This document shows, piece by piece, positions 1 to 64,000 of a stretch of DNA of 64,000 nucleotides (position 1 is its first letter; every line of letters starts with the position of its first letter). This DNA is from Cliona cf. orientalis (taxonomy: Eukaryota > Porifera > Demospongiae > Clionaida > Clionaidae), in contig OZ005702.1 in assembly GCA_963930775.1 (NCBI GenBank), forward strand, positions 5,022,001 through 5,086,000, given 5' to 3'. A program made the position numbers and the translations under genes. The notes under the pieces were generated by a model. That model saw only the letters and a program-made list of their open reading frames with translations, was not told where the DNA came from and searched no databases.

Positions 1-790
1 AAAGAGGTTTTTAACCTCTATGTAGGTTTACCCAAGCTGGCGATGGGATTAAGTAGAAGATAGACCACCTACTGAATTTTTATGTGCTTAATGAAATAGT
101 TTTGTTAGTTTGGCTTCATATCATTTACTACATTGTTGAACAGCAGTGTTGGCTGGCAATCCGCTACTCAGATCAAGTGATACTAGCAAATATGATGTGA
201 GATTATATTTTCTCCATAGCCAAATAATTTTCAAGATGATGAGCTAAGAAAGAGAGGAGAGATAAATTTTTTCATCTTCTCAGTAACGTTTAATCCAATG
301 TGGTTGCCACACATACATGTACAAGTAAGTGTGTATTTAGGGGGAGGGGGTGCTTCCCCCCTTGGAAGTGATCCAGGGCTTGAGGAATATTAGGGGAAAG
401 ACAATATTTTGTTGTATGAAAGGCCCAAGTTAGGTGCCTAGTCCAAAGCTCTACAAGTGATAGACTAATGCTTCTTTGTTGTGGGAACTTTTCCTACCTC
501 CTCTAATAACTATAATAGACGGAATGTCATAGCAAGCATTTGATATGCTCAAGAGGGGCCAATGTCTGCCTACTTCAAGGGAGAGGGAGGGCGAATAAAA
601 TCCAATGGGAGGGAGCAAATCCAACTGCTATGAGCGTGCTTGACTTTGCTCTAATTAAATAAATGCCAAACTGTTAGCCTATAAATGATCATGAATATCA
701 CTAAGCATCCTTTTTTGGACTCTCTACATGATCGTATGTGAATACAACTGTTCTCATGATTGATAGTGAAAAATGTGTGTTCATTGTTGG
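1..790. other. 5' flank without a recognised gene
   Basis: No exon could be supported here. The stretch is AT-rich with a short G/C-rich hairpin-like patch around 340-365. Upstream exons of the SCAMP gene should lie here or before the window, but I could not identify them. Confidence 0.4.
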
Positions 791-795
791 TTTAG

Positions 796-2790
796 GAGAT
801 AGCTCATCGAGAGGCTGCACTGAGCGAGAGAGAGGAACATCGAACAATTCGGCGTTGGAGAGCGTCCCAACAACTTCCCTCTGTTCCCCAACTTTTTCCC
901 CACCCCCTTTAGGCCATGCTTCTACATCAATATCAAGGTGGAGGTCCCTCCCTCTGAACAGTGGAAGGTCTACCTGCTACTGGCACTGCTAGTCTGTAAG
1001 TTGGCTACTGTTGTAGTATATTGACATGCTGACTTCCGATTATTTACATGCAATCTCTCTCTCCCTCCTCCCCCCTCTCTCTCACTCTCTCTCTCTCTTT
1101 CAGACACTTGGCTGCTTCTGATAATCAATGTTATTGTGTGTATCATTGGTGCTATCATTGATCAGAGGCAGCTTGTAACGATGGGTGTGTCTATTCTCTA
1201 CCTTGTGCTGTTTGCACCAGCCAGTCTGTTCTGCTGGTTCCTACCAACTTACTATGCCTACAAGTGAGTGGACCTGGGTGTTGTGTTATCATGGTTATCA
1301 TACATGTATCTCTCTCCCCCTCTCCCTCCCTCTCTCTCTCATTTCTCCCTCGATCTCTCTCTTTATCCACCCTCCCAGGAGGGACAGTTCTTTGGCGTTC
1401 ATGTGGATCTTCTTTATCCTGTTCTTTCAAGGTCTCAGCTTTATCCTCAATGCCATTGGAATACCTCAGCTAGGAGCAGCGTAAGCAATGTGATTAATAA
1501 GCACAAGAACTACCGTAAATCGCGAATATTTCTATGTTAAAATATTTTCGGACAGCATAGCTTGTGCGAAAATTAAACGCACGAAATACATGCGCAATAT
1601 TAACGACAATGCGGTACAGGGTCGTTTGTCCGAAAATTATTTAACGCAAAAAATTATCGCATGAAATATTTTAGACACGAAATATTCGCGGTATTACGGT
1701 ATAGTCCTTCTAATTATTCAACACCCTTTACCGAATGATTGAAAGTAGCCCCTAATTTTTGGCAAAGATCATCACATGTATGGGGAATAGAATGCACCTG
1801 CAGATGGAATATTGACTAAAATTCAGCAGAGTTCGAACAATATTATTTCATGCCCACAAGATTTAATATTGACAGCCATCATGATCACAATTAAACTCTA
1901 TTTCTCTCCAGTGGCTACTTCAATGGTGCCCAGTTCTTCCAAGATAGGCGGACTGAGCAGAAGACTGCTGCTGGTGGTATGTACATCATCATGGGGTTCC
2001 TCTGGCTCATCGGAATACCAGTCATCGTAGTGGCCATTATAATGGTGAGGATTACACAACATTAAAATTTAATTTTAGTGTGATAATATACGTGTATTGT
2101 TAGCCTAGGATGTGGGTTATGAGCCAAGTTTTCGTACAGTATTTTCTTGAATATTTCACAAAGGTAGCGAATACTGAGATTTTTCTAGCATATTATGAAG
2201 TATAATAATTATTATACCGTATCCTACAAGCACTACTAAGATACTGAAAACTGCCTTAATAGTACAATGCTTACTTTTTGTTTTTGCAAGGAGTAGGGTT
2301 TGTATAATTTTGCTACTCTTACGCTAAATTTTACTCCACCTTATCTCTCTATTTATCCACCCCCCTTTTTTCTTCAAATAATTTGCTTTAGATCCATCAG
2401 TACTGCCATTCATCTGGCCACACCCTACTCTACCAAATCACTCAAATTTTCAATAATGTGAATTTTCTATTGCTCATGAAATGCACTTTAAACATGTTTT
2501 CAAGATTAGGGGGGCTAACTCAACATTTGTGGGTTAGGCCACTCTGGTTCTGAGCCCTTCATTATTATACTCTTATGCTAAACTTTGCTCCACCTTATCT
2601 CTCTATTTACTCCCCCCTTTATCTTCCAAATAATTTATTTTAGATCCATCGGTACTACCATTCATTTGGCCACACCATCAACAGTGCCATGGAGGAAGGG
2701 GTGAGTGGAGCAGCCAAGAACAAGTATGTGTGTGGAGCGGTCAAGTCTAGCGTCAAGGCTGGGGTATCAGCAGCTTATGACAGCAAGTAA
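796..2790 (+). CDS. SCAMP family membrane-trafficking protein, 3' part
   Basis: Secretory carrier-associated membrane protein, a four-pass protein of recycling vesicles, endosomes and Golgi. Exons read as 796-995, 1104-1263, 1379-1480, 1912-2044 and 2644-2790; the last four junctions have GT-AG borders and agree in phase. The order is a charged helical segment (REAALSEREEHR), a PCFY motif followed by VEVPP, two membrane helices joined by FAPASLFCWFLPTYYAYKRD (the family's conserved CWYRP-like loop), helices MWIFFILFFQGLSF and MYIIMGFLWLIG, and an amphipathic tail ending AAYDSK-stop. The N-terminal NPF-repeat region is missing and presumably lies upstream. One oddity: the first exon reads continuously into PCFY only if one base is removed near 907-912 (CCCCCTTTAGG). 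This is either a one-base error or mutation, or 911-912 is a true 3' splice site preceded by a pyrimidine tract. Family assignment is strong; the paralogue is not resolved. Confidence 0.85.
1042..1378 (+). repeat. CT-rich tracts at SCAMP 3' splice sites
   Basis: Long CT repeats (about 1050-1100 and 1313-1376) end directly at the acceptor AGs of two SCAMP exons, so they serve as polypyrimidine tracts. Confidence 0.6.
1511..1702. mobile_element. TACCGTA-type MITE in a SCAMP intron
   Basis: Terminal inverted repeats TACCGTAAATCGCGAATATT at 1511 and its near-complement ending TATTACGGTA at 1701. The element is about 190 bp, AT-rich and has no ORF. Subterminal GAAATATT/CGAAAATT motifs repeat internally. 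It belongs to a group of TA-flanked elements in this window that begin TACCGTA. Confidence 0.7.
2340..2450 (+). pseudogene. Decayed duplicate of the last SCAMP exon start
   Basis: About 60 bp of intron end (CTTATCTCTCTATTTA, then a CT tract and CAAATAATTT) plus the first ~38 bases of the last exon appear twice, at 2340-2430 and 2594-2682. The upstream copy keeps an acceptor AG at 2390-2391 and reads IHQYCHSSGHT. The true exon reads IHRYYHSFGHT. The upstream copy loses similarity after about 12 codons and has no usable exon end, so it is a relic of a local tandem duplication. Confidence 0.7.
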
Positions 2791-3218
2791 CTCTCCTATT
2801 GTTGGTCTAGTGTGCTTAGCTACTCTATTTCTGGTGTTTTATTTTGAAGCTGTCATACCGTGATAAGTAAAGAGATGTTCCTTTAGAGTGACTAATTTTT
2901 GATTCCACCTTGTTATTTGTACTGATGCATGCATGCGCATGTCTGGTGTTGGAAGAAAAATACATGTATTATCTTGTATGTTCATTTTTGCATCAACTAT
3001 TGCCATGCTTTTGAAAAATTGGCATAACATGCAGACATGGAAAATTTCTTCCCTGACTCTAAGTGCTCCCCAATGTATACCCCTAATGCAACATGCAAGA
3101 GCTCGGGATTCGGATGACAGATATTTCAGAATGGATCATGGAAATGGAAAAAAATCCCTGGAATTGTGCATGTTATCCAATCACGTGATTAAACGCGCAC
3201 GCTGAGCGAGCCGATCTC
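2791..3218. other. SCAMP / NLR-A intergenic region
   Basis: Holds the SCAMP 3' untranslated region and the presumed NLR-A promoter. SCAMP stop and NLR-A start codon are 515 bp apart on the same strand. No TATA box or polyadenylation signal could be assigned with confidence. Confidence 0.4.
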
Positions 3219-3305
3219 TTGTCTTGGTACTGGTGGTCTCTTAACAGAGTGAAAAGAACTTTCCTGTTTGAAGATCATCGCTCGCTACCAGGTCCACCGC
3301 TAAAG

Positions 3306-3621
3306 ATGGCATCTATAAATCAATCGCCTGAAGTCAAATCGATCTTAAAACAAATTCCCGATCTCACAACAGCGTTGTCGAATGATCCACTGGGCGTGGC
3401 AGGGAGACTGCTCAGCAAAGAACTGATTTGTAGAGAAGTGTACTCGAAAATGTTGATAGATTCCTACACTCCAGCAAAGAAAGCAGCCATTCTGGTCGAA
3501 GCGGTGGGAAATACGGTCGAAATAGCTCCAGTCAAGTTTCAGTGCTTTCTCGAGATCCTTTCGAATTCAGAGGTGGTCTGTGCTAGAGAGGTGGTGGAGA
3601 GACTGCGCTCTACCTACCAAA
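3306..3621 (+). CDS. NLR-A exon 1: CARD domain
   Basis: Encodes about 105 residues, MASINQSPEVKSILKQ to LRSTYQ, with the amphipathic six-helix pattern of a CARD (L..I..L...L..DP......LLSKELI, then Y....DSYTPAKKAAILVEAV and FQCFLEIL). CARDs assemble homotypic signalling platforms. The start at 3306 has A at -3 and G at +4. The frame is open further upstream in both A and B (FLFEDH.SLPGPPLK), so a longer protein is possible. The donor GTGAGT follows at 3622, and one base is left to join the giant exon. An alternative reading is another death-fold class such as DEATH or DED. Confidence 0.75.
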
Positions 3622-6600
3622 GTGAGTCACTGAGTCACTGGTACATGTTAGAGCAAATGGGTAGATAATATCAGAGGGGGAGGGGCTGGTACTTTAATAG
3701 GAGCATGAATTTGGTACGCTGCAACAGTGCTCAGACCCCCTCCTCCCTCCCCCTATTCTTAACGCCACACTTGGAAAAACTAGATTACCCAAATAATATC
3801 GTAAACTATTATTATCACTGCACACGCATGTGCAGCAAGGAGTGTTGTCTGCATGAAACAGGGACGGCGGAAGCACTTTTCAGTTGGTCAGGCCAGATAA
3901 TTGCGCGCAAAGCACGCTGCGAAGTTTTTACCCTTTTAATTATATTCATGACCATGACGTCATCAATATAGTACAGCTGAGATGCGCCCACTTGCCTCAT
4001 AGCTATATAGCGCTTGCATTCGACAGTGCACAGGCACCCACATGCGCGAAATCATCCAACGTGGCTACGCCCCTCATTTTCACATTTTCAACTGTGGGCT
4101 GGCTCTATGAACAAATTATCCTGCCAAAAAGTGGTCTGGCCAAAACCAGACCAGCTGGACCGGCAGCGCCGCCCCTCAGTGTGAAAATCACACATTTCGA
4201 GATTCAGAGCAACTAGTATAATGTTGTGTGACCTTCCATGACAAAACCAACCATAATATTGCACTAACAACCGATTTTTAGTTAAGGACACAATAATATT
4301 ACCAAGTACAACCTTTGAACTATTGCTCCTGCAAATTTGAAGTCTCTAGCCCGTGTACTTATGGAGATATAAACAAAAATGTACCCGGATCGCCCCGAAT
4401 AAATATGTGCAGCAAGCACAATGAAATATTACAACGTACATAGCTGTATACTCGCCGTTTATGCAAAATACGTGGCCACGCCCACTAAGTCAAAGAGCCA
4501 GATGGCTGCCAAAATGTTGGAAAGAAAGCAACAGCCGGCGTTTCGATGGAAAAGATAAGCATATCTATATAGATGGTTAGTACACAAACCGAAGAAAGAA
4601 GTGACTGGAGAGTTTTTCTGTGCAGCTGCCGTGCTTGCCTACCTGCAACTATGACGTACAACGGCTCCGTATCATGGACGGTCAATGTTAGCTACACGGC
4701 TGACTTCTTTGAGCCATAACTCAGTAAGTATAGCGTTCTAGAAGCTATGAAGCAGATTTTTGTGTAGAGCAATGATTTCTCTATCGATCTATGCCAAAAA
4801 GTGAAAAATGATAATTATCACCTTGGGCAACTAAATAAGGCCTGAATCTCAGATATATCCAGCACAATGCGATTGGTTTTGTCGTGGAGGGTCACATGTA
4901 AGCATGACAAATCTATTGCAAGAATCGTCGAAAAATTTGCAACAGTATGCTTCGAATCGTTTGGTAAAGCCCACTGCATGAGTGTCGTAAACACTGTGTT
5001 GGCCACACCTATTAATCACACTCTCTGCTCATGCACACAACCCAGAGGAGGTTCACGACACATGTATGTTACAATATTGTGCACATGACTAAAATTAGCA
5101 TTCCTGCATAATTTTTTTAATTAGTGACTTATTCCTGGACTTATTTCGATTACAGATTTAATCAACTAGAGCTCTATAGAGCACATACCCCGCGTGCATG
5201 TTGCGCAATCTATAGATCTGTTGGTTGTATAATTATAGCCTTCTGGTGATATCAGCCCAAAAAACCACTGACTCTCTCTGCACCAGATCTATATAACGTA
5301 AGTCATCAATAGTCGACCACCTTTTATTGTCAACCGATATCTACTACACGGTGGTCTCGGGTGTGGTCGCGTTTTGCCATGCACTATGAACGTATGGCGA
5401 TGGTATTGATTTTGTGCATCCTGCGTATATAAAAGTTTCAGTCGATATAAAGACTTGATATTTATGATAATACTCAGTAATAATCATGATGAAAGTATTA
5501 TTTTTAGTATCTACTACTTGCATGCATGCACATTAATTTTATTATAAAAATCGGCGATCGGTCGACATTAGCGCTGCTACAAATTACTGGGCAGTCGACA
5601 ACTGGTGGAAACGGTCGCCAATTCATAAAAACACATACTTGCTCATAGTGACCTGCAGAAACGAGAGTAATACTAGCATAATAGGCTCAGATTGACCAAA
5701 TTGTGGGTGTGGTTAGCAAAATTGGGGTGTGGTTTGATCTTGACCACATGGCACATGGTCTAAAAAAGCTTAAGACCTCCCTGAATGGTCGAATGCATGC
5801 AAGAAAGCACTTCTGTTTCGACCATCATCAGCTGCATCAAAGAAAGTATTCTCTATTAATTTTTGTCAAATTCATTCAAAAATCACCAAGAACAGTCCCT
5901 AAGAGACTATATACACAATTCACCATGTGACACTGTATAATTTTTTACTGAATAATTATGGATTTTGATCATTTTACAAGCATAATACGAGCATAATGCG
6001 AGCATAATAGGGGCTGTTTTACAGGCATGGTGGAATAATAGGCAAAACTCTAAGCATAAAAGAATAGAATAATAGGCAATGTTTTTAGCATAATTGGTCA
6101 AAGCCTAGTCCCAAACGTCTTAGGCGGTCGAGAGTTGATGACTTACGCTATATATATATATATATATAAAATTATCTTACATTCTGATTCAATGGGGCTT
6201 TGCATTCCAGTCTGTGGATAGCCAGCAGCCAAACATGTGCCACTAGCATTATTGACGACCATTACCAGCTCATAATATTTGTTATGCGCATGAGCAGAAG
6301 TTCAAGCCTGCATGTATAATGCATTGAGTGGGCACTGTCGATAGGCGTGGTTACGAAGGCTAACAAAAAGGCACTATATACATGTTTGTATATTTGTGAC
6401 GCTCGTGGACTATGTCCCTCGATTCAAAGCATGCTGAAGCCCCTTTTTCGCCAAATGCAACTGATTCATTGTACTTACTAGTAGCTCAGGTGCCTAGACC
6501 TCGAGATATGGCGATTTTTGTGCTAACGATAACAACAACAACGACACCACCGATTACTTTACCCCTTGCGCATGCGGCGGGGTATAGATGACTTTCTTAG

Positions 6601-9533
6601 CCTAATTTCAAATCCAGAGGGGGAGAACACACAAACGAAGGCTTAATCAACCTGAAATACTGAATTTAATTGATTATAACCAACAGCAAAGCCTCGGTAC
6701 TCGCTTATTTGTTAGAGGTTGAACAGGGTTGAAAGGCTCGTTTATTTAGGCTCACTGAGTTCTTTCCCAACGACATTCTTTGCGAGGCACAGGATTGATA
6801 CCTGGCATATGTTTCTGTATTTTATGTTACACATTATTATGATGACACATGTCCAACCTCCTCTGCATGCAACCTAGCGTATGTAGGTAAAGGCCGTGAA
6901 TAAGTGTACCTCTCATCTTTGTGCCACTAGATGCACTGCAGGATGCAGATGCAGCATATGCCATGGGGTATGTGCTCTAGAGAGCTCTAGTCATGGCCTC
7001 AATCCCTAATGATCATTATGACATAAACTCAGGTACTAAATTCAGGTGAGAGATGCCCCTTAGCACATAATTATGCCTGTTAATTTTGGTGAATTAAAAA
7101 GAGTACGTAATTAAAAATTACAAGCATCCTGCAGCTTAGTATAATATATAACTTGCATGATAATAATAAGAAAGGTAGGATGGATTTCACATTACAGGTA
7201 CTTTTGGATTTATTGATGATTCCAGATATTATTATGACCCAGGTTGGCCTCCTTCCTGCAGCCTTAATTGTCATCATAATTATAATATTATTATAGTAAT
7301 ACTATAGTATACAATGTCATGCATTCACATGCATGTATGTGTAGCATGTGGTGGGTATCACTATTACTTATCTCCGTTTGAGATCAATCTTCCAGATTAG
7401 TCACCACATATGTCAATATCAGACAGCAACTACATATTGTACAAGATAAAGAATGGAATCCCTCCTTCAATTTTTGCCTATTATAGCCCCGGGATCCTAT
7501 TTTGCTGTATTGTGTTTTTTTATTAATAATTATATTGTACAAGGAGTGACTCACTCACTCGTTTATCTCTGTGCCGCATGTTATTATGCATGTGCGATTG
7601 ATGACCTTTACCCACATCTGTTGTAGCGTCCCATGTCCAGCGATGCTGATAAAGACAATTTTTTTAGCTCGGGTTGAATGGCTTCCGGTCACCTCCTGCT
7701 TGTACACACGCACTCATAGACAACTATAATCTTAGTATAATGATGAAGATTACGTATACATGGATACTTAGACCTCGAGAGTTGCCCAGTGCTGTGTTAC
7801 TTAGGGTGGGGGCATAAATTATAGTGAGGCATACATAATAGCCTGCTGACCGGTCATCCTTTTTGTTAGCTTGCTTGCCTACATGCAGCATTTCATGCAA
7901 GAGCTTTGTCAGGGTGGGGACATGTAGGCAGTGTATGTGTGCGTGTGCATGTGTGTGTGTGTATGTGTGTGAGGGGAAGTGGTATAGAGCGTAGGAGTCA
8001 GTATACACTGGATCGGCATTACTCTATAGCTAGTTTTTCTGTTTTTTTACCATGCTAGCATGCGCAGCTATGTTACCTTGCCAGTTTATATCTCAGATGA
8101 GGTGTAGAGAACCATAAGACCAGTCTGTAGGTCTTTGAAGTAGAGCCTAGAACCGTTCCTACTTCGAGTTACACCCCGAGGCGCAAACTATGGCCGATAA
8201 TCGAGGTTTTATGCTATACCTGAATTGCCAACATTCCCTACACTAATAATTAAATTCTACATAACGCAAACCCAAACCCAAACCCATGGCATTGCCACTG
8301 GATTCTTTATGGCATTTTCAAGAATCTGATTTATCCTTTCGGCTATATTTGCTGGCTACCTCTGCCTTCTTCGCTTCTTGACAATGCAAGCTCTCGATGA
8401 ATAAAGACTCAAAGTGGACAGCAAGTGGCTCATTGCCGAAATCTTTTGAAAAAATACAATTGCATGATGTTTAAGCGCATGACATTCTCATCATGATCAG
8501 CTCATCTATTCCGAATGACATGCATTTGGCCCTAGTTTATTGTGTTGATTTTCTTTCATATTTGGCTGTAAATGCTATTGAAACATGACATCACGGGTAT
8601 GATTGACAATCTGTATGGTTGTGATGGGCAAGTATATGCTACATATATTTTATTATTAGATTAGCTGGAAGTGGAATTTAAGTTCCTAGTGTTTGCATAA
8701 ATGAAAATCTATACTTACCTGTACACAGTGACATAAAAATAATGTACCTTTGAATAGCAGACACAGTACAGCGATCTTTCAAAACTCCTGTTCGCTGGCC
8801 TGTATTATCGACAACCACCTGGTATTATCGGCTGTACATACACCTGCACTACAATTATTATCAGCCAAATTGAGCCTTTTTGTCTGTCGACTCTTACCTA
8901 GGCCTGTTCAAAATTGCCACTCCTGGTCAACAGTACTGTAACCAGCAGGTGTGATTACCCTTTACCAATAATTACAACCAACTCATTCTTATGCAGAGAT
9001 ACTGAGATACAGTGAAAACGAGCTATGAATAATCATTACTGCATTGTATACAATACATTTTATGATTGATAATGACATGATATAAATGCTAATATTAACT
9101 TCCGCGATGCTTTCTGGGGTTCATATGAAAACTGTCTCCTTTCTTCTGATCAGGATAAAAGTATAAGTAAAGTGTCTAATATCAGATTAGGCGATGTAGT
9201 AGCTTCCAGCCCTTACGATCCACCACCGTTCAGTACGCCATGTCACGCCTATTCAAATTGGTTCAACACCATTCTCTACCCTTCTCTCCCTTGTATTTAC
9301 GTTGTAGAAGTAAGTTAAGGCTACCTGGTATCTTCAAATGAGTCTAAAACCTTTGATCCAGTCTTCGAGCATAAACGAAGCTCCGCATCACCTTTGTAAA
9401 TTTTTCTGTATAAACGCGTAAAATTTAATGTCTGTAAAACAGTGGTCGATAATTGATGTGCGCTCGGCCGATAACACAAGTTGGCCGATAATCGAGGTTT
9501 AACGCTATCGCATGCATTTCCTTTTGATTTTAG
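3622..9533 (+). other. NLR-A intron 1 (about 5.9 kb)
   Basis: Starts GTGAGT and ends TTTTAG. No supported exon inside. Blocks are homologous to NLR-C intron 1 (for example 3700-3800 with 58820-58910, 4880-5000 with 59005-59110, 6590-7450 with 59255-62130), and 7880-8600 matches NLR-B intron 49850-50430. A holds about 660 bp (roughly 4217-4885) that C lacks. Several MITEs present in C are absent here, so this intron gives pre-insertion sites. A short (TA)n lies at 6150-6170 and a TG-rich repeat at 7925-7970. Confidence 0.6.
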
Positions 9534-12500
9534 ATCAACTGGACCAAGTTGGTGACAGAGGCAGCTATGAACCAGCAGACATAGCCAGCAAAATCGAAGC
9601 ATTAGAAAATTGGTTTGATAATCTCCAAACTAGAATTATAAATGAATTATCTACTAAGCCTGGTATAACTTTAAAAGAAGTATTGAGCAAACTGACAGGT
9701 CTACCACTGTCACTAAGGAAAGAGTATGAAACATCCATAGCAAAACGCATTCATGGAATGCGAACCGAGACACAGATAAATGATCTATTTATTTTTCACC
9801 TCAACCCTCTTAGCTCATTTATAGACTATGGATTAATTGATTATTTTATTAAACAGTTTGGTAGTGATGGGTTAAAGAAAGATATGGTATCATATTGCAA
9901 TGAAATGGTAGTGTTTATGAAAGCAACTACCATTAAACAGTTAATAGAAGCTGATCATTTTCCTGGCGAAACTGAAATTCCACCAAAATTTTCTCTGATA
10001 GAGGCTAAAATCGGTGAAGATGCTAGCAAGTGTACTTTAGAACAGCTAAATAAAATTAGAAAGAAATACTGCAGTGAAGTAAAGCTATCAGACATCGTCT
10101 TTCATCTGGTGGCAGTTATAGAATCAAACTCCTTCATTGTTAGATGGCTAGTACCATCAGCTCTTGTTGATGATATGGTTATATCTACCCGAAATTTTGA
10201 CCAAAGCTTCTACCATGAGTTCAAAATCACCTCCCTTATCCTGGATGGAATCTGGTTGTTCTTGAGTGAGGCTGAGATTGATGTGATGTCGTTTAAGATG
10301 CAAGTAGGGGATACAGAATTTAGTGATCAATTCCATATCATACACAAGCAAGTATTGTGTGAGATAGATGGAATAGGAAGATCAACAGCTACTGATAAGT
10401 TGTCATCATATTTGATTGACCAGCAACCAACCCTTCAACGAGATGTAAGTGTCAAGATCAGCAAGGCAATTTTGAGCTCCAACTTCCCTATATCTTTGAT
10501 CGACTTCAGAATGCTTAACATTGTAATAGAACTGTTTGGTAGTGATTGCTTGAAGAGGGTAATGGAATCATATTCCCGCTTTATGTCAACCTTTATAAAA
10601 CATTTAACATTAGAGCAGCTTATATATATGCCTCCCATCCAGTCAAGAGTTCCTGAAGGTTTCCTTACAGCTGAGTGTAAAATCAAAGGTGAGCCCTTTG
10701 AATATGGATTAGAAAAGCTTTTCGAATTTCAGACTAAATTCTGCTCCATGGTTAATATCGACACAGTATGTTTTGTTATGGGTGAAGTATGCAAGAAAAT
10801 GAGTGGTTCATTCACTGTTAGCTGGCGTACACCATCAGCTGCTGCAGTTTCTTTCATGAAATTTACCAAAAATATTTTTTAAACCTTCTATCAAGAGTAC
10901 CAAATCACCTCCCTTACCCTGGGTGGAATGTGGATACAGCTAAATGATGCTGAGGTTGATGCAATGTGGTCACGGCTGCATGTGAGTGACACTAACTTTC
11001 AAGTTCAGTTCCATGCTATGTATAAGCAAATTGTGTATGAACTAGAAATTGTACAGTTAGCAGGGCACCAATTATCATCACACATTAAGAGATCACTGAA
11101 GTGTCACCTAAGTACAAGTAACTGGTTAAGTAATGAACTTTTGAATCATAAGCTTCCTGTATCTGTTGTAGACTTCAGAGTCCTTGCTGCTGCAATTGAA
11201 GGGTTTGGTAGTAATTGTTTAAAAAATGTGATGAGTTCATACAGCAAGTACATATCAACCTTTTTGAGGAAATCCACTGCACAGCAGTTAATAAGCTTGT
11301 CAGCCATTCAACTTAAGCCTTCTGGATATTCCACAGTCAAGTGTAGATTCAAGAGAAAGCCTTCACAGTACAAATTAGAAGATGTTTTCAGTTTTCGAAC
11401 CAGTTTCTGTACGATTGCTGACTTCAATGAATTCCGTTTTGTTATGGATGAAGTTACCACAGAAATGAGTGGCTCATTCACTGTTAGCTGGCTTATACCA
11501 CCAGCCTTTATTTCTGATATAATGAAATCAATCAGGAATGTTGACCAGTTTGAAAGCTTCTATCAACGGTACAGAATCACCTCCCTTACCTTGGATGGAA
11601 GGTGGCTATATATGAGAGAGACTGAGATTGATGCAATGTGGTCACGGCTGCATGTGAACAACACAATGTTTAAAGACCAATTCCACACCATGTACAAGCA
11701 AATTGTGTATGAACTTGAAATGGCACAGATAACAGGGCACCAGTTATCATTATTTTTGAATAAATCACTGAAGTGTCACCAGAGTACAAGTGACTCGTTA
11801 AGTCATGAACTTTTGAATCATAAGCTTCCTGTATCTGTTGTAGACTTTAGAGTCCTTGCTGCTGCAATTGAAGGATTTGGTAGTCATTATTTAAAAAGTG
11901 TAATGAGTTCATACAGCAACTATATTATATCAACCTTTTTGAAGAAATCCACTGCACAGCAGTTAATAAGCTTGTCAGCCATTCAAAAGCCTTCTGAATA
12001 TTCCGTAGTCAAGTGTAGATTCAAGCAAAAACCTTCACAGTACAAACTAGATAAACTCTTTAGTTTACGAACCAGATTCTGTGCGATTGCTAACATCAGT
12101 GAACTACGTTTTGTTATGGATGAAGTTAACCCAGAAATGAGTGGCTCATTCACTGTTAGCTGGCTTGTACCACCAGCCTTTATTTCTGGCATAATGAAAT
12201 CTAGCAAAAATTTTGACTATCATAGATTTAATATCACCTCCCTTACCCTGAATGGAATGTGGTTGTATGTGAGCGAGGCTGAGATTGATGCAATGTGGTC
12301 ACAGGTGCATGTGAGCCACACAAAGTTTAAAGATCAGTTTCACACCATGTGCAAGCAAATATTGCATGAAATGAAAGTGCAAAATGTGTCAGAGGAACGT
12401 TTATCATTGTACTTGCAGTCACTAAATTATCAAGAGGAAATAAGCAATCAGTTAAGTCTGGCACTTTTGAGAGAAGAATTCCCTGTATCTTTTGTAGACT

Positions 12501-15500
12501 TCGGAGTCTTTAAGGCTGTCATAGAAGGGGTTGGGAGCGATTGCTTGAAGAGAGTGATGAGGTCCTATTGCAATTACATGTTAATCTTCACAAAGCAGTC
12601 AACTGTAAGGCAGCTAATCAACTTGTCAGCACTCCAATCCGGGCATTATGAACACTTTGTAGCAGCAAAGTGTAGAATTATGGAAGAGACTTCATACTAC
12701 AGATTAGAAAAATTGCTCGAGTTTCGAACCAGATTCTGTGCAATTACCAGCTTTAATGAGGCATGTTTTGTTATTGATGAAATCAATAATATGGAAATGA
12801 GTGGTTCATTCACTGTTACCTGGCTTGTACCATCAGCCGCAGTTTCTTATACATTGAAATTTACCAGAAATATTTTCCAAATAATCTATCAAGAGTATAA
12901 AATCACTTCCCTTACCCTGGATGGAATGTGGATATTCTTAAGTGCAGCTGAGATTGATGTACTGTGGTCACAGATGCATCCAAGCAATTTTGAATCTCAA
13001 TTCCTTACCATGTACAAACAAATTGTATGTGAACTGAAAGCACAAGAGATTTCAAAGAATACGCTATCATCATATTTGATGGACCAGCAACAAAGACTTC
13101 AAAACAATGCAAGTATTCATTTAAGTGAAGCGTTTTTAGAGCATGCCTTCCCAATGTCAATTTTAGACTTTAGAGTCCTGTCCATTATTATAGACATGTT
13201 TGGCAGTGATTGCTTGAAGAGTGTAATGAAATCATTACAAAACTATATAATATCAATTTATACAAGAGAGTCAACAGTAGACCAGCTAGTATCCTTGCCA
13301 CCAATCCCATCTGAACCCTCAGAATATTTCATATCCGTGAAAAGTAGAAACACAGATGAGCCTTCAGATTGCAAATTATTAAGATTGCTCAATTTTCAAG
13401 CTAGGTTGTGCACCAATATTCATATTGATGAAGTGTGTTTTGTCATGGATAAAATAGAAGTAGAAACAGGTGGCTCATTTGGTGTTAAGTGGCATGTACC
13501 ATCCAGCCTAGCATTGGATATACTGAAATCTGCTAATCGATTCGATCTTGAGCAGACTGAGCTCTTTCAAGAAATGAACATACCTTCACTACAGCTTGGT
13601 GGTATGTGGTTGTATAACTGTCAACTAACACCTTTTGGTATTCAACTAAGGAAACGATACCAGCAGTCCCAGGGCTCACCATCTCCAGTTGAATGGATTC
13701 CTTCACCAACAAAGAAAATATTCCGACTAGCTATGATCCAGAGAGAAAGAGTGCAACAAGGTCATATTGAAGACAGATTTATACGAATGACCATCAGTGG
13801 TAGGATTGATGATATTCTTCATGCTAAATCTCCAGTGGAACTTGAGCACATCTTCAGAAGCACACTACATGGAGGTGAGATCATTTTGATTGAAGGAGCC
13901 CCAGGGTCTGGCAAGAGTACTCTAACAGTTCACATCTGTCAGAGATGGGGCAAAGGAGAATTATTTCAGCAATTCACTGTTGTGATCCTTATCCAGTTAC
14001 GAGACCCAGCAGTGCAAAGAGCACAGACCATAGCTGACCTGCTTCCTGTTGAAAATGCTGAGGAGATAGCTGCTGAACTAATAGCTACTAATGGACGTGG
14101 TGTCCTGTGGATCCTTGACGGGTGGGATGAGCTCCCACCTCAACTACAGCAAGACTCCATATTCCATAAACTTATCAAGAGAATGCTTAGTGAATGTTCA
14201 GTTATAGTCACCTCTCGTCCAATTTCATCAGGTGACCTACACCCAGTGGTCTCTTCACGAATTGAGGTGTTAGGGTTCACCCCAGAGGAGCAGAGGCAGT
14301 ACTTCACTGAGTGTCTCAAGGGAGACACCAAAGCTTTTAGTTTAGAAGCCCTACTTGAGAAGATCCAAGAGAACCCTGTGGTACAAAGCATTTGCTACCT
14401 TCCACTCAATGCTGCTTTCATAGTACACACTTTCAAATACAGGAATCAATCACTACCCAACACTGAGTATGAGATCTACTTATCAGTCATTCTCAGCTGC
14501 ATTCAACGCCATTTTAATAAGAGGGAGCACGAAAGTCATGACCTACCTATAGAGCTAGCATCTTTAAATGACCTTTCCAGGATTGAAGCAGTGAGAGAGC
14601 CTTTTCAGTGTCTCTGTGAGCTTGCCTATCGTGGTGTGATGGAGAATAAAGTGACCTTCTCTTCCTGTGACTTGCCTCAAGGATCCAACACACTCAGTCT
14701 TCTTCAAGCAATAGTGAGCTTTCTCCAAAGTGGAAAGTCAGTGTTCTATAACTTTCTTCACCTATCCATCCAAGAAGTTTTGTCAGCCTATTATATGACA
14801 ACAAAGTTGTCAGATAGTGAGCAGGTATCTCAATTCCAGCAGTTGTTCAGCCAGCCTCGTTTTGCTGCTGTGTTTCAGTTTTATGCTGCCATCACCAAGT
14901 TGAAGAGTCCAGGGATATGCCAAGTTGTTGATAGAATAGTAGAAGCAAAGTCCAAGCCTCTCTTAGTGTCTCTTCTTCGCTGCTTACACGAGGCTCAGGA
15001 TCCTGACCTCTGCCTTTATGTAGCTGAGAGACTAGAGTATAGGCTAGATCTTAGTGAGACCTCACTCAGTCTACTGGACTGTCTCTCTGTTAGTTTTTTC
15101 CTCTCTTTTCTTGGTGGTAAGGATATTAGTGTTCATCTTGCCCAATGTCACATTGGTGATTTTGGTGTGAAGTATCTTATAAAGTATCCTTTAATGAGTG
15201 GTTATAGTGACTTGGTAACTATTAACCTTAAAGATAATGTCATTTGTGATGAAGGTGCTTCACATATTGCTAAAATGATGTACTGCATTGAACGTCTACA
15301 TTTAGATATATCAGGAAATCCAATAGGAGTAATTGGGACTTCCTATGTTCTTCAAGCTGTTAGGGAGAGTGCTGTACTAAAAACTTCAGTCCTGATCGGT
15401 GGTGCTATTATAGATGACCTGCTTCCTGTTGAAAATATTCAAAGAACTGCGACTGAGCTACGAGCTACTAATAGTCGTGGTGTTCTATGGATCTTTGATG

Positions 15501-16486
15501 AACTCAAACCTTACTTGCCGTCCATATTCCTTTCACCAATGCACAATTCTGAATGTTCTATCATAGTCACACTATTGATGAAATCATCAAAGATAAGTCC
15601 AAGCCTCTTTTACTGTCTCTTCTTCGCTGCTTACACGAGGCTCAGGATCCTGACCTCTGCCTTTATGTAGCTGAGAGACTAGAGAATAGACTAGATCTTA
15701 GTGATACCTCACTCAGTCTACTAGACTGTCTCCCTTTTAATTTTTTTCTTTCCTCTCTTTCTGATAAAGAAGTTACTGTTAACCTTAGGCGATGCTATAT
15801 TGGTGATCTTGGTGCAAAGTCTTTGACGAAGTTTTTGCCCAGTTTCGTACACTATCACGGTAATGTAGCTATTGACCTATGTGACAGTAATCTCAATCAG
15901 CAAGATGTTTTACATGTTTCTAGGATACTTTACTTCATTGAACATTTATACTTGTCTAGCAATCCAATTGGAGACACTGGAGCATCCTTGATATCTGAAG
16001 CTATAAGAAAAACTACTACACTCAAGACTTTAATCCTGCACGACTGTGACATCACTTCAAGAGGGGCTGAAGATCTTTCAAGAGCACTAACTCAAAATAC
16101 TTCCCTGGAAAAGTTGGACATCGGTTTGAACAGTCTAAAAGATAATGGAATAAGCCACGTGGCTGAGGCCCTCAAACAAAGCAAACAACTAAAGGAGCTC
16201 TGGATTAGTCAGTGTGGAATGACGGACGAAGGAGCAACTTCTCTAGCCAGTGCTCTCACTATCAACAACTCTCTCCAGATGTTGCATATGGGTGGAGATG
16301 GTGGTTTTCCCAAAGGAGGACTTACAGTAGATGGAGTCTCGGCAATAGCTCATGTATTAGCGTACAAATCAATGTTTATTAAACTAGCAATCCCGGCCAG
16401 TTTTGGCCCTTCTACTGTTAATCATTTGAGTCAGGAGGTCAATGAAGCAAGGAAGAGAATTAGACTCCCACCAATTGAAATTGAAG
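9534..16486 (+). pseudogene. NLR-A giant exon: six modules, NACHT, LRR
   Basis: Opens QLDQVGDRGSYEP with a coiled-coil-like segment, then six repeats of a ~220-residue module. Anchor points near 9817, 10495, 11165, 11836, 12490 and 13160 mark the phrase (V/I)DFRxLxxxIExFGSDCLK; each module ends near ITSLTLDGMWLY. NACHT: Walker A GAPGSGKST at 13895-13921, Walker B GVLWILDGWDELP near 14100-14135, then TSRPISS and a winged-helix-like FLHLSIQEVLSAYY. LRRs follow from about 15100 (LKTLILHDCDITSRGAEDL and similar). A shortened second copy of the Walker B region lies at 15412-15572. Lesions: TAA at 10880 and a frameshift near 15570. Modules 3 and 4 are almost identical, so they duplicated recently. 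The module is not a domain I can name. Confidence 0.8.
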
Positions 16487-16601
16487 GTGAGTATATTGTA
16501 TGTTGTAGGGATGTGTTACACCAATTTGTAGTGTTTCTATACTTTTTGTATGCTTAAGTACAGCTGATTGATACCGTGGATGATTATTTTGCAATATGCA
16601 G

Positions 16602-16642
16602 CCACTGGAAATTATTCACATCGTGTTCCATCTAAGTGCTGA
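16602..16642 (+). CDS. NLR-A last exon
   Basis: After donor GAAG/GTGAGT at 16487 and acceptor ATGCAG at 16601, a 41-base exon reads ATGNYSHRVPSKC-stop, with the first A codon split across the intron. NLR-B has the same exon (ATGVPSHCFPTEY-stop) in the same phase and position. Conservation of length, phase and frame supports this as the true C-terminus. Confidence 0.7.
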
Positions 16643-17840
16643 TCCTTACAGTCCTACTTGCCTGCTGATATCACATGACTAGCTAAGATCACAACACTAC
16701 AACCAACACTAGTCTAAAGTTTAATGGTAAATGTACTGTTATACCAGTTTCTGGACATCCCACTCAATCCCAAGTGACCCCTGACCCCAGTCTAACAATA
16801 TCTTGCATGGACACACAGTCTGTCCCAGTCTTTCAGTGCAATGCATCTGTTCTTGTTCACTGCAGACCTCTCCATGTGCATAGTTAGCTACTCAGTAGTA
16901 ACTTTGATGTTGACTGGAGCCCACAGTTTCAGTCCGGGCAGTGAGTTGGACTCCAGCTACTAAATATGTCAGCATTGACAATAAGTTTGTCCTTGTTCAC
17001 TGACTCTGTGATGTTTGTCTTATTCAGTTTTGTTAGTTGTATGGTTCCATTCTCAGTCCGGCCGGGCCATCATACTCCAGTCGTCATGGTTTGTGCTGAG
17101 TCAGCAGGGGCTGTGGCAGGGTTCAGAGGTCATTAGTGTTGTGTTTGGTTAGTTGTATGTTGGTTGTGGTTTTAGTGTGTTCATGTGATGTCATTCACTA
17201 GCTTTGTTGTCTTGTTCCATAATTTTGTGTATGCACGTGTGGTAATTTGTCTGATCATTTTCACTGACACCACATCCCATTATACACCACAAATTTAAAC
17301 ATTTTGACAGTACATCAGTTACAGCTTCACTATCACTAAATTTTTTTTATCTAATGAAACTTTTGTGTGACTGTTTCATAGTATGGTCACTTTCTGTGCA
17401 TAGCTATGATAATAATACATGACATGCGTGCAGTCATTAAATTTTAGCTATTTTGATCACATCCTTTGACAAAAAGTAGCTCGTGTGAAATTACTTTCTT
17501 GTTCTTATTTGTCCTCTTGAATTCACAACATTTTGATTATTTTAATGACAGCTATACATCAGTTGCAGCTTCATTATCATCATGCCTCTTGCAATTATCT
17601 TCGTTTAGGATCGAATCATCAGTGTATGTATGCATCGATCATGAGCCTTCAAAAACAACCTTAATACTACGTGTACATTTTGACATTGTGCAGTGTATAG
17701 TATTATGCCAGATCATCGTAATGATATTGCTTTTACAGTCCTTTGTTTACTGTTTATCCTTTTCCTTTCAATTTGATTGGAGGATATTTCAAAGCACATT
17801 GATTTCCTTATATGGCCATGATTGAAGCATTACAGTTTAC
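16643..17840 (+). other. NLR-A 3' region
   Basis: Probable 3' untranslated and flanking sequence. Much of it matches the region after NLR-B (57096-57650), including a stretch containing CTTGCATGGACACA and a later TGTGTTCATGTGATGT block. No additional gene recognised. Confidence 0.5.
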
Positions 17841-17844
17841 ATAA

Positions 17845-18216
17845 TAGACGACTTAAGGCGTGAACGTTTATCTCATTAAAATGTGTGAATCGCACTATAT
17901 CACACGTATGCATACGCCCACTGGTGGTCAAAAATACACTATGGGCATGGGGGAAAATGCTCTAAAACACTTATAAAATAGCAAGGACTCTTGCCATTCA
18001 TCTATCGCCATAATTATGGATACTTTAGTGGCCGATCTTACTGCACTCAGGCTCTAGGGTGCTGCTCGATTTTTATCGTGTCGTAGCAACTGAAAATATT
18101 TCTATTCCCATATACGACTAATACATTTGAGGCAGCAGCAAAGGTGCGAGTCGCGCCTGGTCACACCTCCTGGTGGTCATCTAATCGGCTAAACGTTCAC
18201 GCCTTAAGTCGTCTAT
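17845..18216. mobile_element. TA-flanked MITE
   Basis: Inverted ends GACGACTTAAGGCGTGAACG (left) and CGTTCACGCCTTAAGTCGTC (right) are perfect over at least 20 bases and are flanked by TA. About 370 bp, no ORF. Ends and target suggest a Tc1/mariner-like or related cut-and-paste origin. Confidence 0.75.
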
Positions 18217-18810
18217 ACCCCGTGGCTATTGATCCGGCAGGAAGTCAATACATTGACTATACAAACGCGTTCACGCATGCACATTTATGATTGGCTAGCA
18301 TCTCTTTAACGAAGCTCTCTAGCAAGCTCCAGACGTCACCGTGTAGCCTAAACCCCCCACTAAACCCTAAGAGAACTCTAAAACCCAAACCCTGTTACGC
18401 TTCCCCTGAAATCGGACTCCCGGATAGTCGTCCGGCTGCCGGAACAATAGCCACTTCGTACATATAATAATAATATCATGCATACGATATAGCTGGTCTC
18501 GTTCCCAAACACTGATCACCGTGCGCGGGGATTCGAATCCAAAGATGGGCCTGGGAATGTACAATAGGTACTGATCGCTAGATTAATTAGCTATCGTCGA
18601 CCCTTTACCAAAATGTAATAACGCTGCCAGATCTGTCTAGCTATATAGCTCTAGATGCATATGTCGAGTCGAAGTTCAACAAGAAGATTAAGATAAAGTA
18701 TAATCGTGATCCCCGGCCGTATAGCTCCGTGTTCCATCTACACGTCTCCGATTTCCGGTGTCTCGGATCGCTCGGTCGGTGGTTGTGGTGAAAATTACGT
18801 AAAATGGAAG
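18217..18810. other. Intergenic, no feature recognised
   Basis: Contains a short run of CTAAACCCTAA-like units near 18350-18390. Too few units for a telomeric array. Nothing else stands out. Confidence 0.3.
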
Positions 18811-18815
18811 AAAAT

Positions 18816-18910
18816 CCCATGAGTGACTCATGGGAAGGATTTACGTCACCAAACCCATGAGTGACTCATGGGATTGATTTACGTCACTTTTCCCATGAGT
18901 CACTCATGGG
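18816..18910. repeat. Three 38-bp units with palindromes and bZIP-like sites
   Basis: A 19-bp perfect palindrome CCCATGAGTGACTCATGGG starts at 18816 and 18854, and its complement form (centre C) at 18892, giving exactly 38-bp spacing. Each contains TGACTCA/TGAGTCA, the AP-1 consensus. The spacers carry TTACGTCA (CRE/ATF-like) in units 1 and 2 and TTACGTCC in unit 3. It could be a regulatory cluster or the subterminal array of the neighbouring foldback element. Confidence 0.6.
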
Positions 18911-19544
18911 AAGGATTTACGTCCCTCTTGAATGGCGTAAATTCCCCGAAAAATAACCTTTTAAAGTTTATATACATGGGAATGATTTATGTACTTTTCA
19001 TTAAAGTGTAAAACCCTATCTGACTGGTATTTAACGAGAAATGCGTAAATCCTCCCCATGTATAGACACACATCTAACAAATTATTAAGGAAGGATTTAC
19101 GCCGTGAGATGCCCCTGTAATTAGGTGAATTTGACGTAATTCATTCCCATGTATATAACAAAGGACCAAGGATTTCCATGGAAACTTTCACAATAAGAAG
19201 TGCGTAAATCCTCCCCATGTATAGACACACACCAAGCAGTTTATTAAGGAAGGATTTACGCAATGAGGAGCCCCTGTAATTAGGTGAAGTTGACGTAATT
19301 CATTCCCATGTATCATCACAAAGGAGCAAGGATTTACAGATACAATGTTCTAATTAGTATGCACAGAATACAATCATTATGGAGATCGCCAATTAATTAT
19401 GAATTGAATTAGATAAGCATAATTATTACATTATGACAGGTTTGCTTAATAACATTGTATGCCTTAGTGTGGTGAGCAGGAGAAAAGAGAGAATGGTCAA
19501 GTTAATGTATGCATGCAGGAAGGGGGGAGTTCGGCTGCCTAAGG

Positions 19545-19616
19545 GTGGTCGTGGCTCAGTGGTAGAGCGCTGGCGGCTCAAGTCAGTGGCCCTGGGTTCG
19601 ATTCCCGGCGGCTGCC
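19545..19616 (+). tRNA. tRNA-like sequence (pseudo-tRNA or SINE head)
   Basis: A box A-like TGGCTCAGTGGTAGAGCGC and box B GGTTCGATTCC are present. A cloverleaf can be drawn with acceptor GTGGTCG/CGGCTGC (wobble pairs), D stem GCTC/GAGC, anticodon stem CTGGC/GTCAG and T stem CTGGG/CCCGG. The anticodon loop GGCTCAA would give CTC (Glu) but lacks the universal U33. It lies inside the foldback element. I favour a tRNA-derived SINE or pseudogene over a working tRNA. Confidence 0.5.
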
Positions 19617-20021
19617 CGGATTTTGTCTCTTCCAGCTAGCTTTAGGATGTAGATGGGGTGATGAGAGTGTGTGTGCCCATCCTTGTTAAGCTAAGAACTT
19701 TCATGTATGTCCGTATAGAGGAAAATTCTTGGGGGTCCAATTTCGTGGTATTATCCATGAAAATGCAGCCCACGAAAATTTAGTAGAGTGTAAAATGGGC
19801 ATGATTGCCTGCACGCATGAACGTTATACTGTGAAAATTGATGACAAGCTTTCTATGAAAATTTGATTCCACTAAAATTTTCGCTATGCATGTGTATATC
19901 CCAGGGTTTGTATGCAATAATATAGGTGTAAAAATCAGAGAATAAAGTCGGTCTTGCATTTATTTCTCTGTCTCAAGAAGTTTTTGGCCTGGCCTTTCAT
20001 GAACTGAAGTTAGAGATGGTG

Positions 20022-20264
20022 ACCTGTCACGTGATATTTGGACCCTCGAAATATTCGGACCCCCCCCCTTGCAGACCCTGAAGACTAACCCTAGTAGCTA
20101 TACAGACCCTAGAAACTAACCCTGCTAACCATGGCATTCATACCCAGAACCCAGCCTCTGACCCTTCTGAATCTTTGCTATGGTTGATAATATGCATGGG
20201 GGATCCATAATATTATTATAAGGGCCAGGGATCCAAAAAATTTCAAATAAATATATGAACAAGT

Positions 20265-20295
<31 letters not shown>

Positions 20296-20334
20296 AAAAA
20301 AGCGAGGGTCTAAATTTATCGTGACAGACCACAT
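20022..20334. mobile_element. G-run inverted-repeat element
   Basis: Ends resemble each other in reverse complement (left CTGTCACGTGATATTTGGAC, right complement CTGTCACGATAAATTTAGAC), followed by CCTCG and then a C or G run. The right half holds 29 consecutive G (20265-20293). No ORF. Confidence 0.5.
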
Positions 20335-20716
20335 CGCTACTGTGGTACCAGATAAAAGTACACAGACAAGATTTGTAGGGATAATCATCCACTATACATC
20401 CCTATGCTTGCTTTTTGAGTATGAGTCGACACACCGATCAGTGATAATAGCTAGGTGCACAATTATTATAGTTGACAAAAATCCTGTTTATTGTATTCTC
20501 AGTTTTTTACGCTTATATTGCATACAAGCCATTGGACAAAATTAATGGTTATATGTACATTACAGTGAAAAATCTTAATGTGATCAAATTTACGGTATAA
20601 TGTTCACGGGCACATGCAATCATACCCATTCTATACTGTACACAATTTTTCATTGGCCTAATAACGTAATACCCATGAAAGCCACGAAAATTGGACCCCC
20701 CAAAAATTCCCCAGTA

Positions 20717-21298
20717 CAGTCGAGCCTCCGATAACGGATTCTCTGAGAAGCGGACAACCTCCCTACAGCGGACAAGTGCCGTGTTACCGATTGAATTTAG
20801 CATAGTTATAGTACATTAACAACCTCCGAGAAGCGGACGCTTCTCGATTCCAGACAGCGGACAAGATCCAAGCTCCCAACTAGTTGGGCGGAGCCCAACC
20901 TTCGCGGGGAGAGGGAGAAGGTTGGGCTCCGCCCAACATCCGGAAACCACGCCCTTAAATTAACGATGCCACGCCCATTTTTGCCGCAATCTAGGCGGTC
21001 GCGATATTATGCTGCATGCGCGATAATAATATTCTCCTTGAATCCAGAGTAGCCAGTACTTCAGAAACAAAAAATTCAGCTTGTGCTATGTTGACACTAT
21101 AAAAACAGAATATACCAACCACTTGATTATCAGATCATCTCTACTGCTCTTATCATGCATTTCAGTGCATTTACTAACTTGTTAAGGATAATACAATCAA
21201 AATTGATTGAAAAATCATGAACCTCCGAGATAGGGACAACCTCCGAATAAAGGACAAGGGGCCCGTTCCCAAAGTGTCCTTGTTCGGAGGTTCGACTA
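20717..21298. mobile_element. pogo/Tigger-like MITE, TA-flanked
   Basis: Left end CAGTCGAGCCTCCGATAACG follows TA (20715-20716). The right end is the complement of TAGTCGAACCTCCGA and is followed by TA (21299-21300). Internally CTCCGAGAAGCGGACA and related phrases recur. The CAGTCGAACCTC-type end and TA target are typical of pogo/Tigger non-autonomous elements. Nested in the foldback structure. Confidence 0.6.
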
Positions 21299-21770
21299 TA
21301 TACGGGCATACATGCATGATTAACTCGACCATTCTCTCTTTTCTCCTGCTCACCAGACTAAGGCATACAATGTTATTAAGCAAACCTGTCATAATGTAAT
21401 AATTATGCTTGACTAATTCAATCTATAATTAATTGGAGATCTCCATAATGATTGTATTAGTTTAATGTGCTTTCTGTACATACTAAAATGTTGTATCCTG
21501 TAAATCCTTGCTCCTTTGTGATGATACATGGGAATGAATTACGTCAACTTCACCTAATTATAGGGGCTCCTCATTGCATAAATCCTTCCTTAATAAACTG
21601 CTTGGTGTGTGTCTATACATGGGGAGGATTTACGCACTTCTTATTGTGAAAGTTTCTATGGAAATCCTTGGTCCTTTGTTATATACATGGGAATGAATTA
21701 CGTCAAATTCACCTAATTATAGGGGCACCTCACGGCGTAAATCCTTCCTTAATAATTTATGGCGGTGGAA

Positions 21771-21905
21771 CTCCATTGCTCCCCCTCTCACCATCTCATA
21801 CTCATCAATAGCTGACCATCACCTAAGAGATTGTGCACGTGTATACACAAGGGGTATAGGGGTGTGTGTAAGAAGGGGGGAGAGATAGAGAGAGACAGGT
21901 GTGAT
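21771..21905 (+). repeat. Inverted-duplicate arm A (pairs with 25165-25313)
   Basis: The block beginning GGCGGTGGAACTCCATTGCT, about 135 bp, recurs almost unchanged in reverse orientation at 25165-25313. The plus copy lies directly upstream of the first GCN2-like exon; the minus copy lies upstream of a possible minus-strand exon at 25043-25106. Confidence 0.75.
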
Positions 21906-21917
21906 CTCTGGGTACAG

Positions 21918-24134
21918 CGAGCGACGGGAGGATGAGATAGACTTTCTCCAGGCCGTCTTCCCAGCTGGAGAGCTTGAGGACCTCAGGCTCAAGGATCCCT
22001 GGAAGGCAAGCAGCTGGCTATTGATTTAATAGCTAGACTTACATACTATAATTTATTATGTGTGTGCATGTTGCTTGATGGAACATCTGGATATCCTGAA
22101 GATGATTGTCACAATAAATTTGGATCCCCCTTTTTTGTCCCCCCGGCCCTTATATTTCTGAAATATATGGACCCCATGGTACAAGTAAAGGATTTGAATG
22201 ATGAAAGTATCCAAAGCGGCAGTTTTGCTCATAAACCAGCTGAAGCTTCATGCTATGCGCAGTAGGAGACATATCCCACATCCTTGCAACATTTGACTTA
22301 AATGGAGGGGAACCAGTGGATATTACTGACAGTCTTTTCCCCATTCGAGTGCTTAGAATCCACCAGGAACGGTTTCAGAGGTTGAAACATAAAAAACCCT
22401 AATATTATAATGAAGTTAATGAGCACAATGTCATTCTTCACGGATGGAAAAACATACTATAGTCTTTGCCCCCCTTAACTCAGCAATTATCGCATTTGCC
22501 CGGCCTCCCTTGACAAAAATCCTAAATGAAAACCTGTGTACATTAATTTATATAATAATTTTTATTATGCAGTCGTTAGGCCAGCGGTCCAAAATAGTAC
22601 AAACGTTGCAGATCCAGGAAGTGCATCCGGTGGCACATTCCAGTGCATGCAATTTTTGCCGGTTTTTATTTTTCTTACCTGTCCTATCTAGGCCATCTTT
22701 CACTTCTAGGACTCCAAACAAAGACCAGAAGACAGAGGAACTCTTCTACTTTCTGCTCGTTCAAGTCCTATAACCCGGAGACATTCATGAGCTCCGCGGC
22801 GACCGCTTTTATGCATGCTACTCTCAAGCGCTCACAAAATGTGCCTCGCGCAAAAAGTGGCACGTTTTGGTTCCCCTGGATGGATTCCCACGATTCAAGC
22901 ATCATTCAATAGCTCTTGTACTGCTCTACAATATAAGACTGGAACGAAGTTTTTCCATCGAGCGGTTCCAGAGTTACACGGCATCAAAAAATTGGAAAAT
23001 TTCAGTACAACCGCGTGGTATTCTCTATGTCTTCTCGATGAGTGTCTGACGATTTGTCCAGTATTTAATAAGGTACCATTTAATTGCGTGGGCGTGAGCG
23101 TCAGGAATGGCTAATTCAATTAGCGAATCGTGAAGGGGCGTGGCCGAAGAGGCCATACGAGTGCTTTTGGTCGAAGGTGGGCGTGTCCAGAATCGGCCAG
23201 GGATGATTATGCGCGTGTAATTAGCGACCGGAAGTGGCCCCTGAAGAAAAGGCCGGTAATTGCCCACATCAAAGCAAGATCAAAGCATTCTTGCTTAACT
23301 ATTAACCGCAACGACTTAAAAAAAAAATTAAACACTAAGTAGAAAAAAAAAAAGATTTTTAATTAATTAATTCAGGGGAGAACTGGGAGCACTTGGGGAC
23401 ATAATTTTTGCACCGGCGCGCAGAATGGATCGAATGCAGAGATTTGACCTTCAGGAATTTTGATTCACGCCTTAAAATCAAAGTTGTGGCCCTTTGAAGT
23501 TTCCCCATATGTTTGTACAGGGAAGCCATGCGTTTGCAATGTTTCCGCCCACGCGCGCACATAAACGTGACGACCTTTACCAACTTTTTGACAAAATTGA
23601 AATTTAGGCTGCCTGCTTGCATTGTATGGTTCCACTATGCACCCAGCTCGATTATATGGTTGTTTTTGGGCAATTTTTTTTTCTGCTTAGTGTTCAGGTC
23701 AAAAAAAAATTACACACTAAGTAGAAAAAAAAAGCAAATTTAAATAATTAAATAAATAAATAATTAAATAATCTAATTCATGGGGGGTTTGGGAGCACTT
23801 GGGGGGATAATTTTTACATGGGCACGCAGAATGGATCGAAATTAGAGATTTGACCTGAAAGAATTTTGATTCACGCCTTAGAATTAAAGTTACGGCCCTT
23901 TAAAGTTTTCCCATATGTTTGTATAGGGAAGCCATGCGTTTGCAATGTTTCCGCCCACGCGCTACGTGAGGGGCGGGGCCACGCGCGCACATAAACGTGA
24001 CGACCTTTACCAACTTTTTGATAAAATTGCAATTTAGGCTGCCTGCTTGCATTATATGGTTCTACTCTGCATCCAGCTCGATTATATGGCGGTTTCGGAC
24101 AATTTTTTTTCTGCTTAGTGTTCTGGTCGCCTTG

Positions 24135-24171
<37 letters not shown>

Positions 24172-27100
24172 ATTTGGCCTAATTAAGCATGTGGGCGTGT
24201 TCCTGGCACTGTGTGGAGTGTGTGCGTGTGCGTTAATGCAGGTTTTATTGCTTCCGACTGGGCGTGGCTTCACAGGCCAGTGCTTGGACATCGGGGCCGG
24301 GGACGTGGCCGCGGCGATAGGTGGGCGTGTCCCGGATGCGGTGGTGACCTTTGAACCCGTCCAGGAGGCTTTGGGGGCGTGGCAGGAGGTCAAAGGTGAG
24401 GCCATGTCTGTTAATGAGGCACTGTACGGCGGTGCGATCGAGGGGCCTGTACGGCTGGACGGAAGCTGACGATGGTTTGAAGCGGATGTGGTTGCGATGA
24501 CGTGTTGTTGCTCCGCCCACACAGGAAATGAGGTGAGCTCTTGCGTGGGCGGTGTGGCAGAACGGCCTCCAAGTGTTTGTGTGTGTTTTGGCCTTGAGGA
24601 AGCTGTGTGTTTTAATTGGGATTGATTGTGGGCTTCCGGTGGACATCCGGTGGTTAGTAGGCACTTGATTGAGAATGGTGGTCCTTGGGGAACAGGGTGG
24701 GGCTGTTTTGGGCGTGGCCTGGCCCCTCCCTTCCGGCTCGGCTTCCGGTCCATGGAGGATGTTAAATGAACACTTCCGGCTCTAGCAGCCACACCGCTGA
24801 GACCTGTGCAATTAAAAGGGCGTGGTTACACAACATGCACCTCACTAATGACTTTGATGTGGTTTAGGTGTCATATCCCCCATCTCACGCCCACGCAATT
24901 TAATGGTACCTTAAAATGCCAAGGAGGGGAGTGCTCAATATGAAGCTCCAAGTTTCTAGGGAGTAGACATCATCATTCAAATGGTTAGTTTCTTTCTATC
25001 TTCAAGCAAATAATTAAGTCCAGGGATGAGGGTGAGCCTTACCAGCTGAAATGGCAAGAGAGTAGATGTCTATGCCATAATTTGTGTAAATCAGCTGACA
25101 ATGAAGCTGAAAAGCACAAGTTCACATCCATGGAGGTTAAATAAGATAGCAATTTTCCCAGGTATATACCACCTGTCTCTCTCTATCTCTCCCCCCTTCT
25201 TACACACACCCCTATACCCCTTGTGTATACACGTGCACAATCTCTTAGGTGATGGTCAGCTATTGATGAGTATGAGATGGTGAGAGGGGGAGCAATGGAG
25301 TTCCACCGCCAAAGAAAAGGTGCTGCCTAGGCCTCAGGTACTCAGGACAGTTAAGGCAAGGGTGCTTGTATTCTGCAGCCAGCAGTCTTATCAGCTTGTA
25401 TCAGCTAATTACATGCTTGTGAATATCATTAGCCGCACGCGCGCGCCGTATTTGCCCTATACTTTGTACAGAGAAGGTCAAGCGATTGGCTGAGTAAACA
25501 AAGAAGCCGTTTGCCGGAGCACTAAACGACCCCACGAAGGAACGCCTCGAGTACCAGTCAAGCCTACGAAGGTCAGTGAACCTCTTGACGATTTATTGGA
25601 GTGAGTCAATCGAGAACGTCTACGATATCGACGCTTGAGACGGCCAGCGGTGGGCATCGAAAGGCAACTTTCGATTGTGGAACGAAAGGTACTTAACAAT
25701 AGGCTAAAATAAATTATCACCGATTAGATATCGATGCCAAGAAGCTACTGTCAAGCTGCTTTGAATATCGGTGAGGTTTTAGTGCTCCGGCAAAGCCACT
25801 ACGCGTTCAATTAACGTCGCTAATAATCGTTTGCTAATTGGTTGGCTACAAGAGTGGGCGTGGTCATAAGCATGCCAATATAAAGTATAGCCATCATATA
25901 GGATATATTTCAAGTCAGGTCTCCTGAGGTAAATGTATATATGTGCTACAACCTCCTGAGTGAGGCTATTCTTGAGACTACTTTGGAGTGGACCCCTGCC
26001 TTAACACCCTTGAGTATAGCTTTTGTTTTGAAGCTATCTTCTGAGGTGCTAAGCTACTCACTCTAGGTCCTCGCACCATCCCTGTGGCTGCTTGAGCACT
26101 TACTCTATCAATTGTAGCTGTCAATATGTCGTGATGGCATAGGAGACTGGTTGTAAAAGCTTTAACCACCTTCTCCAAACCTTCAAGAAGGCCTTTGATG
26201 GCTGCATAATATCTTTCTACCACCTAGAAAGTTCTGTCATTGATTTATACGTATTTTATTCAATGTTTCTATGATAAAATAACAAAATTTTATACTATTT
26301 GTAACAGCGTGTAACTTTGGAACCGCTCGATGGAAAAACTTCGTTCCAGTCTTGTATTGTAGAGCAGTACAAGAGCAATTGAATGATGCTTGAATCATGG
26401 GAATCCATCCAGGGGAACCAAAACGTGCCACTTTTTGTGAGCGCTTGAGAGTAGCATGCATAAAAGCGGTCGCCGCGGAGCTCATGAATGTCTCCGGGTT
26501 ATAGGACTTGAACGAGCAGAAAGTAGAAGAGTTCCTCTGTCTTCTGGTCTTTGTTTAGAATCCTAGAAGTGAAAGATGGCCTAGATAGGACAGGTAAGAA
26601 AAATGGATAAAAAGCGGCAAAAATTGCATGCACTGGAATGTGCCACCGGATGCACTTCCTGGATCTGCAACAATTGGACCGCTGGTAACGACTGTATGCA
26701 TCTTTCATAGATCCATCGGCCGCCAGAGTTCATCCTGTTCCTGAACCTGCAGAAGAGCATGGGAGGAAGTGTTGAAGATCAACGACCAGTCAGCATAAAG
26801 CTAATCCCGACAGGTAAGGACGGCTGCTGCATACCCAATTATTGAAGAATAATCAATGGCAATGTAGTATTGCATGGGGGGCTTAAATGAGACCCTACAT
26901 GTACATGTACATCTATTATATGCACATGTAGTTATCATATGCAGCGTTATTTGCATACTCTACATGTGAAAACATTTGTAAGACTGTTATATTTCTTATA
27001 GCGCTCCTGAGCTTAGCTTCATCGAGCCACAAGTTTTGACCAACGACCATGTCAAGGAACTGACAGAGGAAGTGGAGAAACTAGCGAAGGAAAATGTTGG

Positions 27101-27988
27101 AGAGGTAAGAAGAAAGGCAGAGAGAGAGGGAGAGGCTGGGACGAGGCCTATCACGCTGTCAGCGGTCCCCCCAAAATTGTGGTCCCCCCGGAATGTCCAC
27201 TGTGCCATATTTGGTCCCCCCAGGACAAACCCTGGAGACTAACCCTGCTAGCCATTTATACCCGAAACCCAACCCCTACCCCTCTCATAAATGGCAGGGG
27301 GACTATGCATAGTTGCTATGGACAGTCCAGGGGGACCGCTTTCAGGCAGGGGCGTAGCTAGCCTATGAACATTGGTGTGGCTGAAGTGGGGGTTGATGCT
27401 TAATTTTGTATACAGCCAAGATTTAGGAGCTGAAATTTTAATAGCATTATTTGCACAAGCTCAAAATATGTAATAATCTTATGAAGATTGGTGTGGCGAG
27501 AGCCACACTCTGCCATACCCTGGCTACGCCACTGCTTTCAGGGGGGACCACTTAACAGTATGACTGGCCATAAACGGCGGCAGGAGAGAGAGAGAAAAAG
27601 CGTACATGTATGTGAGAGAAGGAGATACAGTGTGTAAGAGCGAAAGAGAGAGAGAGAGGGAGGGAAATGAGAGAGAGAGGGCTCGAGCTCGAGGGAGAGA
27701 GAGAGGAGTGCGTAAGAGAGTATCCAGGTGTAGATATGTATTACATCGATAGCTGCATTTCTGCCATTGTATTGCTGTGTCCCATGCACTCTGTTGCCTA
27801 GGTGATGATGCTAGAGCTAGCTCAGCACATTCAGGTGTTTCTTCACAAGCACGACCGTCCACCTGTGTCCCTCTACGAGGAGATGGTATCTGGAGAGACA
27901 GAGAGGAGAGAGAGGAAGAGGGAGGAGAAAGAGAGACAGTTGTCCAGGATCAGACAGAGGGGCATGCAACCGTCCAACAGCAATAAAA
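21918..27988 (+). CDS. GCN2/EIF2AK4-like RWD-region exons
   Basis: Four exons resemble the N-terminal RWD domain and following charged helix of the amino-acid-starvation kinase GCN2, which phosphorylates eIF2alpha. Exons: 21918-22005 (EDEIDFLQAVFPAGELEDLR), 26711-26813 (IHRPPEFILFLNLQKSMGG), 27002-27104 (APELSF...VEKLAKENVGE) and 27802-27988 (VMMLELAQHIQVFLHKHDRP, then EEM and a KR/E-rich helix). The PPE, PEL and GEVM..ELA.H.Q.FL...N/D.PP phrases match this family. The first intron would use a GC donor (AAG/GCAAGC at 22006) and is filled with repeats. Exons 2 and 3 do not join in phase by my reading, and the usual YPD segment between them is not seen. No kinase domain is visible downstream, so the gene is truncated, rearranged or continues beyond insertions. 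Another RWD protein is the main alternative. Confidence 0.65.
22570..22985. repeat. Inverted-duplicate arm B (pairs with 26305-26695)
   Basis: About 400 bp, with landmarks CCAGGAAGTGCATCCGG, CATTCATGAGCTCCGCGG and TTTTTCCATCGAGCGGTTCC, returns as reverse complement at 26305-26695. It carries small ORFs in several frames with no recognisable product; I treat these as non-coding. Confidence 0.75.
23071..24910. mobile_element. piggyBac-like element, long copy
   Basis: Ends GGTACCATTTAATTGCGTGG and the complement ending TTTAATGGTACC match the two copies near 46-48 kb. TTAA follows on the right; the left flank is TTAATAA. Compared with those copies it has about 830 extra bases (about 23310-24140) built from two ~400-bp tandem units, then a run of about 37 A. 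ORFs on both strands are shared with the other copies but overlap each other and match nothing I know. Confidence 0.7.
23320..24130. repeat. Two ~400-bp tandem units inside the long piggyBac-like copy
   Basis: Both units contain CACTAAGTAGAAAAAA, GGGAGCACTTGGGG, ACGTGACGACCTTTACCAAC and GCCTGCTTGCATT in the same order. They diverge by scattered substitutions and one short G/C-rich insertion in the second unit. Confidence 0.7.
25043..25106 (-). other. Possible minus-strand exon, unidentified
   Basis: On the minus strand TTTTCAG precedes and GTAAGG follows a 64-base open segment reading LHCQLIYTNYGIDIYSLAIS. The DIYSLAI phrase recalls subdomain IX of kinases, but APE and catalytic motifs are absent. 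Weak. Confidence 0.25.
25165..25313 (-). repeat. Inverted-duplicate arm A'
   Basis: Reverse complement of 21771-21905 with very few differences, including the CT-rich end that could act as a pyrimidine tract on the minus strand. Confidence 0.75.
25511..25796. mobile_element. Short inverted-repeat MITE
   Basis: TTGCCGGAGCACTAAACG at the left end and GTTTTAGTGCTCCGGCAA at the right end are complementary. About 285 bp, no ORF, target duplication unclear. Confidence 0.6.
26104..26223 (-). CDS. Candidate 120-bp minus-strand exon, unidentified
   Basis: Bounded by TTTCTAG on its 5' side and GTAAGT on its 3' side. Exactly 40 open codons, phase 0 at both ends: VVERYYAAIKGLLEGLEKVV ... LLCHHDILTATIDR. 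Helical and amphipathic in appearance. It lies between an MITE and inverted arm B'. I do not recognise the family; it could be an exon of a fragmented gene or element. Confidence 0.35.
26305..26695 (-). repeat. Inverted-duplicate arm B'
   Basis: Reverse complement of 22570-22985, with small indels (it lacks the CCTCGCGCAAAA stretch of arm B). It ends 15 bp before the second GCN2-like exon. Confidence 0.75.
27347..27534. mobile_element. hAT-like MITE with perfect 8-bp target duplication
   Basis: CAGGGGCGTAGCTAGCC at the left and CTGGCTACGCCACTG at the right are imperfect inverted ends. CTTTCAGG occurs on both sides (27339-27346 and 27535-27542). The 8-bp duplication and CAGGGGCG end are hallmarks of hAT elements. 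It lies in a GCN2-like intron. Confidence 0.8.
27570..27720. repeat. GA-rich simple repeat
   Basis: An imperfect (GA)n tract just upstream of the fourth GCN2-like exon. Its translations (SLSLS-type) are artefacts. Confidence 0.7.
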
Positions 27989-28019
27989 GTATGGACAAAA
28001 AACTTTCACCATAATAATA

Positions 28020-28529
28020 TTATAATGTTATTATTATAAAAAATACAGAACGTGGCTTGTGCGGAGAAATCTGGATTTCTAATCTGATTTCCTCACATTC
28101 ACACCATATTATTATAGTTACAATAATTATCATCACCAGTGAAGAGTGACTAAAACTATTAACACCGTAAATTCGTTACGCACTAGGTTGTTAATCGGCA
28201 ATTGTCACTGTCTAGGTCTGCTTCATACCAGCCAGCACCCTTAAGCCAAATAATATTATAATATTATTATTACACATAACATGCATGATTGTGCAGGTAG
28301 CAGCCAAATTAATAGATGGTAAGATTATTGTGCGCTTGGGGCTGAAAATCGAGTCAATGCACTCCAATCACAAAATTTCCGCACTTCTCTCAAGTATTTT
28401 AATGAAAATATAATAAGCAATTCAAGCCAACAGCAAAATGATTATGAGGTTTATGATTAAACCACCGCTAGTCAAGACCAAATGCTGTCATCCATGTGAT
28501 CAAATCATGAGCTCCGAGTCTCCCAAGCA
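28020..28529. other. Non-coding stretch, nothing recognised
   Basis: AT-rich with several ATAATATTATTAT runs. No exon, element end or RNA gene could be supported. Confidence 0.3.
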
Positions 28530-28536
28530 ATGAAGT

Positions 28537-29262
28537 CAGGAGCGCATAATGAGAAGAGGAGGGAGAGGGGAGGAGCGTGACACGACCACGCACTTAATTA
28601 AAATTCAAGTTTTTACCCACGCTAGTCGTGTTACTATATTTAGCACGTTTATTTCAAGATGAAAGCAGAGAATCTTGGAGTTTCTACTTGTACAACAAGG
28701 CTTTGGGAGCCTTTCCGTGGATCTGAGATCGCGTTGAAGCTTACCGACGTCCAAAGAACAGACCTGTTTTTGTGGAAGCCTTGAGATCGTCCTGTAAGTT
28801 GTACTTCTAGCCGCACCGGTTCAGCCGTTCACATCGATCGGCCAGAAATGATGCTTGATGGTCAATTCTAGTAGCTTTGACTACTCTTAAGCTCTCTTTC
28901 AAGGGACCCAAGGGTCGAGGCTATGCTAGAAGAACGATCAAGCATCATTTCTGGCAGATCGACGCGAATGGCTAAATCGCGCGGCTAGAAAAACTTACAG
29001 GCGATCTCAAGGCTCCATAAAAAGCTTTAGGTCTGCTCTTTGGACTTCGGTAAGCTTCAATACGATCTCAGATCCACGGAAAGGCTCCCAAAGCCTTATC
29101 ATTTGGCCGTACAAGTCGAAACTCCAAGCTTCTCTGCTGTCTTAAAAATAACATGCTAAATTTAGTAACGCGACTAGCGTGGGTAAAAACTTGAATTTTA
29201 ATTAAGTGCGTGGTCGTGTCACGCTCCTCCCCTCTCCCTCCTCTTCTCATTATGCGCTCCTG
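28537..29262. mobile_element. Palindromic hAT-like MITE
   Basis: Almost the whole 725 bp is a palindrome: about 340-bp arms beginning CAGGAGCGCATAATGAGAAG with a short loop near 28890-28930. ATGAAGT flanks both ends (28530-28536 and 29263-29269), a 7-bp (possibly 8-bp) target duplication. No ORF. The transcript could fold into a very long hairpin. Confidence 0.8.
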
Positions 29263-29507
29263 ATGAAGTCTACATGCATGATAAAAAAACCAAGAGAGGG
29301 AAATATGATTTACACTATGGTGTAGGGCAGAGGGGTTGAAACGATGTCGTTAGGGAGGGTTAGCCTCACTGATGAATAACAATTATCATAATTAAGGACA
29401 ATCATGTTTCCCAGAAGCTGAAATAACACCACATTCCAGGGGTAGAGAGAAAAATTAATAATCGTAATGATACTTGCAAACTGTTAGTAAATTTAATGTA
29501 CATGTAC

Positions 29508-32500
29508 CTATGCTGAGCTCTGTCAGAATACCCCTCCAGTTCCTTTACCTCCTTTTCTCCTTTGTCTGAGAGGAGAGAGAGAGAGTGACACACATACAAA
29601 GAGAGAAAAGCCAAATCTGATTCATACTCAAAATGAACAGTTCTTCACTCACACGCAGACCGGTACCGTATCTCTTCTTAATCCTATTAAGCTCCTTCCG
29701 TCGTTGAAGGTCGAGGGACCCGCCCACTTCCTCTGTGGCGTCCCCCGGCTGTACTGTGCCGCTGACTCCTGCCACGCCCCCAACTGGGCGGGGTTACAAT
29801 AAGTGTCTGGGGTGCCGCCTTTCGGGTCACAAACAGCACTATAGGGATTAAACAGCACAATAGAGATTATACAGCTTTAGAGATTATTTAGTTATCTCTA
29901 GTTCTAATATCTGTGTCTCTCTCTATGTAGTTTATTCCCCATGGCTGGAGTGTGCAGAGTCTTTGGATCCATACTATGATAGGGTCTCCAGTTCTTTTAG
30001 CTTCAATTCAGCTTCCCTGTTGGAGATATTCTACCGGGACCTGTTCTATTGGAACGAACATAAGATTGTTCAGAGAACGATCGTTGCCTGCGAAATGGTG
30101 AGTGCCCCAGTCTCGTTAGGGTTGGTTCTAGGGATCCCATGAAAAGGTTTGCATAGGCTGGGGCCATTTTCGTACCCATAGCCGTTCCCTGTAGTTGCAG
30201 GAAGAAGTCTCCGTTGAATTCAAATACATTGTTTTTGAGGACTATGTTTAGCATTTCCTCAAGAAGTTCAGGGTTTGGACGGAAGCCGGGGGTGTGGATT
30301 CTGGTCTTGTTTTAGAGCCTTCACACTGGCGTTAATGCCGTCTTCGTGTGGAATGTTAGTGTAGAGTGATGACACGTCAGTGCTGGCTAGAATACTGTGT
30401 TGTGGGATCTTGGTGGTTGTCACTAGGGTTACAAAGTCCTGTGTATCTTTTATGAAGGACGGTAGTTGTTTAAACTAGTGGTTGTAGCCAGAAGTCAACA
30501 AAGCTTGAGATATTTTCTGTTACGCTGTTGACGCCAGACACTATTGGTCTAATTCCCATTGGATTTTTGTGAATTTTCTTTAGGAAGTACAGTTGGGATG
30601 TTCTGTAGTCTTCCGGGGGGGGGGGGGGGGGGGGGGTGCAAAAGGTCACGAAGTTGTGTGGTAACCATTTGTTGAAGGTTACGTTTCCCAAGAATCTCAT
30701 TATGAAGGGTGTTGTGTCCGATTTTGGTTGTTTGTAAACATACGGACTGTCAAGGTGTTTCAGACCTTCCTCTATGTAGTCTTTTTTATTAAGTACTACC
30801 ACTGTTGAGCCTTTGTCGGCTTTATTGATCACTATATCTTTGTTTTCCTTCAGTGATCTGAGCGCTAGTCTCTCTGCTTTTGAAATGTTGTCTTTGTTGT
30901 TTTGTTTGGTTTTGTCCGCTAGGAACATAATTTCCTCTTCTAGTTTGTTCAGTACTTGGTTGATGCAATCATTGTTGCTCACAGCTTTGGATATTGTTTC
31001 TGTTTTTCGTTTGAATAGTTTTATTGTATCCCAGGGGTCATAGATTTCTGTGGTTGGGTCGGTTACATCTTGTGTGTCGCTGGTGATTGTGCTAGTGCTG
31101 GGTTGGTGTTGGGAGGGTTTCGGTTTCGTAGCCTGCATGTATTGGGAGCACATTAATTTTGTTTTCTTAGCCTGTTTATGCCATTATTTATATCGTCAGC
31201 GTCTATTGATTTTGGTTTGGGAATAAATGATAACCCTTTTGATAATACCCTTTTTTCAGCACAAGTTAACTATAATATAATATTGTTGGATAGTTTAGTC
31301 CCAGTTCTTAGTTTCTTTTTAGTCTATGTCTTTTCCTTTTTATCTTCGCTCTCTCTGTGGCTGACAGCCTCTTCCCTTTCCTCCTCTGCCGCCGCGGCCT
31401 TTTCCTCGGCCTCTGTTCCCTTTCTGGGACATCTGTGGGGGTGGGAGGGTATGTGTTATAGTTAGGGTGGGAGGGTTTGTTACATACCTCATTGACTGCC
31501 TTTATCAGTCCCAATATTGCTGTGTCTCTGTCCTGTGTGTTGTTTAGGACCGTCTCGGCTATCCTCGGCCTCTTGGGGTCCAGGGCGGCCTGTCCATCAT
31601 TGAGGTCTGGGCCTCGTTTCCTCGAGGATTTATCCTTGAGTTCCTTGGCCTTCACCTCACAGCATTTATTTGTCTTCGTAATCAGTTCTGCACATTTGTT
31701 CTGCAGACTCGACTTTTCAGTCTCGCTGCCGGCTGATGCACAGATATCATTCATTTCATTTTCTGTGTCTGATGCCTTGGTGTTCGCTTGTTCCAGAACG
31801 CTAATGTAGTGGAATTTTAGTAACCTGCATCTCTCGAGACTGCATTTCTCGAGCTCGTCATCCACTGCGGTTTTGAGCTCGTTCGTTTGACCGAACGCTG
31901 TCAGTTTAAGTTGTGGGGTGAGGCCTCTCGGGAGTGTTTTGTTTTTTAGTGCATCTTTTATATTTTTCAGGTGGTGGTTTGCCCTTATTGCATTGAGGGC
32001 CTCCGTCTCCAAGCACTCGCCTTTCTTAATCAGCGCCTTCTCCAGTTCAGAGGTTGGGACCGCGTGTGGGTGTGAGCTGTTATTGGCCTCCGTATCCGAG
32101 TTGTCTGCGTCGAGCAGATGGCCTATCCTCAGTGCCATTATCTTGGATAAGGTACGTGGCGGATTAAAATCGGATGGTGTTGGGTTATTTGGTTGTGCTG
32201 GTTCTCTCGTTGGAGGTAATGGGTCCTCCTGTTGGGGGAGGGGCTCCGATTCGTGGTCGGATGGTATTGGGGTCAGAGGTTGGTTTGGGGGAGTTTGGTT
32301 CCCTGTGTTCTGTTGGGGAGGGTGCTCTTGTGGTGGAGGGAGTTGTGTTTGTGTGACTGTTAGTGGTGTGGTTCTTGGGATGGTTGGGTCCGAGATAGAT
32401 TGTCTCTGGGTTCGGGGGTCACTCAGAGGGTATGTTTCCCTTGTGTGTCTACAGCGGGGCCGTTCCTCTCTTTGTGGGAGGGGTTATTGGGCCAGGGGGT

Positions 32501-35500
32501 GTTGTAGCCGGTTGATTTTCAGCCGCAGGGTGCGTGGACCTGGGTTGTGGTTCCTCCGTTTGTGGTTCCGGGAGGGTGTTAGGGTTCGTTTGCCGAGTTT
32601 CGGGTTGCGGTTGACTGAAATAGTTGTGATCGTCACTGGGTGACGGGGTGATCGGTTGTTGTTTTCGTGAGGAGTTAGGTGGTGTGGTTGGTGTGTTCAT
32701 CTGTTCCTCGGTGTCACTGAGGATAACGTACTCGATGTTCCGTACGTTGGACACTTGATTGGGTGTGGGTGGTATTACTTCTCCCTCTTCTTCCCTAATT
32801 ACGAAGTTGATGTCGTAATTCGGGATGCTATGATATTGAGCTGGTTGGGATGAGGGACCGGGGTTGTTATTCCCTTGTGTCTGTCTGTTGTTGGGCTGGG
32901 TGGCTGATCTTAATGAGCTGTTGCTAGAGATTGAGGAGGTATTCAGTCTTTTGTTTTTCCTGCTCCTAGTGTTCCTCTTTTTCATACTCTGCAGGTTGAT
33001 TGAAAGAGAAGGTTAATACTTTAGAGTTTAACTATATATAGTTTAACGCTTCTTTTAGTTTATTGATTGTAAGTGTTATATTTTATTCCAATGTTAATGT
33101 TTCAATATTTTAATATAATTATTGAATTTGGAATTATAATGTTGGAGGTAGCTTGTTATGGCTGTTTCTGATAAATGAATAACTGCCATTACCAAGTGAA
33201 TTGTTGGATAAACTTGGTTTTTTGTTGGTAAATTACTACTGCTATATAGACTTGCTTACTTAAAGCTCAGGGACCTATAATATGCCCTGGGCCCAGTTGG
33301 CTCTCTGGGGGGATGGGGGAGAGAGAGAGAGAGACGGATAGACAGACAGAGACAGAGGGACGGAGAGACAGATAGAGGGAATAATACGATTGGAAGCATC
33401 TTTTTGAAGGTTTCCTTCTACAAAGAAATCACCAAAAAAAAAAATAAATAAAACAGTTAGCACTTACAAACATGGGTAGAAACAGCCGAAGTATGCTCAT
33501 GCCCGAAGAGGTGTGTTCCCTTGCTACATCCATATGCATGCCAGGAGACAATCAAAGGGGGAAGAAATAAATATTAAAGATAAAGCTAGCGTCCCTTTCT
33601 TCCCCCTGATGCCACCTCCCTCTCTCTTTCCCTCCCCCCTCCTTCTATTCACAAGCTAATTAGTCAACATGAAAATTGAATTAAGAAGCTCACAAAAAAG
33701 TCAAGACAAAGTTTTCATCTCTCCCCCCACCCTCTGTGGCTGTGCCAAATAATCAAATTTTCACCACATAACTTTATAACTGGTTCAAGAATCTACAGGC
33801 TAAGTTATCCGATTTAGCTATGTATGTACATGCACATGAAGCAATAAATTCCTCAAAATTGGACACTTTTCAAATCTACCTTGGCATGTACCAGCATGAA
33901 CATGTACGTAGGTATTAATGACTACTACAGTTCTATGGGTTTGCCTGTGGGCTAGTAGTAGTACTACATGTAGTGCGCATTACCTCATGATTGAGGGGGA
34001 ATCCCCTTGGAATCCCTACAGTGAGAGATTATTTAATTTGTGCATCTGGCTGGTTTACCTTGACCAGCATCAGTAAATAAACATCCAGCCTTTTATGTCA
34101 AGTGGGGGAGGGAGGAGGCCATCTAGCGCATTGTGCTCATATCAAGCCATTCACTAAATCACTCCCAAACTACCAAAATGCATGCTACCAGGCTATTCTT
34201 TTGTGATGCAATCAGTATCGGCTTTCGATATACGTATATTCAGCCACATAAATATACAGATTACTTGCTTTGTTCTTGCTGGATAAGGGTTTTTGCTGAG
34301 GTAGCATTGGGGATTCCCCTTAGATTTGTTTGTTCAACATGCACCAGAGAATATCATCATCATCATCATTGTAACATATATTGTGCGTAGGTGTGTATTA
34401 TTTGAGTCATTTATTTTCTTAGTTTCAAAACGATCAAGTACCATACCAGGAGCATATGAGCCGCCCGAAGGGCGGGGAAGGAGCGTCCGACTACCGTAGG
34501 GTTGGCTGTACTATGTGTTAGGCGAAGTCCTTAAGGCTACACTTCCTTATTTGGAACGTGCAGCTGGTGCGGTGCAAAGCAGATTACTTTTGTACAAGCC
34601 ACACTGTACTAGCTAATTGACTTAGTCTGTAGTGTGGTTGTAGACTGTGTACTACGGGCGGTGCTATCACTATGGAGCTTAACCAATGGAAATACCCTGT
34701 AGCTGGCCACTCCATATAAGGTCAAGCATTGCTAATGAACTTCGCCTAACACATCTGACACGCAGTCAGACGCTCCTTTGCCGCCCTTCGGGCGGCTCAT
34801 ATGCTCCTGACCATACGTAAGCTAGCACATGTATGATTCAAGGAAAGGGGAAGCGAGGTTGGGTATATAGAGTAGAGCTCATTTTGAACATGAAAGATAT
34901 TGTTGCAGAGTGTTGCTTTGAATTGCCGCAGAGAATGCAATTTTGAACAGTAGACGCTCTCAGGAGGAAATAGAGAAAAATGCAATTACCATAATATAGA
35001 CAGGGGGGAGTCACTTTATCTTCCCCGGAAAACTACATCCCTCACTCACACACACACACTCACACACACACACTCACACACACACGTGATTGTTTTTGTT
35101 GTCAGTCATCCTGGCTGGCTCTAGTCGCTGGCCACTGAGGAGGTGGGTCTATATAGTCGCTGGTCACTGAGAGGAGGTGTGGGAAGTGGAGAGAGGCTCC
35201 TCATACCACAGGATGTGCCTAAAACAGTCAAACCATAATTTTGTTTCAGCCTAGCGCCTTATCCTTACCCAGACTCTCTGATCTTTTTGTATGATGATTT
35301 CTATTCTATACAAAAATCACCAACAAATCAATACTGGATACCGTATAGCGGGAACTTTCGAGGGAAAAAACTTTCACGAATTTCATGATTTTATAGCCTG
35401 CCACCCACGAAAGTTTTCATCACGAAATTTTAGGCATGCCACACCCATTATGCATACAAATTCCGCGAAAGTTTTCTCAGCGAAATGCTCCCTTCCTACC

Positions 35501-38500
35501 GATCCGCAAAAGTTTTCTCCCTCGAAAGTTTTCCGCTATACGGCAACTGTTAGATCAGTCGCTCTAAAGAGTTTTAATAACAAATTTACGGCTCTATTCC
35601 CAGCTTTTATATTGATATTGTTTATAATTGAGGAAGAGAATCTGGAGGTGGTTACCACAAGCAAATGCCACATGCATAGTGATTTAATCATCTGACGATC
35701 TTTACCAGTACAAATAAACGACCCTTTACCTCACAGTTAATGTGGCCACATTACCTGCTGATATTGGCTCTGTCTTGTGTGACAACAAAGAATGTCCCCT
35801 TGGCCAGACTGCTGCCCTCGCTAACGAGCATCCTGATACAGGGGGCCCACTCATCCTCGGGGGGGAGGGGATCTACGGGGGAATTTACGCCTTTTGGGGG
35901 GCCGAATCTCACCCTCCTCAGGAGAATCTGTAAAATGATCAATATAAAAGTGCATGGTATGTAATCTGATTACTGTACGATGTAGATTGTGAATATTTCA
36001 CTAGGTAAATGAACAATTTGTGTCTATATTCATGAAAACAATTACTATCCAATCTTTGGTAAGTACATGCATGTATTCTATACCAAAATCCATACAATGC
36101 TCAGACATACCATGTATTATATATGCGATTAGGAAACTTTGGCAGACTTTAATTTGGCGCTTGTGGATATAGACCACCAAACCGCCAAATTTAGTTCCCC
36201 ACCAAATTCTCCGGCTATACGGTGAGTGATTTAGCCATATTCACAAAGGCTCCCTACATGTAGCTACATGTACATGTACATGTATGCAGCATTCCTGCAA
36301 ACAGACATAGAACAGCACTGCCATCCACCCCAGTGACGAGAAACTGACCGCTTAGTTCATCTTCATCGATGAGAATGATCTCCACCTCTCTCTCTGGCTG
36401 CTTCCTCCTCATCTGGCACTCGGGGAGGTCCACCCTCGAGTGAAGAGTGTACGTCTTGAGCTGGTCATTGTACTGATAGTACATGTAGCTACCAAGGTCA
36501 GGGTCATAGTACAACTTGGCTCGCTGAAATAATAGATGAAATATATTTGTAACTATTATGTACGGTGTTGAGATTAGCACCTACATGTATACAGACCTAC
36601 CAAGTCTCACGCATTGGGCGTGATTCTCACGCATAGCAGGACCATCTCACGCTCTCACGCCTATACTGCATAAACAAATGCAGTATGTCACGCAATGTGC
36701 ATAGAGGAGGCGGAGTCACGTACTAAGACACGCGTCGACCCTTACCATTATTTTAGAGTGCAAAGTGCGTTTACTTTGGCGCCTGATTTACCGCCATGGA
36801 GGCTGAATTGCCTACCTTTGAGTCTCCACCATCTCCTAAGCGCACAAAGTTAGCTGGAGCTGCTACCTATGGCACTAAGTTCAAGCTGGAGTGGATGGGC
36901 GAATTTCCTTTTATCGCTGAAGGCCATCAAGATCCTGTATACAGCTTTTTAATATTGCCAGGTATGCAAAAAAGATGTTAGCTGTCGTCATCAAGGCATT
37001 GCTGACGTAAGAAGGCATGAAAGATCTAAGAGTCACTCAGATAATGTATCAGCTGCCGAAGGCAGCAGTCGTTTAACAAATATGGGATTTGTGCCAGTTG
37101 GATCAGCTATTGATAAGCAGGTATGCGCTGATGCATGTGCATTTGCACTATATTTAATTTAATGCTATTAATTCCAGACAAAGAGAGCAGAGGTGAAAAT
37201 GGCTATTGTGCTTGCCCAGCACAACATTCCGTTAGCCATTATGGACCATTTATCACCCCTCTTTCGGGACATCTTTCCCGACTCAAAGATTGCGAAGGGT
37301 TTCTCCGCTGCGAGAACCAAAACAACATGCATTATGAACATGGCATTGCGTCCACACTTTGAGAGTGTTCTTGTGGCTCACATGAAGGAACATCCTTTTG
37401 CTTTGGCTATTGATGGCTCAAATGACACCGGCCTACAAAAGATGAACCCACTAACTGTCCGTATTTTTGATTTAGAAAGTGGATTTGTGTGCACAAAATT
37501 TTTGGATATGTGCCTTACGTCTGGTACTGACGCTGGCACAGCTGAAAAGATTTTTGAAGCCATGGAGGATGCTCTTGTTTCTCGTGACATTCCTTGGGAG
37601 AATTGCATTGGACTGAGTGTGGACAACACGTCTGTCAACATTGGGAAACACAACAGCATTAAATCCAGGGCCATTCTGAGGAATCCAAGTATATATGTCA
37701 TGGGATGCCCATGTCATATTATTCACAACACCGCTCAAAAAGCCAGTCAGGCTTTCTGTAGTGTAAGTGGTAGTATATATACTGTTAATAGTTGACTATC
37801 TACTTCACTGCTGTGGTTATCAAAATTAGGTGACTGGATTTGATGTGGACGACTTTCTCATTGATCTTTTTTTCTACTTTGATAAAAGTACCAAGCGTAA
37901 AGCAGAGCTTGCAGGTATGGTATATAATTAATGAATAAATAATTATGACTGTGTTGTTTTTTAGAATTCTCAGAATTTTGTGATGTGACGTATAGGAAGA
38001 TTATTCATCATATTAGTGTCAGATGGCTTAGCCTGCAAGCAGCTGTGGATAGGGCTCTTCAACAGTACAGTGCACTTTGTAGTTTCTTTCAGTCACATGG
38101 TATATATAAGAAGATAACATAATATTATTATTTAATGTTTTATGCATGATACTCTCTAGATGACGATCTTGCTCGATTCAGAAGGCTACAGTCTACACTT
38201 TCAGACAAAATGACTGAGCTGTACCTGTTGTTTTATAGTCATGTCCTTCACTACTTTGTGAGACTCAACTTATTCCTTCAGCGCGAGGAGCCTGTTATTG
38301 CAGTTATTCACGAGCAGGTAATAATATTATGACATTGTGTATATAGGTATACGCGTAATTATTATATTTCACCAATGGGGGTTAATAATATTATTATTAT
38401 TAATTTTGTAGATGAGAAGGTTTCTTCAGTTGATGATGTCCAAGTTCCTACCTGTCAGTGCACTGAGGGACTACAAGGCAAGTTTAATTGATTTTCATTA

Positions 38501-41205
38501 ATCAAATTATTGCGACCATAATCAATTTTATGTATGGACATGCAGATGATAGGCTACAAATTGGTTTTGTTACTCAGCAGCAGGCAAATTCTTTTTTGGA
38601 GGAAGGAGATATTGATCCTAGACAACTTGCTAGCTTCTATGATGGAGTTAGAGCTTTTTTTGAACGAGCAGTCGACTACAGCCTGAAATCTCTACCCCTT
38701 GATGACCAATTACTGAAAGCAGCCACATTTATTAGCTTTGATCAAAGAGCTACTGCAGATTCTCTTCATGCAGAATACTTCATCAATAGGTTAGCTATAC
38801 TATAGGCTTCTGTTTGCATTATCAATTATATATACTCCTGCCTACACAGATTTAGCCACATTTTGCCCTTCTCATCTCATTCTGAGTTAACACAACTAGC
38901 AGAAGAGTTTGTTGACTATCAGCTATTGAGAGAGGAAGACATCCCTCAGAGAGTTTGGGATAAAGCTAAAGTGGAGGAGGATGGAGATAAGCATTATCGT
39001 ATGGATGTACTATGGCACTACTTCTCTACCCTAAAGTCTGGAGATGGTCGTCAAAGGTTCAAACGGTTGTCTAACATAGCAATGTTAGTCCTCACTATTC
39101 CTCACTCAAATGCTGATGAGGAGCGGGTATTTTCCATGGTGAGGAAAAACAAAACACCATTTCGTCCGAGCCTTGGGCTGGATACAACCCTCCCTAGTTT
39201 ACTCACAGTCAAGTTAGCCACTGAAGAGCCATGCCACAAGTTTGAACCTCATCCTTCAGTTGTGGCAAGAGCAGGCAAGGTCACATGGGAATACAACAAA
39301 GAACACAGGAAATCTTAACCACACTAACATTTGCACAATAAGTATTATGAAATAATTACATTTACATGATTGTTATTATTGCAAATTTAAATTTGTCCTT
39401 TGAACTGTTATGCTACTATACTAGAATATGTATGACTATTGCCCCCCCCCCCCCCCCCCAAGACTCTCTGGGGTCTTTTAGGTGAACTCAGTGATCATCT
39501 CACTCCTAAGTATTTTTGGACCTTGGCAGCTCTGTGTATAATATTGACGACCTTTACCAACCAGAACACTCCAGCTCATGATCTCAAATTTTGTGGTGTG
39601 CTTGATAAAAATTACAGAGTATCAGGGGCTCTCCCACCCACAATGCTTATTATTATGCATACTTGATCATAGAATAGTGCACTATTGGCATCGTAGTACA
39701 TCCCTGCAGTCTCGTCATATTCCAGGCCACACCTCTCCAGCACTCGCTCAGAAGCTGCGGCCAGCATATCCGATATACTTGTCTGACTTGTTTGACCAGC
39801 ACCACTGGTTGAGGCTAAAATAGCAATTGATTTTGGATTCTCGCCATCAAATGGTAGCATTTCTGGGATTAGGGATCCTCTTACATAATCAAAGAATTTA
39901 TCGCCATTGACTGATCCTGACATGAGCTCTACAGCCAAAATGCCAGAAGTTGACATAGCAGCAATAGCTGATATTCTTGTACCCCTATGAAGCCACCTAT
40001 GATCCACAGCACTCTCCCCTCTCATGGCATAGCCAAATCTACGTGTATGATCCTTGCTACTGCAACCTGTTTCGTTGATGAACACAAAGCAGTCACGGTG
40101 GTACATCTGAAGTTCAGCCATGTACTCTCCACGATACTGGAACGATCGCTGTTTGGCTGCATGCTGCAACTTCTTGCGATCGAGTAAATCCATGCTTGTG
40201 AATAACTTTACACACAGCAGATGGAGAAATACACTTTCCACATCCTCAACAGCATGACAAAGCTCACTTAGGTACAGACTTGGACTGTCAATAATCAAGC
40301 CAATAATAAAAAGCTCATCGGAATGGTTAAGTGTCCTGAGAGCTCTCCTTTGGGGTGCTGGTTTTGCTAGCACATCACCAGTATCTAAAAAGAGACGGTT
40401 GATGTGGTACACGGTACCTAGAGCAACATTGAGATTTTTAGCTATGGTGCGATAGGGAAGTTCCATCCCAATTCTCTGCCAAACCATTCTCCACCTAAGA
40501 TCGGCTGCATATGGAGCTTTTCTACGAGGCTCCGCAGATGTCATGATGGTTTAGCTCCAATTAATACCTAGAGGGACACTCACTAATGCACGTTTCAAAT
40601 ATCGCGCGTCACGCGTCACCTTGTGCGCGCGGCGCGGAACGCGGAACGGAACGGAAATAAACAGTAAGCGCCACACGAAGGTTAGAATTATTTCTTTGGC
40701 GCTGTAATTAGAACTTTTACGCATAGTTGCCAAGTGTCCCGGTTTGGCCGGGACAGTCCCGGTTTTTGGCCCTATGTCCCGGTTGTGTCCCGGTTTACCT
40801 AATTTTGCAGCATTGTCCCGGAATCCAGCTCGATTGCACAAATGAAGGTGTGGCACAAGCATAAACTCAGTATACTATCGAATTTCAGTCCGTATACCTC
40901 GATGTTTAGTGGGTGTGGCAATATATAATCGGCCGAAAGTCGGTGTGGTCATCCGAAAGTGGGCGTGGTCAATAAAATTTCGTGCGCGTTAATTCTATAT
41001 TGTTTGTTGTCCCGGTCTCTCCTCTCATAAACTTGGCAACTATGTTTACGGTATCTCTGAGCAGTCCTTTCTCTCTCAGTAACAGCTTCAGCTCTCGCCA
41101 GTTGGTGGATAGTTTTGTGATGACTCCTCTCAGACTGAGTAGATCAAGCACGTCCTGCTCTAGCAAATCAACACACTCATCTATGCCAGCAGCTTGCTTC
41201 TCCAT
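29508..41205 (-). CDS. AGGF1: AGGF1-like gene (aromatic repeats, FHA, KKRYG region)
   Basis: Angiogenic factor with G-patch and FHA domains, an RNA-processing-associated nuclear protein in animals. Minus-strand exons: 41205-41050 ([17 protein letters not shown], helical, assignment uncertain), 39814-39663 ([28 protein letters not shown]), 36523-36349 ([28 protein letters not shown]), 35927-35755 (basic [10 protein letters not shown], then [20 protein letters not shown], the FHA start), 29779-29655 ([15 protein letters not shown]) and 29565-29508 ([13 protein letters not shown]). The YYD repeats, HSRV, CIR start, KKxYG and YxDRA phrases occur in the family's order. The rest of the FHA domain and the G-patch are not found. 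One extra G in a seven-G run (35859-35865) breaks the fourth exon's frame. Introns contain a hAT gene and a Penelope-like element, so the gene may be damaged. Confidence 0.7.
29931..30097 (+). CDS. Unidentified 167-bp exon
   Basis: TCTCTCTATGTAG precedes and GTGAGT follows a segment of 55 open codons: [20 protein letters not shown] ... [20 protein letters not shown]. Composition and splice signals look like a genuine host exon. It runs opposite to the AGGF1-like gene and touches the broken end of the Penelope-like element. It could belong to the GCN2-like gene upstream, but I do not recognise it. Confidence 0.45.
30003..32985 (-). mobile_element. Penelope-like retroelement, degraded
   Basis: Minus-strand pieces in 5'-3' order: 32985-32449 (Pro/Gln/Thr-rich, 178 codons), 32138-31308 (Lys/Arg-rich, 276 codons), 31153-30470 and 30254-30003 (reverse transcriptase). 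RT landmarks of this class: [53 protein letters not shown] (motif A) and [19 protein letters not shown]. The sequence stops before motif C (YxDD), and no GIY-YIG endonuclease is seen. A G run near 30617-30636 inside the RT frame and several stops show it is dead. Confidence 0.8.
32990..34439. other. Non-coding stretch after the Penelope-like element
   Basis: Contains a GA-rich tract (33310-33380) and otherwise AT-rich unique sequence. The missing AGGF1 FHA exon would be expected between 29.8 and 35.7 kb on the minus strand, but I could not find it here. Confidence 0.35.
34447..34809. mobile_element. hAT-like MITE, CAGGAGC ends, 7-bp duplication
   Basis: Left CAGGAGCATATGAGCCGCCC and right complement ending CATATGCTCCTG. 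ACCATAC flanks both ends (34440-34446 and 34810-34816). The subterminal CCGCCCGAAGGGCGG is itself palindromic. Same end type and duplication length as the palindromic element at 28537. Confidence 0.8.
35041..35090. repeat. CA-type microsatellite
   Basis: Alternating CACACA and CACTCACA units. Confidence 0.7.
35339..35545. mobile_element. TACCGTA-type MITE
   Basis: Left TACCGTATAGCGGGAA followed by TTTCGAGGGA; right TCCCTCGAAAGTTTTCCGCT then ATACGG. GAAAGTTTTC recurs several times inside. About 205 bp, no ORF. Confidence 0.65.
36796..39318 (+). CDS. hAT-type transposase-like gene with introns
   Basis: Resembles the ZBED/ZNF862-type hAT proteins of animals. A C-x2-C...H-x-H-like finger region ([13 protein letters not shown], then RRHERSKSH) is followed by a DDE-type core ([50 protein letters not shown]) and a C-terminal hAT dimerisation domain ([35 protein letters not shown]). 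Exons: 36796-37120, 37178-37762, 37830-37914, 37965-38099, 38160-38317, 38412-38477, 38546-38789, 38850-39318. Most junctions are GT-AG and in phase. The intron after 38477 would use a GC donor and is one base out of phase by my reading. The first exon has a one-base frame break near 36955, before the finger. It sits inside an intron of the AGGF1-like gene on the opposite strand. No terminal repeats found. Element or domesticated gene: undecided. Confidence 0.75.
39443..39459. repeat. Poly-C run
   Basis: About 17 consecutive C just after the hAT gene. Confidence 0.8.
39815..40544 (-). pseudogene. IS630/Tc1-type transposase fragment
   Basis: About 243 codons from [20 protein letters not shown]: an N-terminal helix-turn-helix ([20 protein letters not shown]), then the [12 protein letters not shown] linker and [37 protein letters not shown] and [10 protein letters not shown]. 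In active relatives the last phrase leads into the second catalytic Asp (xDNA/CS); here the family match stops exactly there. The first catalytic Asp is Asn (FINETG). The protein therefore cannot be a working transposase. The frame continues without a stop into the AGGF1-like exon (39814-39663). Confidence 0.8.
40724..41042. mobile_element. MITE with TAGTTGCCAAG ends
   Basis: Left TAGTTGCCAAGTGTCCCGGT, right complement ending ACTTGGCAACTA. About 320 bp, rich in TCCCGG repeats and CGTGGTC motifs. It ends six bases from the donor site of the MEKQ exon of the minus-strand gene. Confidence 0.7.
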
Positions 41206-41401
41206 GCTGACAAAGGTCAAAGTTTAGATCTAATTAACGCACACCTACTTACGCGCATGCGTTATGCTCGAGCGCTCAATCCCGCGCGCCACGCCCCTCT
41301 CTTCTCGGATTGAGGGGCGTGGTGCGCGATGTGCAGGCTCGTATCTGAAAACAATTTTCCTATTTGAAGATCATTGCTCGCTACCAGGTCCACCGCTAAA
41401 G
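41206..41401. promoter_or_regulatory. Divergent promoter region, AGGF1-like / NLR-B
   Basis: The putative first exon of the minus-strand gene starts at 41205 and the NLR-B ATG is at 41402. The 196 bp between contain CACGCCCCTCTCTTCTCG and a near-complement CGAGA/GAGGGGCGTGG, giving a CACGCCC hairpin. No TATA box. Shared promoter is inferred from geometry only. Confidence 0.4.
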
Positions 41402-42049
41402 ATGGCATCTATAAATCACTCGCCTGAAGTCAAATCGATCTTAAAACAAACTCCCGAACTCACAACAGCGTTGTCAAATGATCCACTGGGCGTGGCAGAG
41501 ATACTGCTCAGCAAAGAACTGATTTGTGAGGAAATTCACTCGAAAATATTGATAGATTCTTACACTCCAAGGAAGAAAGCAGCCATTCTGGTCAAAGCGG
41601 TAAGAAATACGATCAAAATAGCTCCAGACAAGTTTCAGTGTTTTCTCGAGATTCTATCAGAGCAGCAGGTCTGTGCTAAAGAGGTGGTGGAGAGACCAGG
41701 GGCGTAGCTTAGTTGTTTCCTTGTTGCCCGGAACCCCCCCCTGGCAGTCAGATTCAGCATTATCTTAGTATGATTTGGCTATCAGGAAACCCCCTTGGTT
41801 TCCAGATTCAATATGCAGGCACTAAAGTCTCCTAAAACTTAGCCTAGATCTCCTCCTTTTGTGCTTTTCTCTGCCAAAATCTCGAGAAGCGAGCAAACCC
41901 TAGCTGAAATGGCGATCGTCAATTAGAGGGCGTGGCCGAAAAATGGGCGTGGTCGTAAATTTTTTCGCGCGCGCTTCGCGCGCAACTGTTAGGAAACCCC
42001 CTCAGAAAATCCTGGCTACGCCCCTGGAGACTGCGTTCTACCTACCAAA
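41402..42049 (+). pseudogene. NLR-B exon 1: CARD interrupted by an MITE
   Basis: Codes MASINHSPEVKSILKQTPEL through CAKEVVER, closely matching NLR-A. At 41697 a 330-bp element interrupts the last helix. The exon resumes at 42027 (GAGACTGCG...) and ends at the conserved donor GTGAGT (42050). The interrupted frame meets TAG at 41705. The insert length is divisible by three but contains stops. Confidence 0.8.
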
Positions 42050-45000
42050 GTGAGTCACTGAGTTCACTTATACATGATCAGTCATGTTAGAGCAGAGGGG
42101 AATTAAAGTCAAAGAGTGGGAGGGGCTGATCTTTGGGGGGTGCATATCTACAACTTTCGTTAGTCAACTGTATATTATAATCACTGGCGTAGGAAGATAT
42201 TGAAGGTCAGGTGGGCCCAATATCCAGTGGCGCGCGAAGCGTGTGCGAAATTTCTACGACCATGCCCACTTTGTGTAAAACCACGCCCATTTTTTTGCAC
42301 AGTCGAGACTGCTATAGCGAGTTTCTTGATGAAAAAATGAACTTAAGTTGAATGGAAATCAAATGAGGCACATTCACTCATCATTCTGAACTGCAGGTAT
42401 AAAAATTATGTCAGCGTAATAAGTGGGGGGGGGGGGGGGGGGGGGGGGGGCCTGGCCCCTGTGGCCACCCCTGTTCCTACGCCCATGATAATTGTTTAAC
42501 CATTCTAGGCAGAATAAATACCAAATTAATAATAATATTTTACTACATGCAGGGTTGCATACAGAGGGGGGGGGGGGCGCACTGGGATCTCCCCCCCCCC
42601 CCCCCCCCCCCAAGATTCCATAATAATATACATGTAATATACACAGCACAAATAATATGATTACATGTACCGTATCCTCCCGAAAATAAGCCCCCTTCGA
42701 AAATAAGCCCCCTCCCCTCTTTGACCTTCAAGTTCTTGCATAGGTATGTTTGCCTCGATTATAAGCCCCCTCCCACCAAGTAGACTGCACATATACATGA
42801 TGCTCGCGAGCACGTACGTACGTATGTACGTAACCCCGCCCTTCAATTGACTACGAGTACAAAGATGGTGGTGGCTTTTAGAAAAGCCTGTTTTGAAGTC
42901 ATTCTGTTATCATGGGCAGAAATCGCTGGACACGGAAGTTGACATTTCCGTTTATTATCTCCGTATACTATAACAGCCGTAAGTACTGTCAACAATGGGC
43001 GCTCCATGTACTTCTCTTGTTCTCTCAGACTCTGTACATTAGCTTACCTATGCGTCACTTGTATCTTGAAGAACAACCTGTATTAGTCACAAACTACAAC
43101 AGAGCTAAGCCTAGTCTAGTCTTTGGTCTGTGCGAAATTCATCTCTGTCATGTCCATTTAACTTCCATATACAACAATACATTCTGAGCGAAAAATGTAT
43201 TTTTAGCAGATTTGATGACCTCATACTGGGCGTGTGCTAACTAGGGATACATTTGCGTGCCCCCAGAATGCTAATTCTGGCTTAATACTTTCCATTTATA
43301 GCACAAAAATCGATTAGGTAACTTCCCGTTTTGTGCAAAAATGTGCTGAAGTCATCAAGATTTGAAGTTCTGCCATGGCTACTACCATATACGGCTGTAC
43401 ATTGCAGCTCATGAATATTCATGACCACCTTGTAGATTGACTGTAGATCACTAATTACCCTTAGTCTTATCTCATCTATAATAGGATGTCCTCATTTGTA
43501 TAGGTATTTCTGGCCATGTGATGGCACTTCTAGCTTGGCAAAGACACTTATATGAGCCGGTCAATTGCAAGATGCTTTTACTTTCCTCTAAAGACGTACA
43601 CACACGGAATAACAAGTCCTTTTCCCATCGTCGATCCTCATGTTGCCGTCTACTTGACAGATCATCTCGCTGCCGCTCTTTTGGAGAAACCCCCCCCCCC
43701 CCAGCAAACTCTGGATATTTCCCGCGGTACGTACGTGACCAACGATGGTGGCTAAGGGGGGGCTTTTATTCGAGGGAAAGTGCATATTCGAAAATAAGCC
43801 CCCTCCCCAGTCTAGGTCATATCTACTGCTGAAAAAGGGGGGGCTTATTTTCGGGAGGATACGGTACATACACAAGCAAAAAGAAATCATTTGTTATCAC
43901 AGCATTATTGTATGATTTATTTACTAGTATATACGCATGGCAGCGGCGCATATACATACGTAAGTCGTCCGTGAGATCGCCCCTCCCCCCCCCCCCCCCC
44001 CCCAAGAAAAAAATCGTGTATGCAACCCTGACATGTACATGTATATATATGTGAGGGCAGGGGCTGCGTTTCAGCTATAGTGGTTGGCAGGGTTAGCCTC
44101 TTATCATGTGACTTAATATACCACAAGTATAAAAACAATTGAATAAAATTATTGAAGAATGAAGTAGGGATGGCAGGATCAAAAAGTACACAAACAAGAG
44201 ATAATCGCATCTACTATACATCCCTACACTTGCTTTTCTCGACTATTTTGCACCTATTAATGTCGACATGTTTGTTGAGTGTGGTATATGGAAGACATTC
44301 AGCTCAGATTGTTAGTTGTCATGATGGTTCACCTAAAGTAGTCTTCTTTGTCAGCCTGCTTCATCATACAACATGTAATACAAGGCATATGAACACAAGT
44401 TAATGAGGGGAATGGCTACGAATTTGCAAACTTCGGCACCTCCCATCTTCCACTTAATTACAATGGACAGAAATTGTGAGCAAACCATGCAAGATGGCAT
44501 TGATAAATTACACTAAGTGTATTAAAAAAGAACAGAAACAAGTGTCAAAACAATTGAAGAATGAAGTAGGGATGGCAGGATCAAAAAGTACACAAGCAAG
44601 AGATAATCGCATCTACTATACATCCCTACGCTGGCTTTTTGAGGGTGCAAAAATAACCAATAATAATGCGATTGAATCAAAATTGATAAACCCAAACCCA
44701 AGGCCCAAGTCATGATGAGACTCTTCCGCTTAGGGAGAAAACCAAGTTCTAAGTTTTATTGTTGGCAGCAGCTATCTACCCGATATAATTTTACGATGAT
44801 CTGTATGTTACCGCTCCTCGAGTCTTGCTCCTTCGTATGATGATATGATATCTATGATCGATCCAGCGGAGCAGTTAGCTCGCCTATGCCTAGCGCCTTA
44901 CCGTTCCTTGATCCTTGCACCTTCATATTCATATCCACGATTGATCCAGCGCACCCTTGCACGCGCTAGCGCTAGCGAGTAGCTACCTTGGTACCATGGT

Positions 45001-48000
45001 TTGGCCTTGCCTATATAGGGCCAGGCGCTGTCACATGACTTCACCATGGCAACACATTCCAAGCATGTGCATTATATCACAAAATGGCGTATCAGACACA
45101 CCCAATCGTACTTAGTCTCGCGCGCCAGCCCCTTCTACGCAAAAAGCGAGAAAGGGTCTGGTAAATAACGTACCATCCGCTTGTCCCCGTGGAATGCACA
45201 TGACATCATAGAACGTGACGTCATTAACCGCAAACATCACGACCAGACAAGAACCAAGTGATAACTTCTAGCTGTTTCTCCTTCAATGACAAATGGCCTA
45301 ACTCAGCGCTTGCTGTCTTCATTGCGTCCTCGAGCTTCTCCATCGTTCCTGCCAAGATAGAGCGTGACTAGTCTCACGGGCTAGTGACCGCGAACTTTAT
45401 TGTATACGCGTACACAGCTACTTCGCGCGTTGCGCATGTCCCGGATGGTCGTGTGACTAGATACTGCTGTTTCATTGGTAGTTCATATAGCCTACACGGG
45501 GACAAGCGGATGGTACGTTATTTACCAGACCCTTTCTCGCTTTTTGTGTAGGAGGGGCTGGCACGCGAGACTAATCGTACTCGTTAATGCACCGTACACA
45601 CCCACTATTACGTAACTTGAGATAACGCCAAACTAGCTTGCCACTGCACTGCGCGCTACAAAATAGAGTGGATTTATACGAGAACTAAGGCGAGCGGTCT
45701 AGACAGTCTTGAGTTAGCCCTAATAATGAAAAAGAAAGAAAGAAGAAAGAATGAGAAATGGGCTATTTTTCAAACATCTGGTTCTGGCATGTACAATTGT
45801 TTTGATGAATGATCTTGGTCTTGTCAGATGCACAATTTGCTGGAGATTCTGATTTTCACACTTAGAAATTTCACAAAATTACCTATTTTGAGATACCGTA
45901 TAATCTGGTTAATAAGCGCATGCACTTATAGCGGTAAACGGAACGACAGTATGCGCTTAAGGTACCATTTAATTGCGTGGGCGTGAGCGTCAGGAATGGC
46001 TAATTCAATTAGCGAATCGTGAAGGGGCGTGGCCGAAGAGGCCATACGAGTGCTTTTGGTCGAAGGTGGGCGTGTCCAGAATCGGCCAGGGATGATTATG
46101 CGCGTGTAATTAGCGACCGGAAGTGGCCCCTGAAGAAAAGGCCGGTAATTGCCCACATCAAAGCAAGATCAAAGCATTCTTTCTTAACTATTAACCGCAA
46201 CGACTTAAAAAAAAAAAAAAAAAAAAAAAAAAGCTTATTAGGCCTAATTAAGCATGTGGGCGTGTTCCTGGCACTGTGTGGAGTGTGTGTGTGCGTTAAT
46301 GCAGGTTTTATTGCTTCCGATTGGGCGTGGCTTCACAGGCCAGTGCTTGGACATCGGGGCCGGGGACTTGGCTGCGGCGATAGGTGGGCGTGTCCCGGAT
46401 GCGGTGGTGACCTTTGAACCCGTCCAGGAGGCTTTGGGGGCGTGGCAGGAGGTCAAAGGTGAGGCCATGTCTGTTAATGAGGCACTGTACGGCGGTGCGA
46501 TCGAGGGGCCTGTACGGCTGGACGGAAGCTGACGATGGTTTGAAGCGGATGTGGTTGCGATGACGTGTTGTTACTCCGCCCACACAGGAAATGAGGTGAG
46601 CTCTTGCGTGGGCGGTGTGGCAGAACGGCCTCCAAGTGTTTGTGTGTGTTTTGGCCTTGAGGAAGCTGTGTGTTTTAATTGCGATTGATTGTGGGCTTCC
46701 GGTGGACATCCGGTGGTTAGTAGGCACTTGATTGAGAATGGTGGTCCTTGGGGAACAGGGTGGGGCTGTTTTGGGCGTGGCCTGGCCCCTCCCTTCCGGC
46801 TCGGCTTCCGGTCCATGGAGGATATTAAATGAACACTTCCGGCTCTAGCAGCCACACCCCTGAGACCTGTGCAATTAAAAGGGCGTGGTTACACAACATG
46901 CACCTCACTAATGACTTTGATGTGGTTTAGGTGTCATATCCCCCACCTCACGCCCACGCAATTTAATGGTACCTTAAAACTTATCTACTGTACACAGTAT
47001 ATGGCATAGTAAAAAAGCTTAAGGTACCATTTAATTGCGTGGGCGTGAGCGTCAGGAATGGCTAATTCAATTAGCGAATCGTGAAGGGGCGTGGCCGAAG
47101 AGGCCATACGAGTGCTTTTGGTCGAAGGTGGGCGTGTCCAGAATCGGCCAGGGATGATTATGCGCGTGTAATTAGCGACCGGAAGTGGCCCCTGAAGAAA
47201 AGGCCGGTAATTGCCCACATCAAAGCAAGATCAAAGCATTCTTTCTTAACTATTAACCGCAACGACTTAAAAAAAAAAAAAAAAAAAAAAAAAAAGCTTA
47301 TTAGGCCTAATTAAGCATGTGGGCGTGTTCCTGGCACTGTGTGGAGTGTGTGTGTGCGTTAATGCAGGTTTTATTGCTTCCGATTGGGCGTGGCTTCACA
47401 GGCCAGTGCTTGGACATCGGGGCCGGGGACTTGGCTGCGGCGATAGGTGGGCGTGTCCCGGATGCGGTGGTGACCTTTGAACCCGTCCAGGAGGCTTTGG
47501 GGGCGTGGCAGGAGGTCAAAGGTGAGGCCATGTCTGTTAATGAGGCACTGTACGGCGGTGCGATCGAGGGGCCTGTACGGCTGGACGGAAGCTGACGATG
47601 GTTTGAAGCGGATGTGGTTGCGATGACGTGTTGTTACTCCGCCCACACAGGAAATGAGGTGAGCTCTTGCGTGGGCGGTGTGGCAGAACGGCCTCCAAGT
47701 GTTTGTGTGTGTTTTGGCCTTGAGGAAGCTGTGTGTTTTAATTGCGATTGATTGTGGGCTTCCGGTGGACATCCGGTGGTTAGTAGGCACTTGATTGAGA
47801 ATGGTGGTCCTTGGGGAACAGGGTGGGGCTGTTTTGGGCGTGGCCTGGCCCCTCCCTTCCGGCTCGGCTTCCGGTCCATGGAGGATATTAAATGAACACT
47901 TCCGGCTCTAGCAGCCACACCCCTGAGACCTGTGCAATTAAAAGGGCGTGGTTACACAACATGCACCTCACTAATGACTTTGATGTGGTTTAGGTGTCAT

Positions 48001-51000
48001 ATCCCCCACCTCACGCCCACGCAATTTAATGGTACCTTAATGAAGGATATGCGCTTGTATGGCACATAGCCACGCCCACAAACGTTTGGGCACGTGATGG
48101 ACGAGAGGCCCGCTCGCGCTATAGCGCTAGTGCTAGTGCTAGTTGGCTCGATCGATCGAGCACTTTAGCGTTTACAGCTGCCGTTCAAGACGACCAGTGC
48201 TGGCGATTTGTCTGAAACTCGATCTTCTTGCATGATATGGCCATCATTTCTCCAAAGATATCTGGACTCCACATATTTTCCAGTCGGTCAAGGTCAGGTT
48301 CATAGAACGCCACGCCTATTAAGCGCATGCGCTTAATAAGCAATAGCTTGTATGAGAAGAGAGCATGCGCTTAATAAATAATGTGCGCTTAATAGCGAGG
48401 TGCGCTTAATAACCAGAGTTTACGGTATTTAGGTATTTGTAATGTATTATATATGGCATATCCGGGCCATCATACTTATAGAGTCTACTGACTCTATGAT
48501 AATATAGTGGGTAACTTTGGCGAGCAATAAATGGCTCTCCATTGTATTGGTGAGGTTTAAAATTGGTGATCTGAAGCCTTACTGCCATGGGCACACATGC
48601 ATTAAGTTCTGTTGGCGAGTTTTTAATTTGGTGATCTATACCAAAGTACAAACGGTATCAGTTCTGCAATCTTTAAGCGCTATCTTGCGCCTATAAACTA
48701 ACAAGGAATGCAAGAGAGAAGTGGCACATTGCCTATACAGGTAGGGAGAAGATAGTTACTCAAAAGGTGTTGTATCCGAGCTCTAGGCTACCACCTACAT
48801 GTATGTCTGAAGGGATAGTTTTGGAGAGACACTGACATATGAAAGAAGCTTGATAATGCCTCCAATAGTTACGCCATAGCTGTGATTGGGAAGTCCATCC
48901 CTGACATGGGAATAATCACAACTAGATCAAGACATCTAAAATCATCACCTTGATACACAACTGGGTGTCAAGACTATAGATAGCTATGTTATTCATGAGC
49001 TTGCATGTATGTACACTAGTTAATGAATACATTATTAATTTTATGAATGGATTCACAGCGGAATGATCTTAATTGGCATGCTAGTACATGCATACATGTA
49101 GTCTATAGTCACGTGATCTGATAACTTGAGATATCGCAATGAGGTTTGGCTTTTTGTGGGTATAATATTTTATCTTTTGAGCTAAAGAACCTCATGTCCA
49201 AAGTAACATGCACCCTCGTTACTGACCGCTGAAACTCATTGACAACCTCAAGGATTTGGCCACAACCTTCTGGACAATCTGATGCAAAGACTGCTGAGAT
49301 AATAATAATAATATTATTTTATTATATAAGAGTACCACCAGTAGTATAATACAATGTCATGAGTTATTATTTGCTAGATTAATGTAGTATTTTGAATAAT
49401 GATTGCAAGATAATGAAAATTGTAAATAATTTGTGTTCACTGTATAAACAGCTCTGTAGACTATCAGACTCACACTGAGATTAATATACAACTCTACCAA
49501 AGCATAGAAGAAGTTTTATTTCTATCTTCGTTCTTGAGAAATGCCATGGAGATGATCACCACCAACTGCCATAGCAACGGCACAGTAGCTAGTTCAATTT
49601 TAGCTTTCTGGAAAACCTGATACGAAAGATTAGAGCCAAGTTATATTATGGATCACAATCACATGGACTGTTTTATCTTGAGAGGTGCCATTGCAATATC
49701 CTTGGCCAAATTCCTTGCTCGTGTTGAATAATATATCAACTTGCAAAATGTAGACCAGGACCGTGTCATTCAGGATCATGTGACATCATAATTATTAAGT
49801 ATAGTGGCGTGCATATAATATTCAAATTCAACAAAAAGTAGTTTGGTAATGTGCCGTTAGCCTGTTTGCCTATAATTATGCAGTATTTCGTGCAGAAGCT
49901 TTTGTCCAGATGAGGATGTGTAGGCAGTGTATGTCTGTGTATGAGAGAGAGAGGGGAAGTGGCATAGAGCATAGGAGTTAGTATACAAAGTATTTTATTG
50001 CTCGCTTTTTAACGTGCTTTCATTCTTATTTATAACCCTCATGCAACGCATGTGGTGCAGGGTTATAGTCTATTACCATGCTAGCAGCTACTTTGCCAGT
50101 TTGTACATCTCAAATGGGGTGTCATGGGATTCTTTATGGCGTTTTCAAGAATCTGGCTTAACCTTTCATTGTTCAAAAATTCTGGTGATATTTACTGACC
50201 TCTGCCTTCTTCACTTCTTGATGAGTTATAAAGGAGACAACAATAGGCTCGTTTGAACAAGACTAGACCAAGTGAGTGTAGGGAGATCGACCTTCAAGGA
50301 GAGTGACTTCCTCATCAGATCACCTGTTCATTGACATAATAGCATAAATTTGGGCCAGTTTATTCTGTTCATTTTTTTTATTAATATTATGTCTAGCTGT
50401 AAATGCCATCGTAACGTGACATCACGGGTATAGCCCATAATACTAATAATATTATACTACTTGTTGCTTATTACATAATATCTGGAATAAGGAATTCCTA
50501 TATCTAATGTGGTTTAAGGAAGTTAAACATGAATGGAGCGCTTGGCTCCTCCCGCCTGTATACAATATGCATGCACGTGCTGGTCATGCGCAGTTCATTG
50601 CCCCTTGCTAGCTACCTCGTGCGTCAATATCAGCCATCTGAGCAGCTGGTGGCTCCCGATAGTGCGTTTACCCACCCTGAATACCCTCCCTCTTTTGGTT
50701 ACACACTTCCGTCATCTGACGTGATTGAGCCGGGCCATGTCGGCAGGACTTGCCTCCCTCTTTACCCCCCAAGCATAAGTACAATCCTGGCATGCATGCT
50801 ACCTTATGAACATGTCAGTCAGCTAATGAGCATTAACTGCTTTGTATCCTCCTGCATGGCTTTCTAGGCCTCGGCTTGATCCTGTGCATGTACTGAAGCC
50901 CTGGCTGACAGGTTGCTTGTCCTGCCCCGGCACGGTCGGGTTCACCTTCCAAGGAGAGCAGCGGTATAAAGGTTGCAGCTCACTCTGTGCATGGTAGATA

Positions 51001-54000
51001 TATTAAGCACATGCCCGTGGCACGGCCCCTTGCGGCATCCGAGTCAGCATAATGAGTAGCATTGATATACTGAATAAAAAATGACATAATTATCATACCT
51101 GTATTACTCTGTTCCCCTCTGCTTATAAGTTCTGATTTGGTTATCCTCAACACATTCTGTGTCATGGTGAGTCTCAGTGACCAATGCTTCTAATCACCTT
51201 TTATGAGGATCATGAATACAATGTGTGCATGCTGCCCATTTCCATCAGCCACTTACATAGGTGGGTAGGGAGTGTTCATGTGTGACAAATGAGCTTTTTA
51301 ACCAACCACCCCTAGGCACCTACATGTATTAATTTGTGAGTGGTTCTGTTTTTTACTTGGATTAGGGTTCAGGGGCGGATCCATAGGAGGGTCCAGGGGG
51401 CCCATAGATCCCTGGCTTTATGCATCAGCTATACTAAACCTTGATCTGCCATATTATATCGACTACAAAATGTAGCTAGAAACCTGTTTATAGCTACATG
51501 GTGAAAAAGTCAGGTGCCATTGACTTTCTATGACTGTTGGATGCCCTGAATTAAGACCACAAAGCAAAAAATGAAGGTCTTTGGATTCAAGCAATTATTA
51601 TAGTATTATGCTACCATAGCCTCCTAGTAAGCTAAGAGCTAAGGTCATTGCAAGTATGAGCTTAATCTGTGCCTCCTTTTCAATGGTTTGGTCATAGGTC
51701 AACTGGACCAAGTTGGCAGTTATGAATCAGTGGACATAGCCAGCAAAATTGAAAAGTTAGAAGATCAATTTAATAGTCTCCGAACTAGGATTATGAATGA
51801 ACTATCTAGACCGGACATAACTGTGCAAGTATTATTAAATCAACTAACAGGTCTACCACTATCATTGAGGAGAGAATATGAACCATCAATAGCAAAACGT
51901 ATACGTAGAATGCGAACTGAGACACAAGTAAATGAATTATTTATTATTCACCTCAATCCACTCACATCATTTATAGACTATGGATTGATTGAATATGTTA
52001 TAAAGAAGTTTGGTAGTGATGCCTTGCAGCGAGATATGCGATCATACTGTGGGGAAATGGTAGTATTCATGAAAGAGACAACAATCAAACAGTTAATAGA
52101 TCATTTGCCTGGCCAAACAGAAATCCCACCAAAATTTTCACTGATAAAGGCCAAAATTGGCCGAAATGCAAGTGAATGCACTTTAGAAGAGCTTAATACA
52201 ATCAGAAAGAGATTTTGCAGTGAAGTAAAACTGTCTGAGATTGTCTTTCATCTGGTGGCGGTTGTAGAATCCAACTCCTTCATTGTTAGTTGGCTAGTAC
52301 CATTAGCCCTTGTTGATATAGTTAAATCTACCAGAAGTCTTGACCAAAGCTTCTACCAGGAGTTCAAAATCACCTCCTTCACCCTGGATGGAATGTGGCT
52401 GTTTTTGACTGCAGCTGAGATTGATGTGATGTGGTCAAAGATGGATGTGGGTGACAAAAAATATAATGATCAATTTCGTATCATGCACAAGCAAATATTG
52501 TATGAGTTAGATGGAATAGGAAGATCAGCAGCCACTGATAAGTTGTCATCATATTTGATGGACCAGCAACCAACCCTTCAGAGGGATGTAAATGTCAAGA
52601 TCAGCAAGGCAATTTTAAGCCCCAACTTTCTAATATCTTTGATAGACTTCAGAATGCTTACCATTGTTACAGCAATAGAACTGCTTGGTAGTGATTGCTT
52701 GAAGAGGGTAATGGAATCCTATTGCCATTCCTTTATAAAGCAGTCAACTTTAGAGCGGCTTATAGACTTGTCACCCATCCAATCAAGAGTTCCTGAAAAT
52801 TTCCTTACAGCTGTCAGTGAGTGTAAAATCGGAGGTGAGCCCTTCAAGTATGGATTAGAAAAGCTTCTCGAATTTCGGACTAAATTCTGCTCCATGATTA
52901 ATATCAACAAAGTATGTTTTGTTATGGGTGAAGTACGCAAGAGAATTAGTGGTTCATTCATTGTTAGCTGGCATATACCATCAGCTGCAGTTTCTTATAT
53001 AGTGAAATTTACCAGAAATATTTTCCCTAGCTTTTATCAAAAATATAAAATGACCTCCCTTACCCTGGATGGAATGTGGATATTTTTAAGTGATACTGAG
53101 ATTGATGCAATGTGGGATTCAAGCAACTTTGAATTTCAGTTCCTTACCATGTATGGACAAATTGTACGTGCACTGAAATGGCAAGAGATATCAAAGAATA
53201 AGCTATCATCATATTTAATGGATCAGAATCCAAAACTTCAAAGTAATGCAAGTAATAAATTAAGTGAGGCATTTCTAAAGCATGACTTACCTTTGCACTT
53301 CAGACTCCAGTCCACTATCATAGACAAGTTTGGCAATGATTGCTTAAAGAATGTAATGAAATCATTTCACAACTATGTGTACACAAGAGAGTCAACTGTA
53401 AAGCAGCTAGTATCTTTGCCACCAATCCCATCTCAAATTTCCAAGTATTTCGTATCCGTGGAGAGTAGAAACGGAGAAGACCCTTCTCATTATAGACTTG
53501 CAAGACTGCTCAATTTTCAAGCTAGGTTCTGTGACATTCTTAATATTGATGAAGTGTGTTTCGTCTTGGAAAAAATAGAAACAGAAACAGGTGGCTCATT
53601 TATTGTTAAGTGGTATGTACCATCCAACCTAGCATTGGAGTTACTAAAATCTGCTAATCAGCTCAATCTCAAGCAGACTGAGCTCTTTCAAGAAATGAAC
53701 ATACTTTCACTAAAGCTTGGTGGTATGTGGCTATATAACTATCAACTAACACCACTTGGTTCCAAACTAAAGGAGAAATACCAGCAGTCCCAGGGTTCAC
53801 CATCTCCAGTTGAATGGATTCCTTCACCAACAAAGAAAATATTCCGACTAGCTATGATCCAGAGAGAGAGAGTGCAACGAGGTCATATTGAAGACAGGTT
53901 TGTACGAATGACCATCAGTGGTAGGGTAGATGACATTCTTCATGCTAAATCTCCAGTAGAACTTGAACACATCTTCAGGAACACACTAGATGGAGGTGAG

Positions 54001-57000
54001 ATCATTTTGATTGAAGGAGCCCCAGGATCTGGCAAGAGTACTCTAACAGTCATTATCTGTCAGAGATGGGGCAAAGGAGAGTTATTTCAACAATTCACTG
54101 TTGTGATCCTCGTCCAGTTACGAGATCCAGCAGTGCAAAGAGCACAGACCATAGCTGATCTGCTTCCTGCTGAAAATGCTGAGGAGATAGCTGCTGAACT
54201 AATAGCTACTAATGGACGTGGTGTCCTGTGGGTCCTTGACGGGTGGGATGAGCTCCCACCTCACCTACAGCAACAATCCATATTTCATAAACTTATCAAG
54301 AGAATGCTTAGTGAATGTTCAGTGATAGTCACCTCTCGTCCAATTTCATCAGGTGACCTACACCCAGTGGTCTCTTCACGAATTGAGGTGTTGGGGTTCA
54401 CCCCAGAGGAGCAGAGGCAGTACTTCACTGAGTGTCTCAAGGGAGATACCCAAGCTTTAGAAGCCCTACTTGAGAAGATCCAAGAGAACCCTGTGGTACA
54501 AAGCATCTGCTACCTTCCACTCAATGCTGCTTTCATAGTGCACACTTTCAAATACAGGGATCAATCACTACCCAACACTGAGTATGAGATCTACTTATCA
54601 GTTATTCTCAGCTGCATACAACGCCATTACGACAGGGAGGGCAGAGGTCATGACCTACCTAGAGAGCTAGCATCTTTAGATGATCTTTCTAGGATTGAAG
54701 CAGTGAGAGAGCCTTTTCAGTGTCTCTATGAACTTGCCTATCGTGGTGTGATGGAGAATAAAGTGACCTTCTCTTCCAGTGAATTGCCTCAAGGATCAAA
54801 CACACTCAGTCTTCTTCAAGCAATAGAGAGCTTTCTCCAAAGTGGAAAGTCAGTGTTCTATAACTTTCTTCACCTCTCAGTCCAAGAGGTTTTGTCAGCC
54901 TATTACATAACCACAAAGATGTCAGATAGTGAGCAGGTGTCTCAATTTCAGCAGTTGTTCAACCAGCCTCGTTTTGCTGCTGTGTTTCAGTTTTATGCTG
55001 CCATCACCAAGTTGAAGAGTCCAGGGATATGCCAAGTTATTGATAGAATAGTAGAAGCCAAGTCCAAGCCTCTCTTAGTGTCTCTTCTTCGCTGCTTACA
55101 TGAGGCTCAGGATCCTGCCCTCTGCCTTTATGTAGCTGAGAGAATAGAGTATAGGCTAGATCTTAGTGAGACCTCACTCAGTCCACTGGATTGTCTCTCT
55201 ATCAGTGTTTTTATCTCCTCTACTACTGATAAGAAAATTGCTGTTAATCTTTCCCAGTGCCAAATTGGTGATCTTGGTGCCAAGTGTCTGACAAAGTATC
55301 TGTCAATGAGCATTTATACAGACCTTGTAACTATTAACCTTAAAGGCAATGCCATTTATGATGAAGGTGCTTCACATATTGCTAAAATACTTTACTTTAT
55401 TAAGTGTCTACGTTTAGATATATCAAAAAATCCAATAGGAGTAACTGGTACTTCCAATATATTTGAAGCTATAAGAGCAACTACTGTACTAAAAACTTTA
55501 GTCCTGATCGGCTGTACCATCATAGACGACCTGCTTCCTGTTGAGAATACTCAAGAAATAGCAACTGGACTACCAGCTACTAATGGCTGTGGTGTCCTGT
55601 GGATCTTGGATGATCCCCAATCTTGCCTACACTTCATTTTATTCGCACCAAAGCATTCAGAATTAAGTACTGTACGCTCTGTAACAGTTGCAGTTACGTC
55701 CCGTCACATTATTGATAAAATTGTCAAAGATAAGCCCAAGCTTCTCTTAGTGTCTCTTCTTCGCTGCTTATACAAGGCTCAGGATCCTGCCCTCTGCCTT
55801 TATGTAGCTGAGAGACTAGAGTATCAACTAGATCTTAGTGGGACCTCACTCAGTCCACTGGATTGTCTCTCTGTTAGTTTTTTCCTTTCCTCTCTTAGTG
55901 GTAAGAAAACCATTATTGATCTTCACTTCTGCACTATTGGTGATCGTGGTGCTAAGTGTCTATCGAAGTATCTACATGCACTGCCAGATAATTTGGAGTA
56001 TGTCAGTAAGATAGCCATTGACCTTGCTGGTAATGAGATTCTTAAAGCGGGTGCTTTATATGTTGCTAGTATGCTTTACTTTATTGAACATCTATACTTT
56101 AAACATAATCCAATTGGAGACACTGGAGCATCCTTGATATCTGAAGCTGTAAGAGAAACTGCTACTCTCAAGACTTTGATCCTGTACAACTGTGGCATCA
56201 CTTCAAGAGGAGCTGAAGATCTTGCAAGATTACTAGCTCAAAATAGTTCTCTGGAGAAGTTGGACATTGGTTGGAATAGTCTAGGAGATGAGGGAATAAG
56301 CCATGTGGCTGAGGCCCTCAAACAAAACAAACAACTGAAGGAACTCTGGATTGGTCGGTGTGGAATGACAGACAAAGGAGCAGCTTCTCTAGCCAGTGCT
56401 CTCACTGTCAATAACTCTCTCAAGATGTTGCATATTGCTGGACTTAAAGGAGCACTAACAAAACATGGACTGTCAACAATAGCTCATTCACTGACTAACA
56501 AGTCATTGTTTGTGAAACTAGCAATCCCTCGTAGCTTTCCCTCTATTACTGCAGATCTTTTAAGTCAGAAGATCAATAAAAAAAGGACGAGAAATGGACT
56601 ATCACCCATTGAAATTGAAGGTGAATGTATTGTCACAGTGAGGATGTATAGAGGGGAGAACCATAATATGCATGCTATTTTTTTTTCCTGAGACTTTCCA
56701 TAATTTTTATAGTAACCAATAGTAGGTATTATTCCACTTCTCTAGGTCTTTTTAGGCTAATTAATCATGATAAAGCTACCTCTGACTGTTAAATATCAAT
56801 CCCCTTGAGATTTTTTCTCTATCCACTAACTTCACTTCCCTCTCGCCTGTCATGTTTGACAACATCAGCATTTGTCAGGCTTATGGTAGGTAATCAGCCT
56901 CAGAAGTTGTAGCTATAGTTTAAAATTTTCTGGGGAACATGTAGACCCCTTAGTGTGCATGGGCACAATGACAATATTCCCCCAGGGCTACACTTACAAG

Positions 57001-57095
57001 AAAAGCTGATTCTCCTGACACACCGTGGGTGATTTGTGACTTTTATCCATGCAGCTACTGGAGTTCCTTCACATTGTTTTCCAACCGAGTACTGA
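41402..57095 (+). CDS. NLR-B: CARD-(module)x3-NACHT-LRR gene
   Basis: Paralogue of NLR-A with the same plan: exon 1 at 41402-42049 (CARD, interrupted by an element at 41697-42026), phase-1 intron to 51697, giant exon 51698-56620, last exon 57055-57095. The giant exon is open throughout (about 1,640 codons). It has three modules where A has six, so the genes differ by an integral number of repeats. If the element in the CARD exon is not removed, translation stops about two codons into it, and the CARD and receptor parts are uncoupled. A start inside or near the giant exon could still give a CARD-less receptor. Confidence 0.8.
41697..42026. mobile_element. MITE inside the NLR-B CARD exon (5-bp duplication)
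   Basis: Ends CAGGGGCGTAGCTTAG and CTGGCTACGCCCCTG. Flanked by GAGAC on both sides, and the uninterrupted site GAGAGACTGCG is present in NLR-A (3596-3606) and NLR-C (58698-58708), which fixes the borders. Internal CCACGCCC/GGGCGTGG motifs. Confidence 0.85.
42182..42487. mobile_element. MITE with G run and 5-bp duplication ATAAT
   Basis: Left CACTGGCGTAGGAAG, right complement ending TTCCTACGCCCATG. ATAAT flanks both sides (42177-42181 and 42488-42492). Contains 26 consecutive G at 42425-42450. Confidence 0.75.
42550..44030. mobile_element. Element with CAGGGTTGCATACA ends, 5-bp duplication ACATG
   Basis: CAGGGTTGCATACA at 42550 and TGTATGCAACCCTG ending at 44030, each flanked by ACATG (42545-42549 and 44031-44035). 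G or C runs lie just inside each end. A second, TA-flanked MITE (42668-43866) is nested within it, so this element is the older of the two. Confidence 0.75.
42668..43866. mobile_element. TACCGTA-type element nested in the preceding one
   Basis: TACCGTATCCTCCCGAAAAT at the left and its exact complement form ending GAGGATACGGTA at the right, followed inward by AAGCCCCC repeats at both ends. About 1.2 kb. Small ORFs inside show no known motif. Confidence 0.75.
45113..45572. mobile_element. MULE-like MITE with 9-bp target duplication
   Basis: Inverted ends of about 80 bp: left AGTCTCGCGCGCCAGCCCC..., right ...GGGGCTGGCACGCGAGACT. They also share GGTCTGGTAAATAACGTACC and CCGCTTGTCCCCGTG in complement. 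AATCGTACT precedes (45104-45112) and follows (45573-45581). Long terminal repeats and a 9-bp duplication fit Mutator-like elements. Confidence 0.8.
45961..46973. mobile_element. piggyBac-like element, copy 1
   Basis: GGTACCATTTAATTGCGTGG to complementary ...TTTAATGGTACC, flanked by TTAA (45957-45960 and 46974-46977). 1,013 bp. Dense in GGGCGTGG/CCACGCCC. Overlapping ORFs on both strands (for example plus 46254-46532, minus 46308-46727) share no motif with transposases, so the copy is probably non-autonomous. Confidence 0.8.
47023..48036. mobile_element. piggyBac-like element, copy 2
   Basis: 1,014 bp, TTAA on both sides (47019-47022 and 48037-48040). By eye it equals copy 1 apart from one base in the poly-A tract. 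The two are direct repeats 1,062 bp apart, separated by a 49-bp spacer that includes the TTAA sites. Confidence 0.8.
48428..51687. other. Distal part of NLR-B intron, no gene recognised
   Basis: AT-rich with TAATAATAAT runs. A block near 49850-50430 is shared with intron A. No exon with convincing splice sites and coding content was found. Confidence 0.4.
51698..56620 (+). CDS. NLR-B giant exon: three modules, NACHT, LRR
   Basis: Begins QLDQVGSYESVDIASKIEKL. Modules are anchored by FIDYGLIEYVIKKFGSDALQ (about 51970), LIDFRMLTIV...LLGSDCLK (about 52640) and FRLQSTIIDKFGNDCLK (about 53300). Each carries a Gly-Ser-Phe + Trp phrase (GSFIVSWHIPS) and ends SLTLDGMW. NACHT: Walker A GAPGSGKST at 54016-54042, Walker B GVLWVLDGWDELPP about 210 bases later, then VIVTSRPISSGDLHP. 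The winged-helix-like FLHLSVQEVLSAYYIT leads to LRRs (LKTLILYNCGITSRGAEDLA and similar). A degenerate second Walker B region (GVLWILDDPQS) lies near 55526-55700. Donor at 56621 leaves phase 1. This is the best-preserved receptor in the window. Confidence 0.85.
57055..57095 (+). CDS. NLR-B last exon
   Basis: Acceptor ATGCAG at 57054. Reads ATGVPSHCFPTEY-stop, joining the phase-1 end of the giant exon. Same length and phase as in NLR-A. Confidence 0.7.
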
Positions 57096-58670
57096 TTCTT
57101 ACAGTTCCCCCAACACTTGCTGACGTCATATGACCAGCTGAGACCAACTGACCAACACAGGTCAAAAGTTTATTGGTAAATACTACCAGACCTCAACAAT
57201 TTCTCCATCGTAGTTACATTATTACCACTCAATCCTAAGTGACCCCTGACCCCCAGTCTGACAATGTCTTGCATGGACACATAGTCTGTCCCAGTCTTTC
57301 AATGGAATGCATCTGCGGCAGGGTTCAGAGGTCATTAGTGTTGTGTTTGTATGTTGGTTGTGGTTTTAGTGTGTTCATGTGATGTTATTCACTAGCTTTG
57401 TTGTCTTGTTCCATAGTTTTGTGTGTGCACATGTCTGTGGTTTGTCTGGTCATAAATTTTTCCATTCCTTTTTGTTGTCCTTTAGCCTACAGTTTCATTG
57501 CTAGTTCACTGACACCATATCTCATCATACACCACAAAACATTTTGATACTACATCAGTTACAGTTTCATTATCATCATGCCGCTTTGTCTAATGCGCTT
57601 TTGTGTTGTATTTTTACGCTTGTATCATTAGTTTATAGCGTGTATAGCTGTATGCAGCCGTTTTTTACTCTTGTATAGCAATTGTTTCAATTTTTGTATT
57701 TTGTTCGCACCAACCCTTTTTTCACAACTTTCAATCATCACAGTATTAAGTATATCATCAACCTCGTTATTTCTCGACATTTAATCATCACAGTAATGTT
57801 CGTTTCATCTTCCGTCATAGCTATACTTTTCAGTGGCTCAGGAATTATACACTCCACTTATTTGGAGGTGAGTACGGTATCAGTTACATGACTTATCACA
57901 TGACTAGCTCTTGTTTTTTTCATCTCATTTTAATTTTATTCAGGAGCTACACTCTCTAATAGAGGACAACTTCCATTTTAAATTCAATGAAAGGTCTGAG
58001 CTGTGAAACTCCACCCACAGATGCACCTCTTCCTCCTCCCACTTCCCCAATGTCTTCATTAATTTTGTTTACCAGGTATAATGTGTGCACATAAGTAGTG
58101 TAAATTTTACTCTCCTAAAACTCCCTCCCCCCCCCCCCCCCCCCCCAATTTTACGAAAAATTAATCAAAATTCATGAGATTTTGTAATTAATTATTTTGA
58201 AGTGTTACTTAGGTGCCTTTATGGACCTTGAACATTAATATTAATTATTTATAATATGCTTTAGCTTCCCTTGCTTTGCGCGGAGGGGGCACATCCCCCT
58301 CCCGCACCCACCCCCTTGGGCCGCAACTTCTCCCATGTTCCCCCCCTAAATTTTTGGGCCAGACAAACCCTGTCACCAACATACATACAATGCATGTGGG
58401 TGTGCGTGTATACAGTATTTGCATGACATTGTACATGTGTGTGCATATGCATAAGATTATTACACTTCCATGCATTGTAGATATTTCTCATGCATAATAT
58501 AATTGACAATCATTCCGTACCTGCATACACAGGTCAAAGTTCAGCCAGTAGGAGTTCCGTGTTTGTTGCCTTGAATATTGACATCTGAGATGAGGGGGAA
58601 GCTCCTGGTAATTTTATGAGTGGTCCCTTTAGTATCTGCTATAATATTATAGTTAAAAGGAAACCAATTA
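57096..58670 (+). other. NLR-B 3' region and NLR-B/C intergenic
   Basis: The first ~550 bp match the NLR-A 3' region. A poly-C run lies near 58127-58146. The block at 58260-58480 holds only a TG/CA-rich stretch and no supported gene. Confidence 0.5.
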
Positions 58671-59422
58671 AGGATGGTCTGTGCTAAGGAGGCGGTGGAG
58701 AGACTGCGTTCTACCTACCAAAGTGAGTCACTGAGTTCACTGGTACATGTTAGAGCGGATGGGCAGATAATATCGAAGAATGGGAGGGGCTGGTATACTT
58801 TAATAGGAGCATAATTTGGTATGCCACATGTTATTGCTTGGACCCTTCCTCCCTCCCCCTATTCTTAACGCCACACTTGGAAATGCTAGATTACCCAAAT
58901 AATATGCGCATGCATGCGCAGCAAGGGGTGAGGCAACTGGTTTGTGTGTTGTCTGTCGTTATCGTCAGCATGAAAATCACCAGATTTCGAGATTCAGAGC
59001 AACTCGTAAGCATGACGAATCTGTTGAAATCGTCGAAAAATTTGCAACATTGTGCTTCGAATCGTTTGGTAAGGCCCACGAGTGTCGTAAACACTGTGTT
59101 GGCCACGCCTATTAACCGCACCTTCTTATGCTTTCTGCTCATGCACACAACCCAGAGGACGCATCTATAATAATAAAATTAGCATTCCTGCATAAAATTA
59201 TTTAATTAGCGATTTAGTCCTGTACTTGTTTCGATCATAGATTTGATCAAAGACGACTTTCTTAGCCTGATTTCAAATCCAGAGAGGGAGAACAGACGAA
59301 CGAAGGCTTAATCAGCCCTGAAATGCTTGATTATGACCAATAGCAAAGCCTCGGTACTCGCTTTATTTAGCTGGGATTGAACAGGGTTGAAAGGTTGGTT
59401 TGTCAAGGCTCACCGAGTTCTT

Positions 59423-59743
59423 CAGGCCTTCATTTAGAAATTTTCTCAAGGGGGGGGGGGGGGGGGGGCTCAGTGAGCTAGTATAAAATAAAGGGGGGCA
59501 AGACTATTTTCCGTGCACGTGGTCTCTAGGGGGGTCTGGGATGCTCCCCCAGAAAATTTTTGCATTTTGGACTCCCGGAGATTGCTTCTGGTGCACTCAC
59601 ATTTTGAATACTTAATATCATCATTATTATTCATGTTAGGCGATTTCTTGACTTTATGCGTGTGATATTACCAGCTTTATGGGGGGGGGGGGGGGGGGGG
59701 GGAGCGCCCCCCCTGCCCCCCCCCCCCCTTAAATGAAGCCCTG
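59423..59743. mobile_element. G-run MITE, 5-bp duplication TTCTT
   Basis: CAGGCCTTCATTTA at the left, TAAATGAAGCCCTG at the right. TTCTT flanks both sides; intron A has the empty site GAGTTCTTTCCCAAC (6759-6773). Long G runs and a C run inside. Confidence 0.85.
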
Positions 59744-60505
59744 TTCTTTCCCAACAGCATCCTTCATGAGGCACAGGATTGATACCTGGCATATGTTTCT
59801 GTACATTTTATGTTGGTGCACATGACACATGGATGACATTTGATGACCTATGTCCAACCTCCTCTGCATGCAGCCTAGCGTATGTAGGTAAAGGCTATCA
59901 ATAAGTGTACCGCTCATCTTTGTGCCGATAGATGCACTGTAGGATGCAGATGCAGCACATGGGGTAATGTGCTCTAGAGAGCTCTAGTCATGGCCTCAAT
60001 CCCTAATGATCATATCAGGTACTAAATTCAGATGAGAGATGCCCCAGTTATGCCAATTTGGTGAATTAAAACAGTACGGCATTAAAGGTGCTCTGAAACG
60101 GAAGTCATTACGTAATTGAACAATGCATGAAAGCGCTAGGCGCATGCACGTCGTGTTGTATATTATCCAAGTGTAAAAGGTTCGTGAGCACGAGGCCAGC
60201 TCCTGGATACCTACCACCCCTCTTGATGTCGACGAAAGCAGGATCGTGAGCCATCTCTTCTACCGTTCACCTCGTGAATCGATTGATCGCTCATGTTGCG
60301 CATCTTACCTCTCAATCAGCGCAAGCACAAGCGTGGACGCGTGAAAATATCGCTTGGTTACGCCTTTGCGATGACATTGGATTGACCAATCAGGTTTGAG
60401 AGCTCTTTAAAACTGGATCAGGAATTCAAAAATGTAGGCGGGCAGTTCAACTTCCGTTTCAGAGCAGCTTTAAAATTATGTGCATCCTGCAGCTTGGTAT
60501 ATACA

Positions 60506-61843
60506 TACCATAGAATCCCGCGATTACGTCCCCTCTCGCGCATATTAAGCCCCCCTTGCATTTTTAGCTCAAGTTCCTACATAGGTAGTTTTGTCTCGAG
60601 TATGAAAAGTTGACCATATCCCCAGTAGCTGCATAGTTATCGTGGTGCTTAATATGGTAAAGGTCGTCAATTTAGTGCATGCAACATCTATAAGCCACAT
60701 CAATGCTAGCGCCTCAATCGCAGAGATGGAGTCTGAGACCGACTTTCGACTTCGATAGTGACAAGTTTCGATGCTTCAATCACAGGAGATGAACTCGATA
60801 ACGCCGTACAGCTTCCGAACTTCAGGTTGGTCACGGTATGGTATGCAGTATGCGTGATATATGTAGCTCAAGGCTAGCTTTATTTATCCACGGGATTACG
60901 TCAGCTAAGAGAACGTGTGAAGTTTGGCCAGAGGTACTTGTCGGAGAAAGTAGCTCTCAGCTTCAATGTATTCGCTAGATACAGGCGTCAGATACTCTAC
61001 ATACTTACCGATTTTCAAGACTCAGAAAGGCTCCATTGAGACCCTGGATTTTCTCATAATTACCTCATCGATAACACCATAGGTTTCATCACACATTATA
61101 ACATAATTACCTCATAACCACAGAAAAATAAATTGCTACTGGGGATGTAATGAAAACTTAGACTACATCCAGAGTCTCTCATGAAAAGTATTACACCGCA
61201 CTACCATACACCGCCATTAGGATACATTGATATATACTGCGCATGCTCCGTATACACGGGCGCACGGCTTGAGCTGGTTGACCCGGACGTGACCTCCACC
61301 TGCCGTGTGCTAGACTGAATAGGGGAATCCCCCCAGAGAGCGAGCTCGCTAAAGAAAGTGAACTGAGAGAATCGCCATATATCATCGATAGTCCACGATC
61401 TCTTCTACACTAGGTTCGAATTCTGGATCCCAATACCCTGACATGCGAGCTAAAGAAGCAGTCTTCACTCCAATGTCGTCATAGGTTTCATCATAGGTTT
61501 CATCATCATTTCATCACAATTACCTCATCAGTTGGCCGAATCGGTTTGTTGATTGGGACTCGAGACGTAATAAGCCTCTCTGACTGTAAAATGTAGACAT
61601 TACAGACCACAAGTAGCCACAACTAAAAAAACTAGCTATTTGTGTCATATTATGCCTTACTTTATTGTTTTTCTCGAATTTTGCCCACCAAACAGCCAGA
61701 GATCGCGCACCCACGTGGCATTCGACGGTCGGTAATGGTCGTCACACTGAAATGTTAGGATCCCACATATAAGCCCCCTCCCCGCTTTTGCCCTATGCTA
61801 GCATGCACAAGGGGGGGGGGCATAATCGCGGGATTCTACGGTA
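60506..61843. mobile_element. TACCRTAGAATCCCGCG element, long
   Basis: Left TACCATAGAATCCCGCGATT, right complement form ending GGATTCTACGGTA, with AAGCCCCC/GGGGGC subterminal. About 1.34 kb. The empty site in intron A is near 7140-7155. It shares an internal segment (ACCACGTGGCATTCG-type, 61700-61740) with the short element at 62215. Confidence 0.75.
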
Positions 61844-62214
61844 CTTACATGATAATAATAAGAAGGGTATTATGTTGGGATTTACATTACGAGTACTTCT
61901 GACGGTTCCAGATATTATCATGTCCCATGCAGGTTGGCCACTCCGGTACCTTTTCCTTCCTGCGGTCTTGTCATCATAAGTAATTGTAGCATTATATGTA
62001 CATGCATGTATAGCATGTGGTGGATATCACTATGTACATGACGTTGCACTTGTCTCTGTTTGAAATAAATCTTCCAGATCAGTTGCCACACGTCAATATT
62101 AGACAACAACTGCAAGGAAAATTCAAGCAAAGAATGGCATCCCTCCTTCAATTTTCGCTTTTTTGCCTATAATATAGCCCAGGCATCTTATTTTGCTGTA
62201 TTATGTATTATATA

Positions 62215-62608
62215 TACCGTAGAATCCCGCGATTACGCCCCCCCCCTCGCGCATAAGCCCCCCCTCCATTTTTAGCTCAAGTTCCTGCATCAGGTACTTT
62301 TGTCTCAAATATAAGCCCCCCCTCCCTGACTGTAAAATGGAGCCCATAAATCAACAAAAACAGTAGCTACAGCTAGCAAACTAGCTATTTGTGTCATATT
62401 ATGCCTTACTTTGTCGTTTTTCTCGAGTTTTGCCCACCAAACAGCCAGAGAAAGTACAGAGATCGCGCGCCCACGTGGCATTCGGCGGTCGGTAATGGTC
62501 GTCACACGGAAATGTAAGGATCCCGCGTATAAGCCCCCTCCCCACTTTTGCCCAATCCTAGCATGCACAAAGGGGGGGGGGGGGGCGTAATCGCGGGATT
62601 CTACGGTA
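62215..62608. mobile_element. TACCGTAGAATCCCGCG element, short
   Basis: TACCGTAGAATCCCGCGATT at the left and its exact complement form at the right, flanked by TA-rich sequence. About 394 bp. It looks like a deletion derivative of the element at 60506. Confidence 0.8.
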
Positions 62609-63514
62609 TATTTATAACACTACTAAATTGCTTCTTAATAATAATGTTTTCAGTAGATGCAGAACTCGCATCTCGATGGTTATTATACTGATTATCTTGC
62701 TAGCTCAGATAGCAGAACCTTATAATATTGAGGTAATTATTACTCAGTATACACAGGGTTCTTTAAGATGGGCTAAAAGTTGTCATCACATATATCGTTT
62801 TTGTTATCTTATCAAAGAAAGATGGATATTGAAGACATGGGTGACATGCCTATATCAAGAGTACAGTAGGCTATGCATAAATTGTCACTATGGCCAGGGG
62901 GGCTGCCCTATCTCATAGCTAGATATGGCCTTGGCAGCCTTTACTGTGGATCTCGCAGAGAATGACGGAAGAGGAGCTTGGTATAATGTAATTTATGCAG
63001 AGGATGAAGTGGGAAAGTATAATAATTATTATTATTACAGTATTTGGACTTGTTGAGTTTTGGCTCACCTCATACTTGATGAAATACAGTTGTAATCCAT
63101 GATTTGCTTACCATCAAATTGATTTCTATTTCTCGGATTAAATAGTCATGATAACGATCCAGCAGACCAATAATATGATAATACTTCCAACCTTTGACCT
63201 TGTATATATGCATGCTGCTCTCTTCAGGTTACTGAAGCTGTACCCATGCATGCCACATTCCTTAAGTATGAACTTAGAGTGTATTTGGCCCCTGTATATT
63301 ATATGTTTGGTGGTATTATTATAGCTTCCATAACGCATAATCACATATTATTTGAAACATATACACTTCCTTTGTGGCCATGTGCGTACATACCAATTGT
63401 TAAGTGTCACAAGTACAATCAGTAATTACTGTCTTGCTAAGCTAAACAGAATGCAGGTCAATACCAATTTTGATGGAGTATCATGTACTATCTTTTGGAA
63501 CATTTTGGTTATAG

Positions 63515-64000
63515 GTCAACTGGACCAAGTTGATGACAGAGGCAGGCATGAACAGATGGACGTAGCCAGCAAAATTGAAAATTTAGAAGATCAGTTTGAT
63601 AATCTCCAAACTAGAATTATAAATGAACTTTCTACTAAATCTGGTATAACTGTGCATAACTTATTAAATCAACTAACTCGATTACCACTGTCGTTGAGGA
63701 GAGAATATGAATCGTCCATAACAAAACGTATGCGTAGAATGCGAACTGAGACACAAGTGAATGTTCACCTCAATCCTCTCACGTCGTTTATAGACTATGG
63801 ATTGATTGAATATGTTATAAAGAAGTATGGCAGTGATGCCTTAAAGCGAGATATGCTGTCATATTGTAGTGAAATGGTAGTGTTCATGAAGGAGACAACA
63901 ATTAAACAGTTAATAGATCATTTTCCTGGCCAAACTGAAATCCCACCAAAGTTTTCTCTAATAGAGGCCAAAATCGGTGACGATGCTAGCAAGTGCACTT
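63515..64000 (+). CDS. NLR-C giant exon, 5' part
   Basis: Open for 486 bases from the acceptor to the window edge. Encodes the coiled N-terminal segment (ASKIENLEDQFDNLQTRI) and about half of the first module, ending within DDASKCT. Very close to NLR-B apart from the four-codon deletion. Whether the NACHT and LRR parts are intact cannot be seen. Confidence 0.8.

What the first reader, a model, noticed from the sequence alone, without database searches (positions are those of the whole stretch)
9817..13540. Uncharacterised ~220-residue module, tandemly repeated between CARD and NACHT, six copies in one NLR and three in its paralogue
Seen directly: six spaced copies in NLR-A (about 660-680 bp apart) and three in NLR-B, all inside one exon. 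Modules 3 and 4 of A are nearly identical at DNA level, so the array grows by unequal exchange. I cannot assign the module to a named domain. NLRs normally vary LRRs; here a repeat on the N-terminal side of NACHT varies, which would change receptor reach or ligand surface.
Basis: partly seen in the sequence, partly recalled or inferred. Interest (0 to 1): 0.85.

Follow-up and report, generated by a model that had tools for sequence, protein, structure and literature searches.

The report
Tandem bridge-domain arrays in NLR receptors
In a large cluster of animal immune-receptor genes, the stretch between the signalling end and the molecular switch is built from one to eight copies of the same two-part block, which probably belongs to a known family of bridging domains usually seen once per protein.

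Summary
The repeat is real. NLR-A holds six units (9785-13702) and NLR-B three (51937-53835), about 220 residues each. A has an in-frame stop within the array and a later frame change, so it is probably a pseudogene; units 3 and 4 are 84% identical in DNA, not nearly identical. The window lies in a cluster of 45 module loci with 1-7 matches each; related proteins reach 8. Arrays have distinct first and last unit classes and an expandable interior (nearest relative of the same class for 271 of 272 modules). No Pfam match over cut-off and no NCBIfam or PDB sequence match was found for the module. Predicted: a helical half plus a beta-alpha-beta-beta-alpha-beta half, with serine at the beta2-beta3 turn in 259 of 278 modules. 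Outside the cluster, 34 of 74 modules follow a DEATH or CARD exon. These features fit the TRADD-N superfamily, described as single-copy bridges; profile searches do not confirm membership. Best reading: an extensible TRADD-N-like bridge between CARD and NACHT. No diversifying selection was detected.

The parts
3189..3621 (+). CARD exon of NLR-A (open frame to 3665; likely donor GTGAGT at 3622)
   Evidence: 80% identical over 118 aa to the CARD-B exon, which has a sub-threshold Pfam CARD match, E 0.0033; CARD-A itself has no Pfam match; donor
9534..15667 (+). NLR-A large exon: helical lead-in, six modules, NACHT, first LRRs; interrupted by a stop
   Evidence: acceptor TTTTAG before 9534
9785..10462 (+). 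module A1 (first class)
10463..11131 (+). module A2 (interior class), contains the in-frame stop
10880..10882 (+). in-frame TAA stop
   Evidence: hit list shows 1 TAA
11132..11803 (+). module A3 (interior class)
11804..12457 (+). module A4 (interior class); 83.7% DNA identity to A3
12458..13126 (+). module A5 (interior class)
13127..13702 (+). module A6 (last class), joins NACHT
13874..14383 (+). NACHT of NLR-A
   Evidence: Pfam PF05729 E 1.8e-23; boundaries
15553..16554 (+). further LRRs of NLR-A in another frame
   Evidence: Pfam LRR_6 E 6e-17, ORF
41234..41695 (+). CARD exon of NLR-B, its 3' end displaced to 42028 by an inserted element
51698..56688 (+). NLR-B large exon, open: helical lead-in, three modules, NACHT, LRRs
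51937..52611 (+). module B1 (first class; 77.6% protein identity to A1)
52612..53256 (+). module B2 (interior class; 65% to A2)
53257..53835 (+). module B3 (last class; 73% to A6)
53995..54504 (+). NACHT of NLR-B (95.8% to A's)
63502..64000 (+). start of a third array NLR (two modules, runs off the window)
   Evidence: C14:5085799-5086902

Best explanation
The module is a compound bridge unit: a helical half (predicted six helices, fold family unconfirmed) followed by a four-stranded beta-alpha-beta-beta-alpha-beta half that is probably a divergent TRADD-N domain. The ancestral form stands once, often behind a DEATH or CARD domain. In this CARD-NACHT-LRR family, in-frame duplication within one exon turned it into an array with a first unit adapted to the CARD side, a last unit adapted to the NACHT side, and zero to six exchangeable interior units. 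The array most likely acts as an extensible bridge that couples, and at rest restrains, the CARD relative to the NACHT ring; unit number sets spacing and the number of docking surfaces. Shown: arrays, classes, number variation, death-fold neighbours, turn serine. Predicted: the fold. Inferred: TRADD-N membership, restraint, and the meaning of length.
For: Copy number 1-7 matches at 45 loci, 1-8 in 95 proteins, while the part after the P-loop averages 651-884 aa whatever the unit number. Nearest neighbour in the same position class: 68 of 69 first, 66 of 66 last, 114 of 114 interior, 23 of 23 single (unchanged when neighbours of 80% identity or more are barred). Nearest relative inside the same protein for 33 of 114 interior units and no first or last unit. 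Of the other classes, first units are closest to single-copy modules (49%, against 40% and 30%). Death-fold exon upstream within 6 kb for 34 of 74 modules outside the array loci, against DEATH downstream 3 and CARD downstream 1, and a random mean of 0.6; CARD exon upstream within 15 kb for 38 of 45 array loci. AF2 fold pLDDT 78.9, pTM 0.74, with the same secondary-structure order in all three B modules. Dystroglycan-complex and ACT-type chains among the structural matches (that the aspartokinase regulatory parts are ACT domains is recalled), which the TRADD-N paper also reports as profile relatives. Serine at the beta2-beta3 turn in 259 of 278.
Against: Pfam TRADD-N profiles find no module in the genome (PF13820: 1 weak match elsewhere, E 5.55; PF09034: 0 matches), and hmmscan of modules against all of Pfam does not list them. 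All structural Z are below 8 and Foldseek has no match at E<=0.001, so a chance common fold is possible. The residue before the serine is often Asn or Asp; tiny (G, A, S, C) plus Ser in 115 of 278 only. TRADD-N is described as predominantly single-copy. 40 of 74 outside modules show no DEATH/CARD within 6 kb upstream in the capped lists, and at 12 kb the DEATH contrast falls to 33 upstream against 13 downstream. 7 of 45 array loci have no CARD match within 15 kb. No experiment bears on restraint or spacing, and the NACHT part of the 3-module model is unreliable.
Confidence: 0.55

Rival explanations
1. Recognition array: the interior modules are the sensor surface and their number and divergence set what the receptor binds, as LRRs or fungal WD40 arrays do.
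For: Among 23 paralogous proteins last modules average 50% identity, less than the LRR-side region (69%), NACHT (86%) or post-NACHT (90%). Interior and last classes have higher site entropy than the first class (1.42 and 1.53 against 0.94). Synonymous divergence A-B is 0.32-0.52 in modules but 0.11 in NACHT, so arrays are exchanged or older than the NACHT they are joined to.
Against: No diversifying sites: 0 of 86 (first), 3 of 158 (interior), 0 of 89 (last) at p<0.05, no more than chance; omega 0.32, 0.54, 0.55. Related modules also stand in short exons with no NACHT in the stretches read (L031, L034, L035), which suits signalling better than sensing.
Confidence: 0.27
2. Neutral length variation: once tandem, the interior units come and go by unequal exchange with little effect, under relaxed constraint.
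For: Interior omega (0.54) exceeds first (0.32); P-loop-to-+400 segments 93-94% identical belong to proteins with 2 to 7 modules; several cluster copies hold stops or split frames, A among them.
Against: Interior modules keep omega well below 1 and conserved positions; the first and last classes stay at their ends, so the array is not free to shuffle.
Confidence: 0.15
3. Assembly or gene-model artefact: module numbers reflect misassembled repeats.
For: Tandem near-repeats can collapse; a few loci have split or odd spacings (loci 5, 14, 20, 23, 36, 42).
Against: Units are only 25-71% identical to each other in protein within A, too different to collapse; 27 public proteins match the held loci at >=99% over at least 150 aa (four of them are the window's own), and P0001, whose best matches in this genome are about 80% identical, has 8 units.
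Confidence: 0.03

Closest known systems
TRADD-N superfamily, NCOA6 clade (Kaur et al., eLife 2021, PMC8195603; passages read)
   Same: RRM-like four-stranded alpha+beta fold, serine at the beta2-beta3 turn, placed behind Death-like domains, expanded in the sponge Amphimedon with ankyrin or SH3-LRR C-termini; ankyrin-linked relatives here too (accessions; names recalled)
   Different: Paper reports a significant tendency to single copy between two domains, and none of its 9 NACHT passages links NACHT to TRADD-N (figures and source data not seen); here 2-8 tandem copies, with an added helical half, in NLRs; Pfam profiles do not match
Zebrafish NLR-B30.2 family with N-terminal repeats (PMC4852459, passages)
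   Same: Large clustered NLR family with repeats N-terminal to NACHT
   Different: Those are approximately 30-residue peptide repeats in groups 2, 3 and 4; here ~220-residue two-part units in one exon
Podospora HET-D/HET-E WD40 arrays (PMC12222747, abstract and impact statement)
   Same: NLR with a domain made of tandem units
   Different: C-terminal, highly identical by concerted evolution, with hypervariable sites under diversifying selection; here N-terminal, diverged, no such sites found
Sponge NLRs, Dysidea avara (PMC12909245; abstract, discussion part 1, section 3.3 and passages)
   Same: CARD/DEATH-NACHT-LRR expansions; 'RPT, internal repeat' appears in the Figure 2 legend
   Different: No repeat domain upstream of NACHT is characterised in what I read

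Membership tests
NLR (NACHT-LRR, NLRC type) | NACHT followed by LRRs, with N-terminal death-fold effector | tested here: met
   NACHT and LRR_6 above cut-off in B; upstream CARD exon with sub-threshold Pfam score; splice joining inferred from donor/acceptor, no transcript
TRADD-N superfamily | RRM-like beta-alpha-beta-beta-alpha-beta fold | tested here: met
   AF2 secondary structure E132-139 H148-161 E170-176 E180-187 H188-199 E210-215, repeated in three modules; predicted, not solved
TRADD-N superfamily | tiny residue plus serine in the beta2-beta3 turn | tested here: inconclusive
   Ser met in 259 of 278 modules; the preceding residue is Gly in 67 of 114 interior and 38 of 66 last units but Asn in 65 of 69 first and 22 of 23 single units, so tiny plus Ser holds in 115 of 278
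TRADD-N superfamily | profile similarity to NCOA6/DEDD2/TRADD | tested here: inconclusive
   HMMER profiles PF13820 and PF09034 give no module hit; the superfamily was unified by iterative and profile-profile search, which I could not run
TRADD-N superfamily | association with Death-like domains | tested here: met
   34 of 74 outside modules within 6 kb, two more found on inspection of four negatives; 38 of 45 array loci with CARD upstream
DED (helical half) | sequence match to PF01335 | tested here: inconclusive
   none at E<=10 in ten sequences; none of 94 DED matches in the genome lies at an array module; hhalign probability 0.2% against a few sponge DEDs

The most novel reading that the evidence does not exclude
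An NLR lineage in which a TRADD-N-type bridge, elsewhere mostly single, has become a capped, copy-number-variable array, so that the coupling arm between effector and switch, rather than the LRR sensor, is the part that varies most between paralogues and is exchanged between them: an NLR with a length-encoded output.
Probability: 0.35. Interest if true: 0.8.

Novelty: new variant of a known kind. Interest (0 to 1): 0.6.

Why it matters
Animal NLR variability is usually sought in LRRs. Here the segment between the death-fold domain and the NACHT varies more, in number and in sequence, with a clear grammar (first, interior, last). If the module is TRADD-N, it ties a large NLR cluster to the Death/TRADD-N adaptor expansions reported for sponges, and makes a simple question testable: does bridge length set signalling threshold or partner choice?

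Tried and rejected

Rows dropped: one search used 148 of the 153 matches (C14 rows, without a 135-bp fragment) plus 15 added; the searches score only the best 150 or so candidates, so counts are lower bounds, and wide gaps at some loci suggest missed units. One search used 95 of 122 proteins with a P-loop (those with a complete array start). One search kept 272 modules (69 first, 114 interior, 66 last, 23 single) plus 6 outgroups, dropping proteins under 900 aa, without P-loop or with a cut array start, and partial modules; it includes window-B modules together with their database copy P0009, which the barred-neighbour test removes. One search used 74 rows (those outside the array loci, except one partial match at C14:7784395), the DEATH matches (the 150 best scored of 1,292 candidates), and 56 of the 103 CARD matches; the 49 matches were not used. 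One search kept 95 distinct intact modules (22 first, 60 interior, 13 last). One search used 23 proteins with one P-loop, a complete array start of two or more units and at least 750 residues after the P-loop.
Full report
What is there. The window holds two NLR genes and the start of a third. NLR-A has a large exon from about 9534, with six units of about 220 residues between a CARD exon upstream (3189-3621) and the NACHT (13874-14383); NLR-B has three units between 51937 and 53835, followed by its NACHT (53995-54504) and LRRs. Unit spacing in A is 654-678 bp, always a multiple of three. A1 matches B1 (78% protein identity), A2 matches B2 (65%), A6 matches B3 (73%), so A differs from B by three extra interior units. 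A contains a TAA inside the array (10880-10882) and a change of frame near 15.55-15.67 kb, so it is probably a pseudogene in this assembly. The CARD exon of B is split by an element of about 330 bp with inverted ends. At least one other six-unit locus is open, C14:5011842-5015663 in a 2127-residue frame.

Scale. The window is part of contig C14 of a 217-Mb genome. Combining three searches, 163 module matches fall into 45 loci, with 1 (4 loci), 2 (9), 3 (9), 4 (9), 5 (8), 6 (4) or 7 (2) matches; the two 7s contain split fragments. A CARD exon lies upstream on the same strand within 15 kb for 38 of the 45; one lies downstream for 18, as can be expected in a tandem cluster. In public proteins, 95 with a P-loop and a complete array start hold 1-8 units (26, 26, 11, 10, 12, 6, 3, 1), and the mean N-terminal length grows by roughly 220 residues per unit while the part after the P-loop averages 651-884 whatever the number.

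Grammar of the array. In a tree of 278 modules every interior unit has its nearest relative among interior units (114 of 114), every last unit among last units (66 of 66), 68 of 69 first units among first units and 23 of 23 single modules among single ones. The same holds on identities when neighbours of 80% identity or more are barred; with 70% or more barred, interior and last units begin to mix (16 and 4 cases). Using only proteins of this genome, 49 of 50 agree. The nearest relative lies in the same protein for 33 of 114 interior units and for no first or last unit. So the ends are fixed and the interior expands by internal duplication. Segments of 400 residues from the P-loop that are 93-94% identical belong to proteins with 2 to 7 units. 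Between A and B, dS is 0.52 in unit 1, 0.38 in unit 2, 0.32 in the last unit and 0.11 in NACHT, so different parts of one exon have different histories; exchange or conversion between paralogues is the likely cause (inference).

Where else it occurs. Further copies stand on at least eleven other contigs. Of 74 outside the array loci, 30 have a DEATH and 4 a CARD exon upstream on the same strand within 6 kb; controls: DEATH downstream 3, CARD downstream 1, random placement mean 0.6 and maximum 4 in 500. At 12 kb the numbers are DEATH 33 upstream and 13 downstream, CARD 6 and 2. The other 40 show none within 6 kb. Partners downstream include NACHT-LRR (L032, L033, by eye), a coiled-coil-like tail (L034, by eye; its upstream exon is a DEATH domain, E 1.6e-10), and ankyrin repeats (P0169, P0222, P0223; Pfam accessions, names recalled).

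Reading. A paper on the TRADD-N superfamily (PMC8195603; passages read) describes an RRM-like fold, a tiny-plus-serine motif at the beta2-beta3 turn, profile links to ACT and dystroglycan domains, and 357 NCOA6-clade proteins in the sponge Amphimedon, most of their architectures with one to three Death-like domains before the TRADD-N and ankyrin, SH3-LRR or other domains after it. Most of that fits the module here. What does not fit is that Pfam's TRADD-N profiles miss it, that the residue before the serine is often not tiny, and that the paper finds TRADD-N predominantly in single copy. I therefore call it TRADD-N-like, with membership likely but unproven. The authors propose that TRADD-N contacts both flanking domains and holds them inactive. 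A capped array, with one unit class at the CARD end and another at the NACHT end, suits that idea and suggests that length was added in the middle.

Selection. Counting changes on trees of intact modules gives omega 0.32 (first, 22 sequences), 0.54 (interior, 60) and 0.55 (last, 13), with a nonsynonymous excess (p<0.05) at 0 of 86, 3 of 158 and 0 of 89 tested sites. Across 23 paralogous proteins mean identities are first 69%, last 50%, NACHT 86%, post-NACHT 90%, LRR side 69%. The last units are thus the most diverged of the parts compared, but without a detectable hypervariable surface. The test averages over old paralogues and gene conversion may blur it.

Novelty. Searches of the held library listed no paper that I recognised as describing tandem TRADD-N or a repeated domain between CARD and NACHT; I judged most papers by title and abstract start only, and the library lacks most subscription journals, so this is not proof. 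N-terminal repeats (zebrafish, about 30 residues) and tandem sensor repeats (Podospora) are known in NLRs, which makes this a new variant of a known kind.

Noticed in passing
window 14030-14118 and 15410-15498: An 89-bp piece of the NACHT coding sequence recurs (78%) inside the LRR region of NLR-A; a similar piece is read in B's LRR region, a trace of an old internal duplication. Some cluster ORFs hold two NACHTs.
   Followed up: partly
window 41695-42028: About 330-bp element with inverted ends (CCAGGGGCGTAGC ... GCTACGCCCCTGG) inside the CARD exon of NLR-B.
   Followed up: partly
window 58674-58767: Remnant of a CARD exon 3' end, upstream of the third NLR.
   Followed up: no
window 24245-24781, 46308-46844, 47371-47907 (minus): Three near-identical copies of one element with a 178-residue open frame.
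   Followed up: no
window 18816-18923: Tandem 38-bp repeat containing a palindrome (CCCATGAGTGACTCATGGG).
   Followed up: no
window 37172-37795 and 38806-39318; 39612-40550 (minus); 30470-31183 (minus): Open frames that by eye and recall resemble transposase fragments (hAT-like; DDE-like) and a retroelement; not tested.
   Followed up: no
G000 contig C6 6.34-6.97 Mb (minus strand): A second large cluster of DEATH matches and single modules, a possible Death/TRADD-N-like adaptor expansion.
   Followed up: partly
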